From Promethearchaeati archaeon (GTDB taxonomy: Archaea > Asgardarchaeota > Heimdallarchaeia > JABLTI01), in NCBI GenBank assembly GCA_013166835.1, contig JABLTI010000005.1, positions 1 through 55,879 of the forward strand: 55,879 bases of DNA, written 5' to 3'. Numbering within the stretch: position 1 is the stretch's first letter; each line of letters begins with the position of its first letter. This document shows positions 1 to 55,879 of the stretch, one piece after another. The notes under the pieces were generated by a model. It was given only the letters and a program-made list of their open reading frames with translations, was not told the origin of the DNA and searched no databases. A program made the position numbers and the translations under genes.

Positions 1-2
1 AG

Positions 3-206
3 AAATTACCTGTTATGGGATTGCTTACAGAATATAAACTTAGTAAAACACAAGAAAGACCAATTAGAGGACTTCGAGGATTAACCTCTATTGAACAATG
101 GTTACCAATCAGTTTATTTACAATGTATTCACTCGGACTCATTGTCCTTTCAGTTATCTTGATTCTTGTAGCAACAGGAGTAATAGCTCAAAGTCCATTC
201 GCTTAA
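3..206 (+). CDS. C-terminal part of a single-TM protein (probably cut by window edge)
   Basis: The frame is open from the first bases of the window to a TAA at 204-206. An ATG exists at 15, but no ribosome binding site precedes it, so this is more likely the 3' end of a gene starting outside the window. The visible part has a basic, soluble stretch (about 30 residues after the ATG) followed by one strongly hydrophobic segment near the C terminus and a short tail. I do not recognise the family; a complete 63-residue one-TM protein is the alternative. Confidence 0.45.
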   Translation, partial: KLPVMGLLTEYKLSKTQERPIRGLRGLTSIEQWLPISLFTMYSLGLIVLSVILILVATGVIAQSPFA

Positions 207-208
207 AT

Positions 209-616
209 TCAACGAGAATCATTTTCCATTAACTCTATAATGGCTTTGTGAATGGATCTAGAACTCCATCGAACTAATTTATCAGCGTAGGTTTTAACAA
301 ATTTAGAAATTCGTTTTTGTCCTCTGGGAATAACACCCAAAACAGGTTTCCTATAAACATTAGCTATAAGTACTTCTTTTTGAATCCACTCACTGTAAGA
401 AGGGTACATACTAGCAATGACAATTAACACATGATCACAAAGTTCTTTAATTAATTCTTTATCACCATCAGCAGAAAGAGGATTATGTTCAGGAACACTA
501 TAATTATAGAATACAAAATTGTCTATCTTCTTGAGTAAATTAATTAAGCTAATATAATCATCATTGTGATCCCAAGAATGACTGATAAAAAGCCTTACAA
601 TTTTTTCAGAAGACAT
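209..616 (-). CDS. TIR-like (DUF1863/MTH538-type) domain protein
   Basis: About 135 residues if it starts at the ATG at 616, directly before the conserved N-terminal strand; an upstream ATG at 718 would add 34 low-complexity residues. The beginning (RLFISHSWDHNDDY), followed by NYSVPEHNPL and the strand VLIVIASMYPSYSEW, matches the TIR-like DUF1863 fold, also used in ThsB-type immune proteins. Members are NAD-binding or NAD-processing, or signal through protein contacts; which applies here cannot be read from sequence. It stands alone: no ThsA-like effector is adjacent, and a solitary DNA methyltransferase lies about 2 kb away. A defence role is possible but unproven. Confidence 0.75.
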   Translation of the reverse strand: MSSEKIVRLFISHSWDHNDDYISLINLLKKIDNFVFYNYSVPEHNPLSADGDKELIKELCDHVLIVIASMYPSYSEWIQKEVLIANVYRKPVLGVIPRGQKRISKFVKTYADKLVRWSSRSIHKAIIELMENDSR

Positions 617-810
617 ATTTTTACAGGTTCCATTGAAATTATTATTAGATTTTTTAGTAAGAATCATTTGTTGTATTTTAAACCTAGTAATTAAATTTAT
701 CTGAAAAGTTGGATACAATATTTTCTAATAATTTCATTGTGCTTTTACCTTAGAAATAAAGGCAAGGAACTTTAAACAAATGGTTCTAATATAGAATTAG
801 GTGAAATTAT

Positions 811-1206
811 TTGGTCGATATTTTGAAAAAAGAAGTCACAAAGGATTTTGATGCTGCAGTTGAGCATATAGTAAAAGTTGTTGAAAAGGAAGGATTTACA
901 GTGATGCTCACAAAATCTATTGACGGAATTCTTAAGAAAAAATTAGGAATTACAGATTATCCACGGTATACTTCTATAATGGCTTGTGGTCCTGAATTAG
1001 CAAAAATGGCTTTGGATGCATCTCTCAATGTAGGTCTAGTCTTTCCTTGCAGTTTTGTAGTCTATGAAGAGAATGAAAAGATCTATGTATCTCATGTTTC
1101 AATTATGAAAATGGCTAAGGAACTCGGTCTCGCATCAGCAGAAGCTATGGATCCTATTATTGAAATAACTAGTAAAATGGTTCACAAAGCTTGGGAACAA
1201 TTCTAA
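811..1206 (+). CDS. DUF302 family protein
   Basis: 131 residues from a TTG at 811, chosen because GGTGA at 800-804 lies six bases upstream. The layout (N-terminal helix, a strand-helix unit with GFTVMLTKSIDG, then YTSIMACGPELAKMAL and a strand pair ending in VSIMKMAKELG) fits the DUF302 fold, a small alpha/beta protein found as a stand-alone cytoplasmic protein in many archaea and bacteria. The biochemical role of DUF302 is not established. No operon partner: flanking genes are separated by gaps of about 110-200 bp. Confidence 0.7.
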   Translation: MVDILKKEVTKDFDAAVEHIVKVVEKEGFTVMLTKSIDGILKKKLGITDYPRYTSIMACGPELAKMALDASLNVGLVFPCSFVVYEENEKIYVSHVSIMKMAKELGLASAEAMDPIIEITSKMVHKAWEQF

Positions 1207-1319
1207 ACATTTTTCTTTTTATTTTTTTTACATCTACATCAGACTAAGGTTATTGATTTCATTTGATTAGCTTAAAATAATCGATTGAATAAAAATTACT
1301 TAGATTATGGTGAAACTAA

Positions 1320-1733
1320 GTGAATGAAAACATATATCGTCGTCGAACATTTAGAAGACTTTGGAGTTCTTGGAGCTCATTTTTCTTTATGTTCTTTTTC
1401 TTCTATATTATTGGAGATTTGATTGCTGACTGGTGGGATAATCCTACCTGGATGTGGATAATTCTAGCATTTTCCTTATTCTTTGCAGTAATGAGTACAA
1501 TTAGAGTACTAATTTTTAGAAGTTCAAGAATTTCTCCTAATGCAGGAACAAGATATTACACTTCGAGTTCCGTTGATCCGGATTATATCCCAGAGAGTGA
1601 TCCACAACATCTTCCTGCTCAACCAGAACGCCTAGTTACAAAACAAAGTAAAACGTTTTGTAAATACTGTGGAAATAGTATCGAGAACTCAGCGCAATAT
1701 TGCGCTAATTGTGGTGCAATGGTCGAGGAGTAA
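1320..1733 (+). CDS. Two-TM membrane protein with C-terminal zinc ribbon
   Basis: 137 residues from a GTG at 1320 with GGTGA at 1309-1313. A basic, aromatic N-terminus precedes two hydrophobic segments (about residues 20-35 and 43-65), then a polar Ser/Pro-rich linker and a C-terminal zinc ribbon with paired motifs CKYCG and CANCG. This zinc-ribbon plus hydrophobic-segment layout is common among archaeal and bacterial membrane-associated proteins of unknown role; the ribbon would face the cytoplasm if both segments span the membrane. Specific function not recognised. Confidence 0.75.
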   Translation: MNENIYRRRTFRRLWSSWSSFFFMFFFFYIIGDLIADWWDNPTWMWIILAFSLFFAVMSTIRVLIFRSSRISPNAGTRYYTSSSVDPDYIPESDPQHLPAQPERLVTKQSKTFCKYCGNSIENSAQYCANCGAMVEE

Positions 1734-1847
1734 TTCTTCTTCTCCTTTTTCTTCTTTATCCACGAATATATCGCATTATCATAATAATAGCAATTATTTT
1801 TAATGAGAAATCACATGAGGGATTATTGAATTGGTGTGGACAACAAG

Positions 1848-2006
1848 ATGAAATGCCCAAAATGTAAAAATAGTGATATTTTTGTCATGGAAGCTCAAAG
1901 AAGTTCTTATGATATTTTAACATGTAGTGGCAGTACATCGACTAGTTTTGCGATACTTAGAAGATTTAGATGCAAAGAATGTCTCCATGAATGGGAGAAA
2001 AGTTAA
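1848..2006 (+). CDS. Small zinc-ribbon protein (52 aa)
   Basis: An open frame from ATG 1848 (or an in-frame GTG at 1836) to TAA at 2004-2006. It encodes a compact treble-clef or rubredoxin-like knuckle pair: MKCPKCKNSDIF at the N terminus, then RFRCKECLHEWEK at the C terminus, so two CxxC pairs about 35 residues apart. The aromatic residues after the second pair are typical of archaeal zinc ribbons that assist nucleic-acid or protein binding. It ends just before the stop of the convergent gene at 2010. Function unknown; coding status rests on the four ordered cysteines. Confidence 0.65.
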   Translation: MKCPKCKNSDIFVMEAQRSSYDILTCSGSTSTSFAILRRFRCKECLHEWEKS

Positions 2007-2009
2007 GAA

Positions 2010-2540
2010 TCAATCAAAAGTGATTTGAGGACTTGTGGTAGTTGGAGTATCACTTTTAATAGCAATGTTTTGAACCTCAATCTCACCGGAATAAATTGAA
2101 TTATAGTTTTTAGTCATAGTATCATAATTAACGATGTTATAGTTTTCCGGTCCGAGAGCATACAAGATATAGAGAAGAACTTCTGACAAATCTTTGAAAT
2201 AGGATCCTTTGACAGTTTGTAATATATCATATTTTTTGCCATTTGGTTTTCTAATAAACAATAAGCTATTACTGGTAAATGGCCTTATTCCTTGACCTTC
2301 TATATAACTAAGAGCAATTCTATCGACGAAGCGACCACATTTTGTACAAGTAGGTAGTAAGTCTCCACCTCTAAATTTACTATAGGCAAGACCCAATTTA
2401 CATAATGAATACACATCGCAGTGATCACAATAATAAGAATCATGAAGTTTTCTTTCACTAAAACGACTTACTTTTATCATTCTATCAAGAGATGGACAAC
2501 TGAAGCAGGGAGAATCACAGTGTAGAAAAATTTCTTCCAT
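2010..2540 (-). CDS. Cysteine-rich hypothetical protein
   Basis: 176 residues from an ATG at 2540. The N-terminal 75 residues hold nine cysteines in clusters (CDSPCFSC, YYCDHCDVYSLC, CTKC), suggesting two or more structural zinc sites or an Fe-S cluster. The C-terminal half is without cysteine, mixed alpha/beta with a Thr/Ser-rich tail. Divergent from the DNA methyltransferase at 2692 with 150 bp between them, so they may share a promoter region. I see no nuclease motif (no PD-D/ExK or HNH), so there is no reason to call it a restriction partner. Family not recognised. Confidence 0.6.
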   Translation of the reverse strand: MEEIFLHCDSPCFSCPSLDRMIKVSRFSERKLHDSYYCDHCDVYSLCKLGLAYSKFRGGDLLPTCTKCGRFVDRIALSYIEGQGIRPFTSNSLLFIRKPNGKKYDILQTVKGSYFKDLSEVLLYILYALGPENYNIVNYDTMTKNYNSIYSGEIEVQNIAIKSDTPTTTSPQITFD

Positions 2541-2691
2541 TTTTTTATTCCTTCCTTAATTAAGACCCAACTCTAAGTATAAACGTGGGTATTTAATGAC
2601 AGATATTGTAGTAATGTTTCACCATTTCCTTTTACATGTACTAAATTTGGATAAAATAAATCTTATTAAATCGGTAAATGCATATTTTTGA

Positions 2692-3486
2692 TTGACAATG
2701 ACGGATAATTGGCTAAACAAAATCTATCAAATGGATTGTATCAAAGGTATGAATGAGGTTCTCCCAGCTAAATCCATAGATGTCATTGTAACTTCTCCTC
2801 CGTATAATATCAATGTTGATTATAATAGCTATAATGACAATCGGCCATTTAACGAATACCTTGATTGGTTAGATAGGATAGCTCAAGGATGCTCCAGAGT
2901 GCTAAAAGATGAGGGATCCTTCTTCTTCAATATAGGTGATCGACCTTCTGATGAATTACGTTCACTTACGGTTGCTCAAAAGATTGCACAACATTTCAAA
3001 TTGCAAAATACCATTCATTGGGTAAAATCCATCGCTATTCCGGAAAAAGACATCAATATTGGTCACTATAAACCTGTGAATTCTCAACGTTACCTAAATA
3101 ATTCCCACGAATACATTTTTCATTTCACAAAACAGGGAGATGTTGAAGTCGATAAATTAGCTATTGGGGTCCCATATGCCGATAAGAGTAATATTGGTCG
3201 ATGGAAAAAGGCTCAAGAAGATTTGCGAGGAAGAGGTAATCAATGGTTTATACCTTACGAAACAGTTCAAGAGAAGAAAAAACATCCAGCAATGTTTCCT
3301 GTTCAACTTCCTGAAATGTGTATAAAATTACATGGTTTAGCGAAAAGTAAACCACTCATCATACTTGATCCTTTCATGGGTGTTGGAACAACAGCTCTTG
3401 CTGCTAAAAAACTGGGATGCAATTATGTTGGATTTGAAATAGACTCAAATTATATTGAATTGGCTTTAGAAGCCTTAAAGTTCTAG
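2692..3486 (+). CDS. Site-specific DNA methyltransferase (N4-cytosine/N6-adenine type, beta class)
   Basis: 264 residues from TTG 2692; an ATG at 2698 is an equally possible start. Catalytic motif IV (TSPPYN) comes near the N-terminus, at about residues 34-39, and the AdoMet-binding motif I (DPFMGVGTT) near the C-terminus, followed by YVGFEID. This IV-before-I order is the beta class of amino-methyltransferases that methylate exocyclic amines of adenine or cytosine; SPPY is compatible with either, more often m4C. Target recognition would lie between the motifs. No restriction endonuclease is recognisable beside it, so it is best viewed as a solitary methyltransferase, or one whose partner is the unrecognised divergent gene at 2010-2540. 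Confidence 0.9.
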   Translation: MTMTDNWLNKIYQMDCIKGMNEVLPAKSIDVIVTSPPYNINVDYNSYNDNRPFNEYLDWLDRIAQGCSRVLKDEGSFFFNIGDRPSDELRSLTVAQKIAQHFKLQNTIHWVKSIAIPEKDINIGHYKPVNSQRYLNNSHEYIFHFTKQGDVEVDKLAIGVPYADKSNIGRWKKAQEDLRGRGNQWFIPYETVQEKKKHPAMFPVQLPEMCIKLHGLAKSKPLIILDPFMGVGTTALAAKKLGCNYVGFEIDSNYIELALEALKF

Positions 3487-3547
3487 TTTAATTTTTCAAA
3501 ATTAACTGTTTTTCTCGAAAAAAGGGTCATATACTTAGTGTGCGATA

Positions 3548-3562
3548 GTCACAACTTGTGAC
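3548..3562. promoter_or_regulatory. Perfect 7-bp inverted repeat in the 3487-3777 intergenic region
   Basis: GTCACAA-C-TTGTGAC is a perfect palindrome about 60 bp after the methyltransferase stop and 215 bp before the bactofilin-like gene. It could be an operator for the downstream gene. The rest of this 290-bp gap is AT-rich; it holds only a 29-codon frame (3653-3742, very basic) without a good ribosome binding site. Confidence 0.3.
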
Positions 3563-3777
3563 CTCGACTTGAGTTCTAAAAAAGTGAATCTACCTTTTAA
3601 ATAAGAATAGTATAGTAAACATAAGAACAAAACTCATGGAGTAAGAAAAAAAATGTATAAAAGACAAAAAATTAAGAAACAAATCAAAAAGGAAATCGAG
3701 CGAACACGAATGAACATGTTGCTCATAAACGGTCGCTCCTGATTTCATTTTTCTAAAAATAAAAAGGTGATTAAGAA

Positions 3778-4941
3778 ATGTCCGTGGAAAAAATCGAATC
3801 CGGAAAAACAATTGAGCTAGATACAGTGAACAATAATCTTGAGCTTGGTGATGGAGTTACTCTTGTAGCCAAAAAGGAAACTATTGTTATTAAGGGATCA
3901 ATCGTTAGCAGAGGTAGTATTGAAGTTGAAGGTAACTTAGAAGTTGCCAGCATCAGGTGCAAACGAGGCGGTCTTGAAATTGAAGGCGATTTGAAAGTTG
4001 CCAAGTATGTCAAAATTGACAAACGTCTTATTGTAGAAGGGTCTTTAATCTGTCCAGAAGTTGGCGTTGGTGGTACTCTTGAAGTCACTGAAGAAATTCA
4101 AAGTGATGATGTTAAAGTCGGTGGTTCCGTTAAATTATATGGTAACACTGCAGTTGAAACTATTCAAGTTGGTGGTACTCTAAAAGTAGAAGGTGACAGC
4201 AATATTGGAACTATTTCTGTTGGCGGATCTGTTACATTAGAAGGTGAAACAGAGCTAGAATCCCTAAGAGTTGGTGGAACAGGTAGAGTTAATGCTGGTA
4301 AAATTGGCTCTGTTAAAATTGGTGGATCCTTTAAAGCAGAAAGCGAAGTAGAAGTTGAATCAATTGATGTTGGTGGTTCCGTTAAATTAGAATCAGATTC
4401 CAAGGTTGGTCAAGTTAGTGTAGGTGGATCCTTCACAGCAGAATCCGAATTAGAATTTGATACAATTAGAGTTGGTGGAACTGTAACATTAGAGAGTGAT
4501 AGTAAAGGTGATACAATTTCTGTTGGCGGGTCATTAAAAGCTGACAGTGATTTAGAGCTTACAGGGAAACTCAAAGTAGGTGGAACTGTTTCATGCGAAG
4601 GTAATGTAGTCGTTGATGAAGTATCTGTAGGAGGAACTTATAAATCTGCAAGCACAAAAGCAAAGTACTTTAAGATTGGTCGAAGAGGAACTGTCATTGG
4701 TCCAGTTCAAGCAGATAAAATTGTAATTTCCGCTCGTGCAACTGTTGAAGATTTATACGGTGGAGAAATCATTCTCGAAGAACGAAGCCGAGCTAAAAAC
4801 GTCTATGGTGATTCAATTTACATTGAAGAAGGAACTCGAATTCTAGGTGAAATACAATATACAGAGGAAATTTCACTCGAACCAAATGTTCACTTGAATT
4901 CCGAACCAAAGAAAACCAAAGGTCTTCCAAGACTAGATTAA
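3778..4941 (+). CDS. Bactofilin-like beta-solenoid polymer-forming protein
   Basis: 387 residues from ATG 3778 (TCCGTGGAA follows), with AAAGGTGA about eight bases upstream. The whole protein is built of short repeats with a (V/I)GG(S/T) corner every 17 residues or so, for example VGGSVKL, VGGTLKV, VGGSVTL, VGGSFTA; about twelve clear copies lie between residues 96 and 300, flanked by less regular rungs (SRGSIEVEGNLEV before, RRGTVIGPVQADKI after). This is the signature of the bactofilin type right-handed beta-helix, whose members self-assemble into filaments or scaffolds without nucleotide. Known bactofilins are much shorter (roughly 100-200 residues), so this is an expanded form. No signal peptide or membrane segment; cytoplasmic. 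The C-terminal tail (PKKTKGLPRLD) is basic. Confidence 0.75.
   Translation: MSVEKIESGKTIELDTVNNNLELGDGVTLVAKKETIVIKGSIVSRGSIEVEGNLEVASIRCKRGGLEIEGDLKVAKYVKIDKRLIVEGSLICPEVGVGGTLEVTEEIQSDDVKVGGSVKLYGNTAVETIQVGGTLKVEGDSNIGTISVGGSVTLEGETELESLRVGGTGRVNAGKIGSVKIGGSFKAESEVEVESIDVGGSVKLESDSKVGQVSVGGSFTAESELEFDTIRVGGTVTLESDSKGDTISVGGSLKADSDLELTGKLKVGGTVSCEGNVVVDEVSVGGTYKSASTKAKYFKIGRRGTVIGPVQADKIVISARATVEDLYGGEIILEERSRAKNVYGDSIYIEEGTRILGEIQYTEEISLEPNVHLNSEPKKTKGLPRLD
4063..4670 (+). repeat. Coding tandem repeat, about 51-bp period
   Basis: Within the bactofilin-like gene, units beginning GTTGGTGG(A/T)(A/T)C or GTTGGCGG recur about every 51 bp (one 17-residue rung), with an occasional 48- or 54-bp unit. 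They are divergent copies, conserved mainly at the VGG(S/T) corner, so they reflect protein structure and old duplication more than recent slippage. Confidence 0.75.
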
Positions 4942-4947
4942 GCTATT

Positions 4948-4990
4948 AATTTCTACCAATCCAGGTAGAAATTCTCATTTTTCTTTTTTT
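4948..4990 (+). terminator. Hairpin plus T-tract terminator after the bactofilin-like gene
   Basis: A perfect 10-bp stem (AATTTCTACC / GGTAGAAATT, loop AATCCA) starts seven bases after the stop codon and is followed by T-rich sequence ending in a run of T at 4984-4992. It lies between convergent genes. Confidence 0.7.
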
Positions 4991-5419
4991 TTATGCTTCA
5001 GGATCTAATCGTTTTGAGTAATAAGCTATTTCTTCTGAATATTGATAATTTTCTTTTTCAAAGAAAGCTCTAGATGGGATATTATCATCTTTTATTAGTA
5101 GAGCAATAACTTCTATTCCTATTTCATAAAGTGATTTTTCCGCAGCATGCAGGAGTTTCGTCGCAATTCCTTCCCTTATTCTTGATGGTTTTGTAGCCAA
5201 TCGGTTTATCCAACCTTTTCTGGTATCATGGGTAACAAGAACAACTCCAACAATCTCCCCAGATTCTTCAGCAACTAACATCCAAAGATTCGGTTCATTT
5301 AGTTGTTTGATTAAGTTTTCCGGAGCATCTCTCCCTTTTGGACGAATTGGCAATCCAGACTTATCCCAGATATCTATTATAACGTCTATGTCTTCTTTTG
5401 TCGCTCTACGTATCTTCAT
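4991..5419 (-). CDS. GNAT family N-acetyltransferase
   Basis: 142 residues, the length of a single GNAT domain. It begins with the typical IRRATKEDID strand-helix, has the central strand pair around GEIVGVVLVTHD, and carries the acetyl-CoA pyrophosphate loop as RIREGIATKLL (consensus Q/RxxGxG/A). The C-terminal part has the usual SRAFFEKENYQ segment (consensus A..fYek.GF). Substrate unknown; members acetylate amines or protein N-termini. Transcribed toward the bactofilin-like gene and 40 bp downstream of the TPR gene stop region, so possibly cotranscribed with it. Confidence 0.85.
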   Translation of the reverse strand: MKIRRATKEDIDVIIDIWDKSGLPIRPKGRDAPENLIKQLNEPNLWMLVAEESGEIVGVVLVTHDTRKGWINRLATKPSRIREGIATKLLHAAEKSLYEIGIEVIALLIKDDNIPSRAFFEKENYQYSEEIAYYSKRLDPEA

Positions 5420-5459
5420 GATTAAAAAATAAAATCGTGCTAATTTAAAAAATTAGAGG

Positions 5460-7586
5460 TCATTTAATCTTCATTTGAGTGATTATATCACCAATTTCTT
5501 CATCAAGTATTGAAGTTAGTTGAGAGATAACAACAGGCACTTCTACCACACGCTCAGCAAGGGCATTTGCCCATAGTCTAATTTCTGCTGTTGCTTCTGT
5601 GGCTATAACTGCAACTATGCCGTTCTTTATCGGTTGAACTGTTATCAAGAATTTTTCATATAGAACTTCTCGTAATCTCCCCTCATCTTTTCCTTCAACA
5701 ATGCTTTCAGATAATTGGTTAATTGCTGTTAATAAACCGGAAAGAATCATTTTATCTGTTTTGAGATTAGAACCAAGATTAGTGTAAATCGGAACGCCAC
5801 TCTCTGTGATAATTAGAACTCCCAAAACTGAAGTATCTTTTGGTTTTCGTTCTGCAAGTTTAAATGATAACATGGTTTTAAACTGAGGGAGGATGTATTT
5901 AAACACGCTTTCAAGATCAAGTTCCATTTTCCCTTCGTTTTGAGCTTTGCTAATACTCTCTTCAATTGTTTTAATATCTTCTTTCCATTTTTCGTAATCT
6001 ATTTCTTTTTCTAATCTCTTCACTTCTTTGATATCTTTCTTAGCTTGCTTGAATTGTCCTTTACTAGCTCGAAGTAAAGCTCGAATAATCAAACCTAAGG
6101 ATAAGATTTGATTGTGTTTATTTTCAACTGCGAGTTGAATTGCAGTATCTATGTAATTTAATGCCGAATTCAAAATGTTTGGTTGCTCTTTTAATTTATA
6201 CCTTTGTAGAAAAACAGCTGCTAGAAGAATATTATTTGAAAGAATTAAATCCAGATCCTTAGATTGTCTTGCAAGTTCTAAGGAAGTAAGAAGATATTTT
6301 ATTGAATGGGAAAAGTTCTGTTCTAACATCTCATTATAACCGAGCAAATAATCTACTTGGGCATTAACGGAGATAGTTTGTAGTTCCTTGGATAAGGATC
6401 TTATCTCTTTAAAGTATTCAGGAACTTTTTCTAATTGTTCAGTACGAAGGTAATAGTGTATTAATTCAAACAAAATAAATGCTTTAAACAAAGAAGTCTC
6501 TTTTCTCTGAATTTCATAGGCATGAAGAAATGATTCTTCAGCTCTAGGATCACCGGTTAAATAATATAAATTGCCCATTTCTGTAAGATAGAGATAAGGC
6601 CACTTACCAGTAGAATCCTTATAGAGTTTTATAGCACGTTCCATCATTGATTTAGCAAGCAGGATTTTTCCTTCTATGAAATACGATTCCGATAAATTAC
6701 CTATGGCAATAGACAATCGATAATTATCGTTATATTTTTCATATTCTGCCATTAATACCTCAAAGCATTTTATACCATTTACATTATCACCGAAATAGCT
6801 ATGGATAGCCCCATTCAAATTTAAAAAGTCTGTATAAGAGAAATAAAATCTATACTTATTGATGTATGGCTCTAGAAAAGTAATCATTTCATTGATATTG
6901 GATTCCGCACCTGAATGAAGTAACCACCAAATCACATTTACAGCAGTATCTTGTAAACCAAAAATCTCCACAATATTTGTTGTCTCGAGTAAACGTTTAT
7001 TGAGGTTCTTATAGAGTTCCTTTAAAACAGCGACGTCGCCTTGTTGTCCATAGACCCAGGAACGAATTGAAAATACAAAAGCTTCCATTTCATGAGTGAA
7101 ATCAGATCTCGTTATGAGTGCTTTTGCTAGTTTGTCAACTGTTAATCTTGTTGCCTGGTAATTTGATGGATCTTCCTCAAAATATGCGATAAGTAAGTCA
7201 AGGTAAGGATGTTTTATTTCTTTGAGGAGTGATATGTAATCCTCAGTGGCTTTCATTTTCTGAGTTAAATAGGAACTCAAACAAGCAAGCTGAAAAGCTA
7301 CTTCTTGATTTAGCATCAATTTATTTTGTATAAAATCCCTTTTCTTTCTAATTTTGCTTTGTGTTCTAAGCTTTGCAAAAGGACCTTTTGAAGAAACGTC
7401 AATTTTCATCTTTTGCATTTCTTCTAATTCCTTCCTCTCTTCGAGAACCTCACCAAGAACCAGACTAACGCCTTTCTGTAATCGATCAGCTGGATTAAGG
7501 TCAGTTTGATGGCTTATAGCAGATTGTAAACGGTCTTTGACATCCATGGGAAAACGAGTTATAAAGGAGTCAAAGAGTAACTTCAT
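5460..7586 (-). CDS. TPR-rich protein with C-terminal longin/roadblock-like domain
   Basis: 708 residues. An N-terminal charged helical region (about 1-120) is followed by many helix pairs of TPR character (about 120-540, with recognisable units such as AIGNLSESYFIEGKILLAKSMMERAI and the paired ALNYIDTAIQLAVENK). The last 150 residues differ: LGVLIITESGVPIYTN, then ILSGLLTAINQLSESI and a strand near GIVAVIATEA. This ordering (strand pair, SGLLTAI helix, strands) resembles the longin/roadblock-type modules common in Asgard archaea that bind small GTPases. No catalytic motif. A scaffold or GTPase-regulatory role is an inference; the TPR call is stronger than the longin call. Confidence 0.6.
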   Translation of the reverse strand: MKLLFDSFITRFPMDVKDRLQSAISHQTDLNPADRLQKGVSLVLGEVLEERKELEEMQKMKIDVSSKGPFAKLRTQSKIRKKRDFIQNKLMLNQEVAFQLACLSSYLTQKMKATEDYISLLKEIKHPYLDLLIAYFEEDPSNYQATRLTVDKLAKALITRSDFTHEMEAFVFSIRSWVYGQQGDVAVLKELYKNLNKRLLETTNIVEIFGLQDTAVNVIWWLLHSGAESNINEMITFLEPYINKYRFYFSYTDFLNLNGAIHSYFGDNVNGIKCFEVLMAEYEKYNDNYRLSIAIGNLSESYFIEGKILLAKSMMERAIKLYKDSTGKWPYLYLTEMGNLYYLTGDPRAEESFLHAYEIQRKETSLFKAFILFELIHYYLRTEQLEKVPEYFKEIRSLSKELQTISVNAQVDYLLGYNEMLEQNFSHSIKYLLTSLELARQSKDLDLILSNNILLAAVFLQRYKLKEQPNILNSALNYIDTAIQLAVENKHNQILSLGLIIRALLRASKGQFKQAKKDIKEVKRLEKEIDYEKWKEDIKTIEESISKAQNEGKMELDLESVFKYILPQFKTMLSFKLAERKPKDTSVLGVLIITESGVPIYTNLGSNLKTDKMILSGLLTAINQLSESIVEGKDEGRLREVLYEKFLITVQPIKNGIVAVIATEATAEIRLWANALAERVVEVPVVISQLTSILDEEIGDIITQMKIK

Positions 7587-7721
7587 AATACTAAATCTTG
7601 AACTAGAGAGAATATAAGAATTATTTAAGTGACAAAAAAAATTTAAAGCATTGAAAAAGCTTTTAACTGAAATTAAATGTTAAAAGTAAATTGAAAACTA
7701 ATAGCTTTTGGTGAATCATAA

Positions 7722-8849
7722 TTGAAATTAAACATTGATGAATTCGGAAAATGGTGCGATGCATTTGGTCCTTCTGGTTTTGAGCAAGAAGTAGCAATTC
7801 TTGTGAAAGAATATACTGAACCTTTTGCAGATGAAATTTTACAAGATAGAACAGGTTCTATTATCTTTAAGAAAGGAAATAAAGGACCTAAAGTTATGCT
7901 TGCTGGTCACATAGATGAAGTTGGCTTCATGGTTTCAGGAATCAGTAAAGAGGGTTTTCTAACCTTTAATCAACTCGGTGGGTGGTGGGATCAAGTTCTT
8001 CTCAGTCAAAGAGTTGTTATTAAGATCCGAGATGGAACTAAAATCAAGGGAATCATAACATCTAAACCACCACATATTCTAAGTGCTGAGGATCGTAGCA
8101 AAGTTGTTACTAAAGACAAGATGTTTATTGATGTCGGTTGTAAAACCAAGAAAGGTGTTGAAGCTCTTGGAATTAAAATGGGTGATCCGATTATTCCTGA
8201 TGCCACTTTTGAATTAATTAATAGAAAACAATTCGTAAAAGATGAAGTTTCTGGAAAATTCAAGGAAAAAGAAGTCACTCTTGCAGTTGGAAAGGCTTTC
8301 GACGATCGACTTGGAGCTTTTATTATTTCTGAAGTTTTGAGGAAAATCAAGGAAGATAATATTGAACTTCCCAATACTCTTTACGGAGCTGCTACAGTAC
8401 AAGAAGAAGTTGGTCTTCGTGGTGCAAGAACATCAGCACAGATGATTCAACCTGATGTTGGTTTTGCACTTGAAGTTGATATCTCAGGTGATGTTCCAGG
8501 AGTAGACAGCACAAAAATGACAGCCTCTATGTCTAATGGACCTTCAATTTTAGTTGCAGATGGGTCTATGTTGCCAAATCCTAATTTGAAGCATTTTGTT
8601 ATGGATGTTGCTAAAGAAATGGGTATGGATGTTCAGTTATCAATCATAGCTAGAGGAGGAACAGATGCTGGTGTCATACATATTACAGGTAGCGGATGCC
8701 CAAGCTTAGTACTTGGAATCCCAACAAGACATATTCACTCCCACTATGGTATACTTGATGTAGCTGACCTCGAGAAATGCGTTGATTTATTGATTGAAAT
8801 CCTTAAACGATTAGATCAGAAAACAATCGATTCATTTACTAAAATTTAG
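7722..8849 (+). CDS. M42 family metalloaminopeptidase (FrvX/TET-type)
   Basis: 375 residues from TTG 7722, with GGTGA at 7710-7714. All M42 landmarks are present: AGHIDEVGF (first metal-binding His and the catalytic Asp two residues on), FDDRLG (bridging Asp), QEEVGLRGA (general-base Glu pair), LEVDISGD (metal Asp) and the final metal His in RHIHSHYG. Members form 12-subunit tetrahedral (TET) particles that trim peptides downstream of the proteasome in archaea; cytoplasmic. Which N-terminal residue is preferred cannot be told from sequence. Followed by a hairpin and an MFS transporter gene in the same direction. Confidence 0.93.
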   Translation: MKLNIDEFGKWCDAFGPSGFEQEVAILVKEYTEPFADEILQDRTGSIIFKKGNKGPKVMLAGHIDEVGFMVSGISKEGFLTFNQLGGWWDQVLLSQRVVIKIRDGTKIKGIITSKPPHILSAEDRSKVVTKDKMFIDVGCKTKKGVEALGIKMGDPIIPDATFELINRKQFVKDEVSGKFKEKEVTLAVGKAFDDRLGAFIISEVLRKIKEDNIELPNTLYGAATVQEEVGLRGARTSAQMIQPDVGFALEVDISGDVPGVDSTKMTASMSNGPSILVADGSMLPNPNLKHFVMDVAKEMGMDVQLSIIARGGTDAGVIHITGSGCPSLVLGIPTRHIHSHYGILDVADLEKCVDLLIEILKRLDQKTIDSFTKI

Positions 8850-8853
8850 TTTC

Positions 8854-8876
8854 ACAGAAGGATAATCTCCTTCTGT
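8854..8876 (+). terminator. Hairpin after the M42 peptidase gene
   Basis: Perfect 9-bp stem ACAGAAGGA / TCCTTCTGT with a 5-base loop, five bases after the stop codon. The T-tract is weak (TCCATATTTCC), so it could equally stabilise the mRNA 3' end. Confidence 0.5.
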
Positions 8877-8913
8877 CCATATTTCCTAAAATCTCCGATG
8901 ATTAAAAATCTAC

Positions 8914-10302
8914 ATGGAAGATTATTGTGACATGAGTAACAACGATTTTGTCTCTAAAATAATGCAAAATGGCAATCACAAAGGGATTTTAAGAAATATT
9001 ATTATTGTAAACTTTTTCTTCAGAATTTTTAGTGAAGGTTTCAGAACACTGCTGGTGCCTTTTTCTGCTAATATATTAGAGTTAACTGTTGATCAATACG
9101 GTCTAATACAGTCTATTGGCGGATATGCAGCAATGGGAGTTGTATTTTTACTTGGAATTGTGGTCGACATACAGTTCAAAAAAATCACAATGGCATTAGG
9201 AATAATCTGTTCTATTATCTCTGCAGTGTTATTTCCACTAATAACTAGTATTTACGGCCTTTCTGTGTTTTTCTTTTGCTTCTTCACAGTGGGACAATTA
9301 ATGATGATGATCTCTACTAACACTTTTATCGCAAATGAAACAAAAAGAGGAACAGAACGGACAACAGGATTCTCTGGAAATATGATTGCTAGAGGTATAG
9401 CAAGTGCCATTGCACCAATTTCTTTTACAGCACTCGTAGAAAAAACAACTTTGGAATATCATTGGGTGTATCTTATAATGGGTTTCTTTGGTTTAGTGGC
9501 TTTAGTTCTAGTATTCTCTCTACGTTTGATTGCTGAGGATACAGCCAAAGAAGAAATCCAGTATGCTGAAGGATTATCTGTGGAAAGTGGCGATGAATTT
9601 GCAAAGTACGAAGAGCATAAAGAAGGTAAAAGATCTGTTCTCTTTGTACAAACAGCATTTGGTGTAGGACGAATGTTGATGGGTTTTGCAAGCGGAATAG
9701 CAATTCCATTCGTAGGATGGTTTATGTTAACGCAACTTAGTCTCACGGCTTTTGAGTATGGTGTACTGAATTCTATCATGTGGGTCGTAATTACGTTTGG
9801 TTATTTATTCATGGCATTTATTGCTGAAAGAGTTGGTAAAGAAAAAATTGTGGTAATATATTGGACTTTAGTTATTCCTGCGGCACTTGGTATAATGTTA
9901 GCAGGAAACGCTGGAATGCTTTATCTAACATCGTTCTTCTTTATATTGAGATTCCTTTTTGCTATGACCCCATCTGCTGCGTGGAACAGCTTCCTATTCG
10001 AATGGATTCCTCCAAAACACAGAGGAAAAATAATGGGGCTACTTCAAACAGGTCAGAGAGGATTACGTGCTACAGGAACATTAGTAGGAGGACTCGTTTT
10101 CGGTACAATTGGTGCAACTATTTTTCCCGTGGCTATGGTTGTTTATCCTATAGCAGGATTAATCCCATTAGTTATGAGTCGTGTTGTAAAGAAAAGAATG
10201 GAAAAAGAATGCTTAGAGGAAGAAGAAGACAAAGATGCAAGCGAAATAAAAGAATCACTGTATGATGATTTCTTAGAAATTGTGGATGATCCTAACAAGT
10301 GA
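8914..10302 (+). CDS. MFS transporter, 12 TM
   Basis: 462 residues, the normal MFS length. Twelve hydrophobic segments are seen, split by a long charged central loop (about residues 205-245) between TM6 and TM7. The loop-2/3 region (FLLGIVVDIQFKKITMALG) fits the MFS motif A position (GxLaDrxGrkxxl) in degenerate form, and the equivalent in the second half is AFIAERVGKEKIV. The C-terminal tail is long and acidic (EEEEDKDASE), facing the cytoplasm. Two ATGs (8914 and 8932) are possible starts; neither has a strong ribosome binding site. Substrate unknown; a drug or small-metabolite exporter is as likely as an uptake system. Confidence 0.85.
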   Translation: MEDYCDMSNNDFVSKIMQNGNHKGILRNIIIVNFFFRIFSEGFRTLLVPFSANILELTVDQYGLIQSIGGYAAMGVVFLLGIVVDIQFKKITMALGIICSIISAVLFPLITSIYGLSVFFFCFFTVGQLMMMISTNTFIANETKRGTERTTGFSGNMIARGIASAIAPISFTALVEKTTLEYHWVYLIMGFFGLVALVLVFSLRLIAEDTAKEEIQYAEGLSVESGDEFAKYEEHKEGKRSVLFVQTAFGVGRMLMGFASGIAIPFVGWFMLTQLSLTAFEYGVLNSIMWVVITFGYLFMAFIAERVGKEKIVVIYWTLVIPAALGIMLAGNAGMLYLTSFFFILRFLFAMTPSAAWNSFLFEWIPPKHRGKIMGLLQTGQRGLRATGTLVGGLVFGTIGATIFPVAMVVYPIAGLIPLVMSRVVKKRMEKECLEEEEDKDASEIKESLYDDFLEIVDDPNK

Positions 10303-10324
10303 AATGAAAAAGTAATTTCATTTC
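10301..10324 (+). terminator. Hairpin overlapping the MFS gene stop
   Basis: GAAATGAAA / TTTCATTTC, a perfect 9-bp stem with a 6-base loop, starts in the TGA stop codon region and is followed by TAATGCTCTAAGTTTA. AT-rich, so moderate support only. Confidence 0.4.
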
Positions 10325-10392
10325 TAATGCTCTAAGTTTATTAATTGAATCTATGATAAAGATAACAGATTTACACTCTGAGGTAAAAAACA

Positions 10393-10722
10393 TTGGGTGA
10401 ACTCAAAATAGAAATTATTAAAGAAGGAACAGGACCAACTCCGAAGAAAGGAGATACCATCGTAGTGCACTACACAGGCTGGTTAACGAATGGTAAAAAA
10501 TTCGATAGCTCACATGATAGAAAGAAACCACTTGAATTCAAAATAGGAGTTGGGCAAGTAATAAAGGGCTGGGATCAAGGAGTTATTACTATGAAAGTTG
10601 GTGGGAAAAGAAAGTTAACAATACCACCAGAATTAGCATATGGTAATCGTAATGTAGGAAATGGGTTAATCCCACCAAAATCAACACTCATTTTTGAGGT
10701 AGAACTCATCAAGATAAAGTAA
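10393..10722 (+). CDS. Short FKBP-type peptidyl-prolyl cis-trans isomerase
   Basis: 109 residues, from a TTG at 10393 with GAGGT at 10380-10384. It matches the minimal FKBP12 fold: GDTIVVHYTGWLTNGKKFDSS, then FKIGVGQVIKGWDQGV and the C-terminal IPPELAYGNR and IPPKSTLIFEVELI. The active-site residues (Tyr of HYTG, Phe of KFDSS, Val-Ile of GQVI, Trp of GWD, Tyr of AYG) are all conserved. It lacks the IF-domain insert of the SlyD-like FKBPs usual in archaea, so it looks like the eukaryotic/bacterial FkpA-domain type. Cytoplasmic foldase; own terminator and promoter, so monocistronic. Confidence 0.93.
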   Translation: MGELKIEIIKEGTGPTPKKGDTIVVHYTGWLTNGKKFDSSHDRKKPLEFKIGVGQVIKGWDQGVITMKVGGKRKLTIPPELAYGNRNVGNGLIPPKSTLIFEVELIKIK

Positions 10723-10750
10723 GAATTACTTTATCCAATTCCTTTTTTTT
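10714..10750 (+). terminator. Terminator of the FKBP gene
   Basis: ATAAAGTAA / TTACTTTAT forms a 9-bp stem across the stop codon with a 3-base loop, followed shortly by a run of T at 10743-10750. Confidence 0.6.
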
Positions 10751-10810
10751 ACGGAAAATTTCACGAATTTGTTTCCAAGACATTAATATATTAAAACAAC
10801 ATAAATAATA

Positions 10811-10910
10811 CAGCGTGTTATTGCCATTAACACGCCTTTTAGAAAAAGACTATCTCCTGTTTTGCGTGGAGCGTCTCTACTGAGAGTGCTTCCACGCACC
10901 AAATTCTTTT
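10811..10910 (+). ncRNA. Candidate structured small RNA (two GC-rich hairpins)
   Basis: In an AT-rich intergenic region two strong hairpins stand close together. Hairpin 1 (10813-10835) is GCGTGTTA / TAACACGC with a 7-base loop. Hairpin 2 (10863-10898) has an 8-bp outer stem TGCGTGGA / TCCACGCA, a one-base bulge, GC/GC plus a G-T wobble, another bulge, then TCTC / GAGA closing a 4-base loop: about 15 pairs. A TATA-like sequence (TAATATATTA, about 10785-10794) sits at a suitable distance upstream and a T-rich stretch follows (10904-10912). It does not fold as a tRNA, and I see no clear C/D or H/ACA boxes. It could also be the leader of the gene at 10963. Confidence 0.5.
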
Positions 10911-10962
10911 ATTCCTTATTGATTCTCTTAATTTTGAATTCATTTAGTCTTGGGTCTGGAAA

Positions 10963-11655
10963 ATGGAGCTCGAAAATTGTATTCGTTGCATGGGATATTC
11001 AGAAATGTATTCCAGTTCTGCAATTGTTCATACCAGCTTAAAACCAAACCTTGAGTATAAGGCAGATCTTTGGAAGCCTTATGAAATCAAAGTACTTTTT
11101 CTTGCTGAATCCCCTCCTTTTCATTCCACAAAAAGCAATGCTGTCAACGATAGTTATTTTTACAACTATAATGAATCACAGAGATTTTTTGGTGCCCCCT
11201 CTCCTTTACTTGGAACACTTTCTTGGAATCTTTTCTGTCTATTAGGTATTAGTAACAAATTGTCTAAGAAAGAGAAACTAGAGGAATTCCGTGATAAATC
11301 TTGTTACTACATTAATGTTGTGAAGTGTAGAACGGAACGCTATGATAAGAAAAATCTGATTAATCGTACTGTAAAGAATTGCGCAGTTTTTCTCGAGAGA
11401 GAAATTAAGGATCTGAATCCAAAATCTATTGTAGTTTTAGGAGAAAGAGCACTTTATGGATTGAAATGCTGCGAGCTATTTAAGAGTTCAATACCTACAA
11501 ATAGTATAAATTCCCTTCTTGAAGAGACAAAAAAACAACCCCTCAGAATTAGTGATTACAAGTTGTTTTTCTTACCATTACCTATTTGGAGAAATAGACA
11601 ATACTTAGAATCAATACTTTCTCTTTTCAAGTTGGTTAAAAAGGAAGTTCAATAA
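10963..11655 (+). CDS. Uracil-DNA-glycosylase-fold protein with family-4-like Fe-S cysteines
   Basis: 230 residues. The cysteines needed for the 4Fe-4S cluster of family-4 UDGs are in place: C6 and C9 (CX2C at the N-terminus) and C122 and C140 (CX17C). The strands NVVKCR and SIVVLGERALYGL are where this superfamily has them. But the catalytic loop, normally GEAPGxxE, reads LAESPPFHS, and the C-terminal His-Pro motif is replaced by FLPLPIWRN. So the scaffold is a Fe-S UDG relative, while uracil excision by the usual mechanism is doubtful; a different lesion or a DNA/RNA binding role is possible. The start ATG 10963 is just before CIRC, as in relatives. Confidence 0.65.
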   Translation: MELENCIRCMGYSEMYSSSAIVHTSLKPNLEYKADLWKPYEIKVLFLAESPPFHSTKSNAVNDSYFYNYNESQRFFGAPSPLLGTLSWNLFCLLGISNKLSKKEKLEEFRDKSCYYINVVKCRTERYDKKNLINRTVKNCAVFLEREIKDLNPKSIVVLGERALYGLKCCELFKSSIPTNSINSLLEETKKQPLRISDYKLFFLPLPIWRNRQYLESILSLFKLVKKEVQ

Positions 11656-11682
11656 TCTAAAATCTGGAAAAGGTGAATTAGA

Positions 11683-12417
11683 ATTAATCGATGGAAAATA
11701 TTACTAAGAGTTGTTTTCTTAGTTTCTGGAATTCTATGCTTGATCTTCTTAGTATTATTGAGTTTAAGTGTAGTTTTCTATCCAGGTGGAGGTAGATTAT
11801 TTGGATTAACTGACTCTATTGGTTATTCATTTTGGAATAATTTTATTAGTGATCTCGGACGAGTAACCGCTATTAATGGTGAGTCAAATACTGTTTCTCA
11901 CATTTTATTTGCTACAGGACTTATAATTTTGAGTGTTGCACAATTAGCTTACCATATTAATGTTCAATTTCTAATTCGACAGAAGAAGAGTTCAACAATT
12001 CTCGGAATCATTTCTGCGGTATTAGGAGGAACCTATTCCGTTCTCTACATTTCACTTGCTCTTATCCCTTATGATGTAAATCCTCCTCTTCATAACAAAT
12101 TCATTTACGCTGGTGCACCTTTTGTTTTTGTTGCATGTCTTACTTTGATGATCGCGATTTTCTTGGATAAGGATTTACCAAATTTCTTTGCTTATCTTTG
12201 GTTAGTCTTAGTGATTGGATTCACGATATTTGCGATATTAACAGGCATTGGAACTACCTTGGATAGAGATACTAATTGGATTATTCGAATGACTGGACAT
12301 ACAATTCTAATCTATCTTGAAACTATCCTCTTTGGAGTACAAGGGATTTGGACTTGGTGGTATCTTAGGAAAAAGCAGATTAATACTACAACAAATGTTA
12401 ATCAAGCAAATACTTAA
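11683..12417 (+). CDS. DUF998-like six-TM membrane protein, copy A (ATT start)
   Basis: 244 residues when begun at ATT 11683. The frame is closed by TGA at 11674-11676 and there is no ATG, GTG or TTG before TTG 11740, which would cut into the first TM. ATT lies six bases after GGTGA (11672-11676), and the resulting N-terminus (INRWKIL) aligns with MDKNKIL of copy B at 14080. About six TM segments; the outer loop YPGG...FISDLGR..AINGESNT is shared with copy B (YYPGG...ISDLGH..AYNGISNT). DUF998 proteins are integral membrane proteins of unknown role, loosely related to frizzled/cytochrome b561-like folds. Copies A and B flank nadB. Confidence 0.7.
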   Translation: MNRWKILLRVVFLVSGILCLIFLVLLSLSVVFYPGGGRLFGLTDSIGYSFWNNFISDLGRVTAINGESNTVSHILFATGLIILSVAQLAYHINVQFLIRQKKSSTILGIISAVLGGTYSVLYISLALIPYDVNPPLHNKFIYAGAPFVFVACLTLMIAIFLDKDLPNFFAYLWLVLVIGFTIFAILTGIGTTLDRDTNWIIRMTGHTILIYLETILFGVQGIWTWWYLRKKQINTTTNVNQANT

Positions 12418-12467
12418 GAAACGATTAAGTTAACCAAAATCCATCCAATCAAAACTTGAGGTTTTCT

Positions 12468-14066
12468 ATGCGAGTCTCATCAGATTTTCTAGTAATAGGC
12501 AGCGGTATAAGTGGTTTGACCTATGCGTTAAAGGCTGCTCAATGTGGCACAGTTTCTCTTCTAAGTAAAGACGAAATAACAGAAGGATCTACTTTTTATG
12601 CTCAAGGAGGAATAGCTGCTGTTTTTGATGAGGAAGACTCGATTGATATTCATGTTGATGATACTCTAACAGCCGGAGATGGCTTGTGCCTTAAGGATGT
12701 AGCACAAGAGATCTGTTCTGAAGGTCCTAGAGTTGTTCAAGAATTAATTGACAATTATAATGTTAAATTTACAAGTAAAAAAGGTGAAATTGATCTTGGT
12801 CTAGAGGGAGGTCACTCTCAAAGGAGAGTTCTACATGCCCAAGATAAAACAGGTATTGAACTTGAGACAAAACTTGTTGAAGCAGCGAAAAAAGAACCAA
12901 ACATTTCTATTTTTGAGAATCACGTAGCGATTAATCTATTCACAGACAACAATGTTTGTTATGGTGCTTATGTTTATGATAAAACCAAAGGTAAAATAAG
13001 AAATTTCCAAGCAAGTGTAACAACTATCGCTACTGGTGGAGCTGGGAAAGCCTTCTTGGTGACAAGTAATCCAGATGTTTGTACAGGTGATGGTATTGCC
13101 ATGGCTTATCGTGCTGGTGCTAAAGTCATCAATATGGAGCTTATTCAATTCCATCCAACAAGTCTTTATCACCCTCACGCAAAAGCATTTCTTATTACAG
13201 AAGCAATGCGTGGTGAAGGAGCAAAATTAGTTGATAAAGATGGCACTCGTTTCATGAACAAATATCATCCTAAGAAAGAATTAGCCCCAAGAGACATTGT
13301 TTCTCGATCGATTGATGCTGAACTTAAAGCGTCTGGTGATGATTCTGTTTTTCTTGATATCACTCACAAAGACCCTACTTTTGTAAAAGAGCGATTTCCA
13401 ATGATCTATGAGAGATGTCTAGCTTTTGGCATTGATATTACAGCTCAACTAATTCCAGTTGTTCCTGCAGCTCACTATACAATTGGTGGAATTAAAGCAA
13501 CAACTTCCGGTGAAACTACTATTAAGAACCTCCAGGCAATAGGTGAAGCTGCATGCACTAATTTCCATGGAGCAAATCGATTAGCAAGTAATTCATTACT
13601 CGAGGCTTTGGTTTGTGGAAGTAAAGCAGCAAAACTCGGTTCTACAATTTGCATAGATAATGGTGCTCCCTCAAAAAGACCATTTCCAAAATGGGATCCT
13701 GGTGAAGCAGAAGATTCTGATGAAATGGTTATTATAAAACAAAATTGGGATGAAATTCGTCGTTTCATGTGGAACTATGTTGGAATTGTTCGCTCAAATA
13801 ATCGTTTGACAAGAGCCTCACATAGACTTGATATTGTAATGAAAGAAATTAATCAATTCTATTGGGACTTTAAAATTCATCCTCATTTACTAGATCTCAG
13901 AAACTTAGCACAAATTGCTGAATTAATTATAAGATGTGCTAAAGGTCGAAAAGAAAGTCGAGGAGTACATTACTCAATTGATTTTCCAATGAAATCAGAT
14001 GTTCTATATAATACAGAATTACAGATTTCAATGGTAGATAGAATTCCTATTAATGACAAATTATGA
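12468..14066 (+). CDS. nadB: L-aspartate oxidase
   Basis: 532 residues from ATG 12468, chosen over TTG 12456 because TGAGGT (12457-12462) then sits five bases upstream. N-terminal FAD-binding Rossmann motif VIGSGISGLTYALKA; the NadB/Sdh flavoprotein signatures follow: STFYAQGGIAA, the EGGHSQRR segment, TIATGGAGKAF, QFHPTSLY, TEAMRGEGAKL, and ANRLASNSLLEALVCG near the end of the FAD domain; the C-terminal helical domain is complete. It oxidises L-aspartate to iminoaspartate, the first step of de novo NAD synthesis, using O2 or fumarate. nadA and nadC are not in the window. Length and HPTSLY/EAMRGEG spacing favour NadB over fumarate reductase, and no Sdh B/C/D genes are near. Confidence 0.92.
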   Translation: MRVSSDFLVIGSGISGLTYALKAAQCGTVSLLSKDEITEGSTFYAQGGIAAVFDEEDSIDIHVDDTLTAGDGLCLKDVAQEICSEGPRVVQELIDNYNVKFTSKKGEIDLGLEGGHSQRRVLHAQDKTGIELETKLVEAAKKEPNISIFENHVAINLFTDNNVCYGAYVYDKTKGKIRNFQASVTTIATGGAGKAFLVTSNPDVCTGDGIAMAYRAGAKVINMELIQFHPTSLYHPHAKAFLITEAMRGEGAKLVDKDGTRFMNKYHPKKELAPRDIVSRSIDAELKASGDDSVFLDITHKDPTFVKERFPMIYERCLAFGIDITAQLIPVVPAAHYTIGGIKATTSGETTIKNLQAIGEAACTNFHGANRLASNSLLEALVCGSKAAKLGSTICIDNGAPSKRPFPKWDPGEAEDSDEMVIIKQNWDEIRRFMWNYVGIVRSNNRLTRASHRLDIVMKEINQFYWDFKIHPHLLDLRNLAQIAELIIRCAKGRKESRGVHYSIDFPMKSDVLYNTELQISMVDRIPINDKL

Positions 14067-14079
14067 ATCTGGGAGTAAA

Positions 14080-14808
14080 ATGGATAAAAACAAAATTCTA
14101 CAAATTTTGTTTATAATTCTTACATGTATACCATTTCTAGCATTTATCTTACTTGGATTAGCAATTTACTATTATCCAGGCGGTCATTTGTTAGATAATT
14201 TCAATGAAGGATTTAGTTTTCTTTATAATACAATAAGTGATCTTGGTCATTTAATTGCATATAATGGAATCTCAAACACAATTTCCCGAATTTTATATAG
14301 AATTATTTTGATATCGTTAGCCGTTTGCTGTTTGATTTTTTTTTCTATCATATGGATATTTTTCCAGGAGAGAAAAGCAACTAAATGGTTGAGTTGGATT
14401 GGATCATTTTTTGGAATAACTTTAGCGGGATTATATATTGCTTTAGCTTTTGTTACAGATGACACCCATCCATATGCACATTTAAAAATGATATACTTAG
14501 CAGAATCCGTACTTTTCACATCAGTCCTAATCTATGATATAGTATATTTTATGAAAAAGGATTTCTCAAAATTGAATACTTATTCGTATCTAGCATTGAT
14601 TATTGTTTCAGTCTTATTGATGCTCACAGTAGCAATTGCTCCTCGTTTTGGAGATATTTTATTTCATGCTTCGCGTCGAGGTGGTCATGTAATTTTCACC
14701 TTTATTGTGACCTTTATTTATGGCTTACAAGGAATTGGTGCCTACCTGTATGTTAAGAAGCAAACAAAAAACAAACTAGATACAAAATTACTAAATAACC
14801 AAATATAA
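14080..14808 (+). CDS. DUF998-like six-TM membrane protein, copy B
   Basis: 242 residues from ATG 14080, preceded by GGGAGT at 14071-14076; an upstream ATG at 14053 overlaps nadB and has no such site. Same fold and length as copy A at 11683: hydrophobic segments with conserved YYPGG, ISDLGH, AYNGISNTISR in the first outer loop and a final IYGLQGIGAYLY helix matching LFGVQGIWTWWYL of copy A. Starts 13 bases after the nadB stop, so cotranscribed with it. Possibly exposed to the outside through the loop after TM1. Role unknown; co-occurrence with nadB is noted but no functional link is established. Confidence 0.7.
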   Translation: MDKNKILQILFIILTCIPFLAFILLGLAIYYYPGGHLLDNFNEGFSFLYNTISDLGHLIAYNGISNTISRILYRIILISLAVCCLIFFSIIWIFFQERKATKWLSWIGSFFGITLAGLYIALAFVTDDTHPYAHLKMIYLAESVLFTSVLIYDIVYFMKKDFSKLNTYSYLALIIVSVLLMLTVAIAPRFGDILFHASRRGGHVIFTFIVTFIYGLQGIGAYLYVKKQTKNKLDTKLLNNQI

Positions 14809-14832
14809 AAAATGAAAAAAGAGAAATGGCAA

Positions 14833-15675
14833 TTATTTTTGAGATAGAACTTGATACCATTTCTTTAATGACGTTTCTTTCCATGTTTCACGTCTTGGTG
14901 GATGAAACTCTACTTCATTTGCTTTTTCAACAATTTTATCCTCTGAAAATCCTTCAGTGATCATTTTACGCATCAAAACAACAACTTTGTCAAAATAATC
15001 AAGATATTCTTGGACCTCAACTTTGGTGCAAACTGGTCCATGTCCCGGAATAAAATACTCTACATCAAGAGAAAGATATTCTTTGAAAGTATCAATCCAT
15101 TTTTGAGGATTGGCTGATTGATCGCCTGCCCATGGAAAGCTGTTGATGAAAAGATTATCTCCTGTAATCAAAGCTTTTGCTTCAGGATAATAGACGTAAC
15201 TGGAACCAGCGGTATGACCTCCAGTATTTTTTACTTTGATTTTAGTGTCATAATCCTCGATTTCAATTGAATTTTCAAACGTTTCAGTGGGTAGGACAAT
15301 TTCTAACCCAGCTAAGGCAGTAGGATCCTCGGCTGTTTTCTTCCACTCTTCAATTTTCTCAGGAGTCCAATCAGTTTCCTTACTTGAAACCATTCGTTCT
15401 TTGGTATGTTTAGAAGCGATTATTCGACAATCAGAGAAAACTTGATTGCCAAAAACATGATCGCCGTGCGTATGTGTGATTACTAGTGTTGATACTTTTT
15501 TCCCTGTTTCTTTTTCTAATTCTTCTCTAAATTTCCTTATGAGAGGTAAACTCATTCCTGAATCCACAAAGATTATTTCTGATGGCAAAACAAATGCTGC
15601 AACATTCCCTCTTGTGCTTCCATCAGTTATTGCATAAACATTCTCAGTTACTTTATCATATGTCAATTTAATCAT
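14833..15675 (-). CDS. MBL-fold metallohydrolase, copy A
   Basis: 280 residues. The metal site is complete: THTHGDHVFGN (HxHxDH), GGHTAGS (third His), ITGDNLF (bridging Asp) and PGHGP (last His). A strand-rich N-terminus (YAITDGSTRGNVAAFVLPSE, IFVDSGMSLP) is typical of the glyoxalase-II/quinol-hydrolase-like branch of single-domain MBL proteins. Substrate unknown. It is about half identical in motif regions to the copy at 18236-19084, including the segments YFIPGHG and SANPQKWIDTFKEYL versus SSDPDVWINTLREYL, so the two arose by duplication. Divergent from the M29-type gene. Confidence 0.85.
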   Translation of the reverse strand: MIKLTYDKVTENVYAITDGSTRGNVAAFVLPSEIIFVDSGMSLPLIRKFREELEKETGKKVSTLVITHTHGDHVFGNQVFSDCRIIASKHTKERMVSSKETDWTPEKIEEWKKTAEDPTALAGLEIVLPTETFENSIEIEDYDTKIKVKNTGGHTAGSSYVYYPEAKALITGDNLFINSFPWAGDQSANPQKWIDTFKEYLSLDVEYFIPGHGPVCTKVEVQEYLDYFDKVVVLMRKMITEGFSEDKIVEKANEVEFHPPRRETWKETSLKKWYQVLSQK

Positions 15676-15828
15676 CTTGAGAGTATTTTTCTAATCTGCT
15701 TTATTCTTCTTCTTTCATTAACTTTTCTAGTTTTTTCAATAGCTTCGCTTACGTTTTTAAAACTAAAATGTATAAGAATTACAGTTAATTGTATAAGGAG
15801 TATTGTCTTCTTGTGACAGGTGATGGGT

Positions 15829-17904
15829 ATGATATTTGATGTGAAGAAATTCTATGAAAAGGAAAATTCAAAAGTGTGTGAAACCTATAGCAGTTCTTTA
15901 GCTAAAATTGAAACAATTATTAAAGAACTAAATGAAACTGAGGATGAAACTAAAAGAGAATATTTTGATTTACTAAAAATAATTGCGAATTTTATTCTTA
16001 AAATGACGAAATATGAAAGTACCTTAAGCAAAGAGTATTTTTCGTCTAAAAATTTCGATGAATTGAAGAAAGAAAATCTAGAATTGTATCAGGATATTTT
16101 ACCTGAAAATTATGATTCGTCTTATGCTAATCCTGCTTTTTGTGTCAAGGTTTTTGGGGATAAGATAGGGCAATTAATAGCATTCTTTTATAATAATTAT
16201 CGATCCTATATTGACTTTTCTTTTAAGCATAAGATTTTTAGAATAACTGAGTACAATCAACTATTCATTGATTTGTATGATTATATTAAGAATAATTCAA
16301 TAGAGTATAAAGAACTCCATGAAATTATAACACGTCTTGTTCGACGTTTGCGTATAAGAGATTATATTATTCGAATGAAAGAGGTTTTTGATCCAGATTA
16401 TCGTTATTTCACAGACATTGTTATGAATGATGATCTTACAGATTTCAGATACCTTTTCAAGTATGGCAAATACATTTCTGAGAATGAAATCCAATTAGCT
16501 CGTTTTATCAGCAAATATCCACAGGATAAACTGAAAATTCTGGCCAAAGCAGTAGTAAAAGCTTACTTCAGAGGATTTGAAAGAGATGGTAAAGATGTAA
16601 CTAAAAAAACATCTGTAGAATTAATTCATCCCGTTGGAATGGAAGACTTGATTCGAGAAGTAATTAAAGAACTTGAATTGAATAATCTTAAAGTTATAAT
16701 TTCAGATGTTGAATCTAAAAAGGCAAATAAGCAATTGGAATTCGACCACAAGTTTGATAGAGCGCTTTATTTGGATAAAAAGGTCAAAGAACAGGATTTG
16801 AAAAGTTATACGGAAGGTTTGGAGAATAACAAAGAAATTGTTGAAACGGTATCAGGAGTTATTTATTTTATCAGTTTTGGAGAAGAACCATTTAGTCCTA
16901 GCAACAAAGAAGAATCATTGAAATTATCTGAAGAACAGACTAAGATCTTTCAATCATTAAATTCAGAAATTAATCATATTCATTCTAAATATCAACCACC
17001 AGCGGAAAAGAGTTTCAGTGTTATATCCTTCCCTTCGCCAGACATCGGCGATAATTTCGAAGAAATCTTTGATAAAATCGTTGAGATCAATATGTTGGAT
17101 TCAGACAAATATGAAAGATTGCAACAGATAATGATTGATGTTCTTGATCAAGCAGCTTATGTTCAAATAAAAGGTAAAGATGAGAATAAGACTGACTTAA
17201 TAATCCAATTGCAAAAACTAAGAAATCCGGATAAGGAAACTAATTTCGCAAATTCTGGTGCAAATGTTAATATCCCTGCTGGTGAGCTTTTCACTTCACC
17301 ACAACTGAAAGGTACAAATGGGATTTTACATGTCGATAAAAGTTATCTTAGTTCGTTGCTTTACAAAAATCTAACAATAACTTTCAAAGATGGATTTATC
17401 GCTGATTATTCCTGTACAAATTTTGATACTGAAGAAGAAAATAAAAAATACATTGAGCAAAATCTCCTATTTCCTCATAAAACCCTCCCAATTGGAGAAT
17501 TTGCTATTGGTACAAATACTTTAGCATATGTTATTTCAAGAGAGTATAATATTCTTCCAGTTCTACCAGTTCTCATCTCAGAGAAAACAGCTCCTCACTT
17601 CGCAATTGGTGACACTTGTTTTCAAATGCGAGAAGATGTTAAGACCTATAATAGATTTACAAAGAAAGAAATTGTTGCTTGTGATAATGAAAAATCTATT
17701 TTAAGAAAAACTGACAGAAATGATGAAGCCTATACTTTCAAGCACAATGATATTGTTTTACCATTTCAAGATATTGATTTTATTACTGCTGTAAAGTTTG
17801 ATGGAACAAAAATCGATATTATTCGAAATGGAAAGTTCAGTTTGAAAGGAACTGAAGAGCTAAATATTCCATTGATTGAGTACGAGAAGAAGATGGAGCT
17901 ATAA
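15829..17904 (+). CDS. M29-type (aminopeptidase T-like) metallopeptidase with long N-terminal extension
   Basis: 691 residues from ATG 15829, which has GGTGA at 15819-15823; a GTG at 15820 would overlap the ribosome binding site. The C-terminal 300 residues carry M29 marks: NIPAGELFTSPQ (metal Glu), the Asn-rich strand LTITFKDGFIADYSC, FPHKTLPIGEFAIGTNT (metal Glu and His), and PHFAIGDTCF replacing the HxAxG segment. The 400-residue N-terminal part is mostly helical and charged and has no recognisable motif; plain M29 enzymes have about 400 residues in total. Probably a cytoplasmic leucyl/general aminopeptidase, with conserved metal sites judged only by eye. A GNAT remnant overlaps its stop codon. 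Confidence 0.7.
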   Translation: MIFDVKKFYEKENSKVCETYSSSLAKIETIIKELNETEDETKREYFDLLKIIANFILKMTKYESTLSKEYFSSKNFDELKKENLELYQDILPENYDSSYANPAFCVKVFGDKIGQLIAFFYNNYRSYIDFSFKHKIFRITEYNQLFIDLYDYIKNNSIEYKELHEIITRLVRRLRIRDYIIRMKEVFDPDYRYFTDIVMNDDLTDFRYLFKYGKYISENEIQLARFISKYPQDKLKILAKAVVKAYFRGFERDGKDVTKKTSVELIHPVGMEDLIREVIKELELNNLKVIISDVESKKANKQLEFDHKFDRALYLDKKVKEQDLKSYTEGLENNKEIVETVSGVIYFISFGEEPFSPSNKEESLKLSEEQTKIFQSLNSEINHIHSKYQPPAEKSFSVISFPSPDIGDNFEEIFDKIVEINMLDSDKYERLQQIMIDVLDQAAYVQIKGKDENKTDLIIQLQKLRNPDKETNFANSGANVNIPAGELFTSPQLKGTNGILHVDKSYLSSLLYKNLTITFKDGFIADYSCTNFDTEEENKKYIEQNLLFPHKTLPIGEFAIGTNTLAYVISREYNILPVLPVLISEKTAPHFAIGDTCFQMREDVKTYNRFTKKEIVACDNEKSILRKTDRNDEAYTFKHNDIVLPFQDIDFITAVKFDGTKIDIIRNGKFSLKGTEELNIPLIEYEKKMEL

Positions 17905-18209
17905 GTGACATCACAGATGTTACCTATATCCCTGATAGACCTTATAGAATTGAGCAAAAATTAACTGGTGTGAAAATTGAATATAGATGCAAAGGATTAG
18001 GTAAGTGGTTGAAATCTGAAATGCTTCTCTTCATATAAGAGAAATATCCCCAAGTAAAATACATTAGCACTGGTAATGCTGATTCTAATGCTGCTATGCT
18101 CTCGATAAATAATAGAATGGGATTTAAAGCACATCAAAGTAGAAAGACATATAAATTCAAAATTTGCGAACTAGAAAAAAGAATTGCAGAAATTGAATCA
18201 AATATTTAA
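17904..18209 (+). pseudogene. Decayed C-terminal fragment of a GNAT acetyltransferase
   Basis: A single frame encodes the acetyl-CoA-binding half of a GNAT: TDVTYIPDRPYRIEQKLTGV, YRCKGLGKWLKSEML, then YPQVKYISTGNADSNAAMLSINNRMGFK and a helical tail ending at TAA 18207-18209. An in-frame TAA (18036-18038) interrupts it in the middle of the helix after GKWLKSEMLLFI. The residue after YR in the pyrophosphate loop is Cys where Gly is expected. No start codon with ribosome binding site and no N-terminal half exist; upstream is the M29 gene. A recoded stop is unlikely because the beginning is also missing. Confidence 0.8.
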
Positions 18210-18235
18210 ATCAATTGAATAATACGCAACAATTC

Positions 18236-19084
18236 TTACTTACCACCCCAGAATTTATACCAATTACTTAATGTATACCGCATTGCTCTTGCTTCAAAGG
18301 AATCATCATCCTCAATTGGATAAAAATTCTTTGCATATCCTTCTTCTTGAACTTCCTCTTTGGATTTACCTAAGGAAACTTGTTCTTTGATGAAATCACG
18401 GATGTTCTCAATGACTTCTATCATATATTTTACTAATTTATCATCACTAACTTTACCATGTCCAGGAATATATTTCTCAACATCCAGTGTCAAGTATTCC
18501 CTTAAAGTATTAATCCAAACATCAGGATCAGAACTAGGATCAGCACCGTATGGTGGAAAATTTGACAATAAATTATCTCCTGCTATTAAAATTTTATAAT
18601 TTGGGCAATAAACATATGTTGATCCTTTGGAATGACCACCTGTTCTCTTAACTACGATTTTTATATCCTCATCAATTATTTCTAAATAATCATCAAATAT
18701 TTCATTGGGAAGAGTAATATCCAAACCATCAAAAGCAGATTTGTCTTCTACTGCTTCTATCCTTCTTGCCAATTTTTCAGTAGTCATGCTTTTCTTCCAG
18801 GTTTTCAGCTTTTGAGCAACTGTTTTTGTTGCGATTATTCTACAATCAGAAAAAAATTGATTTCCCATTACGTGATCACTATGATGATGTGTTAAAATTA
18901 AGGAATCAAATTTTTTGCTTGTTTTCTCTTCTACGTATTTGCGAAATTCTTTCATTTTCGCTACGTGTACACCAGTATCCACTATTACTAGTTTATTCGG
19001 TAAAACTAATGCACTTGATATTGTATCATAATAACTCTCATCTATTAACAAGTACAAATAATCATTTACTTTTTTAAAAACCAA
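18236..19084 (-). CDS. MBL-fold metallohydrolase, copy B
   Basis: 282 residues. Metal ligands are complete: LTHHHSDHVMGN (HxHxDH), GGHSKGS, IAGDNLL and PGHGK. Closely resembles the gene at 14833-15675 across its length, both having about 280 residues and the same SDCRIIA(T/S)K segment after the metal motif. A C-terminal helical extension (about residues 215-282) is shared by both and probably shapes the substrate pocket. The TTH-like specificity cannot be told; hydrolysis of a thioester, lactone or phosphodiester are all possible. The gene has about 140 bp of upstream sequence with a palindrome, shared with the divergent zinc-ribbon gene. Confidence 0.85.
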   Translation of the reverse strand: MVFKKVNDYLYLLIDESYYDTISSALVLPNKLVIVDTGVHVAKMKEFRKYVEEKTSKKFDSLILTHHHSDHVMGNQFFSDCRIIATKTVAQKLKTWKKSMTTEKLARRIEAVEDKSAFDGLDITLPNEIFDDYLEIIDEDIKIVVKRTGGHSKGSTYVYCPNYKILIAGDNLLSNFPPYGADPSSDPDVWINTLREYLTLDVEKYIPGHGKVSDDKLVKYMIEVIENIRDFIKEQVSLGKSKEEVQEEGYAKNFYPIEDDDSFEARAMRYTLSNWYKFWGGK

Positions 19085-19162
19085 TATTTTCTCCTCATTT
19101 TTACAATTTCCTTTCTTAATTAAAAGAATTCATATTTTTCTTGGTTTTTTCGAATACTTTCG

Positions 19163-19182
19163 ATTAACTCTCTCGAGTTAAT
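19163..19182. promoter_or_regulatory. Perfect inverted repeat in the divergent promoter region
   Basis: ATTAACTC-TCTC-GAGTTAAT, an 8-bp perfect palindrome with a 4-base centre, lies between the divergent MBL gene (starts 19084) and the zinc-ribbon gene (starts 19225). Position suits an operator acting on one or both. Confidence 0.35.
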
Positions 19183-19224
19183 TTACTTATTATTAAACGT
19201 CTTTACTGTATCTTGGTGAGCATT

Positions 19225-19389
19225 GTGGCTGCTATAAGTATCAAATTTAAATGTCCAAAATGTCAACACGAACCACTCATGAAGATCGACCGAATGGTAA
19301 GATGCACTTGTGGTTGGTGGATGCAAACAGAAGAGGAAGAAGAACTACCAATTAACAGTGTAGAATATGCAACTGTTGTTGCTTCCTGA
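19225..19389 (+). CDS. Small zinc-ribbon protein (54 aa)
   Basis: GTG at 19225 with GGTGAG at 19215-19220 opens a 54-codon frame ending at TGA 19387-19389. The protein has KCPKCQ (residues 10-13 as CxxC) and RCTCGWW (residues 27-29 as CxC), the layout of a zinc ribbon or knuckle, then a run of acidic residues and a hydrophobic tail (YATVVAS). Strong ribosome binding site and paired cysteines support real coding. Function unknown. A T-rich stretch follows the stop codon (19391-19407). Confidence 0.7.
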   Translation: MAAISIKFKCPKCQHEPLMKIDRMVRCTCGWWMQTEEEEELPINSVEYATVVAS

Positions 19390-19596
19390 TTTTTTCGCTT
19401 TTTTTTATTATCTTTGTTTTATTTCCAAATGAATTTTGTTTAGTTAACCTACTGATTTGTTATTCCGATAACTTTATTTGTAAGTGGGGTAGTTTATATT
19501 AAATTTAGTGAATAAAATTATTGTTAATAGAATAACAAAATATTAAAAGGAGTTAATTTGTCGAAAGCGAAGTCTCGCACATAGAGGTGAATTGCA

Positions 19597-19863
19597 ATGG
19601 AATTTTGCGAGAAATGTGGAAGTCTAATGAAACCAACTCGGGAAGAAAAATCAGCATTTTTAATATGTTCCTCATGTGGTAAGAAGGTTAAATTGACTAA
19701 GTCAAAATCCAAAGCTTACACAATAACAAGGAAGATCGAACACACTCCAGCAGACAAACTAGAGGTTATTGAAGTTAAGAAGATGAAGGCATTGACAGAT
19801 GAGGAACGAGAGGAACTTGAGGATTCGTATGGCGATATGTTAGAACAAATGGAATATGATTAG
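19597..19863 (+). CDS. TFS/RPB9-type N-terminal zinc-ribbon protein, lacking the C-terminal ribbon
   Basis: 88 residues from ATG 19597 with GAGGTGA at 19584-19590. The start MEFCEKCGSLMKPTRE, then LICSSCGKKVKL, is the N-terminal zinc ribbon of the TFS/RpoM/RPB9 family of transcript-cleavage factors. The usual C-terminal ribbon, with the catalytic Asp-Glu pair, is missing; in its place are a short basic segment and an acidic helix (EEREELEDSYGDMLEQMEYD). It may bind RNA polymerase without stimulating cleavage, or be a general zinc ribbon protein. It ends about 100 bp before the likely ThiI-like start. Confidence 0.65.
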   Translation: MEFCEKCGSLMKPTREEKSAFLICSSCGKKVKLTKSKSKAYTITRKIEHTPADKLEVIEVKKMKALTDEEREELEDSYGDMLEQMEYD

Positions 19864-19960
19864 AATTCGTTTAGATGACATACTTTTTTTCGTAATTTTT
19901 TTATTTGAACGAACAATAGATAATTTTGAAAATACTAAAACGACACTTTTTGTGAGAACC

Positions 19961-21124
19961 ATGAGTGAGATTTTTGTTAGATTTGGAGAGCTTGGCCTAA
20001 AAAGTCCACCTGTACGAAGACGCATGGAAAAACGTTTAGCTATTAATATTAAAATCGTCTTGGAAAAGGAAGGGATTACTGAAGCAAAAATTACTATTAA
20101 TAGAGCTTGGGCAAGATTAATTGTCTCACTAGAAACTCCACAAAATTCTATTGAAAATGAAAGTATAATCCAGAAGATTATCACAATTTTAACTCAAAAT
20201 ATAGCTGGAATTACTTCAGTCAGTCATGTTATTAGATCTAGTTCTGATTTAAACGAAATTAAGAAAACAGCACTTAATCTAGCAAAAGAGAATTTAAAAC
20301 CAGACAGTTCTTTTGCAGTTCGAGCTCGTAGAATAGGTAATCACGACTATTCTTCTCAGGATTTGGAAAGATTAGTTGGGGAAGTATTATATGAAACATT
20401 AGCACAAAAACACAATCTTACTGTTAATTTAACAGATCCCGACTATACATTATCTATTGAAGTGAAAGATGAAGATGCATTTATTTTCGACCAAAAGATA
20501 CCTGGAATAGGTGGGTTACCTCAAGGAACACAAGGCAGAATAAATTCTATTTTGCGTGGATCATTAGAGGATGCTATTTCTGGGTTTCTTATGAGTAAAA
20601 GAGGATCTAATATTATCCCAATTGCTTTTATTCTTAAAAACTCAAAAACTCTTGGAACTAATGAGAATGCGATTGAAAGGCAATTAGAGATATTTAATTT
20701 AATGCAACCAAAAAAACACTTTTCTTATTATAAAGTGGATTTTGCTTATATCCTACAGGAAATTGGAATCGACAGATTGCAATGCTCTACTTGTGATAAA
20801 ATATGTATTGCGATTTCTGAAAGAATTTCTGGAGATCAATACATTGATGGTTTTTGTTTAGGAAATGCAAAGGATACAATTCTTGAAAGAATTCCTGAAA
20901 GCAGTAGAAATCAATTAGCGCCAGTTTATTATCCAGTGATTTCTCTGGATCCAACAAAAATAAGTCATCCATTTAAAGAGAGCTTTTCAAGCGAATTTTG
21001 TTTATCACAGTGTCCTGGTTATGAAAATCAAAAAAAGAAAGAAATAAAGCCACCATCACCAGAAGAAATTGAATGGATAGTGGCTAGTGCAAACTTCTCT
21101 TTAATCAAACCTGATAGTGTCTAG
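19961..21124 (+). CDS. ThiI-like protein (NFLD-THUMP) with degenerate PP-loop
   Basis: 387 residues from ATG 19961, where the ThiI-type start (FVRFGELGLKSPPVRRRMEKRL) begins; the longer frame to 19856 adds non-homologous residues. Domains: NFLD (about 1-60), THUMP (about 65-180, with VRARRIGNHDYSSQDLERLVG) and the linker GGLPQGTQG. In ThiI the PP-loop follows as SGGIDSP; here the aligned residues (199-204) are RGSLED, so ATP adenylation of tRNA should be lost. CSTCDKIC, the equivalent of the archaeal ThiI cysteines, remains. No rhodanese domain, as in archaeal forms. It may have kept tRNA binding with another task, or be a paralogue of an intact ThiI elsewhere. Confidence 0.75.
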   Translation: MSEIFVRFGELGLKSPPVRRRMEKRLAINIKIVLEKEGITEAKITINRAWARLIVSLETPQNSIENESIIQKIITILTQNIAGITSVSHVIRSSSDLNEIKKTALNLAKENLKPDSSFAVRARRIGNHDYSSQDLERLVGEVLYETLAQKHNLTVNLTDPDYTLSIEVKDEDAFIFDQKIPGIGGLPQGTQGRINSILRGSLEDAISGFLMSKRGSNIIPIAFILKNSKTLGTNENAIERQLEIFNLMQPKKHFSYYKVDFAYILQEIGIDRLQCSTCDKICIAISERISGDQYIDGFCLGNAKDTILERIPESSRNQLAPVYYPVISLDPTKISHPFKESFSSEFCLSQCPGYENQKKKEIKPPSPEEIEWIVASANFSLIKPDSV

Positions 21125-21357
21125 GTTATAATTATTGGAGAAGGTATTTGGTAGATTCTTAATCTAGCATCTTTTTTATCCAACATTCTTATAACAAGTC
21201 CCCTCTTCAATAAAATATCAAGTGCATAACCTAATGTTCTATCTGGCAGATTTGTTTCATTTAAAATCGAATAACGCGGCATTGGTCCTAAGCGATCTAG
21301 AACATAAAAAACATAGTTTGCACTAGGAGGTAACGTTCTAAGTATGAAGGCAAACAT
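21121..21357 (-). CDS. Small winged-helix DNA-binding protein
   Basis: 78 residues. Sequence fits a MarR/ArsR-like winged helix: helix RTLPPSANYVFYVLDRLG, helix-turn-helix RYSILNETNLPDRTLGYALDILLKRGLV, then a beta wing with KDARLRIYQIP. No separate sensing domain. Its 3' end overlaps the convergent ThiI-like gene by 4 bp. Likely a local transcription regulator; target unknown. Confidence 0.7.
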   Translation of the reverse strand: MFAFILRTLPPSANYVFYVLDRLGPMPRYSILNETNLPDRTLGYALDILLKRGLVIRMLDKKDARLRIYQIPSPIIIT

Positions 21358-21443
21358 GATTCCTCATCATAATTTTATACTCCTAGTATAGGTAATTCTA
21401 AATGCTAGCTAAAAACATAAAAAGATTTTCTTTAGTCAAGGTT

Positions 21444-23297
21444 TTATGCTTTAGTAAGCAATTTCTGAAAAATATCATCAAACTTAATCATTTCTTCTTC
21501 GAAATTCCTGTAATCAAATTCATCCTTTATGTCTGCTGACCGTTTAGAGCCAACAATACAAATTGATTTCCCTTTACTAAGACCATCATGATTAATAATA
21601 TGATTAGGGAGAATAGTGAAAGATTCACCTAATAGTACTGGTGAAATGTTTTCTGCTGGCAAAAATTCTACATAGGTATCTATCTCAGGGTGATTTTCTA
21701 AAGCATCTTCGGAAACAAAAAATGATACAATAGCAGAATGCTCAACTAATAATCTATTATTCTCAAGAAATACGTGACTAATCATATCGGAAACATTTTT
21801 CTCAAAAAGATATGTTACATCACCAAAAGAGATGAATGAAAACTTATTCCCGGCATTTGATAATTGAACGTGTAGCTCGGACAATCTAGTCATAGAAAAT
21901 AATTTCCCGATATTTTGACCTAGAATTTTCATGTAATCAAATGATTGTGAGATATTTTTAATTGCTTCAGGAAATATTCCTTGTTTTCTGAAAAGCTCTG
22001 CTTGAGTGTTGTAATATACGGCATTAAGCTTTGGAGGAACGGGTGCTATGAGTTCTTTAGTTCCCTTTTTCAGCAATTGTTCTGCACGTTTAATTCGACC
22101 AATGAGAGCATTAATCCAAGCACTCAATAAATTGATTTCAGTTAGTTTCAATTGATTTTTACTTATTTGATAAAATCTGTAAGCTTCTCGAGCAAATTTA
22201 AGTGATTTTAGAAGTGAAGTTCGATAATCTTCATCCTGAAAAGTATAAGATGGAAAAGCCATCATCAAGTACAATTCAGCTTTAGCTAATGCCAATCGTC
22301 CATTGAGGTTCTCTGTAGGTTCACTTTTCTGGAATTCTTCCATAATTATTCGTTCTATATTTTCATAAATTCCTAATGCTTTGTAAAACCAACCTTGTTG
22401 AGAATAAATAAAACCAAGATCAAATAAACCATCAACGTGTAGTTTCCTCATTAAAATTGATTTTCGCTTACTAAATCGGAGATACTTAATCCCGCGATTC
22501 AAATACTCCTCAGCTAAAGCCAACTTATTAAATGCAACAAGATATCTACCAGAAATTAAGAGTGTCATACTCATTACATTCATTATATCTGGTCTTTTCC
22601 CAGTTGTAGATAATTTCACGCATTCAAGCAAATAGCTTTTGAACTCCTCCAAATCAATTTCTGGAGTTGTTTCTAATTCTATCATACTAACTATGCTAAG
22701 AAGATCGACATCGATTTTATAATGTTCATTGTAATTGTGTTTAGTAGCGTTATTTTTTAGTACTTCAATAATCCTAAGAGATCTTTCAGCATTGATGTTC
22801 AACCAGAACCAACCGAATCTTAGAAGAACCATGAACAGAGACTTATTCCCAGCAGCTTTTTCTTTAGTGGAGCTTAAACGTTTAATGGAATCTTCTGTAA
22901 TCAATTCCAAGACATTAGGTTGTAAAATTGAAATAGGTTCTAAATTTGCATCTTTACAGACTCTAGTGATCTTATCCTCTGCCGCAGATTCAAAACCTTC
23001 TGTCCCAATTATAACAAATCTTTGGGCAGAGATTTTTTCTTTCGTTCGAGAGAGAAAATTTCTTCTAAATAACAATTCATTTTCATCTGTCATCTCAAGT
23101 GCAGATGCAAACGTAGCAATCCAACCTTTTTCTTCAGCTATCCTAACATGATACAAGATATTTTGTCTGCTCATCTCTGTTGGGAGAATTTTCTCAGCAA
23201 TAAATCTAATCTGCTGAGTATTTGCTACACCCAAATATCTCACACAGGTTGCAATAAACCGTGACCAGAAAAATTTGGAACGTGTGGCAAAAGTCAT
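21444..23297 (-). CDS. wHTH plus TPR-like regulatory protein
   Basis: 617 residues from ATG 23297, six bases after a GGTGA site. Residues 1-70 look like a winged-helix/HTH domain (GVANTQQIRFIAEKIL, then SRQNILYHVRIAEEKGWIATF, where the second helix reads as recognition helix). The remainder is helical in TPR-like pairs (AEEYLNRGIKYLRF, YSQQGWFYKALGIYENIERI, YYNTQAELFRKQGIFPEAIKNI) and ends in a mixed domain of about 120 residues. It is transcribed in the same direction as, and 150 bp after, the megasynthase gene; the gap holds a possible own promoter (TATATA-rich). It may regulate that locus (inference), but similar large TPR-HTH proteins occur alone in archaea. Confidence 0.55.
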   Translation of the reverse strand: MTFATRSKFFWSRFIATCVRYLGVANTQQIRFIAEKILPTEMSRQNILYHVRIAEEKGWIATFASALEMTDENELLFRRNFLSRTKEKISAQRFVIIGTEGFESAAEDKITRVCKDANLEPISILQPNVLELITEDSIKRLSSTKEKAAGNKSLFMVLLRFGWFWLNINAERSLRIIEVLKNNATKHNYNEHYKIDVDLLSIVSMIELETTPEIDLEEFKSYLLECVKLSTTGKRPDIMNVMSMTLLISGRYLVAFNKLALAEEYLNRGIKYLRFSKRKSILMRKLHVDGLFDLGFIYSQQGWFYKALGIYENIERIIMEEFQKSEPTENLNGRLALAKAELYLMMAFPSYTFQDEDYRTSLLKSLKFAREAYRFYQISKNQLKLTEINLLSAWINALIGRIKRAEQLLKKGTKELIAPVPPKLNAVYYNTQAELFRKQGIFPEAIKNISQSFDYMKILGQNIGKLFSMTRLSELHVQLSNAGNKFSFISFGDVTYLFEKNVSDMISHVFLENNRLLVEHSAIVSFFVSEDALENHPEIDTYVEFLPAENISPVLLGESFTILPNHIINHDGLSKGKSICIVGSKRSADIKDEFDYRNFEEEMIKFDDIFQKLLTKA

Positions 23298-23449
23298 TTT
23301 ACATCACCTAGAGAATAGCTAAAATTACAGATGGAAAATCATCTATATTTTAACCATATATAACTATCTCCAAATATATTATGTCAAATGCTCACTTAAA
23401 AGTAATTACCAATATCATTTTTCTGATTAAATGAAAAGTAAGATTCAAA

Positions 23450-26400
23450 TTATTTTAGTGGTAATTGGCAAATTGCAGCAACAAATTCATCATTTTGATC
23501 AATTTTAGCTTTTAGCTCTAATTGGGATTTTCCTTTCAAATGAGTTTTCAGAAATTGATTGTCTATTGTAGAGATTTTGGTCGAATCGATTTCTAATACA
23601 ATTTCTTTATCTTTGATTTTACTGATAATTAAATCATGAAGATCAATTTTCAATCCAGTTCCAAGTACTTTAGAAGCGGCTTCTTTTGCGACCCAAATTT
23701 TGGTTAGGAGTTCCTCATTGATTTCTTTTTGCTGATTATTAATGAGTTCTTTTTCTTTTGAACTAATTAATTCGTCAACGAAAGAATTATCTCGCTTCAC
23801 TTTGATTTCTAAATCAATACCAGTATTGTTATTTGGATCAACGATCCCAACAGCGAAACCATTGCTGTGAGTAATTGATAAGCTAATATGTTTTTTATTT
23901 AGAATTATGAAGGGTTTACCCTGCTCATTCTTTTCGATTTTAATTTTGGATAATTGTATGTTAGGATTGATTTTCCTTAAAGCTAATTTTATAGCAATTA
24001 CACCGGCAATCCATTCTTTTCTTCTTTTTTCAACTGTAAGAGATTCATATTTTGTTTTCTCATCTGCATGAAGGAATTTATCCAAGTAATCATTTTCAGA
24101 TTCAATTTTCTTGCTTAATTGTTCTACATTAACTACTTCAAGAATTGCTTCTTTTGGTATCTCAAAGAGACGCCTTAATCGTTCAATTTGAATTTCTTGA
24201 GCTTGACTAATTTCTGCTCCAAAATCAACTTGAACTGTAGAGTACTCTTCTGCTTTTAGTAAAACTTGTCCTGTTTTTGATAAAACTTCAAAATTATAGA
24301 TACTACCAAGTTCTGAATCTTTTATCTTTGAACCTCGGATGAAAGCTGCTGGTTCTGTAGCTTTGTTAATGACGAGTGATTTAATTCCAAATGGTAAACC
24401 TAATTTACTATTCTTTATTATATCAAGTAATCCCATTGATTGGAATGCTGATTCTATGATTAGGGGATCAATAGTAAAACCTTTGTTCTCAAAACTGAAT
24501 TGGTTTTTATCACTTGTAGAAACTTTGGTAATAATATCTTGTTTGAAATCATTGATTTCTCTGAGAACATGGAATAATGGCCCATGTGGGAGAATACTAT
24601 AAATTGTTTCTTTACTAACTAATTCTTTTGGATGAAGTTTTGGTTTTGTAGCGGATTCTTCCTTTCTACTGCCCAGGATTACTTCTGCTGTGAAGTGAGT
24701 ATTTGGCTTCCCTACTACAGCGCCATCTTTTATAAATTCCGAGAATATTACGCACTTCGGATTTTTAGTGGAATAATCAATACGTGTTTTTAGGATTCGA
24801 GATTTGTCATTTGTAAATTTAATAGCGGATTTGAATTCAACATCATTAAATCCAACAAGCTTCGCTTTTGGAAATGCAATTTTTGTTAGTTCTGCGAATA
24901 TCTCAAGACCGATTACGCCAGGGAGAAATGGAATATTATCGAATCTATGATGATTTAAGTAAAGATCATCCTCAAGTGAAAAGTTCCTTTCAGTTACTAT
25001 AGATCCATCATAGTTTCGTTTGATTTTTCCAATAAGTGGATACAACTTCTTATCGACAGACAGATATTTGGAAGGTGATTCCATTAAAATGCCAATTTTA
25101 CCTGCAATAACTACTTCTGGTTCTAAGCCGAATTCAAGTTCATTGATGAAAGCCTTTACTCCGTCTTTGACTGTTATAGGAGTAACTCCAGCATGTTTCA
25201 AGATAGTCATAACAGAACCTCTTGTTGCCATACCTACTTCTCCCCAAGCAGACCAACAAATTGAAGTTGCACGAATGCCTGTGGACCTTAATTGCCAGCA
25301 ATTTTTGGAAAGATAATCATTGGCAGCGGAATAATCAACTTGCCCAGCATTTCCATATCTACCAGCAACAGAAGAGAAGCATTTGATGAATTTAACCTTC
25401 TTCAAGTTCACATTTTGAAGTAAATTGTCTAAACCAATAGCTTTCACATTATAGACTAAATCAAATTCCTCTGGTTTTTTATCTTTAATTAATCGGGATA
25501 TCTCTAATCCAGCACCATGAATTATTCCAATAATTTCTTGATTAAAATCTAATCTGATTTGATCTATAGTAGATTTCATTTGCTCAGGATTAACAACATT
25601 AGTGGTATAATATTTCACTTCAGATCCGAGAGAAGCTAGTTCTTCTTTTGCTTTCTCTATATCAATTGCTTTACTGATTTTAGACCATTCTTTCTCAATT
25701 AAAACAGGAGTGACTCTATCATTGTTTTGTTTGAGATCACTAATCAATTGTTCTTTTAGTTGAGCTAACCTTTCTTGATCATATTTAGCAATTTCAGTGA
25801 TTTTATCAGGTAATTCTTCAATACCTATTAACGCTAATTTTAGTTGATATTTTCTTGCCAATTCCCTAGTAATTTCATATGTGATACCTAATGCACCACC
25901 AGTAATCAAAACTAATTCGTCTTTTGCGATTGTAAATGGTTGTTCAGTAGGTTCGATAGGAGATTCCACTGTAATGAAAACTTTTCTCTTGCCTTCTTCT
26001 GTATAGGAAACCTCAAGAGATCCATCTCCAGCATACAACTCTTCAATAGCAAATTTAGGATTACTACAAGAAACACACTTGACAATACTATTGGTAAACT
26101 CTCGAGCAATTGCTTTAGTTAAACCTGTAAGGGAACCAGAAATAGGAGAGTATTTTCCTTCCCAGCCAAAGGAGGTTTCTGTCTTGCATATTGTTAAAAT
26201 CATAGGTGATTCAGAATATTTTACATCACGACAAAGGGTAAAGAAGATTCTTGCTGTTCTATCATGTTTATTACTTTGAGTTGTTTTTGGTTCAATGTAA
26301 ATTAGACCATCAATTACTTCTTCAGGTAATTCTTTGAGTATTTTGTCTCGAGTATTTTGGCTTTTCAAATCGATATGTTTTACTAATATAACTTTTTTAT

Positions 26401-29400
26401 TTTCTAATTGAGCAATTATCTCATTTGTAAATGGACTTGCTTCACCCGCAACTATGAACTTCTTATCCTTTAATTTTAGTTTTTCAATTTTAGGCATTGG
26501 GGCATCGATTAATTGCAAAGTTAAGCGTTGAGCAGGGACATAATCATCTTTGATTTCAGATACTGTAGTTGCAATTGCTGCTGTGGATGGTTGTAGAGCT
26601 TTATCAATTCGACTAAGAATGTAATCAGCAATTTTATTGACAGTAGAATAATCCTGTATCTGTATACCTTCTTCTCGAGGAAGATTCCATTTCGATCTAA
26701 TAATTCCAAGCATTTCAGCTTGTTTGACAGTATCAATCCCAAGATCTTCTTCTAATTCCATATCAGATTCTATCATATCTGCAGGATAACCTGTTTTTTC
26801 AGCAATTAAACTCAATACTTCATGAATGATTTCATCTTTCTTCCCTTCAAGGCTAACCACTTGTTCACCTTTCACTTCTGCAGAAGGTTGTGCTACAGAA
26901 GTTTGTGCTTCAGATGGTTTGGCTATAGGTGAGGTTATTTTCGAAGCAAGATAAGCAGCTATTTTGTTTACTGTGGAATAGTCTTGTATTCTAACACCTT
27001 CTTCTCGAGGTAGATCATATTGAGTTCTAAAAATACCAAAAAGCTCCGCCTGTTTGACTGTATCTATTCCAAGATCTTCTTCCAGATTCATATCAGGTTC
27101 AATCATATCAGAGGGATAGCCAGTTTTTTCTGATATCAGATCAATTATACTTTTAACAATTGCTCCATTAGCAACTACTCCTTTTAAAGGAATTGAAACT
27201 GGAAAAACTTGTTCTTGTTTTACAATTGATGGGTCTTCTTTTAATCGTAAAGTTCTTTTTACAACTTCAAGGGTTTTTCTACTTCCACCAATATCGTTTA
27301 ACCATTGCCCATATGCTTGTCCTTCTAGTCGTCCACTTGAAGTGTTTAGTCTAAAGAGTGCCATTGTTAATTGGGAACCAAAACCAGCTGCGAATCTTAG
27401 CGCATATTTAACATTGTATTTTCCACCTTTGGATAGATTCAGTGGTCCTAATTCTGGATCAAGTTCTTTCCAATTAGCTACAGGTGGAACAATACCTTTC
27501 TCAAGGATCTTAATTGCTACAACGTCTTCTATCCCTGCACCCATTGCGTGACCTGTAAATCCTTTGGTATTAGCTATTACTATTCTATCTAACATTGAGC
27601 CAAATGTTTTCCTTAATGCATCAACTTCAGCAGAAGCACTTCCACCTCGAGCTGGAGTATAAGTTTCATGACTAACAAATACCATTTCCTTAGCCATTTC
27701 CTCTCGAGAGATATTGAATCTTCTCTCGATTATAGAGATGAATTCATCCATTTGCGAAGAAATGTGCTCTCTATCTAATCTTGTTCCATGAAATGCTGAA
27801 TTAACAATATGAGTCCCAAGGAGATCCACAATTGGTTTTATTCCTCGAGTTTGAATTGCTGATTCCGACTCAATAATTACACCGACAGCACCCATTCCAA
27901 TGATCATTCCATGTCGTCTTTTATCGAATGGTAATGCTGCTTCTTTCACATCCTCTTTTGTAGTTGCTGCACCGACAGCTAGGAAACCAGAAGAAATCCA
28001 TTCCAACATTTCCTCATTAGTTACATCATCTGCTGCAATTACAATTACTCGCTGACATCTCCCAGTTCTAATCCAATCTTCAGCAATAGCTATAGCTTGT
28101 GTTGTAGAGGAACATGCAGCATTAACTTGTGTGTTTGGACCTCTCGCTCGTATGAATTGAGCGAATTGTGAGTGACCCATTGATAAAATCTCGAAAAGGA
28201 ATTTCCTACTAAATTGGAATCTTGAGTCTTTATCAGATGTGATTTGTGTTTTATTCTCTTGATACCACTGCAGCATTCGATCCTTTGATTTCTTATCTGA
28301 AATTTGTTCAATTAATTCATCAAATAATAAGTGAATTTCTTCTTTGTTTTTAGTTTTATATTTATCAGCTAGAAATTCAGAAAGAACTGAAATTAAATTA
28401 CTGTAAGCTGGAAAAGCAGAAGCAAATACAATTCCAGTTTCATTTCTAAGTGATTCTGGAAGTGCCCAACCCTTGACTATTTCCTTACCAACAGAGGTTT
28501 TCACTTTTAGTGGCATTAAAGGTATGCCAGCATCTCTTAGTGCCTCGATTCCAGCAGCAAACGCTAATTGGAAAGTGATATCCAATAAATCGGTAAAATC
28601 AGCATCCACACCATATTCTTTTGATAGATCAAATTGACCCTTTTGAGCTGCAAGTTTAATTACTTCTCCAACATCAGAAATTGTTTGGAATTGCGCACCA
28701 TTGACTGCATCTTTTACTAATCTTACAATGTTCTTATCAACCATCTTCTCACGCATATTCATTGGGATAAGATCAATGAAATTCTCTCCAGCAAGGATGT
28801 CATCAAAGTTTGAATCCCCGAAAACTTTCCTATCCTTACCTGGAAGACCGATTGAGATACCTGTAATTCCAATTGCTTCAGTATTGATGTTTAGTTTATC
28901 AAATTCTCTTTTCTCTTTTAGAGCTTCAGCAATTGTGCTTTTGTAGGTGTCAAATCCCGCTTTTAGAAATGCTCGAATAGCTGGGGCTTGTAATTCTAAA
29001 TAATCTGTGAAAGAGTCATCACTGATAACTTCGACAAGTTCTTGTGTTTCTAGAACATCAAAAGGTGATTCCTTGTGTATTATTTGAGTTCTTGTTTCTA
29101 TGGGTGGCGACACAGCAGAAACAAGTTGTTGTTTTGGTTTCTTTTCCAAAAATCTCTCAAGTGGTTTTTTGAATTCTTGAGTATAAAATGAATCGTCTAG
29201 TTTTGGAATCTTTAATGGAAATCCAAAAGATCCTAAAGCAGCAATCACTTCACTTAGATGTTGCATTTCACCCTTCTTAGGGTGACATGCTGCTAGTGCA
29301 ATAAAGTCATTCTTATCTTCTAATATTGCTCGTGCAAAACTCGTTAGTACATATTTAGGACCAATTTCAATAAAGGTTCTAACTCCTTCTTTCTCATACA

Positions 29401-32400
29401 TATTGACTATTTGCTTTTGCCATTCAACAGGAGAAGATACTTGCTTACACAATAATGGAACTATTTTGTCTCTTCCTTCTGGATAAATTTCACCAGTTAC
29501 GTTACTTGAAATTGGAATTATCGATTTATTATAAGTTAGAGGCTCAATCGATTTTCTGTATGCTTGAATAGCAGGTTTCACAATGTCAGAGTGAAAAGCA
29601 GCTGATACAGGTAAAGGAATTGCAGTTATACCTTCTTCAGTAAACAATTTTATTGCTTCTTTTATTGCAGATGATGCTCCAGATATAACAGTTTGTTTTG
29701 GTGAATTCTTATTAGCAGCAATCACATAACCTTTAACTTTCTTCAGTATCTTCTCTACTTGTTCATACCCAGCACCAACACCTGCCATCATTCCTTTATC
29801 CATTGCTTGGAGTGAAGCCATTGCTTGACCTCTTGGAATAATAGCTAATATTCCATCTCTGAAACTAAATATTCCTGAAGCAACCAATGCTGCATATTCA
29901 CCCATACTGTGTCCTGCCACAAAATCAGGTTTTATTCCAAATTGAATTAGAAGTCTGAATATGGCTATATCAAGAACGAAAATTGCTGGTTGAGTTATTT
30001 CTGTTTGCTTTAATAACTCTATTACTTCTTCATCACTTTTGTTTACAGCGAAAATAATCTCTGAGATTTTGAAACCTAACAACTCTTCCATTATTTCATC
30101 TGCTTCTTTGAATGTGGAACGAACAATTTCGAATCTTTCGTAAAGTTCTCTACCCATTCTAACATATTGGCTTCCTTGTCCTGGAAATAGAAAAGCAATT
30201 TTTCCGAGTTTGTGATCTTCGCCATAAAATATTCCCTTATTTCTCAGAATGGTTCGTTTCTCTTTGCTTTTCAAGCCACTCAATAATTGATCAATTGAAC
30301 TTGATAATTCAGTTAATGAGTTACAAGTAATTCCAGCTCTAACAGGTTTCTTAAGTGATTTAGTTGAATCAAAAGCAATTTCCCGAACACGTGGACCTAT
30401 ACCATCAATCGCAAAACTACTTGATATTTGTTTATTCTTAAGCTCAAGAATGCTTTTCTCTAATTCAGCTTCGGTTTCTCCACCAAAGAATATTGCATCG
30501 GTTTCTAGTGTTTTATATTGTTTCAAATACTCTTGCCATTTTTCTTGATTCAAAATTATATCAAATTCTTGTTTTACTGGAGAAACATCTGGAGAAATCT
30601 TGACACCAGCTAATAATCTTTGTAATTCTGATGGGCTAATAAGTGTTGGTAGATGACCTTTGGTTTTACCAGGAATATATTCTTCTATAATTGTATGGTA
30701 ATTTGTTCCACCAAACCCGAAGGAGGAAACTCCTGCAATACGTGTTCCTGTTTTTGGTTCAATCCATTTTTGACTCTTAGTATTGACAAAAAATGGTGAG
30801 ATATCCCAATTGATGTTTGGATTTGGAATCTCAAAATTAATTGAAGGAGGTAATATTTTGTGATGGAGAGCTAAAGCGACTTTAATTAATGAAGCAATTC
30901 CGGCAGCACTTTTAAGATGACCAATTTGACTTTTTATTGAACCAAGAGCAATAGATGAATAAGGAGCTTTTTCTGCGAGTTCATTTAGAACTTGTAATTC
31001 TATTACATCTCCAACAGTAGTACTGGTTCCGTGGGCTTCGACCAATTGAAGATCAGAAAAGACCACATCAGCTTGGTCTAAAGCTCTTTGTATTGCTAAT
31101 TTTTGACCAATAGGATTTGGAGCAGTAATTCCCTTACCTTTTCCATCAGAAGAGGAACCAAGACCTCTTACTACAGCATAAATTTTATGTCCATCTTTAA
31201 TAGCGTCAGATAATCGTTTAAGGACAATAAAACCAGCTCCTTCACCCATTACAAAACCATTTGCTCGTTTATCAAATGGGTAAGAACCATCGGCTGCTAA
31301 AGCCCCTATTTTAGAGAATTTTATAAAAGTTGTTGGATCAAGAGAACAATCAGCTCCACCACAAAGAGCAATGTCACATTCTTTATCCAGAAGTCCTTTA
31401 GCTGCAACGTTTAATGCAGCTAAGCTGGATGCACATGCTGCGTCTGTCGTCATATTTTTACCACGTAGATTGAAGACATTAGCAATTCTACCTGCAATAA
31501 CATTCGATAATTCTCCAGGCATTGAATCTTCATTTAATGGTTTCAATCGCAAATCAAAATCATCTTCTACAAATCTCTTGATGTCAGCCCATAGTTTGGG
31601 ATCCATGTCTTTGAAAGAGGATGATCTTTCAATTGCGTTAAAAGTTTCTGGGAGAAAGATTCTTCTTGAATAATGAGAACGAATTTCATCACCCATTGAA
31701 TTACCAATTATTATTGCGGTATTACTATGATCTACAGTTTTCCCAAGCAATCCTGCATCCATTAAAGCTTCTTTCGCTGCTACAAGAGCGAATTTCTGCA
31801 CTTCGCCCATTGTTATGGCAACTTTAGGTGGAATTTTAAATTCCAAGGAATCAAATGTGAAGTTTTTAATTGTAGCTGCAATTTTTGCATAAGTTTTGCC
31901 AGGGGCATTTCTATCCGCACTATAAAATAAGTCTAAATCATTTAACCAACGTTCTTTGGGTATTTCATGTATAGAATTCACTTTCTTCTTAATATTCTTC
32001 CAATAAGTCTCAATATTTGGAGCGTCAGGTAAAACACATCCAAGACCAATTATCGCTACACCTTCTCCCTCGAATATTTCTGTATTTACTATTTGTGAAT
32101 TTGACTCCACAGTAATCGTTTGTTGCTGTATTACAGGTTGTTTGGTTATTTTGGACATTTTCTCGAATTTTTCAAGTAATTCTGTAATTCTACCCATTAG
32201 CACTTTCTGTGAATTTCCAACTAATTCTTTATGTAAATGATCGATAGATCTTATACAACGAAGACTCGTGACAATTTGACCAATAAGGTAATTTCCTTTT
32301 TGGTACTGAATTTTTTCATCAACATACATGAATCTATTTGGTTTATCATCTTCTCCATCTGGATTCCAAATTTCTCCAAGTGCAGCAATTCTTGTTGCTC

Positions 32401-34249
32401 CTAGATTGTCTCTTTCATACTGATGTTTTCTCTCTTTTAATGGAACACCTTGTTCTATTCTATCGTGTTCTCTTTTTATAATTTCACGAGCACATGGTGT
32501 TGGTATTGATCTTGCTCGAGTGTTTACAGTATCGCCTAAAACCATTGTTTCCTTAGCGTTGAGAGCTAATTGCTGATATAATGGTTGAATTGCACCTGTC
32601 CCAACGATTTCTTTAACTAGAATGTATGCGGAACCAACCCACATTATTCCATTCATTAATTTTGGCAATGCTGATGCAATAATTCCTGCAATTGCTGCAG
32701 AAAATCTATCACCAATTCCACCTGCAAATGCTACAGTTACTTTTTGATTGCTTTGCTCAATAGACTCTTTTTGTTGTATTAGTTGATGTAAAGAAAGCTC
32801 CCACAAAACAAAACTGGTTAAGAAACCAATATGACCACCACATTCCATTCCTTCCAGAACGAGATTTTTAACATCTGATTTGATAGCTTCTGCAAAAATA
32901 ATTGGAGACGGTGTATGAAGAAACGTCTTAATTCCATAACTCATTACTTCTTTCGCATGATCAATAGTTCCAGCAGCTACAACAGCAAATGAAGGCTTAG
33001 TTTCTTTCAATATTTCAAGGTGTGCATCTCGAGCAGTTTTATTTGCATCCAAACAAATAATTCCACAACCAAATGGTTTTCCACCTAATTTTTCTTTTGT
33101 CTTTTTAATGAGAGTTCTGGTTTGATTTGGGAAAAGTGATCCTAAAGCTAGGATTGGTAATGCGCCTGCGTCGGAAATAACTTTAGCAAAAGTGGGATTT
33201 TCAGAAATATTTGCCATTGGACCTTGAATAATTGGGTATTTGATTCCTAATTCTTTTGCAATTTCATTTTTTTTCCTAAATGGATAATTTGTAACTGCAT
33301 TCCTGATTTGCTTCTCAGTTTGCTTCAATAATCCGTTAATTATTCCTAATACATTAGAAAACTTACTAGTCAGAATTTTGGCAAAAGGAACATCTTGTCC
33401 TAGTGGAATTAAACAATTAGAAAGATCATCTTTTTCAAACATCTCTCTTTGAGATAATAATTGTTCAGTGAATTGTTTTGTTCTTTCCTTCTTAGTTAGT
33501 TTAAGCAATTCCTTTTCTTTCTGTTGGAATTCTTTGACGACTCTTGTTCCTAATCTTGCATATACTCGGTATTTATTTTTGGTTGATTCACCTAGTACTT
33601 TAGTATCAGTCGCATCTAATTTTTCTATAAATTCTTTTGCATTTTTAGATAAGGGACTTTCAGGTGTAAGGTACAACTGTGAATCAAGAATGACCCCTTT
33701 AGCTCCTATACCAATAATTGCTGGAACAGTGTATAAACCCATACCACCTTGAATTATGAATGGTAATCCTGCATCAGCGAATTGCTGAGATAGAATAAAT
33801 GAAGTTTCATCACCAACACGACCTGCTGCTTCATTGCCTTTTACAATAAATGCCTGAGCCCACTTCTTCTCATATGCTTCTTTTAGAGAAATTACTTCGG
33901 CTAATAATACAATTGATTTTTTAGATGCATTGTTCAAATCACTTTTTGTTAATTGAAAATCACCAATTACAAGGATTAATGGAAAAGAGTCATTGTGGAG
34001 TTTTAAAACTAAATCTAGTTGTTCGTGATCACAAACCCTGACCCCAAAAGAACTTGTAAATTCTGTCAAACTGTTCTGTAAGAGTTGTTCTGATTCTTGT
34101 TGAAGAAGTCGTTCCAAGTCAACAAAACCAATTCCACCTGCATTTATGACTGCTTTAACTAAACTAGTGTTTAGCAATCCAGGGGGATTATATGCAAAAA
34201 TTGGTTTACGTTCACTTATGATAGATTCAAAATCATATTTTGGTGCCAT
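23450..34249 (-). CDS. Iterative type I PKS/FAS-like megasynthase: ER-ER-KS-AT-KS-ACP-ACP-KR-DH-PPTase
   Basis: 3599 residues; ATG 34249 has AGGAG eight bases upstream. Domain order: NPD/FabK-like domain 1 (about 1-330; GNEAAGRVG where the His is Arg); NPD domain 2 (about 333-660; ECGGHIG, His473); KS1 (about 727-1190; Cys939, His1073, His1111); AT (about 1350-1645; GHSMGE, Ser1448, malonyl-type AFHS); KS2 (about 1790-2275; Cys2046, His2194 in SHETYTP, His2234); two ACPs (LGIDTVKQAE, attachment residue Thr2397 and Thr2507 instead of Ser); KR (GGALGI near 2780, Tyr2973); DH double hotdog (HH 3100-3101, Asp3261); Sfp-type PPTase (Asp3479, KEAASK with Glu3523). All steps for full reduction of a malonyl-derived chain are present; no thioesterase. 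It resembles a fused PfaD-A-C-E set; product unknown. Acyl-CoA carboxylase genes are adjacent. Confidence 0.93.
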   Translation of the reverse strand: MAPKYDFESIISERKPIFAYNPPGLLNTSLVKAVINAGGIGFVDLERLLQQESEQLLQNSLTEFTSSFGVRVCDHEQLDLVLKLHNDSFPLILVIGDFQLTKSDLNNASKKSIVLLAEVISLKEAYEKKWAQAFIVKGNEAAGRVGDETSFILSQQFADAGLPFIIQGGMGLYTVPAIIGIGAKGVILDSQLYLTPESPLSKNAKEFIEKLDATDTKVLGESTKNKYRVYARLGTRVVKEFQQKEKELLKLTKKERTKQFTEQLLSQREMFEKDDLSNCLIPLGQDVPFAKILTSKFSNVLGIINGLLKQTEKQIRNAVTNYPFRKKNEIAKELGIKYPIIQGPMANISENPTFAKVISDAGALPILALGSLFPNQTRTLIKKTKEKLGGKPFGCGIICLDANKTARDAHLEILKETKPSFAVVAAGTIDHAKEVMSYGIKTFLHTPSPIIFAEAIKSDVKNLVLEGMECGGHIGFLTSFVLWELSLHQLIQQKESIEQSNQKVTVAFAGGIGDRFSAAIAGIIASALPKLMNGIMWVGSAYILVKEIVGTGAIQPLYQQLALNAKETMVLGDTVNTRARSIPTPCAREIIKREHDRIEQGVPLKERKHQYERDNLGATRIAALGEIWNPDGEDDKPNRFMYVDEKIQYQKGNYLIGQIVTSLRCIRSIDHLHKELVGNSQKVLMGRITELLEKFEKMSKITKQPVIQQQTITVESNSQIVNTEIFEGEGVAIIGLGCVLPDAPNIETYWKNIKKKVNSIHEIPKERWLNDLDLFYSADRNAPGKTYAKIAATIKNFTFDSLEFKIPPKVAITMGEVQKFALVAAKEALMDAGLLGKTVDHSNTAIIIGNSMGDEIRSHYSRRIFLPETFNAIERSSSFKDMDPKLWADIKRFVEDDFDLRLKPLNEDSMPGELSNVIAGRIANVFNLRGKNMTTDAACASSLAALNVAAKGLLDKECDIALCGGADCSLDPTTFIKFSKIGALAADGSYPFDKRANGFVMGEGAGFIVLKRLSDAIKDGHKIYAVVRGLGSSSDGKGKGITAPNPIGQKLAIQRALDQADVVFSDLQLVEAHGTSTTVGDVIELQVLNELAEKAPYSSIALGSIKSQIGHLKSAAGIASLIKVALALHHKILPPSINFEIPNPNINWDISPFFVNTKSQKWIEPKTGTRIAGVSSFGFGGTNYHTIIEEYIPGKTKGHLPTLISPSELQRLLAGVKISPDVSPVKQEFDIILNQEKWQEYLKQYKTLETDAIFFGGETEAELEKSILELKNKQISSSFAIDGIGPRVREIAFDSTKSLKKPVRAGITCNSLTELSSSIDQLLSGLKSKEKRTILRNKGIFYGEDHKLGKIAFLFPGQGSQYVRMGRELYERFEIVRSTFKEADEIMEELLGFKISEIIFAVNKSDEEVIELLKQTEITQPAIFVLDIAIFRLLIQFGIKPDFVAGHSMGEYAALVASGIFSFRDGILAIIPRGQAMASLQAMDKGMMAGVGAGYEQVEKILKKVKGYVIAANKNSPKQTVISGASSAIKEAIKLFTEEGITAIPLPVSAAFHSDIVKPAIQAYRKSIEPLTYNKSIIPISSNVTGEIYPEGRDKIVPLLCKQVSSPVEWQKQIVNMYEKEGVRTFIEIGPKYVLTSFARAILEDKNDFIALAACHPKKGEMQHLSEVIAALGSFGFPLKIPKLDDSFYTQEFKKPLERFLEKKPKQQLVSAVSPPIETRTQIIHKESPFDVLETQELVEVISDDSFTDYLELQAPAIRAFLKAGFDTYKSTIAEALKEKREFDKLNINTEAIGITGISIGLPGKDRKVFGDSNFDDILAGENFIDLIPMNMREKMVDKNIVRLVKDAVNGAQFQTISDVGEVIKLAAQKGQFDLSKEYGVDADFTDLLDITFQLAFAAGIEALRDAGIPLMPLKVKTSVGKEIVKGWALPESLRNETGIVFASAFPAYSNLISVLSEFLADKYKTKNKEEIHLLFDELIEQISDKKSKDRMLQWYQENKTQITSDKDSRFQFSRKFLFEILSMGHSQFAQFIRARGPNTQVNAACSSTTQAIAIAEDWIRTGRCQRVIVIAADDVTNEEMLEWISSGFLAVGAATTKEDVKEAALPFDKRRHGMIIGMGAVGVIIESESAIQTRGIKPIVDLLGTHIVNSAFHGTRLDREHISSQMDEFISIIERRFNISREEMAKEMVFVSHETYTPARGGSASAEVDALRKTFGSMLDRIVIANTKGFTGHAMGAGIEDVVAIKILEKGIVPPVANWKELDPELGPLNLSKGGKYNVKYALRFAAGFGSQLTMALFRLNTSSGRLEGQAYGQWLNDIGGSRKTLEVVKRTLRLKEDPSIVKQEQVFPVSIPLKGVVANGAIVKSIIDLISEKTGYPSDMIEPDMNLEEDLGIDTVKQAELFGIFRTQYDLPREEGVRIQDYSTVNKIAAYLASKITSPIAKPSEAQTSVAQPSAEVKGEQVVSLEGKKDEIIHEVLSLIAEKTGYPADMIESDMELEEDLGIDTVKQAEMLGIIRSKWNLPREEGIQIQDYSTVNKIADYILSRIDKALQPSTAAIATTVSEIKDDYVPAQRLTLQLIDAPMPKIEKLKLKDKKFIVAGEASPFTNEIIAQLENKKVILVKHIDLKSQNTRDKILKELPEEVIDGLIYIEPKTTQSNKHDRTARIFFTLCRDVKYSESPMILTICKTETSFGWEGKYSPISGSLTGLTKAIAREFTNSIVKCVSCSNPKFAIEELYAGDGSLEVSYTEEGKRKVFITVESPIEPTEQPFTIAKDELVLITGGALGITYEITRELARKYQLKLALIGIEELPDKITEIAKYDQERLAQLKEQLISDLKQNNDRVTPVLIEKEWSKISKAIDIEKAKEELASLGSEVKYYTTNVVNPEQMKSTIDQIRLDFNQEIIGIIHGAGLEISRLIKDKKPEEFDLVYNVKAIGLDNLLQNVNLKKVKFIKCFSSVAGRYGNAGQVDYSAANDYLSKNCWQLRSTGIRATSICWSAWGEVGMATRGSVMTILKHAGVTPITVKDGVKAFINELEFGLEPEVVIAGKIGILMESPSKYLSVDKKLYPLIGKIKRNYDGSIVTERNFSLEDDLYLNHHRFDNIPFLPGVIGLEIFAELTKIAFPKAKLVGFNDVEFKSAIKFTNDKSRILKTRIDYSTKNPKCVIFSEFIKDGAVVGKPNTHFTAEVILGSRKEESATKPKLHPKELVSKETIYSILPHGPLFHVLREINDFKQDIITKVSTSDKNQFSFENKGFTIDPLIIESAFQSMGLLDIIKNSKLGLPFGIKSLVINKATEPAAFIRGSKIKDSELGSIYNFEVLSKTGQVLLKAEEYSTVQVDFGAEISQAQEIQIERLRRLFEIPKEAILEVVNVEQLSKKIESENDYLDKFLHADEKTKYESLTVEKRRKEWIAGVIAIKLALRKINPNIQLSKIKIEKNEQGKPFIILNKKHISLSITHSNGFAVGIVDPNNNTGIDLEIKVKRDNSFVDELISSKEKELINNQQKEINEELLTKIWVAKEAASKVLGTGLKIDLHDLIISKIKDKEIVLEIDSTKISTIDNQFLKTHLKGKSQLELKAKIDQNDEFVAAICQLPLK

Positions 34250-34295
34250 TTTTCTATCTCCTGATTAGTAAATATTTGATAGTGATTTTGTGAGC

Positions 34296-35897
34296 TTAAA
34301 GGGGTACATTCCCGTGTTTTTTGTTTAGCTTTCGTTCTCTCTTTCGTAATAAAGGCCATAATGCGGCTATCAATTTTTGACGAGTCTCACTTGGGATTAT
34401 AACATCATCAATATAGCCTTTCTCAGCTGCAAGATATGGATTATTAAATTCTTCGGCATAATCATCCTTCAAATCAGCCATCAAGTCCTCTTGATTCTCA
34501 GCTGCTGCTAGTTCTCTTCTGTATAGAATTTGAACAGCGCCCTCTGAACCCATAACAGCGATTTCTGCTGTTGGCCAAGCAAAATTCATGTCATTTGCTA
34601 AATGCTTTGAACCCATAACAATGTAAGCCCCACCATAGGCTTTTCTTGTAATAACAGTTAATTTTGGAACAGTAGCTTCTGCATAAGCAAAGATAAGTTT
34701 TGCACCATGTTTAATTATTCCATTGTGTTCTTGGTCTAATCCAGGTAGGAATCCTGGCACATCAACAAAAGTGAGAATAGGAATATTGAACGCATCACAG
34801 AAACGAATGAAACGAGCCGCTTTAACTGAAGCATTGATATCTAAAGCTCCTGCAAGGATACTTGGTTGATTAGCGACGATCCCTATTGGGTGTCCATTTA
34901 ATCTACCAAATCCAATAATGATATTTTGAGCATACTTTTTCTGTATTTCTAAAAAGTTACCTCGATCAACAACTCGAAGAATTATTTCTCTCATATTGTA
35001 TGGTTCTTGGGGATCACTGGGTATAATTGAATTTAGTTCTTCAAGAACATACCCATTTATAGTTGAAGTATCTTTCAAAGGAGGATCTTCTAAATTGTTG
35101 GAAGGTAAATAAGAGAGAAGCGCTTTGATGAGCTCAATGGATTCAATCTCATCGGAACCGACCAGATGAGCAATCCCAGATAGCGAACTATGTGTGGACG
35201 CTCCACCGAGTTCTTCAAAGGACGCTTCCTCTCCAGTCACAGATTTTACTACTGTGGGACCAGTGACAAACATATAAGAAGTATCTTCTGTCATGATGAC
35301 AAAATCTGTAAGAGCTGGGGAGTATACTGCACCACCAGCAGATGGACCGACAATACAAGATATTTGAGGAATAATTCCAGAAGCACGAACATTTCTTATG
35401 AAAATGTCTCCGTAACCTGCTAAAGAATTAGCTCCTTCTTGAATTCTTGCTCCACCAGAATCATTAAAACCTATAACTGGTGCACCATTTTGCACTGCTT
35501 GATCCATTAATTGAGTTATTTTTTTAGCGTGAGCTTCACCAAGACTTCCACCGAGAATAGTAAAATCTTGACTATAGACATAAATTAGTTTACCATTTAC
35601 TTGACCGAAACCTGTAATTACACCATCTGTGTATATTTTCTTTTTATCTAAACCGAAATTTCTGCTATTATGTCTTACAAACATATTGGTTTCTGTGAAT
35701 GAACCTGGATCAAGTAACAAATCTATTCTTTGACGAGCTGTTAGTTTACCTTTTGCTAACTGCTTCTGAATAGCTTCTTCTCCGCCACCTAATAGAGCTT
35801 CTTCCCTTTTTTCAATTAATTTGTTTATTTTTTTCTTTGATGAGTCCTCTTCAGACAGCATATCATCTGCCCTTTCAAGCTCTGATTTCAAATTCAT
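34296..35897 (-). CDS. Acyl-CoA carboxylase carboxyltransferase (beta) subunit, acetyl-CoA-type residue
   Basis: 533 residues from ATG 35897, eight bases after AGGAG; the ATG at 35903 overlaps that site. Both crotonase halves are intact: GKLTARQRIDLLLDPGSF, ILGGSLGEAHAKKI, NDSGGARIQEG, GPSAGGAVYSPALTDF, then FVDVPGFLPG and WPTAEIAVMGSEGAV. In the second half, KAYGGAYIVMGS has Ile (Ile428 counted from 35903, 426 here) at the position that is Asp in PccB and Ile in acetyl-accepting AccB of Streptomyces, so acetyl-CoA may be a substrate, giving malonyl-CoA. It stops 46 bp before the megasynthase starts: same transcript. Its partners, biotin carboxylase and carrier, are divergent. Confidence 0.93.
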   Translation of the reverse strand: MNLKSELERADDMLSEEDSSKKKINKLIEKREEALLGGGEEAIQKQLAKGKLTARQRIDLLLDPGSFTETNMFVRHNSRNFGLDKKKIYTDGVITGFGQVNGKLIYVYSQDFTILGGSLGEAHAKKITQLMDQAVQNGAPVIGFNDSGGARIQEGANSLAGYGDIFIRNVRASGIIPQISCIVGPSAGGAVYSPALTDFVIMTEDTSYMFVTGPTVVKSVTGEEASFEELGGASTHSSLSGIAHLVGSDEIESIELIKALLSYLPSNNLEDPPLKDTSTINGYVLEELNSIIPSDPQEPYNMREIILRVVDRGNFLEIQKKYAQNIIIGFGRLNGHPIGIVANQPSILAGALDINASVKAARFIRFCDAFNIPILTFVDVPGFLPGLDQEHNGIIKHGAKLIFAYAEATVPKLTVITRKAYGGAYIVMGSKHLANDMNFAWPTAEIAVMGSEGAVQILYRRELAAAENQEDLMADLKDDYAEEFNNPYLAAEKGYIDDVIIPSETRQKLIAALWPLLRKRERKLNKKHGNVPL

Positions 35898-35974
35898 ATT
35901 CATATCTCCTGTTCACAGTCTAATGCCAAACTGTATACTGAAACGACCTTTAGCTAATCAAAAACGTATCTTGT

Positions 35975-36030
35975 TTTTACTGTAAAAGCATATTTTCTGA
36001 TGATTCAGCATTTTACAGTTTTACTGTAAC
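35975..36030. promoter_or_regulatory. Repeated palindromes in the divergent carboxylase promoter
   Basis: Between the divergent carboxyltransferase and biotin carboxylase genes are TTTTACTGTAAAA (35975-35987), a second copy TTTTACTGTAAC (36019-36030) and, directly before it, TTTTACAG (36011-36018). The consensus is TTTTAC(T/A)GTAAAA. The two full copies are 44 bp apart centre to centre, about four helical turns, as for a factor binding cooperatively on one DNA face. Position suits joint control of both transcripts; the factor is unknown. Confidence 0.55.
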
Positions 36031-36074
36031 ATATCGTTAGTCTTAATAGCAAAGCCCTTCTTGCAGAAAGTATC

Positions 36075-37547
36075 ATGTTTGATACTCTGTTAGTAGCTAA
36101 CAGAGGTGAAATTGCTGTTAGAATTATTCGAGCTGCTCGTGAGCTCGATATTAAGACTTATGCAGTTTATAGCCCTGTTGACAAGAATGCACTTCACGTG
36201 AAATTAGCAGATGAATCTTTCCCTTTAATGGAAGATGGAGTCACACCAAGTTACTTAGATATAGATCAAATATTGGCTTGCTGTTTACGTGAAAACATAA
36301 CGAGTGTTCATCCAGGATATGGTTTTCTCTCTGAGAGTGAAATCTTTGCAGAGACTTTGATTAAACATGGAGTTAATTTCATAGGACCTCCACCAAAAGT
36401 GATTGAACTTCTTGGTAATAAGGTCAAGTCTCGGGAAAAAGCAGTTGAAGTTGGTTTACCAGTCCCACTAGGATCAGAAATTATTGAAAATGAGAGACAT
36501 GGGATTAAAGAGGCTAGATTAATCGGTTATCCAGTTCTTGTAAAAGCAGTTTTTGGTGGGGGTGGAATGGGCATTCAACGAGCCAGAACACCCAGAGAGT
36601 TGAGAATTGCAATATCAAATGCAAGTGCACAAGCGAAGTCTGCTTTTGGACGAGGAGATGTTTTCTTAGAGAAATTTATTGAGCAACCAAGACACATTGA
36701 ATTTCAAATTCTTGCAGATAACTATGGAAATGTAGTTCACTTAGGAGAAAGAGAATGCTCAATTCAAAGAAGAAATCAGAAATTACTTGAGGAAGCTCCA
36801 TCCACAGCAATCTCCAAAGAAGAAAGAAAAAGCATTGGAACTTTGGTTTGTAAACTTGCGAAAAAATTAGGGTATAAAAGTGCTGGAACAATTGAATTTC
36901 TGTACAAGGATAATCAAGTTATGTTTAATGAAATTAATCCACGAATTCAAGTTGAACATCCTGTTACTGAAATGTTAACTGGAAAGGATATTGTAAAAGA
37001 ACAAATCAAAATAGCTCAAGGAGAAGAATTATCTTTTAAGCAATCTGACATCAAATTCAGAGGTCATGCAATGGAACTTCGGATAAACGCTGAGGATCCA
37101 TTACAGAATTTTCAACCTACTCCAGGGTACGTCAGTAGATTTGTAGCTCCCGGTGGACCGCATATTAGATTTGACACAGCTATTTACGAAGGATATGAAA
37201 TTCCTGATTGTTATGATTCATTAATTGGAAAATTAATTGTAAGTGCAGAATCTCGGGAAGAAGTAATCTCCCGGGCGCAGAATGCTCTAAAAGAACTAAT
37301 TATTATTGGTTTCCCAAACAACATTACATTCTTTGATCAGCTGCTTCAAGATCGACACTTCCAGCAAGGAGACATTAGTATCAACTTCATAGAAGATAGA
37401 AAGATCCTTATGAAATTGGAAAAGAACGTTTGTGCGTTAGCTTCAGCCTTATTTGCTGTTGGACTAAAGAAAAGCCAAATGAATTTACCCAGCCTTTCAG
37501 AAAATTGGCGAATGAAAGGAAAGATGGATGGAATTGGGAGGGACTAA
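36075..37547 (+). CDS. accC: Biotin carboxylase subunit of acyl-CoA carboxylase
   Basis: 490 residues, the length of a stand-alone biotin carboxylase. N-terminal domain begins FDTLLVANRGEIAVRIIRAARELDI; the ATP-grasp part has the glycine-rich lid AVFGGGGMGIQRA, then the HIEFQILADNYGNVVHLGERECSIQRRNQK stretch (seen at about residues 207-236) and the metal/ATP-binding FNEINPRIQVEHPVTE. The C-terminal domain (SRFVAPGGPHIRFD, YDSLIGKLIV) is complete. It carboxylates biotin on the carrier encoded 2 bp downstream with ATP and bicarbonate. The last 40 residues are not conserved in the family. Confidence 0.95.
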   Translation: MFDTLLVANRGEIAVRIIRAARELDIKTYAVYSPVDKNALHVKLADESFPLMEDGVTPSYLDIDQILACCLRENITSVHPGYGFLSESEIFAETLIKHGVNFIGPPPKVIELLGNKVKSREKAVEVGLPVPLGSEIIENERHGIKEARLIGYPVLVKAVFGGGGMGIQRARTPRELRIAISNASAQAKSAFGRGDVFLEKFIEQPRHIEFQILADNYGNVVHLGERECSIQRRNQKLLEEAPSTAISKEERKSIGTLVCKLAKKLGYKSAGTIEFLYKDNQVMFNEINPRIQVEHPVTEMLTGKDIVKEQIKIAQGEELSFKQSDIKFRGHAMELRINAEDPLQNFQPTPGYVSRFVAPGGPHIRFDTAIYEGYEIPDCYDSLIGKLIVSAESREEVISRAQNALKELIIIGFPNNITFFDQLLQDRHFQQGDISINFIEDRKILMKLEKNVCALASALFAVGLKKSQMNLPSLSENWRMKGKMDGIGRD

Positions 37548-37549
37548 TA

Positions 37550-38026
37550 TTGGAGAAGAAGTATAAAGTACGATTGCATGGGTCAGAATTTGATTTAGAG
37601 CAAACTAAGAAAGGAATCAAAGTAAATAATTATCAATTTAAGCCTGAAGTTATTTTCAACGGGAAATTCTACCGTGTTTTTGTAAATGGCAGAGAACTGA
37701 AAGTGGAATTTAGAGATAATGATATTTTATTGGATGGCAAAATTATTGATTTTGATTTCAAATCAGATCCACATATACAAACAAGAAAAGGTTCTATTCA
37801 CAGGAAAAGTGCAGACATACTTGCAGCTATTCCCGGAAAAATTGTGGATATTAGGGTGAACGAAGGAGATGAGGTAGCAGATCAACAATGTCTGCTAGTT
37901 TTGGAATCAATGAAAATGAGAAATGAAATACTCTCACCAATGGCAGGTGTAATCGACAGTATTTCTGTAAGTATTGGTGATCAAGTAAAATCTAGACAAT
38001 TAATGATTAAGATAAAATTAAAATAA
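37550..38026 (+). CDS. Biotin carboxyl carrier protein
   Basis: 158 residues from TTG 37550, eight bases after GGGAGG (37536-37541); longer frames upstream run inside the biotin carboxylase gene. The C-terminal 75 residues form the biotinyl domain: AAIPGKIVDIRVNEGDEV, then VLESMKMRNEILSP with the biotin acceptor Lys122 about 36 residues before the end, and GVIDSISVSIGDQV. The N-terminal part is a beta-rich domain as in archaeal and actinobacterial acyl-CoA carboxylase carriers. It is translationally coupled to accC. The ligase that would load it lies at 38860-39624. Confidence 0.93.
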   Translation: MEKKYKVRLHGSEFDLEQTKKGIKVNNYQFKPEVIFNGKFYRVFVNGRELKVEFRDNDILLDGKIIDFDFKSDPHIQTRKGSIHRKSADILAAIPGKIVDIRVNEGDEVADQQCLLVLESMKMRNEILSPMAGVIDSISVSIGDQVKSRQLMIKIKLK

Positions 38027-38052
38027 CGAATTAAAACAGGAAGAAATCAAGT

Positions 38053-38856
38053 ATGATAAGGGAAATAGTCAATATACCATATTATAATAGTAATTTGAGT
38101 GCAGTGTTTTTTTATCCAAATAATGGTAAGGATAAGTATCCAGTTGTTTGCAAAGCACATGGTTTGGTATCGAATAATTTTGAGAAAGAAGAAGAATTAG
38201 CAACTATGCTTACAGAAGAAGGCATTGCTTATTTTATGTTTCATTTCACAGGTTTTTTTGAAAGCTCTGGAGAGCATTCAATACAAACACAATTAACAAA
38301 TCTTGATTACATCATTACTTATCTTACAAATCATCCTAAAGTTGATCCAAAAAGAATAGGTTTACTTGGTGTTAGTATGGGAGCAGCAATTGCTGTTTGT
38401 CATGCTTCAAGAGATCCCAGAATATCCTCAGTAGTCCTTCAAGCACCTTTATACGATTTTGATTTCATTGTTAATTATCCTGAGTTTACAGCGATGTTGG
38501 AAGGTTTAGCTCTAACAGGCATGATAAGAGTGCCAGAAGAGGGGGCTAAGGATATGCTTATTCAAGATATAAAGGGTAATAACCCTCTAAATTGCATAAA
38601 TAAGATATCTCCAAGACCTCTTCTGATAATTGCAGGAGCAAATGATACATTTATGCCACTTTCAGGAATAAAGAAATTATATAAACAAGCTTTGTTTCCA
38701 AAAGAATTCAAATCTGTACAAAATGCAGATCATAATCTTACAAATTATTTTGCAAGATTTGAAACCTTTAATTTAATCAAAGAGTTCTTCATAGATAATT
38801 TAAAACACATTTATTTGCATTTGTCGAAAGCTTATAGCAGAGTTAGTGTGATTTGA
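38053..38856 (+). CDS. Alpha/beta hydrolase (possible chain-release thioesterase)
   Basis: 267 residues, 26 bp after the carrier gene, with AGGAAG upstream of ATG 38053. Alpha/beta hydrolase landmarks: KAHG (oxyanion strand), nucleophile elbow LLGVSMGAAIA, acid strand LLIIAGANDTFMP (Asp) and NADHNLTNY (catalytic His). It resembles the small lipase/dienelactone-hydrolase group (SGEHSI, HPKVDPKRIGL). The megasynthase has no thioesterase domain, and this gene is in the carboxylase operon, so acyl-ACP or acyl-CoA hydrolysis is a reasonable inference, untested. Confidence 0.85.
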   Translation: MIREIVNIPYYNSNLSAVFFYPNNGKDKYPVVCKAHGLVSNNFEKEEELATMLTEEGIAYFMFHFTGFFESSGEHSIQTQLTNLDYIITYLTNHPKVDPKRIGLLGVSMGAAIAVCHASRDPRISSVVLQAPLYDFDFIVNYPEFTAMLEGLALTGMIRVPEEGAKDMLIQDIKGNNPLNCINKISPRPLLIIAGANDTFMPLSGIKKLYKQALFPKEFKSVQNADHNLTNYFARFETFNLIKEFFIDNLKHIYLHLSKAYSRVSVI

Positions 38857-38859
38857 GTT

Positions 38860-39624
38860 TCAATCCTCAAATCCTATGACTTGTTCAATCTCTCCAACAG
38901 AGATAATTTCTTCCCCTGTGGAAGTTTGGATTATCAAATCACCATTTGGGGTAATGCCTTTTTCAATGCCTTCAATTAGCTTTTCTTTCAAACGAACTGT
39001 TACATTTGATTCATAACTCACAGATCGTTCTTTCCAAAGAGGAGTGATATTTGGGAGTAAACCCTTTTCAAATTGTAAGACAATAGCACTCTGAGTAGAT
39101 AAAATAACATCACGAATTTTTTCTAATGAAAATTCTTTTTCTGTTTCATGATAAATGGTTGTAGCTGTTTCTTGTAATTCATCTGATAATGATGAAAGTT
39201 TGAAATTTACATTTAATCCTACTCCAAGAATTAGATGTTTTAAGAAGATTTCTTGAGAGCTAAGATCTATTAGGATTCCCCCAACCTTCTTATTTTTCAA
39301 AAAAAGATCGTTTGGCCATTTAACTCTGAAGGGTAAGTCAAGTAATTCTTCAAGACTTTCTGAGATTGCTAAACCTATTCTTACTGAAAATCCTTGAAAA
39401 TACTTCAAGGGAATTTTTTTCTGCAGTATCGTTGACATCCATAATCCACCAGAAGGAGATGCCCAATTTCGATCTAACTGTCCTTTGCCATGTATTTGTT
39501 TCTTTGCCTGAATGACTAATCCGTGATTTGATTTTCCTTGTTTAATATATTCCTTAGCTAATAATTGAGTTGATTCAATTTCATCAAATACAATGATTTT
39601 TCCACTTGTCGAGGTCATTTTCAT
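38860..39624 (-). CDS. birA: Biotin--[carboxyl carrier protein] ligase, no HTH domain
   Basis: 254 residues. The BPL catalytic domain is complete: DEIESTQLLAKEY, QIHGKGQLDRNWASPSGGLW (the GRGRxxRxW loop here is GKGQLDRNW), RVKWPNDLFLKNKKVGGIL (conserved KWPND and KVGGIL) and LGVGLNVNF. The C-terminal small domain (VTVRLKEKLIEGIEKGI, ISVGEIEQV) follows. No N-terminal winged helix is present, so it is a catalytic-only ligase, not a biotin repressor. It should activate biotin to biotinyl-AMP and load the BCCP next to it. Convergent with the hydrolase gene (3-bp gap). Confidence 0.93.
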   Translation of the reverse strand: MKMTSTSGKIIVFDEIESTQLLAKEYIKQGKSNHGLVIQAKKQIHGKGQLDRNWASPSGGLWMSTILQKKIPLKYFQGFSVRIGLAISESLEELLDLPFRVKWPNDLFLKNKKVGGILIDLSSQEIFLKHLILGVGLNVNFKLSSLSDELQETATTIYHETEKEFSLEKIRDVILSTQSAIVLQFEKGLLPNITPLWKERSVSYESNVTVRLKEKLIEGIEKGITPNGDLIIQTSTGEEIISVGEIEQVIGFED

Positions 39625-39803
39625 CCATCTAGTGATTGCTTAACAACGAGAGAATGTGCTTTGTTAAATATATTTCTGATATACGAAAGAAAAGCAAAAC
39701 TATTAAGCAAATCTAATAAGTTCGTATCAATTAAGGAAATAATAATTAACTATTATAAAGGGAGTTTACAACAAACATCAGATTTGTTTGGAGAATTATA
39801 CAG

Positions 39804-40184
39804 ATGCCTAAAAATGAAATTAAAAAGTATCCTCTGAAGAAACCAATAAAAGTTAACGAAATACTTGTGGACCTTTACAAATGTCAAGCGGATATTAATA
39901 ATGAAACTGCCCTTCTCACACTTGTTACAGAAGCAGCGAAGAAGGCTGGAGCACATGTTTTACAAGCATCTGTTCATAGATTTTCTCCTATGGGCTGCAG
40001 TGTGGTCGTAATTCTTAAAGAAACTCATATTTCAATTCATACTTGGCCAGAATTTGGTTTCGTAGCATTAGATATTTTCCTTTGTGGGGAATCCTTAGAT
40101 CCATATGTTGCTTGGAACCATATTAAAGAAACTCTGAAACCTGAGACTTTTGTAATAAAAGAACTTCCTCGTGAAATTAAGTAA
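39804..40184 (+). CDS. speD: S-adenosylmethionine decarboxylase-like protein with Thr at the pyruvoyl site
   Basis: 126 residues from ATG 39804, the length of the prokaryotic class 1 proenzyme. The family pattern is clear: ASVHRFSPMGCSVVVILKETHISIHTWPEFGF, then ALDIFLCG. In known members the processing site is ESH, where the Ser becomes the pyruvoyl group; here it is E73-T74-H75. The codon is ACT, so this is not a one-base miscall to TCT or AGT without further change. His and Cys94 of the active site are kept. Decarboxylated AdoMet supplies aminopropyl groups to the BpsA-type enzyme encoded 14 bp downstream. Whether Thr permits autoprocessing is open. Confidence 0.85.
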   Translation: MPKNEIKKYPLKKPIKVNEILVDLYKCQADINNETALLTLVTEAAKKAGAHVLQASVHRFSPMGCSVVVILKETHISIHTWPEFGFVALDIFLCGESLDPYVAWNHIKETLKPETFVIKELPREIK

Positions 40185-40198
40185 TAGTTGGAGTTTTA

Positions 40199-41377
40199 AT
40201 GAATAAGAAAGAGATAGATTTTGCAAAAAAAACTTCTTTAATTCTAGAAGAGATTGCATCCAAATCTCAATTAAAAGAGGGAAAGGAAGCAATAAGAAAC
40301 ATTTTACGTGAGATTTATCGAAAGGGAACTATAGGAACAAAGAGCCTAGCAAGGAAAATTCATTTACCAATTCCAACCATTGCAGCAGTTCGAAAAGAAC
40401 TAGAAAATGCTGGACTTATTGATCGAGTGAAGAAAGGGGCAATTTTAACTGAATCTGGATTAATGTTCGTAACAAAAAAGTTGAGAATATCATTTGTAAA
40501 TGATTTATTATGTAAAACATGTGGAGGAACAAGAATAGAATTTCCACACGAATTTGATGATATCATAGCTAAATTAAAATCATTCACAGATCAACGACCA
40601 AGTCCAAACACAAGTCTAGATCAAGCTTTTGGGTTACCTATAACTGCATTACGAAGAGCTTATTTCATGTTACAAAATGATGATTTAGAAGGAAGAAAAA
40701 TCCTTCTTTTAGGTGATGATGATTTTACATCATTAGCTATTGCTCTTTTAGACATATCAACAGACATTACTGTTCTTGACATTGATATGAGGTTAACAGA
40801 TGTTATTAGAAAAATCGCTGGTGAAAACAACTATCAAATAAAGTGTTACAATCACGACTTACGGAAACCAATTCCGGAAGAATTGGAAGGACAATTTGAC
40901 ACTATTTTAACAGATCCACCTTATACAATCCCTGGATTGGAGTTATTTCTCTCAAGAGCAATTCAAGCTCTTAAAAAAGAAATAGGACGAAAGGTATACT
41001 TAGCTTTTGCACATAGAGCTCCTAATGATTTGTTTGATTTTCAACAAGCTATTGGAAATCATGGTTTAGCAATTCAAGAAACGATTCCTGGTTTCAATCT
41101 ATATGAAGGTGCGGAAATACACGGTAATACTACTTCGCTTTCTGTATTAGTAACAACATCGAATACAAGAACAATTATTGAAAATGAATACAAAAAAATG
41201 ATCTATACAGGAGAAATAAACCCTACTACTAGAACTTATAATTGTCTGAATAACCACTCAATTCGTATTGGATCAACTGAGAAAATTAAATCAATAGAAA
41301 AATTGAAGGAATTAGGTTGTCCCATTTGTGGCACAAAAGATAGTTTCACAAGAGTAACTAAAGAAAAACGTGAGTAA
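40199..41377 (+). CDS. bpsA: N4-bis(aminopropyl)spermidine synthase-like (branched polyamine synthase)
   Basis: 392 residues from ATG 40199, with GGAG six bases upstream. Domains: an N-terminal winged helix (about 40-105, IGTKSLARKIHLPIPTIAAV), a cysteine pair LLCKTCGG, and the aminopropyltransferase Rossmann domain with LLLGDDDFTSLAIALL, ITVLDIDMRL and TDPPYT, which are hallmarks of BpsA (DUF43). A C-terminal CPICG zinc pair is also visible. It transfers aminopropyl groups from decarboxylated AdoMet to spermidine, giving branched polyamines that stabilise nucleic acids, mainly in thermophiles. Operon with the SpeD-like gene. Confidence 0.9.
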   Translation: MNKKEIDFAKKTSLILEEIASKSQLKEGKEAIRNILREIYRKGTIGTKSLARKIHLPIPTIAAVRKELENAGLIDRVKKGAILTESGLMFVTKKLRISFVNDLLCKTCGGTRIEFPHEFDDIIAKLKSFTDQRPSPNTSLDQAFGLPITALRRAYFMLQNDDLEGRKILLLGDDDFTSLAIALLDISTDITVLDIDMRLTDVIRKIAGENNYQIKCYNHDLRKPIPEELEGQFDTILTDPPYTIPGLELFLSRAIQALKKEIGRKVYLAFAHRAPNDLFDFQQAIGNHGLAIQETIPGFNLYEGAEIHGNTTSLSVLVTTSNTRTIIENEYKKMIYTGEINPTTRTYNCLNNHSIRIGSTEKIKSIEKLKELGCPICGTKDSFTRVTKEKRE

Positions 41378-41497
41378 GTTTTCGGCATTTGTTGAAAAAA
41401 TAGACGAATTTTTATTTTTTTAATATTCTACTTGACTAAATTATTTTTTATTGCAACAGTAGTAAGCTTTATTTATCTGTTTATGAATTATTCTCTC

Positions 41498-41547
41498 GCC
41501 TCTTGACCAAAAAAGAAACTCGTTTTTTTCTCTCATGGTCGAGGGGC
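41498..41547. other. GC-rich imperfect hairpin between convergent genes
   Basis: CCTC-TT-GACCA (41499-41509) pairs with TGGTC-GAGG (41536-41544), with the TT bulged and a further G-C pair possible outside, enclosing a 26-base loop; a pyrimidine-rich stretch (CCTCCCTCCCCC) follows. The region lies between bpsA and the convergent gene at 41592. It may be a bidirectional terminator or a structured RNA; a T-run lies upstream at 41409-41420. Confidence 0.35.
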
Positions 41548-41591
41548 CTCCCTCCCCCTATTAATTTTAGATTAATACAGAAATAAAGCAA

Positions 41592-43193
41592 TTAATATTC
41601 TAGAATTTCAATTCGTGGGAGAGCATTCTGTGGGAATCTTGACAGAGCGATTCCCTGTGTAGTGATAGAGGATATATCAGAGGCTTTAGAAATTCTGGGA
41701 TTCATACTTTCAAGTAAGGTAACAAGTTGATTTAAACTGGAAATCATCCCGCTCATAAGTGTATATCTCAAAATACTCGAAGGGGTTAACGCTTCGTAAA
41801 TTGGAATGGATAATTTTTTGGCAACTTCATTTCGGAATTCGCTGAAAGTCCCATCAGTCATTGCTCTATTATGAACATCCCGATAGATTTTTCGAATCAC
41901 TGTGGGAGGAACACCTTTGAAAGAGAAAGCATAAAGTTGGGAAGTTGATGAGTCATAATACAACTCATGAATAACTCCAATCAGTGTTCTATCAGGAGCT
42001 AACACCCTTCTTCCTAGCAAACCAACATTCTCAGCTAAAGTTAAAACCTGAGCATTATCATTGATCAATATTTCTTCATTAGAGATATTCATAGCTCCTT
42101 TTCCAACAGAAGCATAGTAAGAATTCATTAGCCTTAATAAATCTACACCGATTTTGTTCCTAATTGCATAATTAATCATTTGTTCAGGCAGTAACGCATC
42201 GGCTTGATCAACATTAAAAGTATCCATTATCGATTTTTTCAATCGATCTTCAATTACTTTTGGATTTGTAGAACTTCTCAACCTAGAAGGACCGGTTAAT
42301 GCAAAATCACGAATAATTGCTAGAGATGGTCTATCTGTTGCTATGATTGCGAAATGCCCACCTATAAGTTTAAGTTCACCAACGAGTTTTCCAATGGTAA
42401 TTCCTTTCCATTTAGCCCATACAGTAATTCCAGGTGGAGGTTTCAAAGGTTCTATTTCATTTCTGGCAGTTGCTCGTGTTTCTGCAGCTCGTGTTACCTC
42501 TTGTCTTAATGGTTTAATATCTGCGATAACTTTAGGTTGCCTTGCAGGTTTTTTATGAGCTAACCACTCATCAGATTTGAATTCTTGTTCTGCTAATTTA
42601 GTTAGCTCTTTTGCAGCATAAATAATATCTTTTCTTATTGTTTCAAACCTATGCTTTTCTACTGCTGAATCTTTAACTGATTCTACAACAGATCTTACTG
42701 CAAGTTCCTCAATTCGTTCATTCAGTCCCTCATTCATTTCTTGAATAATTTCTAAAGAATCGGGAATGCCAGAAATTAGAGCTTGCTTCTGATCTTCAAT
42801 TTTCATAACGAGAATTTCATACTCCTTTCTCTTACTTCGATAAACGTTTTCAGAGACATTTCCTTCTTTTAGTAAAGCATCCAGTTTCCCAAAACGCGCT
42901 TCAATTTTCTTTTGTTCTTTTACAATATCTTGAATACGCGCTAATAACTGCTTAACTGAAGATCTAATTGTATCAGGATCCGGAGCTATTGCTTCTAATG
43001 TAACAAAACCTTCACGAATAATGGAATGATCAGATGCTTTTTCATAGGCTGTAATATACTGATCTTTCAATTTCTGGTATAACTGAGAATCAATTTCAGC
43101 TTTTGCTTTGCGTTCTTCTAAAGCTTCCAGTAATGATGCTATGTATCTTTTATCCAATTTCTCATACCTTATAGCTTCCTTTGACAAGAACAC
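41592..43193 (-). CDS. Coiled-coil protein with C-terminal PRC-barrel-like region
   Basis: 533 residues. The N-terminal 215 residues are charged and helical with heptad-like pattern (KQLLARIQDIVKEQKKIEAR, KMEDQKQ-type repeats), then a Pro/Arg-rich linker, then a mixed domain. Around residues 385-425 (VGLLGRRVLAPDRTLIGVIHELYYD, a strand-turn-strand with LGRRV and IGVI) there is a resemblance to PRC barrels. A coiled coil plus PRC barrel is the composition of CdvA, but there the barrel is N-terminal and no ESCRT genes are nearby, so I do not call it CdvA. Cytoplasmic; function unknown. Confidence 0.45.
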   Translation of the reverse strand: MFLSKEAIRYEKLDKRYIASLLEALEERKAKAEIDSQLYQKLKDQYITAYEKASDHSIIREGFVTLEAIAPDPDTIRSSVKQLLARIQDIVKEQKKIEARFGKLDALLKEGNVSENVYRSKRKEYEILVMKIEDQKQALISGIPDSLEIIQEMNEGLNERIEELAVRSVVESVKDSAVEKHRFETIRKDIIYAAKELTKLAEQEFKSDEWLAHKKPARQPKVIADIKPLRQEVTRAAETRATARNEIEPLKPPPGITVWAKWKGITIGKLVGELKLIGGHFAIIATDRPSLAIIRDFALTGPSRLRSSTNPKVIEDRLKKSIMDTFNVDQADALLPEQMINYAIRNKIGVDLLRLMNSYYASVGKGAMNISNEEILINDNAQVLTLAENVGLLGRRVLAPDRTLIGVIHELYYDSSTSQLYAFSFKGVPPTVIRKIYRDVHNRAMTDGTFSEFRNEVAKKLSIPIYEALTPSSILRYTLMSGMISSLNQLVTLLESMNPRISKASDISSITTQGIALSRFPQNALPRIEILEY

Positions 43194-43374
43194 AACTCCA
43201 ATTTAATAATAGTGAACACATAACTATTGTAATTATTATTTTTCTTAATAATAATAATTTGGCATCCTTCTTATTGAAAAATCTTCTTGAATCAGTAATA
43301 AAATTATCTCTGAACGAGAATAATATTATTAATACAAGATTTATCTATGAATTGCATAAATTAGGTAGACGAAA

Positions 43375-44013
43375 ATGAAAAAAATAATTCTTGCATCAGC
43401 ATCTCTCAGAAGACATGAACTCCTAAATTTATTGGGGATTGAACATGAAGTAATTCCTTGTAATGAAGATGAGAAACAAATACGAGTTGTGGAGAAGTCC
43501 AAACCTGAAATGAAGCAAAAGATTACTCCGAAAACAATCGAACAAATGATTCTCGAATTAGCGTATCAAAAAGCAAGTTGTGTTTCAAAGATACTACCAG
43601 CTAATAAGAAAAAGGATACTCTTGTTATTGGTGCAGATACAATTGTTGTTTTAGAAAACGAAATCATTGGAAAACCAAAATCGAAAAAAGAAGCGATAAG
43701 CATGCTTCAAAGATTACTTGGTAACATCCATGAGGTATACACCGGTTTATGCATCTTAGATTTGAATGCTGATAAAATCCTCTCCGCAGTTGAGATTACC
43801 GCAGTTAGCATGATAGAATGGCCTTTAGAAAAAATTGAAGCCTATATTAATGCAGAAAATGTTATGGATAAAGCAGGTGGTTATGCAATACAAGGAATAG
43901 GAGCAGCAATGATCGATAGAGTAGAAGGTTGTTACTATAATGTTATGGGGTTACCTTTGAGCAGACTTGTAATTATGTTAGATAAATTAGAATACAATTA
44001 TTTATTAAAATGA
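43375..44013 (+). CDS. Maf-family nucleoside triphosphate pyrophosphatase
   Basis: 212 residues. Maf/YhdE/YceF signature: ILASASLRRHELLNLLGI (usual ASxSPRR with Pro replaced by Leu), the pocket VIGADTIVVLENEIIGKPKSKKEA (GADTVV, GKP), then EVYTGLCIL, and MDKAGGYAIQGIGAAMIDRVEG with YYNVMGLPLSRL at the C-terminus. It hydrolyses non-canonical NTPs (dTTP/UTP-type or modified nucleotides), preventing their incorporation; in bacteria it is also linked to septum arrest. The insertion KSKPEMKQKITPKTIEQM before the conserved core is longer than usual. Confidence 0.93.
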   Translation: MKKIILASASLRRHELLNLLGIEHEVIPCNEDEKQIRVVEKSKPEMKQKITPKTIEQMILELAYQKASCVSKILPANKKKDTLVIGADTIVVLENEIIGKPKSKKEAISMLQRLLGNIHEVYTGLCILDLNADKILSAVEITAVSMIEWPLEKIEAYINAENVMDKAGGYAIQGIGAAMIDRVEGCYYNVMGLPLSRLVIMLDKLEYNYLLK

Positions 44014-44173
44014 ATTATAAACAAATCTTTATTCTGGATATAGAACTTACGGAAAAATATTTTATTTGGATTAATTTTGAATCTTGTAGATAGTATTGAA
44101 GCAAGAAGAAAGCTTTTTATGTAAAAGTAATTCCGAAAATAATAGAAATAACATCTTAACCTGAGGACTAAAA

Positions 44174-45658
44174 TTGAACAAAAAACGAACAATTACATTA
44201 CTCATACTTATCACTGTTTTCTTAATCAGTTCAATCTATAACAGTGGTATTACTGATACGATAGCAGCTACTAATCCTGGAATCACAATTCCAGTCTTGA
44301 CACCTGAAGATGAACAAGTAGGTGTCGCTAAAATGATGGTACGTTCAAATGATAGTGCTTTAGTTGAGAATTATATCTCCTATATAGGCGAAACATTTGA
44401 TGTTAATATAGAAATTACTAACTATGATATACAGGCCATTGAAAATGTCTCATTAGTAAGTCCAGAGTGGAATCTTACTGCTCTTGGTTATTCTGAAGAT
44501 GATTTTACTGTAGTAGGAGATTACAATAAAAGCTGGTCAATTATAAATTCAGCAACAGCTGAAAGTGCAACTTATACTATATCTCCATTAGTAGTTGGAA
44601 CATTTGTTTTTCCAGCTTCAAATGTAACTTTTACTTATACAAATGGTACAGATAGTTTCAGCCTTTCAAATTCCATTACATTTAGAGTCTTGGAACAGGA
44701 CAGAAGTTTAGTTGTGGAGAAATTCATCCTTGTTTCACTGGAAGATGGTGGTAGTGGGGAAGAAGAAATAGATGCCAGAATAAAAGTAGAACACAATTTC
44801 ACAGTAATTATAAGAATTAGAAACTTCTTCCATCAAGAAATTAACTTAACATCAATAGATAATGAACCATATAATAGCTCAAGTTTTGTTTATAATGTAA
44901 CGCATTTTGCAACAAATGAAAGTTATCTAGGAATAGATGAGACATTTGAATATAGCTATGAGGTTCATACACTGTTTACAGGAGACTTTTTATTTCCAAA
45001 TTGTACGGTGACTTTTGATTTACTGGATGATTTGATATTCGGAATTGAAGAGATTTCTAATGAAGTCAGTCTTGAAGTATATGAACCCATTTATGAAGGT
45101 CCTGACTGGGCACTTAAGGTACCAATGCTCGCTATTTCAAAATATTTCCTCATACCAAATGAAAATGGAACCTTGGAGAAACGAATTAAAATTGAACAAC
45201 TTAATACCGAAATTGTAACTGTAATCATTGAAATAAATATTACAAATATCGGAGTTGTAACCGCTTACAATCTAACTATAATTGAACAAGTCTACAATGA
45301 TTGGGCTTTTGAAACTGAAGGTGTTGAGAATTGGTTTAATGTTAGTTTAAGTCAAGGGGAATCAGCAATCTACAGATACAATATTACTGCTAAACTTCTT
45401 GGATCATATAAAATTGAACCTACAGAGATAGAATATGAGTTCCAGAATCAGGAAACACTTCTTTGGGAAGTAGAATATTACAGCTATTCCAACACGCTTG
45501 AAATAACAATCAAAATCGATTTACCGGAAATAAGTAAATCCCTAGAATGGTGGATTACTATAGGCATTAGCTTTGGTATCCTATTATTAGCGGTAATTCC
45601 TACTATTATTACATTTGTTATTTATCGCAACAGAAGGAAAACACAAAAGGGCACTTAA
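44174..45658 (+). CDS. Type I membrane protein with TRAP-beta/CARDB-like repeats
   Basis: 494 residues from TTG 44174, giving MNKKRTITLLILITVFLISS as signal peptide. Three Ig-like beta domains follow (about 45-170, 170-300, 305-455). Each ends with the same pattern: PLVVGTFVFPASNVTFTY, HTLFTGDFLFPNCTVTFDL, AKLLGSYKIEPTEIEYEF. A single TM (about 462-484) and a short basic tail (YRNRRKTQKGT) close it, so the repeats face outside. Many N-glycosylation sequons (NxS/T) are present. The domain layout (beta repeat with W..I, TxxPL.xGxFxF, then TM and basic tail) resembles eukaryotic TRAP-beta (SSR2); general CARDB/DUF11 adhesin repeats are the alternative. Confidence 0.6.
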   Translation: MNKKRTITLLILITVFLISSIYNSGITDTIAATNPGITIPVLTPEDEQVGVAKMMVRSNDSALVENYISYIGETFDVNIEITNYDIQAIENVSLVSPEWNLTALGYSEDDFTVVGDYNKSWSIINSATAESATYTISPLVVGTFVFPASNVTFTYTNGTDSFSLSNSITFRVLEQDRSLVVEKFILVSLEDGGSGEEEIDARIKVEHNFTVIIRIRNFFHQEINLTSIDNEPYNSSSFVYNVTHFATNESYLGIDETFEYSYEVHTLFTGDFLFPNCTVTFDLLDDLIFGIEEISNEVSLEVYEPIYEGPDWALKVPMLAISKYFLIPNENGTLEKRIKIEQLNTEIVTVIIEINITNIGVVTAYNLTIIEQVYNDWAFETEGVENWFNVSLSQGESAIYRYNITAKLLGSYKIEPTEIEYEFQNQETLLWEVEYYSYSNTLEITIKIDLPEISKSLEWWITIGISFGILLLAVIPTIITFVIYRNRRKTQKGT

Positions 45659-45767
45659 AACCCTTTTTTAATTATTTTCTTGTGGTTTATTGCAAATATT
45701 AATTAAAGTTAATGGAATTAGTAATTTTATAATTAAACATTTAAACTCTAATTGAGTGATGTAAAAT

Positions 45768-46025
45768 ATGCATAAAGAGAAACGATTACGAATATTCCAT
45801 GATACAACAGCCATTGAAGGTGAGCTGTTAATTCATACGAATTTAAAAGATGAATTGGAAATTAAAACCAAAGTAGAAATTGTGGTAGCAAAGAGGAGAT
45901 TTATTTTTAAAATTAAAGCTTTGAAAACTATTGAAGAATACAAAATCTTTGGAAATCCAGAGGACCTCCTAAGTAAAGGAATTCAAGATAATTCAATAGC
46001 AACAATTCGAGCTCCTATTGAATAA
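45768..46025 (+). CDS. Small hypothetical protein (85 aa)
   Basis: ATG 45768, about 110 bp after the surface-protein stop; AT-rich promoter-like region (AATTAAAGTT, TTTATAATTAAAC) upstream. Charged alpha/beta protein with alternating strands (GELLIHT, EIKTKVEIVV, FIFKIKAL) and no motif that I recognise. Ends before a bidirectional terminator. Function unknown. Confidence 0.55.
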   Translation: MHKEKRLRIFHDTTAIEGELLIHTNLKDELEIKTKVEIVVAKRRFIFKIKALKTIEEYKIFGNPEDLLSKGIQDNSIATIRAPIE

Positions 46026-46036
46026 TCAACAATTTC

Positions 46037-46080
46037 AAAACTGCTAAAATCATTTTCTGAAACATTATTAGCAGTTTTTT
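46037..46080. terminator. Bidirectional terminator hairpin
   Basis: AAAACTGCTAA (46037-46047) pairs perfectly with TTAGCAGTTTT (46068-46078), loop of 20 bases, followed by a T-run on the plus strand and preceded by A's (T's for the minus strand). It lies between the convergent small gene and the Get3-like gene. Confidence 0.7.
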
Positions 46081-47177
46081 TATTTAAACAATCTTTCAGC
46101 AAGAAGAGTTAATTGTTCTATACCTCTAATTTCCTGTGGAACCATAGGTATTTCCACTAAATCATATTTCCCGAAATACTGCTTTAAAGTCATCATCATT
46201 TTTTCTTGAACCTTATACCTTTGCGCACAGAATGGGCAATCTTTGCTTGGGGGAATTAATTGATTGATAATGAGGTGTTCAACTGGTATACTGTAATCCA
46301 TTAATGTGGTGATTAACCTTTCAGTTTCATATAAAGCCATTAAGGTAGGAATTGTTACCGGAATAAATTCTGTTTTAGCATCATCAGCTAATTCTATTCG
46401 TGCTTTTGTAATGATTTTCTTGAGAGATTCCAGAGTTTCGAGTGAATTATCTTCAGCATCAGATTCTCCACCAAATAGCCCTTTTATGCTCTTGAAGAAA
46501 CCACCAAAACGCATTCTCATTTTGATAATCCTTCCAACGAAACTATCAAGGTAATCTGGTAAAGAAAGTAATCTTAGTGTATGACCGGTTGGGGCTGTAT
46601 CAAATACCACAATATCATATTCGCTACTCTCAATTAATTCAAGTAATTTACCAAAAGCAAAAGCTTCATCTGATCCTGGTGGGACTGAATCACCACCCAT
46701 TAAGTCTGCTCCCATTCCTAAAGCATCTTGTATGTTGAAACCAGGTATAGATGGGCGCTCGGATTTAGGAGCATCAGATAATTCATCATCAAATTCTACT
46801 TCTTCAGCACCAGGAAATCCTGATATGCCTGCATCAGTCATACTAGGCATTCCCATTGCACTCATTTGCTGAAACTGCTCTAAACCTTTTTCCGCTTCTA
46901 ACTCCATTCCATATAAATTCCCCTTTACACTTTCTATTAAGACAGGTTCTCCTCCTGAGAGATCAAGATCAAAACAATCTGATAGTGAATGAGCAGGATC
47001 AGTACTAACTACTAATACTCTCTCAAAATGCTTTGTAAGTTCAATACCAATTGCTGATGCTGAAATAGTTTTCCCAACTCCACCTTTTCCGCCTAAGAAG
47101 AGATATCTTAAATCCTTTTTCTTCAGAATTTCTTTAAGAGACATTAGTAAACCACACGTTATTTGTATGTCACTCAA
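46080..47177 (-). CDS. Get3/ArsA-type ATPase with zinc-type CxxC
   Basis: 365 residues from TTG 47177 with AAAGGA upstream; ATG 47144 is an alternative. The deviant Walker A (GGKGGVGKT), STDPAHSLSD switch I with catalytic Asp, and FDTAPTGHTLRLL (switch II) are intact. Near the C-terminus CPFCAQRYKVQEKMM holds the CxxC that links the two Get3 monomers through zinc. The insert at about residues 115-165 is rich in Met, Gly and acids (PGAEEVEFDDELSD), where Get3 has its client-binding subdomain. So it looks like the tail-anchored-protein chaperone type rather than an arsenite pump; no arsB/arsR nearby. Membrane partners (Get1/2-like) not seen. Confidence 0.88.
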   Translation of the reverse strand: MSDIQITCGLLMSLKEILKKKDLRYLFLGGKGGVGKTISASAIGIELTKHFERVLVVSTDPAHSLSDCFDLDLSGGEPVLIESVKGNLYGMELEAEKGLEQFQQMSAMGMPSMTDAGISGFPGAEEVEFDDELSDAPKSERPSIPGFNIQDALGMGADLMGGDSVPPGSDEAFAFGKLLELIESSEYDIVVFDTAPTGHTLRLLSLPDYLDSFVGRIIKMRMRFGGFFKSIKGLFGGESDAEDNSLETLESLKKIITKARIELADDAKTEFIPVTIPTLMALYETERLITTLMDYSIPVEHLIINQLIPPSKDCPFCAQRYKVQEKMMMTLKQYFGKYDLVEIPMVPQEIRGIEQLTLLAERLFK

Positions 47178-47298
47178 ATGATAAGTCCTTTTTAATTTTT
47201 GTTTTATATTTACATTTCCATTTACTTATTTCTTTTAGAAAAATAGGTAGAAATATAACTCAAAAGACATTACAACTATATGCTTTGGTGAAATAGAA

Positions 47299-48231
47299 AT
47301 GGAAGAATCCAATATTATAACAGAGGAAGTTAAAGAGGAAAGAGATCCGGAAATCGATGAAGCTGAATCTAAAAAATTTCAGTGGACAAAGGATAAAATC
47401 GTTTTAGCAATTATTTTCTCGATTATAATCTTAGCATCCATTGCATTACTTATTGTAATAATTGTGGATAAGGAATTCCTGTTCTTGACAATTAGAGACT
47501 GGTTCATCGCACCAATTATTGGAATTCATGTAGCATGGCAAGTATTGCTGTTTCTCGCATTAATGGTTTTGCAAAGCCTGTTCGCACCTATACCTTCTGA
47601 ATTAATACTACTTTCAGGTGGAATGATATTTGGTTGGGTTTGGGGTACTGTTATTGGTGTTGCAGGTTCAATGGTTAGCTCTGTTATTACATTTTATCTT
47701 TCTAAAAGAGGAGGTAGAGCTATTATTGATGCAACTGGAGAAAAAATAGGCATCTTGAAGAGATCGATTTTGGTTTTTGATATCTGGATTAAAAGATGGG
47801 GACTTTGGGCGATTTTGGTTGGAAGAGCTGTTCCAGTAATAATGTTTGATCCAATTAGTTATGCTGCTGGACTTGCGAAGGTAAAAGATTGGCAGTATTT
47901 CTTGGCTACATTTATTGGTTCTATTCCGAGATCAATATTCTATGTGTTTTTAGGTCAACAACTACTTGCAGGGAATCCTATTGAGTATATACTGGGATTA
48001 ACACCAGCAGAAGTAGATGATGTTGCTGGCAAATTTAACACATATTTCTTCATCATTTTCGGCATCCTAGTTTTCATGTTCATATTATCAAATGTTATTT
48101 ATTATCTACTAAAAAGAAAACAAGCAAAAGAAGCTAGCGAATTACCTGAAACAAAAGAAGATAACAATACAGAGGAAGAGACTATCTCTCAAGAAGACTT
48201 GAAAGAACCAATTAAGGAAGATACGAGTTAG
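47299..48231 (+). CDS. VTT/DedA-superfamily membrane protein
   Basis: 310 residues from ATG 47299, with GGTGA at 47286-47290. A charged cytoplasmic N-terminus (about 35 residues), one TM, then the VTT (SNARE-associated/TVP38-TMEM41B) core: FAPIPSELILLSGGMIFGWVWGTVIG, followed by the conserved reentrant region GRAVPVIMFDPISYAAGLAKV and GSIPRSIFYVFLGQ. A final TM and an acidic tail end it. DedA/VTT proteins move or scramble lipids (including polyprenyl-phosphates) across membranes. The GRAxPV and PxSxxAG motifs are kept, so transport competence is plausible. Confidence 0.88.
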   Translation: MEESNIITEEVKEERDPEIDEAESKKFQWTKDKIVLAIIFSIIILASIALLIVIIVDKEFLFLTIRDWFIAPIIGIHVAWQVLLFLALMVLQSLFAPIPSELILLSGGMIFGWVWGTVIGVAGSMVSSVITFYLSKRGGRAIIDATGEKIGILKRSILVFDIWIKRWGLWAILVGRAVPVIMFDPISYAAGLAKVKDWQYFLATFIGSIPRSIFYVFLGQQLLAGNPIEYILGLTPAEVDDVAGKFNTYFFIIFGILVFMFILSNVIYYLLKRKQAKEASELPETKEDNNTEEETISQEDLKEPIKEDTS

Positions 48232-48334
48232 AAAAACAATTTATTATTGAGAAAAATTAAAATGAAATAGGATTGTTTTTATCAGTCATCAGTCCAATAT
48301 GTAATTATTAGATTAAATCAAATGTGGAATTAGT

Positions 48335-49231
48335 TTGAGTCAAATAAGAGAAAAAGTTCAGGATATCATTAGGAATTTTGATAATGAATCCAGTTTCACA
48401 ATACTCGCAACTGCTGCAATGATACCTTTCCTAGAAGAGCCTTTGAATCGAGCTCGCTTTTTCGAATATGATAAAAAATTAGAGTTGTATTTTGATTCCA
48501 AAGACTTGAATCGGTTTAGTCGAGTAAAAGAGCTTACTGAAAAAATCGCAAAACGAATTAACGTCCAAAAAGTCTCTGGATTTGAAAGATTTCTCAAAGG
48601 TTTTAGTGAAAAGGGAATTATGATTCGAGAAAAAGAAGGACCATCTGACGGCATGGCCTGGAAAGGTTTTGGTGGAGTTCATTCACATTATGATTTAACA
48701 CCATTAGGGGTAGCTTTGTTAATATTTCAAACCACATTAAGGTGCCCAGCTGTTAATTTTAGAAAACTGGAATTCTCTGAGGATTGGGATGCATTCTTTA
48801 AACAAGAAATGTTTCTAATTTCACTAGGAATTTCTACAAATAAGTTCAGAGTTAAATATCGAGATAATTGCTTTTATGCTAAAAGAGTAGAAGCTAGTTA
48901 TATCTCACAATTGATTTTCGAGTTTATTGCTGGCGCTCCCAAGAAAATTACTTTGGAAGATGTTCGAGCTTTCATTTTCGATAAAGCAGGTGAAATACAT
49001 TTAGGTGAAATTCCTGGAGCACTTGAAAGGCTTCAACCATTGCTTCAAATATCAGGAGAAACTATTAGTCTGAATGGTCGTGGCAGACACGCTAGTTGTG
49101 GTTATGCTAATGTTATCATTGAAGCAGCATTATTATTAGAAGATACAGAAATAGTTCATTATATGATTACCGCGAAGAATTTAGAAGAAGGATCTAGAAA
49201 GCTTTTGGAAAACTACGCTTATTATTTTTAG
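48335..49231 (+). CDS. Hypothetical protein (298 aa)
   Basis: Starts at TTG 48335; the ribosome binding site is weak. A soluble alpha/beta protein with no TM or signal peptide. Possible helical segments (REKVQDIIRNFD, RVKELTEKIAKRI) alternate with strands; a conserved-looking GGVHSHYDLTPLGVALLIF is in the middle, and the C-terminal part is helical. The basic, HTH-like LEDVRAFIFDKAGEI segment is not convincing. I do not recognise the family. Convergent with the two-GNAT gene (7-bp gap). Confidence 0.55.
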   Translation: MSQIREKVQDIIRNFDNESSFTILATAAMIPFLEEPLNRARFFEYDKKLELYFDSKDLNRFSRVKELTEKIAKRINVQKVSGFERFLKGFSEKGIMIREKEGPSDGMAWKGFGGVHSHYDLTPLGVALLIFQTTLRCPAVNFRKLEFSEDWDAFFKQEMFLISLGISTNKFRVKYRDNCFYAKRVEASYISQLIFEFIAGAPKKITLEDVRAFIFDKAGEIHLGEIPGALERLQPLLQISGETISLNGRGRHASCGYANVIIEAALLLEDTEIVHYMITAKNLEEGSRKLLENYAYYF

Positions 49232-49238
49232 AAAAGTT

Positions 49239-50150
49239 TTATCCCTTTGCTGGATCACCAATAGCAAAAATTACTGGATTAGTAGTAGCTGGAGTTTTTA
49301 CACCAAAATACATTCTTAATGAATAGCTTGTTTGTTCAAATCCCAGTTCTTTCAATGCTTTAATTCCCCATTTACTATTCTCAAGTATTCCAAGAGCTAT
49401 AATTTGAACTTTCTCTTTTGTTTTTGCTGCTTCTAATGCTGCTCTTATTAAATCCATTGTAGCTTCAAATGAATGAGCTACTCCAGCTCTTAATTTTAAG
49501 GCTCCATTTTGAAGCGTACCAAATAAATAGCCGGCTAAGAAATTATCCCTATCACGAGTAATAAAGGAAAATTCAGGAAAGTCCTCGAAAAGAGGGAAAA
49601 GTAAGTTCTCACGATTACCTCCAAAGAGTTCTTTATCAGCTTCAATAATTTGTACTAAATCATCTTCTTTACAATTAACAACCGGGAATTTTTGTTCATA
49701 TTCTTTTGTTTTAGAAATAAGATCATCGAGATTAGATGGATTCTCAATTTTAATTTTGTAACGAAGTGAATTCAATTCAAAAACAAATCCAACTCTTTCA
49801 TATAGAGTTTTAGCTTTTGCAACAGCATCCAGTTTTATCGTTTTACAACCTTGAAATTCTAAAACCCTCATTGCTTCATTCATTAATTCCTGCCCAATTC
49901 CCATACCTCTGAAATTTGGATTGACAATAACATGACCAATTACGCCTATTTGACCAAAAGAAGCAGCTAATGTAATCCCTATCATTTCTGCTGTTTCATT
50001 ATCAATTACAGCTATATACGTTGTATTAGGATTCAGCATAGTTCTTTTGATATCAGCTCTTGTTTCTCCCCAACCTGTTAAATCTATTAATCTGTAAACA
50101 TCCTCAAAATCCTCTTGAGTTGCGATATAGAAATCCAAATTTCCAGTCAT
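49239..50150 (-). CDS. Tandem GNAT acetyltransferase (two domains)
   Basis: 303 residues from ATG 50150. First GNAT (about 1-140): FYIATQEDFEDVYRLID, VIDNETAEMIGITLA, then VNPNFRGMGIGQELMNEA, which is a full acetyl-CoA pyrophosphate loop (RGMGIG), and TLYERVGFVFE. The second (about 150-300) lacks such a loop; it has EDDLVQIIEADKELFGGNRENLL and GYLFGTLQNGALKLRAGVA, then KALKEL-type helix. This active-plus-degenerate pair is common in two-domain GNATs. Substrate unknown. Confidence 0.85.
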   Translation of the reverse strand: MTGNLDFYIATQEDFEDVYRLIDLTGWGETRADIKRTMLNPNTTYIAVIDNETAEMIGITLAASFGQIGVIGHVIVNPNFRGMGIGQELMNEAMRVLEFQGCKTIKLDAVAKAKTLYERVGFVFELNSLRYKIKIENPSNLDDLISKTKEYEQKFPVVNCKEDDLVQIIEADKELFGGNRENLLFPLFEDFPEFSFITRDRDNFLAGYLFGTLQNGALKLRAGVAHSFEATMDLIRAALEAAKTKEKVQIIALGILENSKWGIKALKELGFEQTSYSLRMYFGVKTPATTNPVIFAIGDPAKG

Positions 50151-50217
50151 ACGATTCAGCTCTTCTATAGTCTCTCTTATAATTCATTGAAATTAAAGAT
50201 AAGATATGATTGATAAA

Positions 50218-51444
50218 TTATTTCAAAAGTCTCTTCATAAAATAATTCAAATGTGTTTTGAAATTAAAATACTCCTCAATTGTTTTTCTCGCTTCAGAAC
50301 CAAGGGCTTCCCGTAGGTTTTTATTCGAATACAAACCAGAAATCCAACGAATTAGTTCTGCCTTGTTCTCTGGTGGAACAATTAATCCATTTTGTGTGTG
50401 AATAATTAGTTCCTTTATCCCTGATAAATCCGAAGCAATACAGGGAAGCGAACAACTCATAGCTTCTATAAGAGATAAACCCAAGGCTTCTCTTTTTGAA
50501 GGCAGAATAAAACAATCAGCACTTGAATAAATATCTACAAGATCCTCATCAGAACTAACTGATGTAAAATGAAAACGTTTCTCTAGCTTATTTTTTGTAA
50601 CAAGCTCTTCAAGATCCTTCTTGTATTGGCCTTCACCGACAATTAACACACGCATAGTTCGAAATGAATTATCTCGAGTAATCATCTCATTGTAAATTTC
50701 TGGCAAAACTGCTAATCCCTTTTCTTCAATGATTCTCCCGGCATATAATAGTAAAAAGGAATTATCAGAAATATCAAATTTCTCTCTAACATTAGTATTT
50801 GGGGTCAAACGTTTCTTAAAGAAATCAATATCAATGCCTACGTAATTAACTTTTGATTTAATACCCATTTTAGTCATATCAGTTTGAACGGATTTGCTAA
50901 TTGCAAAAACTCCTTTGAACAAATTTTGAAAAGAGGTTAACACACTATAAAGGTTGCTTTCTTCACCTGAAGGTAAAATTAACTTCGAAGCAGGACTATG
51001 ACTCCAGAAATAAAAAGAAGTAGTTGGAAAAGTATCATGGTTTTGCTTCAAGAAATAAAGAGCATAAGGAGTAATGAAATATGAATTATGAACATGAATG
51101 GCCTTTGGTTTATTTTCTTTAATAAACAAGTGGAATTCTTTTGCTAATTTCATAGCAGAATTTTCAATATCACTGGGTTTAAACAGATTATTTGAAAGAG
51201 TTTGTTTTTCTTCTTCTGAGGCATTATTGAATTTCTGAATTCGATCTACAAAATCTCCACAATCAAACCTTAGAATTTTAATACCATCTATTACTTCTTC
51301 CTTCTGTTGATTACCCTCAGTTTTTTGTGTAAGAATAATTGGTTCAATATTCAAATTTTTTAGAGCCTTACTCATTCTTCTCAAATAGGATTTTACTCCA
51401 CCAATGTCATCTTTTGAGAAACGCTCAACAAAGAAAGCTATAAT
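50218..51444 (-). CDS. GT4-family glycosyltransferase (ATT start)
   Basis: 408 residues when begun at ATT 51444, directly after a TAA (51447-51445) and eight bases downstream of GGAGG (51457-51453). The N-terminus IIAFFVERFSKDDIGGVKSY is the first Rossmann strand and glycine loop of GT4 enzymes; a later TTG (51384) would delete it. Both Rossmann domains are recognisable: HVHNSYFITPYAL (His of N-terminal domain), LLLYAGRIIEEKGLAVLPE, VGEGQYKKDL, then DCFILPSKREALGLSLIEAMSC with the EX7E pair (Glu of REALGLSLIE) that binds nucleotide-sugar. Cytoplasmic retaining enzyme; acceptor unknown (glycolipid, S-layer glycan). Divergent from the dehydrogenase gene. Confidence 0.85.
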   Translation of the reverse strand: MIAFFVERFSKDDIGGVKSYLRRMSKALKNLNIEPIILTQKTEGNQQKEEVIDGIKILRFDCGDFVDRIQKFNNASEEEKQTLSNNLFKPSDIENSAMKLAKEFHLFIKENKPKAIHVHNSYFITPYALYFLKQNHDTFPTTSFYFWSHSPASKLILPSGEESNLYSVLTSFQNLFKGVFAISKSVQTDMTKMGIKSKVNYVGIDIDFFKKRLTPNTNVREKFDISDNSFLLLYAGRIIEEKGLAVLPEIYNEMITRDNSFRTMRVLIVGEGQYKKDLEELVTKNKLEKRFHFTSVSSDEDLVDIYSSADCFILPSKREALGLSLIEAMSCSLPCIASDLSGIKELIIHTQNGLIVPPENKAELIRWISGLYSNKNLREALGSEARKTIEEYFNFKTHLNYFMKRLLK

Positions 51445-51624
51445 TTAAATTTCCTCCGGAGAATTATAACCAGTAATCAGTATTGAATAGGTTTTTCTTA
51501 TTTATGAATTAAGACTGTTAATTAAAGGTTTATGTTTATGAGAAATTATTAACTGATATTTAGCAAACAGAAAAAAACATTATATCTTCTAATGGAAATA
51601 GAAATGTTAATGGAGAATAAGAGC

Positions 51625-52614
51625 ATGGCAAAATTCAAAGTTTTTCTAACACGAAGAATTCCACAACCTGCAATAGATAAATTACTTGAGAGCAATATAG
51701 ATTTAGAGTTAAATGAAGAAGATAGAGTACTAACGAAAGAAGAGATAATAGAAGGAGTGAAAGGAAAAGACGGATTAATTTGTCTATTGACTGATACCAT
51801 TGATTCTGAGATAATGGATCATGCTGGACCTAAGCTAAAAATAATCGCAAATTATGCTGTTGGATACAATAATATTGACGTTCCAGCTGCTAATGCAAGG
51901 AATATTCCAATAACAAACACACCGGGTGTTCTAACTGATACAACAGCTGATTTTACTATGGCTTTATTATTAGCAATTGCTCGAAAAATTGTTATCAGTG
52001 ATAAATTCACTCGAGATGGAAAATTCAAAGGATGGGGACCTTTATTGCAGTTAGGGACAGATGTTTTTGAAAAAACAATAGGAATAATTGGTTGTGGGAG
52101 AATTGGTTCTGCAGTAGCTCGAAGAGCAGCTAAAGGCTTTCAAATGAAAGTTAGATATTATGATACTAAACGTTTTCCTGAATTAGAAAAGGAATTAGGA
52201 ATGGAATATTGTTCACTAAAAGAATTACTGAGAAACTCTGATTTCATTTCTTTACATATACCCCTGACAGATACAACAAAATATATGATTGGTCAAAAAG
52301 AAATTTCCATGATGAAATCTACTGCTTTTCTTATCAATACATCAAGAGGATTAATCATTGATGAAAAAGCACTTGTGAAAGCTCTAGAAGAAAAGCAAAT
52401 TACTGGCGCTGCATTAGATGTTTATGAAAATGAACCTGACCTATCCCCAGGACTTAAAGAACTCGATAATGTAGTACTTGCTGCACATATTGCCAGTGCA
52501 TCCATAGAAACGAGAACTAAAATGGGAATGATTGCTGTAGAAAATTTGTTGATTGGGTTGCAAGGGAAAATGCCGCCAAATTGCATCAATTCAATCATAT
52601 ATAAAAAAAACTGA
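51625..52614 (+). CDS. D-2-hydroxyacid dehydrogenase (glyoxylate/hydroxypyruvate reductase type)
   Basis: 329 residues from ATG 51625, chosen because GGAGA (51612-51616) lies eight bases upstream and KFKVFLTRRIPQPAID is where the family starts. NAD(P)-binding motif IGIIGCGRIGSAVARRAAKG; catalytic Arg in NTSRGLIIDEKALVKAL, Glu in ENEPDLSPGL and His in AAHIASASIETR. This triad and GVLTDTTADFTMALLLA fit the GyaR/GRHPR branch, which reduces glyoxylate or hydroxypyruvate. Substrate: 2-oxoacids, not resolved further. Confidence 0.92.
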   Translation: MAKFKVFLTRRIPQPAIDKLLESNIDLELNEEDRVLTKEEIIEGVKGKDGLICLLTDTIDSEIMDHAGPKLKIIANYAVGYNNIDVPAANARNIPITNTPGVLTDTTADFTMALLLAIARKIVISDKFTRDGKFKGWGPLLQLGTDVFEKTIGIIGCGRIGSAVARRAAKGFQMKVRYYDTKRFPELEKELGMEYCSLKELLRNSDFISLHIPLTDTTKYMIGQKEISMMKSTAFLINTSRGLIIDEKALVKALEEKQITGAALDVYENEPDLSPGLKELDNVVLAAHIASASIETRTKMGMIAVENLLIGLQGKMPPNCINSIIYKKN

Positions 52615-52761
52615 AGGACAATTTTTAAATTTCAAGTGATATGTTGTTCAAATGATTGCTAAAAGCTCCAACAATTAGTTCGAAGAAAAAGCTAATAAAT
52701 CTTTAGAACTAAGGGTAAGCAATCTAAAAAATATGTTAAAAGACTAGGAGTATAGAAAATC

Positions 52762-52995
52762 ATGGCTAAAGCATATGTACTAATAAACTCAGAAATCGGT
52801 GGAGAACAAGAGGTTGTTGATCAGCTAAAAGCAATGAAGGAAGTAGTTGAGGTAAGTATTGTTTACGGAGTTTACGATGTAATCGTAAAGCTTGAAGCAG
52901 ATTCCATGGAAGTTCTAAAGGAATTAATCACCTCTAAAGTTCGACACTTGAACAAAGTGCGATCAACGATGACAATGATTGCAAGTCAAGAATAG
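52762..52995 (+). CDS. Stand-alone Lrp/AsnC effector-binding (RAM) domain, copy A
   Basis: 77 residues, ATG 52762. Consists only of the RAM ferredoxin-like domain: AYVLINSEIGGEQEVVDQL (first strand and helix), VVEVSIVYGVYDVIVKLE (strands 2 and 3), then ELITSKVRHLNKVRSTMTMI. No HTH is attached. Such single RAM proteins form decamers or modify Lrp-type regulators through shared subunits or effectors (amino acids). The protein at 53181 is a close paralogue in convergent orientation. Confidence 0.9.
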   Translation: MAKAYVLINSEIGGEQEVVDQLKAMKEVVEVSIVYGVYDVIVKLEADSMEVLKELITSKVRHLNKVRSTMTMIASQE

Positions 52996-53021
52996 GTTTA
53001 ATTCAAATTCTCAATAAAAGC

Positions 53022-53070
53022 AAAAGGAATTAATCATTCCTTTTCTATTACTTGAGATGCTTTATCTCAA
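53022..53070. terminator. Two hairpins between convergent AsnC-like genes
   Basis: AAAAGGAAT / ATTCCTTTT (53022-53044, loop TAATC) and TTGAGAT / ATCTCAA (53052-53070, loop GCTTT), both perfect stems, lie between the stop of copy A and the convergent copy B. Confidence 0.6.
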
Positions 53071-53180
53071 CTGTATTATTTTTCTTTGTAAATTTAATTG
53101 ACAGAATCATATGTGAGAGAATGGACTAAGTGAATTCATTTACAAATAGAAAATAAAAAGAAAGGAAGAGTTTTCTTCGT

Positions 53181-53429
53181 TTATTTCTTGAGTACTCGGG
53201 ATTCTGCTGCTATCATAGTCATTGTAGATCTGACTTTATTGAGATGTCTTACTTTTGTTGTAATATTTTCTTTAAGAAGTTCCATAGTTTCTGAAGTGAT
53301 TTTAGCAACGATATCATATACACCGTATACGACAGAGACTTCCTCCACCTCTGGCATATCCTTTAGTTGTGCAATAACATCTTCTTCCCCACCAATTTCT
53401 GTATTAATTAATACATATGCACTAGCCAC
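53181..53429 (-). CDS. Stand-alone Lrp/AsnC effector-binding (RAM) domain, copy B
   Basis: 82 residues from GTG 53429 with GGTGGG about seven bases upstream; an in-frame TTG at 53444 is less likely because copy A starts at the same point of the alignment. Nearly the same sequence as copy A: AYVLINTEIGGEEDVIAQL, EEVSVVYGVYDIVAKI, KVRHLNKVRSTMTMIA, plus a basic tail (SRVLKK). A tandem convergent duplication, about half to two-thirds identical. Same expected role as a regulator partner or oligomeric effector sensor. Confidence 0.88.
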   Translation of the reverse strand: MASAYVLINTEIGGEEDVIAQLKDMPEVEEVSVVYGVYDIVAKITSETMELLKENITTKVRHLNKVRSTMTMIAAESRVLKK

Positions 53430-53708
53430 TTTTTTACCCACCAATAGTTCAATTTATTTTTAATTACATCATTTAAGGATATATAATAATAAAAATTCTT
53501 CTACTAACATATAGCACTATTGTGGACAAAGAAAGATGATATTTAAGTTCTCTCAAATTTAAATTAGATTTCAGTTGTTGCTAGACGATGTTTTATATAA
53601 TCAAATTAATTTGTACATCTTTGTATTTCTTTGTGAAAATTAAAGAAGAAAAGAAACCTTCAATCTGTAATTAATCCTTATTTTTATTGTTCCGGTTTAA
53701 GCTCATAT

Positions 53709-53810
53709 GAAATTTTTCAAAAATTTCGCGAAGACTCTCCCTAAAGTTTTTTAGCTTGTAAGTTTTAATATTCGATGGGAGGTATATACCTATCATCTAA
53801 TTCCATTAGA
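53709..53810. promoter_or_regulatory. Cluster of three palindromes upstream of the surface-protein gene
   Basis: The 435-bp gap 53445-53879 holds no convincing gene. Within it are GAAATTTTT-C-AAAAATTTC (53709-53727), AGGTATATACCT (53780-53791, perfect) and TCTAAT-TCC-ATTAGA (53796-53810, perfect). The last two lie 70-90 bp before the gene at 53880, around where a promoter would be, so they may be an operator. A TATA-like sequence (ATATATAATAATA, about 53479-53491) near the start of the gap may serve the AsnC-like gene on the minus strand. Confidence 0.4.
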
Positions 53811-53879
53811 TTAACCAGAAACTTATAACAATTTTATAACCATTGTTCTCTATGATAAGAATATAGGAGGGAAAAATGC

Positions 53880-55484
53880 CTGAACAAGAAAATTAACACT
53901 TTTTTAACAATTATAATTGTTATTAGTTTACCTTATCTAGAACAATTAGATAATACAATATTCTCTGTACAATCAATATCACCCAGCAAAGAAGAAATTG
54001 CATATTATTGGGCGCCTATTTGGTATCAAGAAGTAGACGTAAGTTTTTCTGAGGCTGATTTTATAACTACTTTCAATTTTGATGGCAACTGGATAGGTAA
54101 TGATAATTGGGAAAACTTGGAAAATAGCTCATATCCCGCTGGAATCTATTATTCAGTAGTTGAGACTGAAACTCATTGGTTTTTAGGATATTATGATTTT
54201 CATAGTCGTGATTGGACAGAAGTATTTATTTTACAACATGAGAATGATTTTGAGGGAATTTTAGTTGTAATTAAAAAAGAACCAGAACCATGGGGTGAAT
54301 TTCTCTGTTTGATAACAGAATCTCATGGAGCTTTATTACCCTATACTGACAGTGATAGTTACCCATCGAATGCAGTAACTAATAGTCACAATACAATTAG
54401 GGGAGATGTTGAATTCGAATATATTGATACTTACAATATAAGTGTACCATTTAGTGGCCATGATCATCCAATAATTTATGTTGATAAATGGGGACATGGA
54501 GTGCACGCAGATAATCGATGGGAGATTAATGGATTCCCAAATGATGCTGGAATCATTTACAAACCATTAGGTATAAGTGAAGAACCACAAAAAAAAGTAA
54601 ATTGTAATGTAAGTTATTCTCTAATTGATATTGATGTGTTTTGGGATATGAGAGGTGGACCTTATGGTGAAGGGCAAGCATTAGGTAGTTTTAACACAAT
54701 GGATGGAGATAATTTTGGAGTAGATGCAGCTCAATTTCCTTGGGCATGGGATGATTCAAATGATGGGCCAACTTTTGCTGGCGAATTATTTTACAATCCT
54801 GCAGGTTTAGTTGATACGCATTTAAATGGCTTAGGAGATTTTAGTCATAAGTATCTCTATAATCCTTATGCAATACAATTGACTTTAGATGCTTACAAAG
54901 TAAACTGGGATTTAGATGATGAACATGATGCTACTGATGGTTATTTAAATCTCTATATGATGGATGGAGCAGGAAATTATGAGCATATAAATTATGGAGA
55001 TGGCGTTCTAGATGGAAATAGTGGTAGTCAATTCAATTGGATAGGATGGGATATGGCCAACGGAATTTGGTTGGATATGCATCAGCAGATCCCAAAATCA
55101 TTTTATGGTATTTTATATCCCGACAAACCATGGTTTGGATTACGAAGCAAAGATTGGGATGAATTTTCATCTGATCCTTGGTTAATGACAAAAGAGAAAA
55201 CACATTGGTATGGTTCAAAAGGAATAGCTAGGATGGAAGGCGAGATAGTTCAAGAGATAGAGATTGGACAAACACATTTGGATTGGATAGGATCAGAACT
55301 CAATCTGACAATAAACCTAACAGTAAATGCCATGTTACCTCCACCAATTAGAAAACGAACAATCTGGTCATATTCAATTGGAGGAACAGGATTAATAATT
55401 GTTATAGGTTTCTTAAGTCTTAGAAGAAGAAGAAAAAAGAAAAATACTAAAAAAATTTTAGAAGGAGATTCAGGTCATAGCTAA
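53880..55484 (+). CDS. Secreted membrane-anchored surface protein (CTG start)
   Basis: 534 residues if it begins at CTG 53880, nine bases after GGAGG (53866-53870). This gives LNKKINTFLTIIIVISL as signal peptide, like LNKKRT...LLILITVF of the surface protein at 44174. An ATG at 53876 is out of frame and stops after six codons. The mature part is rich in Trp, Asp, Gly and Asn; a region near residues 95-200 (GYYDFHSRDW, HENDFEGILVVI, HPIIYVDKWGHGVHAD) faintly recalls the Vps62/DUF946 pattern (HxxDWE ... HPVVYVAxGSHA). A TM near 505-523 and a basic tail end it. Function unknown; probably cell surface. Confidence 0.6.
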   Translation: MNKKINTFLTIIIVISLPYLEQLDNTIFSVQSISPSKEEIAYYWAPIWYQEVDVSFSEADFITTFNFDGNWIGNDNWENLENSSYPAGIYYSVVETETHWFLGYYDFHSRDWTEVFILQHENDFEGILVVIKKEPEPWGEFLCLITESHGALLPYTDSDSYPSNAVTNSHNTIRGDVEFEYIDTYNISVPFSGHDHPIIYVDKWGHGVHADNRWEINGFPNDAGIIYKPLGISEEPQKKVNCNVSYSLIDIDVFWDMRGGPYGEGQALGSFNTMDGDNFGVDAAQFPWAWDDSNDGPTFAGELFYNPAGLVDTHLNGLGDFSHKYLYNPYAIQLTLDAYKVNWDLDDEHDATDGYLNLYMMDGAGNYEHINYGDGVLDGNSGSQFNWIGWDMANGIWLDMHQQIPKSFYGILYPDKPWFGLRSKDWDEFSSDPWLMTKEKTHWYGSKGIARMEGEIVQEIEIGQTHLDWIGSELNLTINLTVNAMLPPPIRKRTIWSYSIGGTGLIIVIGFLSLRRRRKKKNTKKILEGDSGHS

Positions 55485-55648
55485 TTGAATAAAATTTTAT
55501 ATAATATAATCATCTTCTGCAAAAGATAAAATATAATACTTAGTGTAACAATATTTTCATGTTTGGGCAAAGTTTCATAAAGGGAAATCTTATTTCTATT
55601 TCTTTGCCTAAATAACGAATATAGGTATTGATTTGGAGGAATAACTTA

Positions 55649-55879
55649 TTGCATAAAAGATTATTAATTCCAGGACCTACAGAAGTTAAATCTGACGTCC
55701 TAAAACAACAAGCGAAACCACTAATTGGTCATCGACCAAAGGAATTTACTGAACTTTATACAGGAATTTTCGACAAACTACAGAAATTCCATAAGACCAA
55801 ACAGTGGGTTACTGTTCCAACTGCTTCTGGCACATTATTTATGGATATGACAGCACGATCACTTGTAAAAGAAAAAGCA
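55649..55879 (+). CDS. Class V aminotransferase (serine/alanine-glyoxylate type), cut by window end
   Basis: Open frame from TTG 55649, eight bases after GGAGGA (55635-55640), to the last base: 77 codons. LLIPGPTEVKSDVLKQQAKP, GHRPKEFTELYT and VPTASGTLFMDM match the N-terminal region of PLP-dependent class V aminotransferases of the serine-pyruvate/alanine-glyoxylate branch, where PGPT and GHR bind the substrate and SGT the cofactor phosphate. The PLP lysine would lie beyond the window. With the 2-hydroxyacid dehydrogenase at 51625 this could form a serine-glyoxylate link, but the genes are not adjacent. Confidence 0.88.
   Translation, partial: MHKRLLIPGPTEVKSDVLKQQAKPLIGHRPKEFTELYTGIFDKLQKFHKTKQWVTVPTASGTLFMDMTARSLVKEKA

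Follow-up and report, generated by a model that had tools for sequence, protein, structure and literature searches.

The block at positions 23450-39624 of the window (the whole stretch of 55,879 nucleotides that was analysed) most likely carries out de novo fatty-acid synthesis, judging from its gene content and conserved residues. By Pfam, the complete domain set of a fatty-acid or polyketide synthase (KS, AT, ACP, KR, DH and ER) is present in a single chain. This megasynthase is probably an iterative fatty-acid synthase, which would be fed malonyl-CoA by the adjoining carboxylase and relieved of its product by a hydrolase. As to product class, we infer a fatty acid rather than a secondary lipid.

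Gene content, conservation and origin of the block

All genes named in the sequence-only reading are present as single open frames in the ORF list, with Pfam matches far above chance level. The set consists of the megasynthase with its internal PPTase, three carboxylase subunits, a biotin ligase and a hydrolase. The megasynthase (23450-34249, minus strand; 3,599 aa) is followed by a PccB-type carboxyltransferase (CT) on the same strand (34296-35903; Pfam E 2.5e-194). The plus strand encodes a biotin carboxylase (BC) at 36075-37547, matched by Pfam and NCBIfam, and a biotin carboxyl carrier protein (BCCP) at 37550-38026. The start of BCCP is more likely at 37550, giving 158 aa as in the related genome G058, than at 37430, where the ORF opens. 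An alpha/beta hydrolase (38053-38856, plus strand) and a biotin protein ligase (38860-39624, minus strand; Pfam; TIGR00121 170.6 bits, cut-off 83.1) complete the block. Beyond the megasynthase lies a 617-aa protein (21444-23297, minus strand) which adjoins it in all five genus relatives inspected. This protein has no Pfam or NCBIfam match and is a possible regulator. Rfam and tRNA scans of the whole window found nothing.

The CT and BC genes belong to divergent operons, separated by a promoter region at 35904-36074 with two palindromes, one exact (35976-35986) and one with a single mismatch (36020-36030). A palindrome is found in this gap in 8/8 genus genomes inspected, which argues for joint control of the two operons. 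It was not found in the five stretches scanned that carry the Fak-PlsY genes described below.

The gene order of the block is kept in members of the genus, on contigs of up to 461 kb. Two genomes of the phylum that each consist of a single contig, of 3.33 and 4.36 Mb, carry a related, much diverged block. In other families, CT, BC and BCCP adjoin the megasynthase in all six genomes inspected, and the hydrolase and biotin ligase do so in four; no matching hydrolase or biotin ligase lies nearby in the remaining two (G038 and G040). The megasynthase ends that were compared are 29-45% identical to those from the other families. A scan of genome contigs gave three loci, of which one belongs to a close relative and two are distant fragments; the distribution was therefore taken from a search across genomes. 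Occurrence across the phylum is patchy, at 45 of 227 genomes and 7 of 45 high-quality genomes, while at least part of the megasynthase is present in all nine genus genomes.

The source genome is a MAG with an estimated contamination of 6.79%, which raises the prospect of a chimeric contig or bacterial contamination. The sequence-only reading had named bacterial misassembly, or close relatives that were all bacterial, as fatal to its proposal, and had suggested searching for the synteny and checking composition. Both flanks of the block are syntenic across the genus, and its GC and GC3 are close to those of neighbouring genes. In the tree, the window protein sits among 65 rows labelled Asgard or plain archaeon, with three exceptions, and bacterial labels lie on the opposite side. 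A chimeric or bacterial origin was rejected on the synteny, the long contigs (among them the single-contig genomes) and the tree, and is considered exceedingly improbable.

Domain organisation of the megasynthase and its threonine carriers

The domain order is ER-ER-KS-AT-KS-ACP-ACP-KR-DH-PPTase, as established from Pfam, NCBIfam and the best 120 of 4,170 homologues listed. Pfam E-values are 6.7e-76 for KS, 9.1e-45 for AT, 5.1e-30 for KR, 6e-13 for ACPS, 9.4e-11 for PP-binding and 6.6e-6 for PS-DH. All domains lie on the minus strand. The ER region is in tandem. ER1 (approximately 33260-34249) is a FabK/nitronate-monooxygenase-like part, to which the Pfam NMO model matches in two stretches (E 2.4e-23), and ER2 (32150-33259) is FabK-like with a CGGHIG motif and 120.8 bits on TIGR03151, below the cut-off of 453.1. 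FabK structures match both. We take this ER to be akin to PfaD, both being FabK/NMO-like.

Each of the two KS domains contains a Cys-His-His set. KS1 (30530-32092; Pfam; Cys939, His1073, His1111) is of the PKS/PUFA-synthase type, and KS2 (27260-28702; Cys2046, His2194, His2234) is FabF-like over its C-terminal two thirds. A fungal-type identity for KS2 was rejected, as the 60 PDB matches listed are mostly FabF-like and include no fungal FAS chain. The AT (29270-30232) has Ser1448 in a GHS motif and is likely malonyl-specific, with an AAFH motif that we read as a sign of this specificity. The KR (25160-26482) has TGGALG with Ser2960, Tyr2973 and Asn2977. The DH (24050-25132) is a double hot-dog with His3101 and Asp3261. 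The AT, KR and DH assignments rest on Pfam and the homologue alignment. The residues of KS, AT and KR and the DH histidine are kept in 113/113 homologues of at least 2,900 aa. The second catalytic position of DH is Asp in the window protein, and D, N, E, Q, H, I and K occur among the 17 best matches, a variability that counts against the fatty-acid synthase reading. The PPTase (23453-24052; Pfam) is of the Sfp/AcpS type, with the motifs GIDLE and WVAKEAASK.

The usual attachment residue for phosphopantetheine in an ACP is serine. Although the sequence-only reading was right that the genes are present, its description of their motifs as intact does not hold for the tandem ACP (26555-27202). Both carrier domains read LGIDTVKQ, with threonine at the phosphopantetheine position: Thr2397 (27059-27061) and Thr2507 (26729-26731), encoded by ACA and ACT. 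The aligned solved ACPs have Ser there, and the genome also encodes a stand-alone ACP of 81 aa with Ser, together with an AcpS-like gene. These observations would fit carriers that cannot be armed on threonine, with the megasynthase inactive or using a carrier in trans. A dead domain is expected to drift, however, and Thr is found in 325/337 carrier motifs among the best 120 of the 4,170 homologues listed, alongside the invariant catalytic residues. The fused PPTase and its motifs are also kept in most homologues, and the stand-alone ACP adjoins an FkbH-like gene, which assigns it, on gene context, to another pathway. Inert carriers are thus very improbable. A literature search, with bioRxiv and most subscription papers outside its reach, recognised no paper on this locus or on threonine carriers.

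A giant chain and an FMN TIM-barrel ER are features of the fungal and mycobacterial type I FAS, with a C-terminal PPTase in fungi. The megasynthase shares these features but has another domain order, with KS-AT early and two KS domains. It also resembles the PUFA synthases (PfaA-PfaE), for which excerpts of PMC4882568 describe a KS-AT-tandem ACP-KR-DH order, together with a PPTase and an ER that stands apart. The window protein has the same order and likewise comes with an ER and a PPTase. It differs in having all parts in one chain, with an N-terminal tandem ER, a C-terminal fused PPTase, a single FabF-like KS2 that follows the AT and has its Cys, a single AT and threonine carriers, and in the absence of a FabA-like DH.

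The likeness to PfaA-PfaE raises the alternative that the protein is a PUFA-type synthase of secondary lipids or polyketides, whose product would be a specialised lipid instead of ordinary fatty acids. PfaA (TIGR02813) is the best NCBIfam model for the protein, but its 918.5 bits fall below the cut-off of 1010.1. The patchy occurrence in the phylum favours this alternative, as does an earlier study, seen in excerpt, that classed a Heimdallarchaeota PKS nearest to PUFA compounds (PMC7472256). Within the genus, however, all nine genomes retain the gene at least in part. One AT match was obtained, and no FabA-like dehydratase match (Pfam, E 0.001, this protein alone searched); KS2 has retained the Cys that a chain-length factor would lack. 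The fused PPTase and the adjoining carboxylase also speak against this alternative. A synthase of the PUFA kind is accordingly held to be rather unlikely, and the iterative fatty-acid synthase is preferred.

Carboxylase, hydrolase and the predicted pathway

CT, BC and BCCP are all found by Pfam, with the biotin lysine in ESMKM. One PF01039 carboxyltransferase match occurs in each of the nine genus genomes, two of these being fragments. The gene adjoins the megasynthase in 6/6 contexts inspected (the window, G055, G056, G057, G058 and G060). In GGAYIVM, the specificity position is Ile, as in all 15 distinct genes collected, and aligns to the position at which three S. coelicolor PccB structures differ. 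We take this position to be residue 422 of S. coelicolor PccB, where Ile presumably permits acetyl-CoA.

The nearest PDB relatives of the carboxyltransferase are mostly named propionyl-CoA carboxylase, and NCBIfam ranks methylmalonyl-CoA decarboxylase alpha first, with a score below the cut-off of that model. A carboxylase for propionyl-CoA or another use, next to the megasynthase by chance, is nevertheless highly improbable in view of the invariant Ile, the single match per genus genome and a gene order kept at deep divergence.

The hydrolase is a Pfam match, and its Ser108, Asp198 and His227 columns are invariant in 32 sequences. By structure it comes closest to the esterase PET46, to lipases and to feruloyl esterases. 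The thioesterase DcsB is within the top 50, and none of the listed neighbours above it is named a thioesterase. The protein is likely an acyl-releasing thioesterase or esterase by its fold and catalytic residues, and could act on other esters.

In the predicted pathway, the biotin ligase would attach biotin to BCCP, and BC and CT would convert acetyl-CoA to malonyl-CoA. Arming of the two carrier domains would fall to the fused PPTase, with threonine as the attachment site, and the AT would transfer malonyl to both. Condensation would be performed by KS1, KS2 or both, with full reduction in each round by KR, DH and the FabK-like ER. The hydrolase would then set the free fatty acid loose from the synthase. 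A saturated chain is expected because the megasynthase gave no match to a FabA-type domain. The route from acetyl-CoA via malonyl-CoA to an acyl chain, as first proposed, gains support from the domains, the CT specificity residue and the single CT per genome. The description of the locus as self-contained is nearly right for synthesis, but genes able to use the product sit elsewhere in the genome.

An ACP-independent archaeal FAS has been reported for Thermoprotei and Asgardarchaeota (Schmerling et al. 2024, preprint, as cited in passages of PMC11948995 and PMC11486757). Both systems concern de novo fatty acids in archaea, as predicted for the present locus, which differs from that account in the presence of ACP, AT, PPTase and carboxylase.

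Lipid genes elsewhere in the genome and their meaning

Away from the block, FakA-, FakB- and PlsY-like genes lie side by side in the window's genome (G000), which has ten PlsY homologues. The FakA-FakB-PlsY order is found in four of six genus genomes inspected, with one more cut by a contig end; in the sixth, FakB is interrupted by a stop. The set shares with the Gram-positive route the adjoining three families, the FakA N and L domains with the Cys and His-x-His (kept in 5/5 Asgard sequences checked), and a PlsY copy (C106) that passes TIGR00023 (153.6, cut-off 137.2; the only copy of the ten that was run). The GG(K/R)G motif has K/R in seven of the ten copies, and GGN or GGQ in three. Unlike that route, the FakA-like protein has Dak2 and the FakA middle domain without the FakB-binding C domain, scoring 253.6 against the NF038248 equivalog cut-off of 975. 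PF13684 is missing as well from the 44 homologues closest to it, which are 312-328 aa long. In S. aureus FakA, the N and L domains are enough for kinase activity according to excerpts of PMC9136124.

By homology, the FakA- and FakB-like proteins may phosphorylate the acid, from which PlsY would transfer the acyl group to glycerol phosphate; this step is proposed tentatively. The fatty acids would thereby perhaps feed acyl-glycerolipids. Bacterial PlsY accepts both G1P and G3P (PMC13400652). PlsC was found in none of the nine genus genomes and GpsA in none of the 58 class genomes. An earlier survey, seen in part, did not find archaeal PlsX and judged membrane use of archaeal PlsY/PlsC unlikely (PMC6431249).

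For G1P dehydrogenase (G1PDH), all nine genus genomes have only weak partial PF13685 matches, against a strong match in 48 of 49 other class members. The two weak matches in the window's genome are generic Fe-ADHs (about 22 vs 413 bits on NF002022), while controls scored 467, 422 and 406, the last just below cut-off. GGGP synthase (GGGPS) was matched in 0/9 genus genomes and 17/58 of the class. Since 48 class members have strong G1PDH, the GGGPS model misses many, and ether lipids occur in a cultured Asgard archaeon that likewise has no recognised GGGPS (PMC7015854, in excerpt). Loss of GGGPS was dropped on both grounds as a sign of ether-lipid loss. CarS is retained in 9/9 genus genomes, which makes continued synthesis of archaeal-type lipids probable. 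Together with the missing GpsA and PlsC matches, CarS also weakens the case for full replacement by bacterial lipids.

In the boldest reading of these genes, the genus would combine a threonine-armed, malonyl-CoA-dependent type I synthase with departure from the G1PDH route, and would use FakA, FakB and the expanded PlsY for bacterial-type or mixed acyl lipids. This combination is doubtful; if true, it would be a living archaeon with such lipids. The threonine carriers, the single Ile-type carboxyltransferase, the CT-BC palindrome and the Fak/PlsY genes with weak G1PDH matches are new here. A natural threonine carrier, if true, would alter ACP recognition, as Ser-requiring searches would miss or down-rank this megasynthase family.

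Eukaryotes have fatty-acid ester lipids, and their host lineage is thought to have been an Asgard archaeon. A conserved locus of the ACP/malonyl-CoA type, with acyl-phosphate and PlsY genes in one Asgard genome, provides named genes for testing whether an archaeon of this kind makes fatty acids and uses them. Through the conserved block, it becomes directly testable how eukaryote-related archaea might have acquired fatty-acid lipids.

Arrangement and distribution of the locus

The window spans one entire contig of 55,879 bases (G000:C123); its genome (G000) measures 3.56 Mb and is estimated to be 84.75% complete and 6.79% contaminated. The megasynthase (23450-34249, minus strand; 3,599 aa) has the domain order ER-ER-KS-AT-KS-ACP-ACP-KR-DH-PPTase and is separated by 46 bases from the carboxyltransferase (CT) gene on the same strand. 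The genes for biotin carboxylase (BC), biotin carboxyl carrier protein (BCCP) and an alpha/beta hydrolase (38053-38856, plus strand) run in the opposite direction, with a 171-base region common to both sides. The hydrolase and biotin ligase (BirA; 38860-39624, minus strand) genes are convergent. Elsewhere in the window, a ThsB-like TIR-domain protein (209-718), a possible defence gene, lies close to the contig end, and 44174-45658 encodes a protein matching translocon-associated-protein-beta.

The megasynthase is 88% identical to its counterpart in a Candidatus Heimdallarchaeota MAG. A genome search with residues 700-3599 (E <= 1e-50) gave matches in all nine genus genomes (some in pieces), 43 of 58 class genomes and 45 of 227 phylum genomes, not every phylum match necessarily being a complete synthase of this type. 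The same search gave no match in 14/14 genomes of two class families and in one genome of a third.

The block that the sequence-only reading had recognized as a self-contained synthesis locus recurs across the genus and in other families of Asgard archaea. The order of the 617-aa gene (21444-23297, minus strand), megasynthase and CT is kept in all five genus relatives inspected, and that of BC, BCCP and hydrolase in four, the contig of G057 stopping before them. BirA and the adjoining genes for S-adenosylmethionine decarboxylase and a BpsA-like branched-chain polyamine synthase (39804-41377) are kept in the three relatives with a long enough contig, as that of G060 also stops short. Synteny within the genus reaches flanks well beyond the locus. 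Of other families, six genomes were inspected: CT, BC and BCCP adjoin the megasynthase in all of them, and the hydrolase and BirA do so in four; the megasynthase ends compared are 29-45% identical. Two of the six are single contigs (G008, 3,326,783 bases; G086, 4,361,485 bases). On contig G025:C9 (L051, L052), one megasynthase is flanked by two CT and two BC genes, a possible carboxylase duplication.

An unrooted FastTree phylogeny (1,070 columns) was built from 113 of the best 120 of 4,170 homologues, seven under 2,900 aa being left out. A single branch with a local support of 100 divides it into 65 and 48 rows. Labels on the 65-row side read Asgard or plain archaeon, except for one each of Bathyarchaeia, Zixibacteria and Methanobacteriota; those on the 48-row side are Thermoplasmatota, Desulfomonile and relatives, Thermodesulfobacteriota, Spirochaetota and Pseudomonadota. 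Only a minority of rows carry organism labels and long branches meet, which limits what the tree can say on the source lineage of a possible transfer and the way it ran.

A palindrome between the divergent operons

The palindrome TTTAC(A/T)GTAAA is found in all eight genus genomes whose region was fetched, either between CT and BC or directly upstream of CT at a contig end. A second copy, full or 10-of-11, lies 42-45 bases away in six of these; it is weaker, as judged by eye, in G060 and G056. Simulation with 20 first-order Markov sequences predicts 0.2 exact copies of the palindrome in the window and 3.7 with one mismatch; the window holds one exact copy, in the CT-BC region, and 5 with one mismatch. 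The fetched stretches numbered L037 and up, 698 kb including overlaps, add one occurrence at another place (L060), and stretches L001-L036 hold it at the same G057 place only. The palindrome may be bound by a dimeric regulator; the 617-aa protein is only a candidate for this role.

Carrier motifs and the proposed malonyl-CoA supply and release

The CT profile PF01039 has one match in each of the nine genus genomes, two of them fragments. Three Streptomyces coelicolor PccB structures, presumably engineered forms, differ at one position (I, V, L), which we take to be residue 422. Isoleucine at this position permits acetyl-CoA, and it is present in all 15 distinct genes (17 rows collected, L065/L066 duplicating L040/L041).

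In alignments with PDB entries, the Thr of the carrier motif LGIDTVKQ aligns with the Ser of solved ACPs. Among the best 120 of 4,170 homologues, 325 of 337 motifs carry Thr and 12 Ser, as counted by a motif search which unusual carriers may escape; 115 proteins have Thr only, three are mixed and two have Ser only. The phosphopantetheine arm of the megasynthase carriers would be expected to sit on Thr. Threonine is not the rule for carriers throughout the genome, since a stand-alone ACP of G000 has Ser. Its gene lies in a row with FkbH-like, AcpS-like and polysaccharide deacetylase genes (contig G000:C260; L067:2817-6267), which is a second, separate carrier pathway. Six genus genomes also hold a stand-alone dehydratase of the double hot-dog type that ends in a truncated PPTase-like tail (L037:12035-13345, L069-L073), 36% identical to the megasynthase end and with N, E or D at the second catalytic position.

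The predicted hydrolase structure (mean pLDDT 87.4) resembles the esterase PET46, lipases and feruloyl esterases, with the thioesterase DcsB within the top 50 structural matches. Ser108, Asp198 and His227 are invariant across 32 sequences. Among its 43 homologues, every organism label reads Heimdallarchaeota or Asgard except for a single Bathyarchaeia and a single Zixibacteria label.

Possible product use and membrane-lipid genes

A 2024 preprint reportedly describes ACP-independent archaeal FAS. The fused synthase with carboxylase, threonine carriers and the archaeal Fak-PlsY order were not described in the portions of the literature retrieved. Those portions report a possible PKS cluster of Heimdallarchaeota closest to PUFA KS domains (PMC7472256), scattered PlsY and PlsC in Asgard with fatty-acid synthesis genes noted as earlier proposed (PMC6737245), and PlsY and PlsC in Asgard bins, where archaeal PlsX was not found and a membrane role was doubted (PMC6431249).

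Contig G000:C106 carries three adjoining genes, which encode a FakA-like protein with Dak2 and FakA middle domains, a DegV/FakB protein and a PlsY protein. Inspection of six genus genomes found this order also in G055, G059 and G061; FakA is cut off by the contig end in G062, and a stop interrupts FakB in G058. The L-domain Cys and HxH are kept in all five Asgard FakA sequences checked; the C domain is missing from the Asgard protein. In S. aureus, FakA-NL shows activity, with FakB bound less tightly (PMC9136124), and PlsX is bypassed by suppressors that have been proposed to free fatty acids prematurely (PMC13245860). Bacterial PlsY accepts both G1P and G3P (PMC13400652). Genus genomes hold 4-13 PlsY-family matches each (71 in total, some pieces); of the ten homologues in G000, the GG(K/R)G motif is intact in seven, and N or Q replaces K/R in the other three. 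An extra DegV/FakB-like gene (L037:5796-6722) has two DUF998 genes and the stand-alone dehydratase nearby.

PlsC was absent from all nine genus genomes searched, and CarS is present in all nine. The G1PDH profile PF13685 gives only weak partial matches in the genus (top match of each genome at E 5.1e-10 to 5.6e-6). In the class outside the genus, 48 of 49 genomes match at E <= 4.3e-21; the sole exception, G034 (68% complete), has no match. Both matches in G000, the pair covered by the scan, are generic iron alcohol dehydrogenases. Against the G1PDH equivalog cut-off of 413 bits they score 22 and 21, and three other-family controls score 467, 422 and 406. The GGGP synthase (GGGPS) profile matched none of the nine genus genomes and 17 of 58 in the class, although 48 of these have strong G1PDH matches, and so overlooks many. 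GpsA was absent from all 58 class genomes searched. The lipid genes surveyed show no clear source of glycerol phosphate, and mixed lipids are as likely in this genus as a switch.
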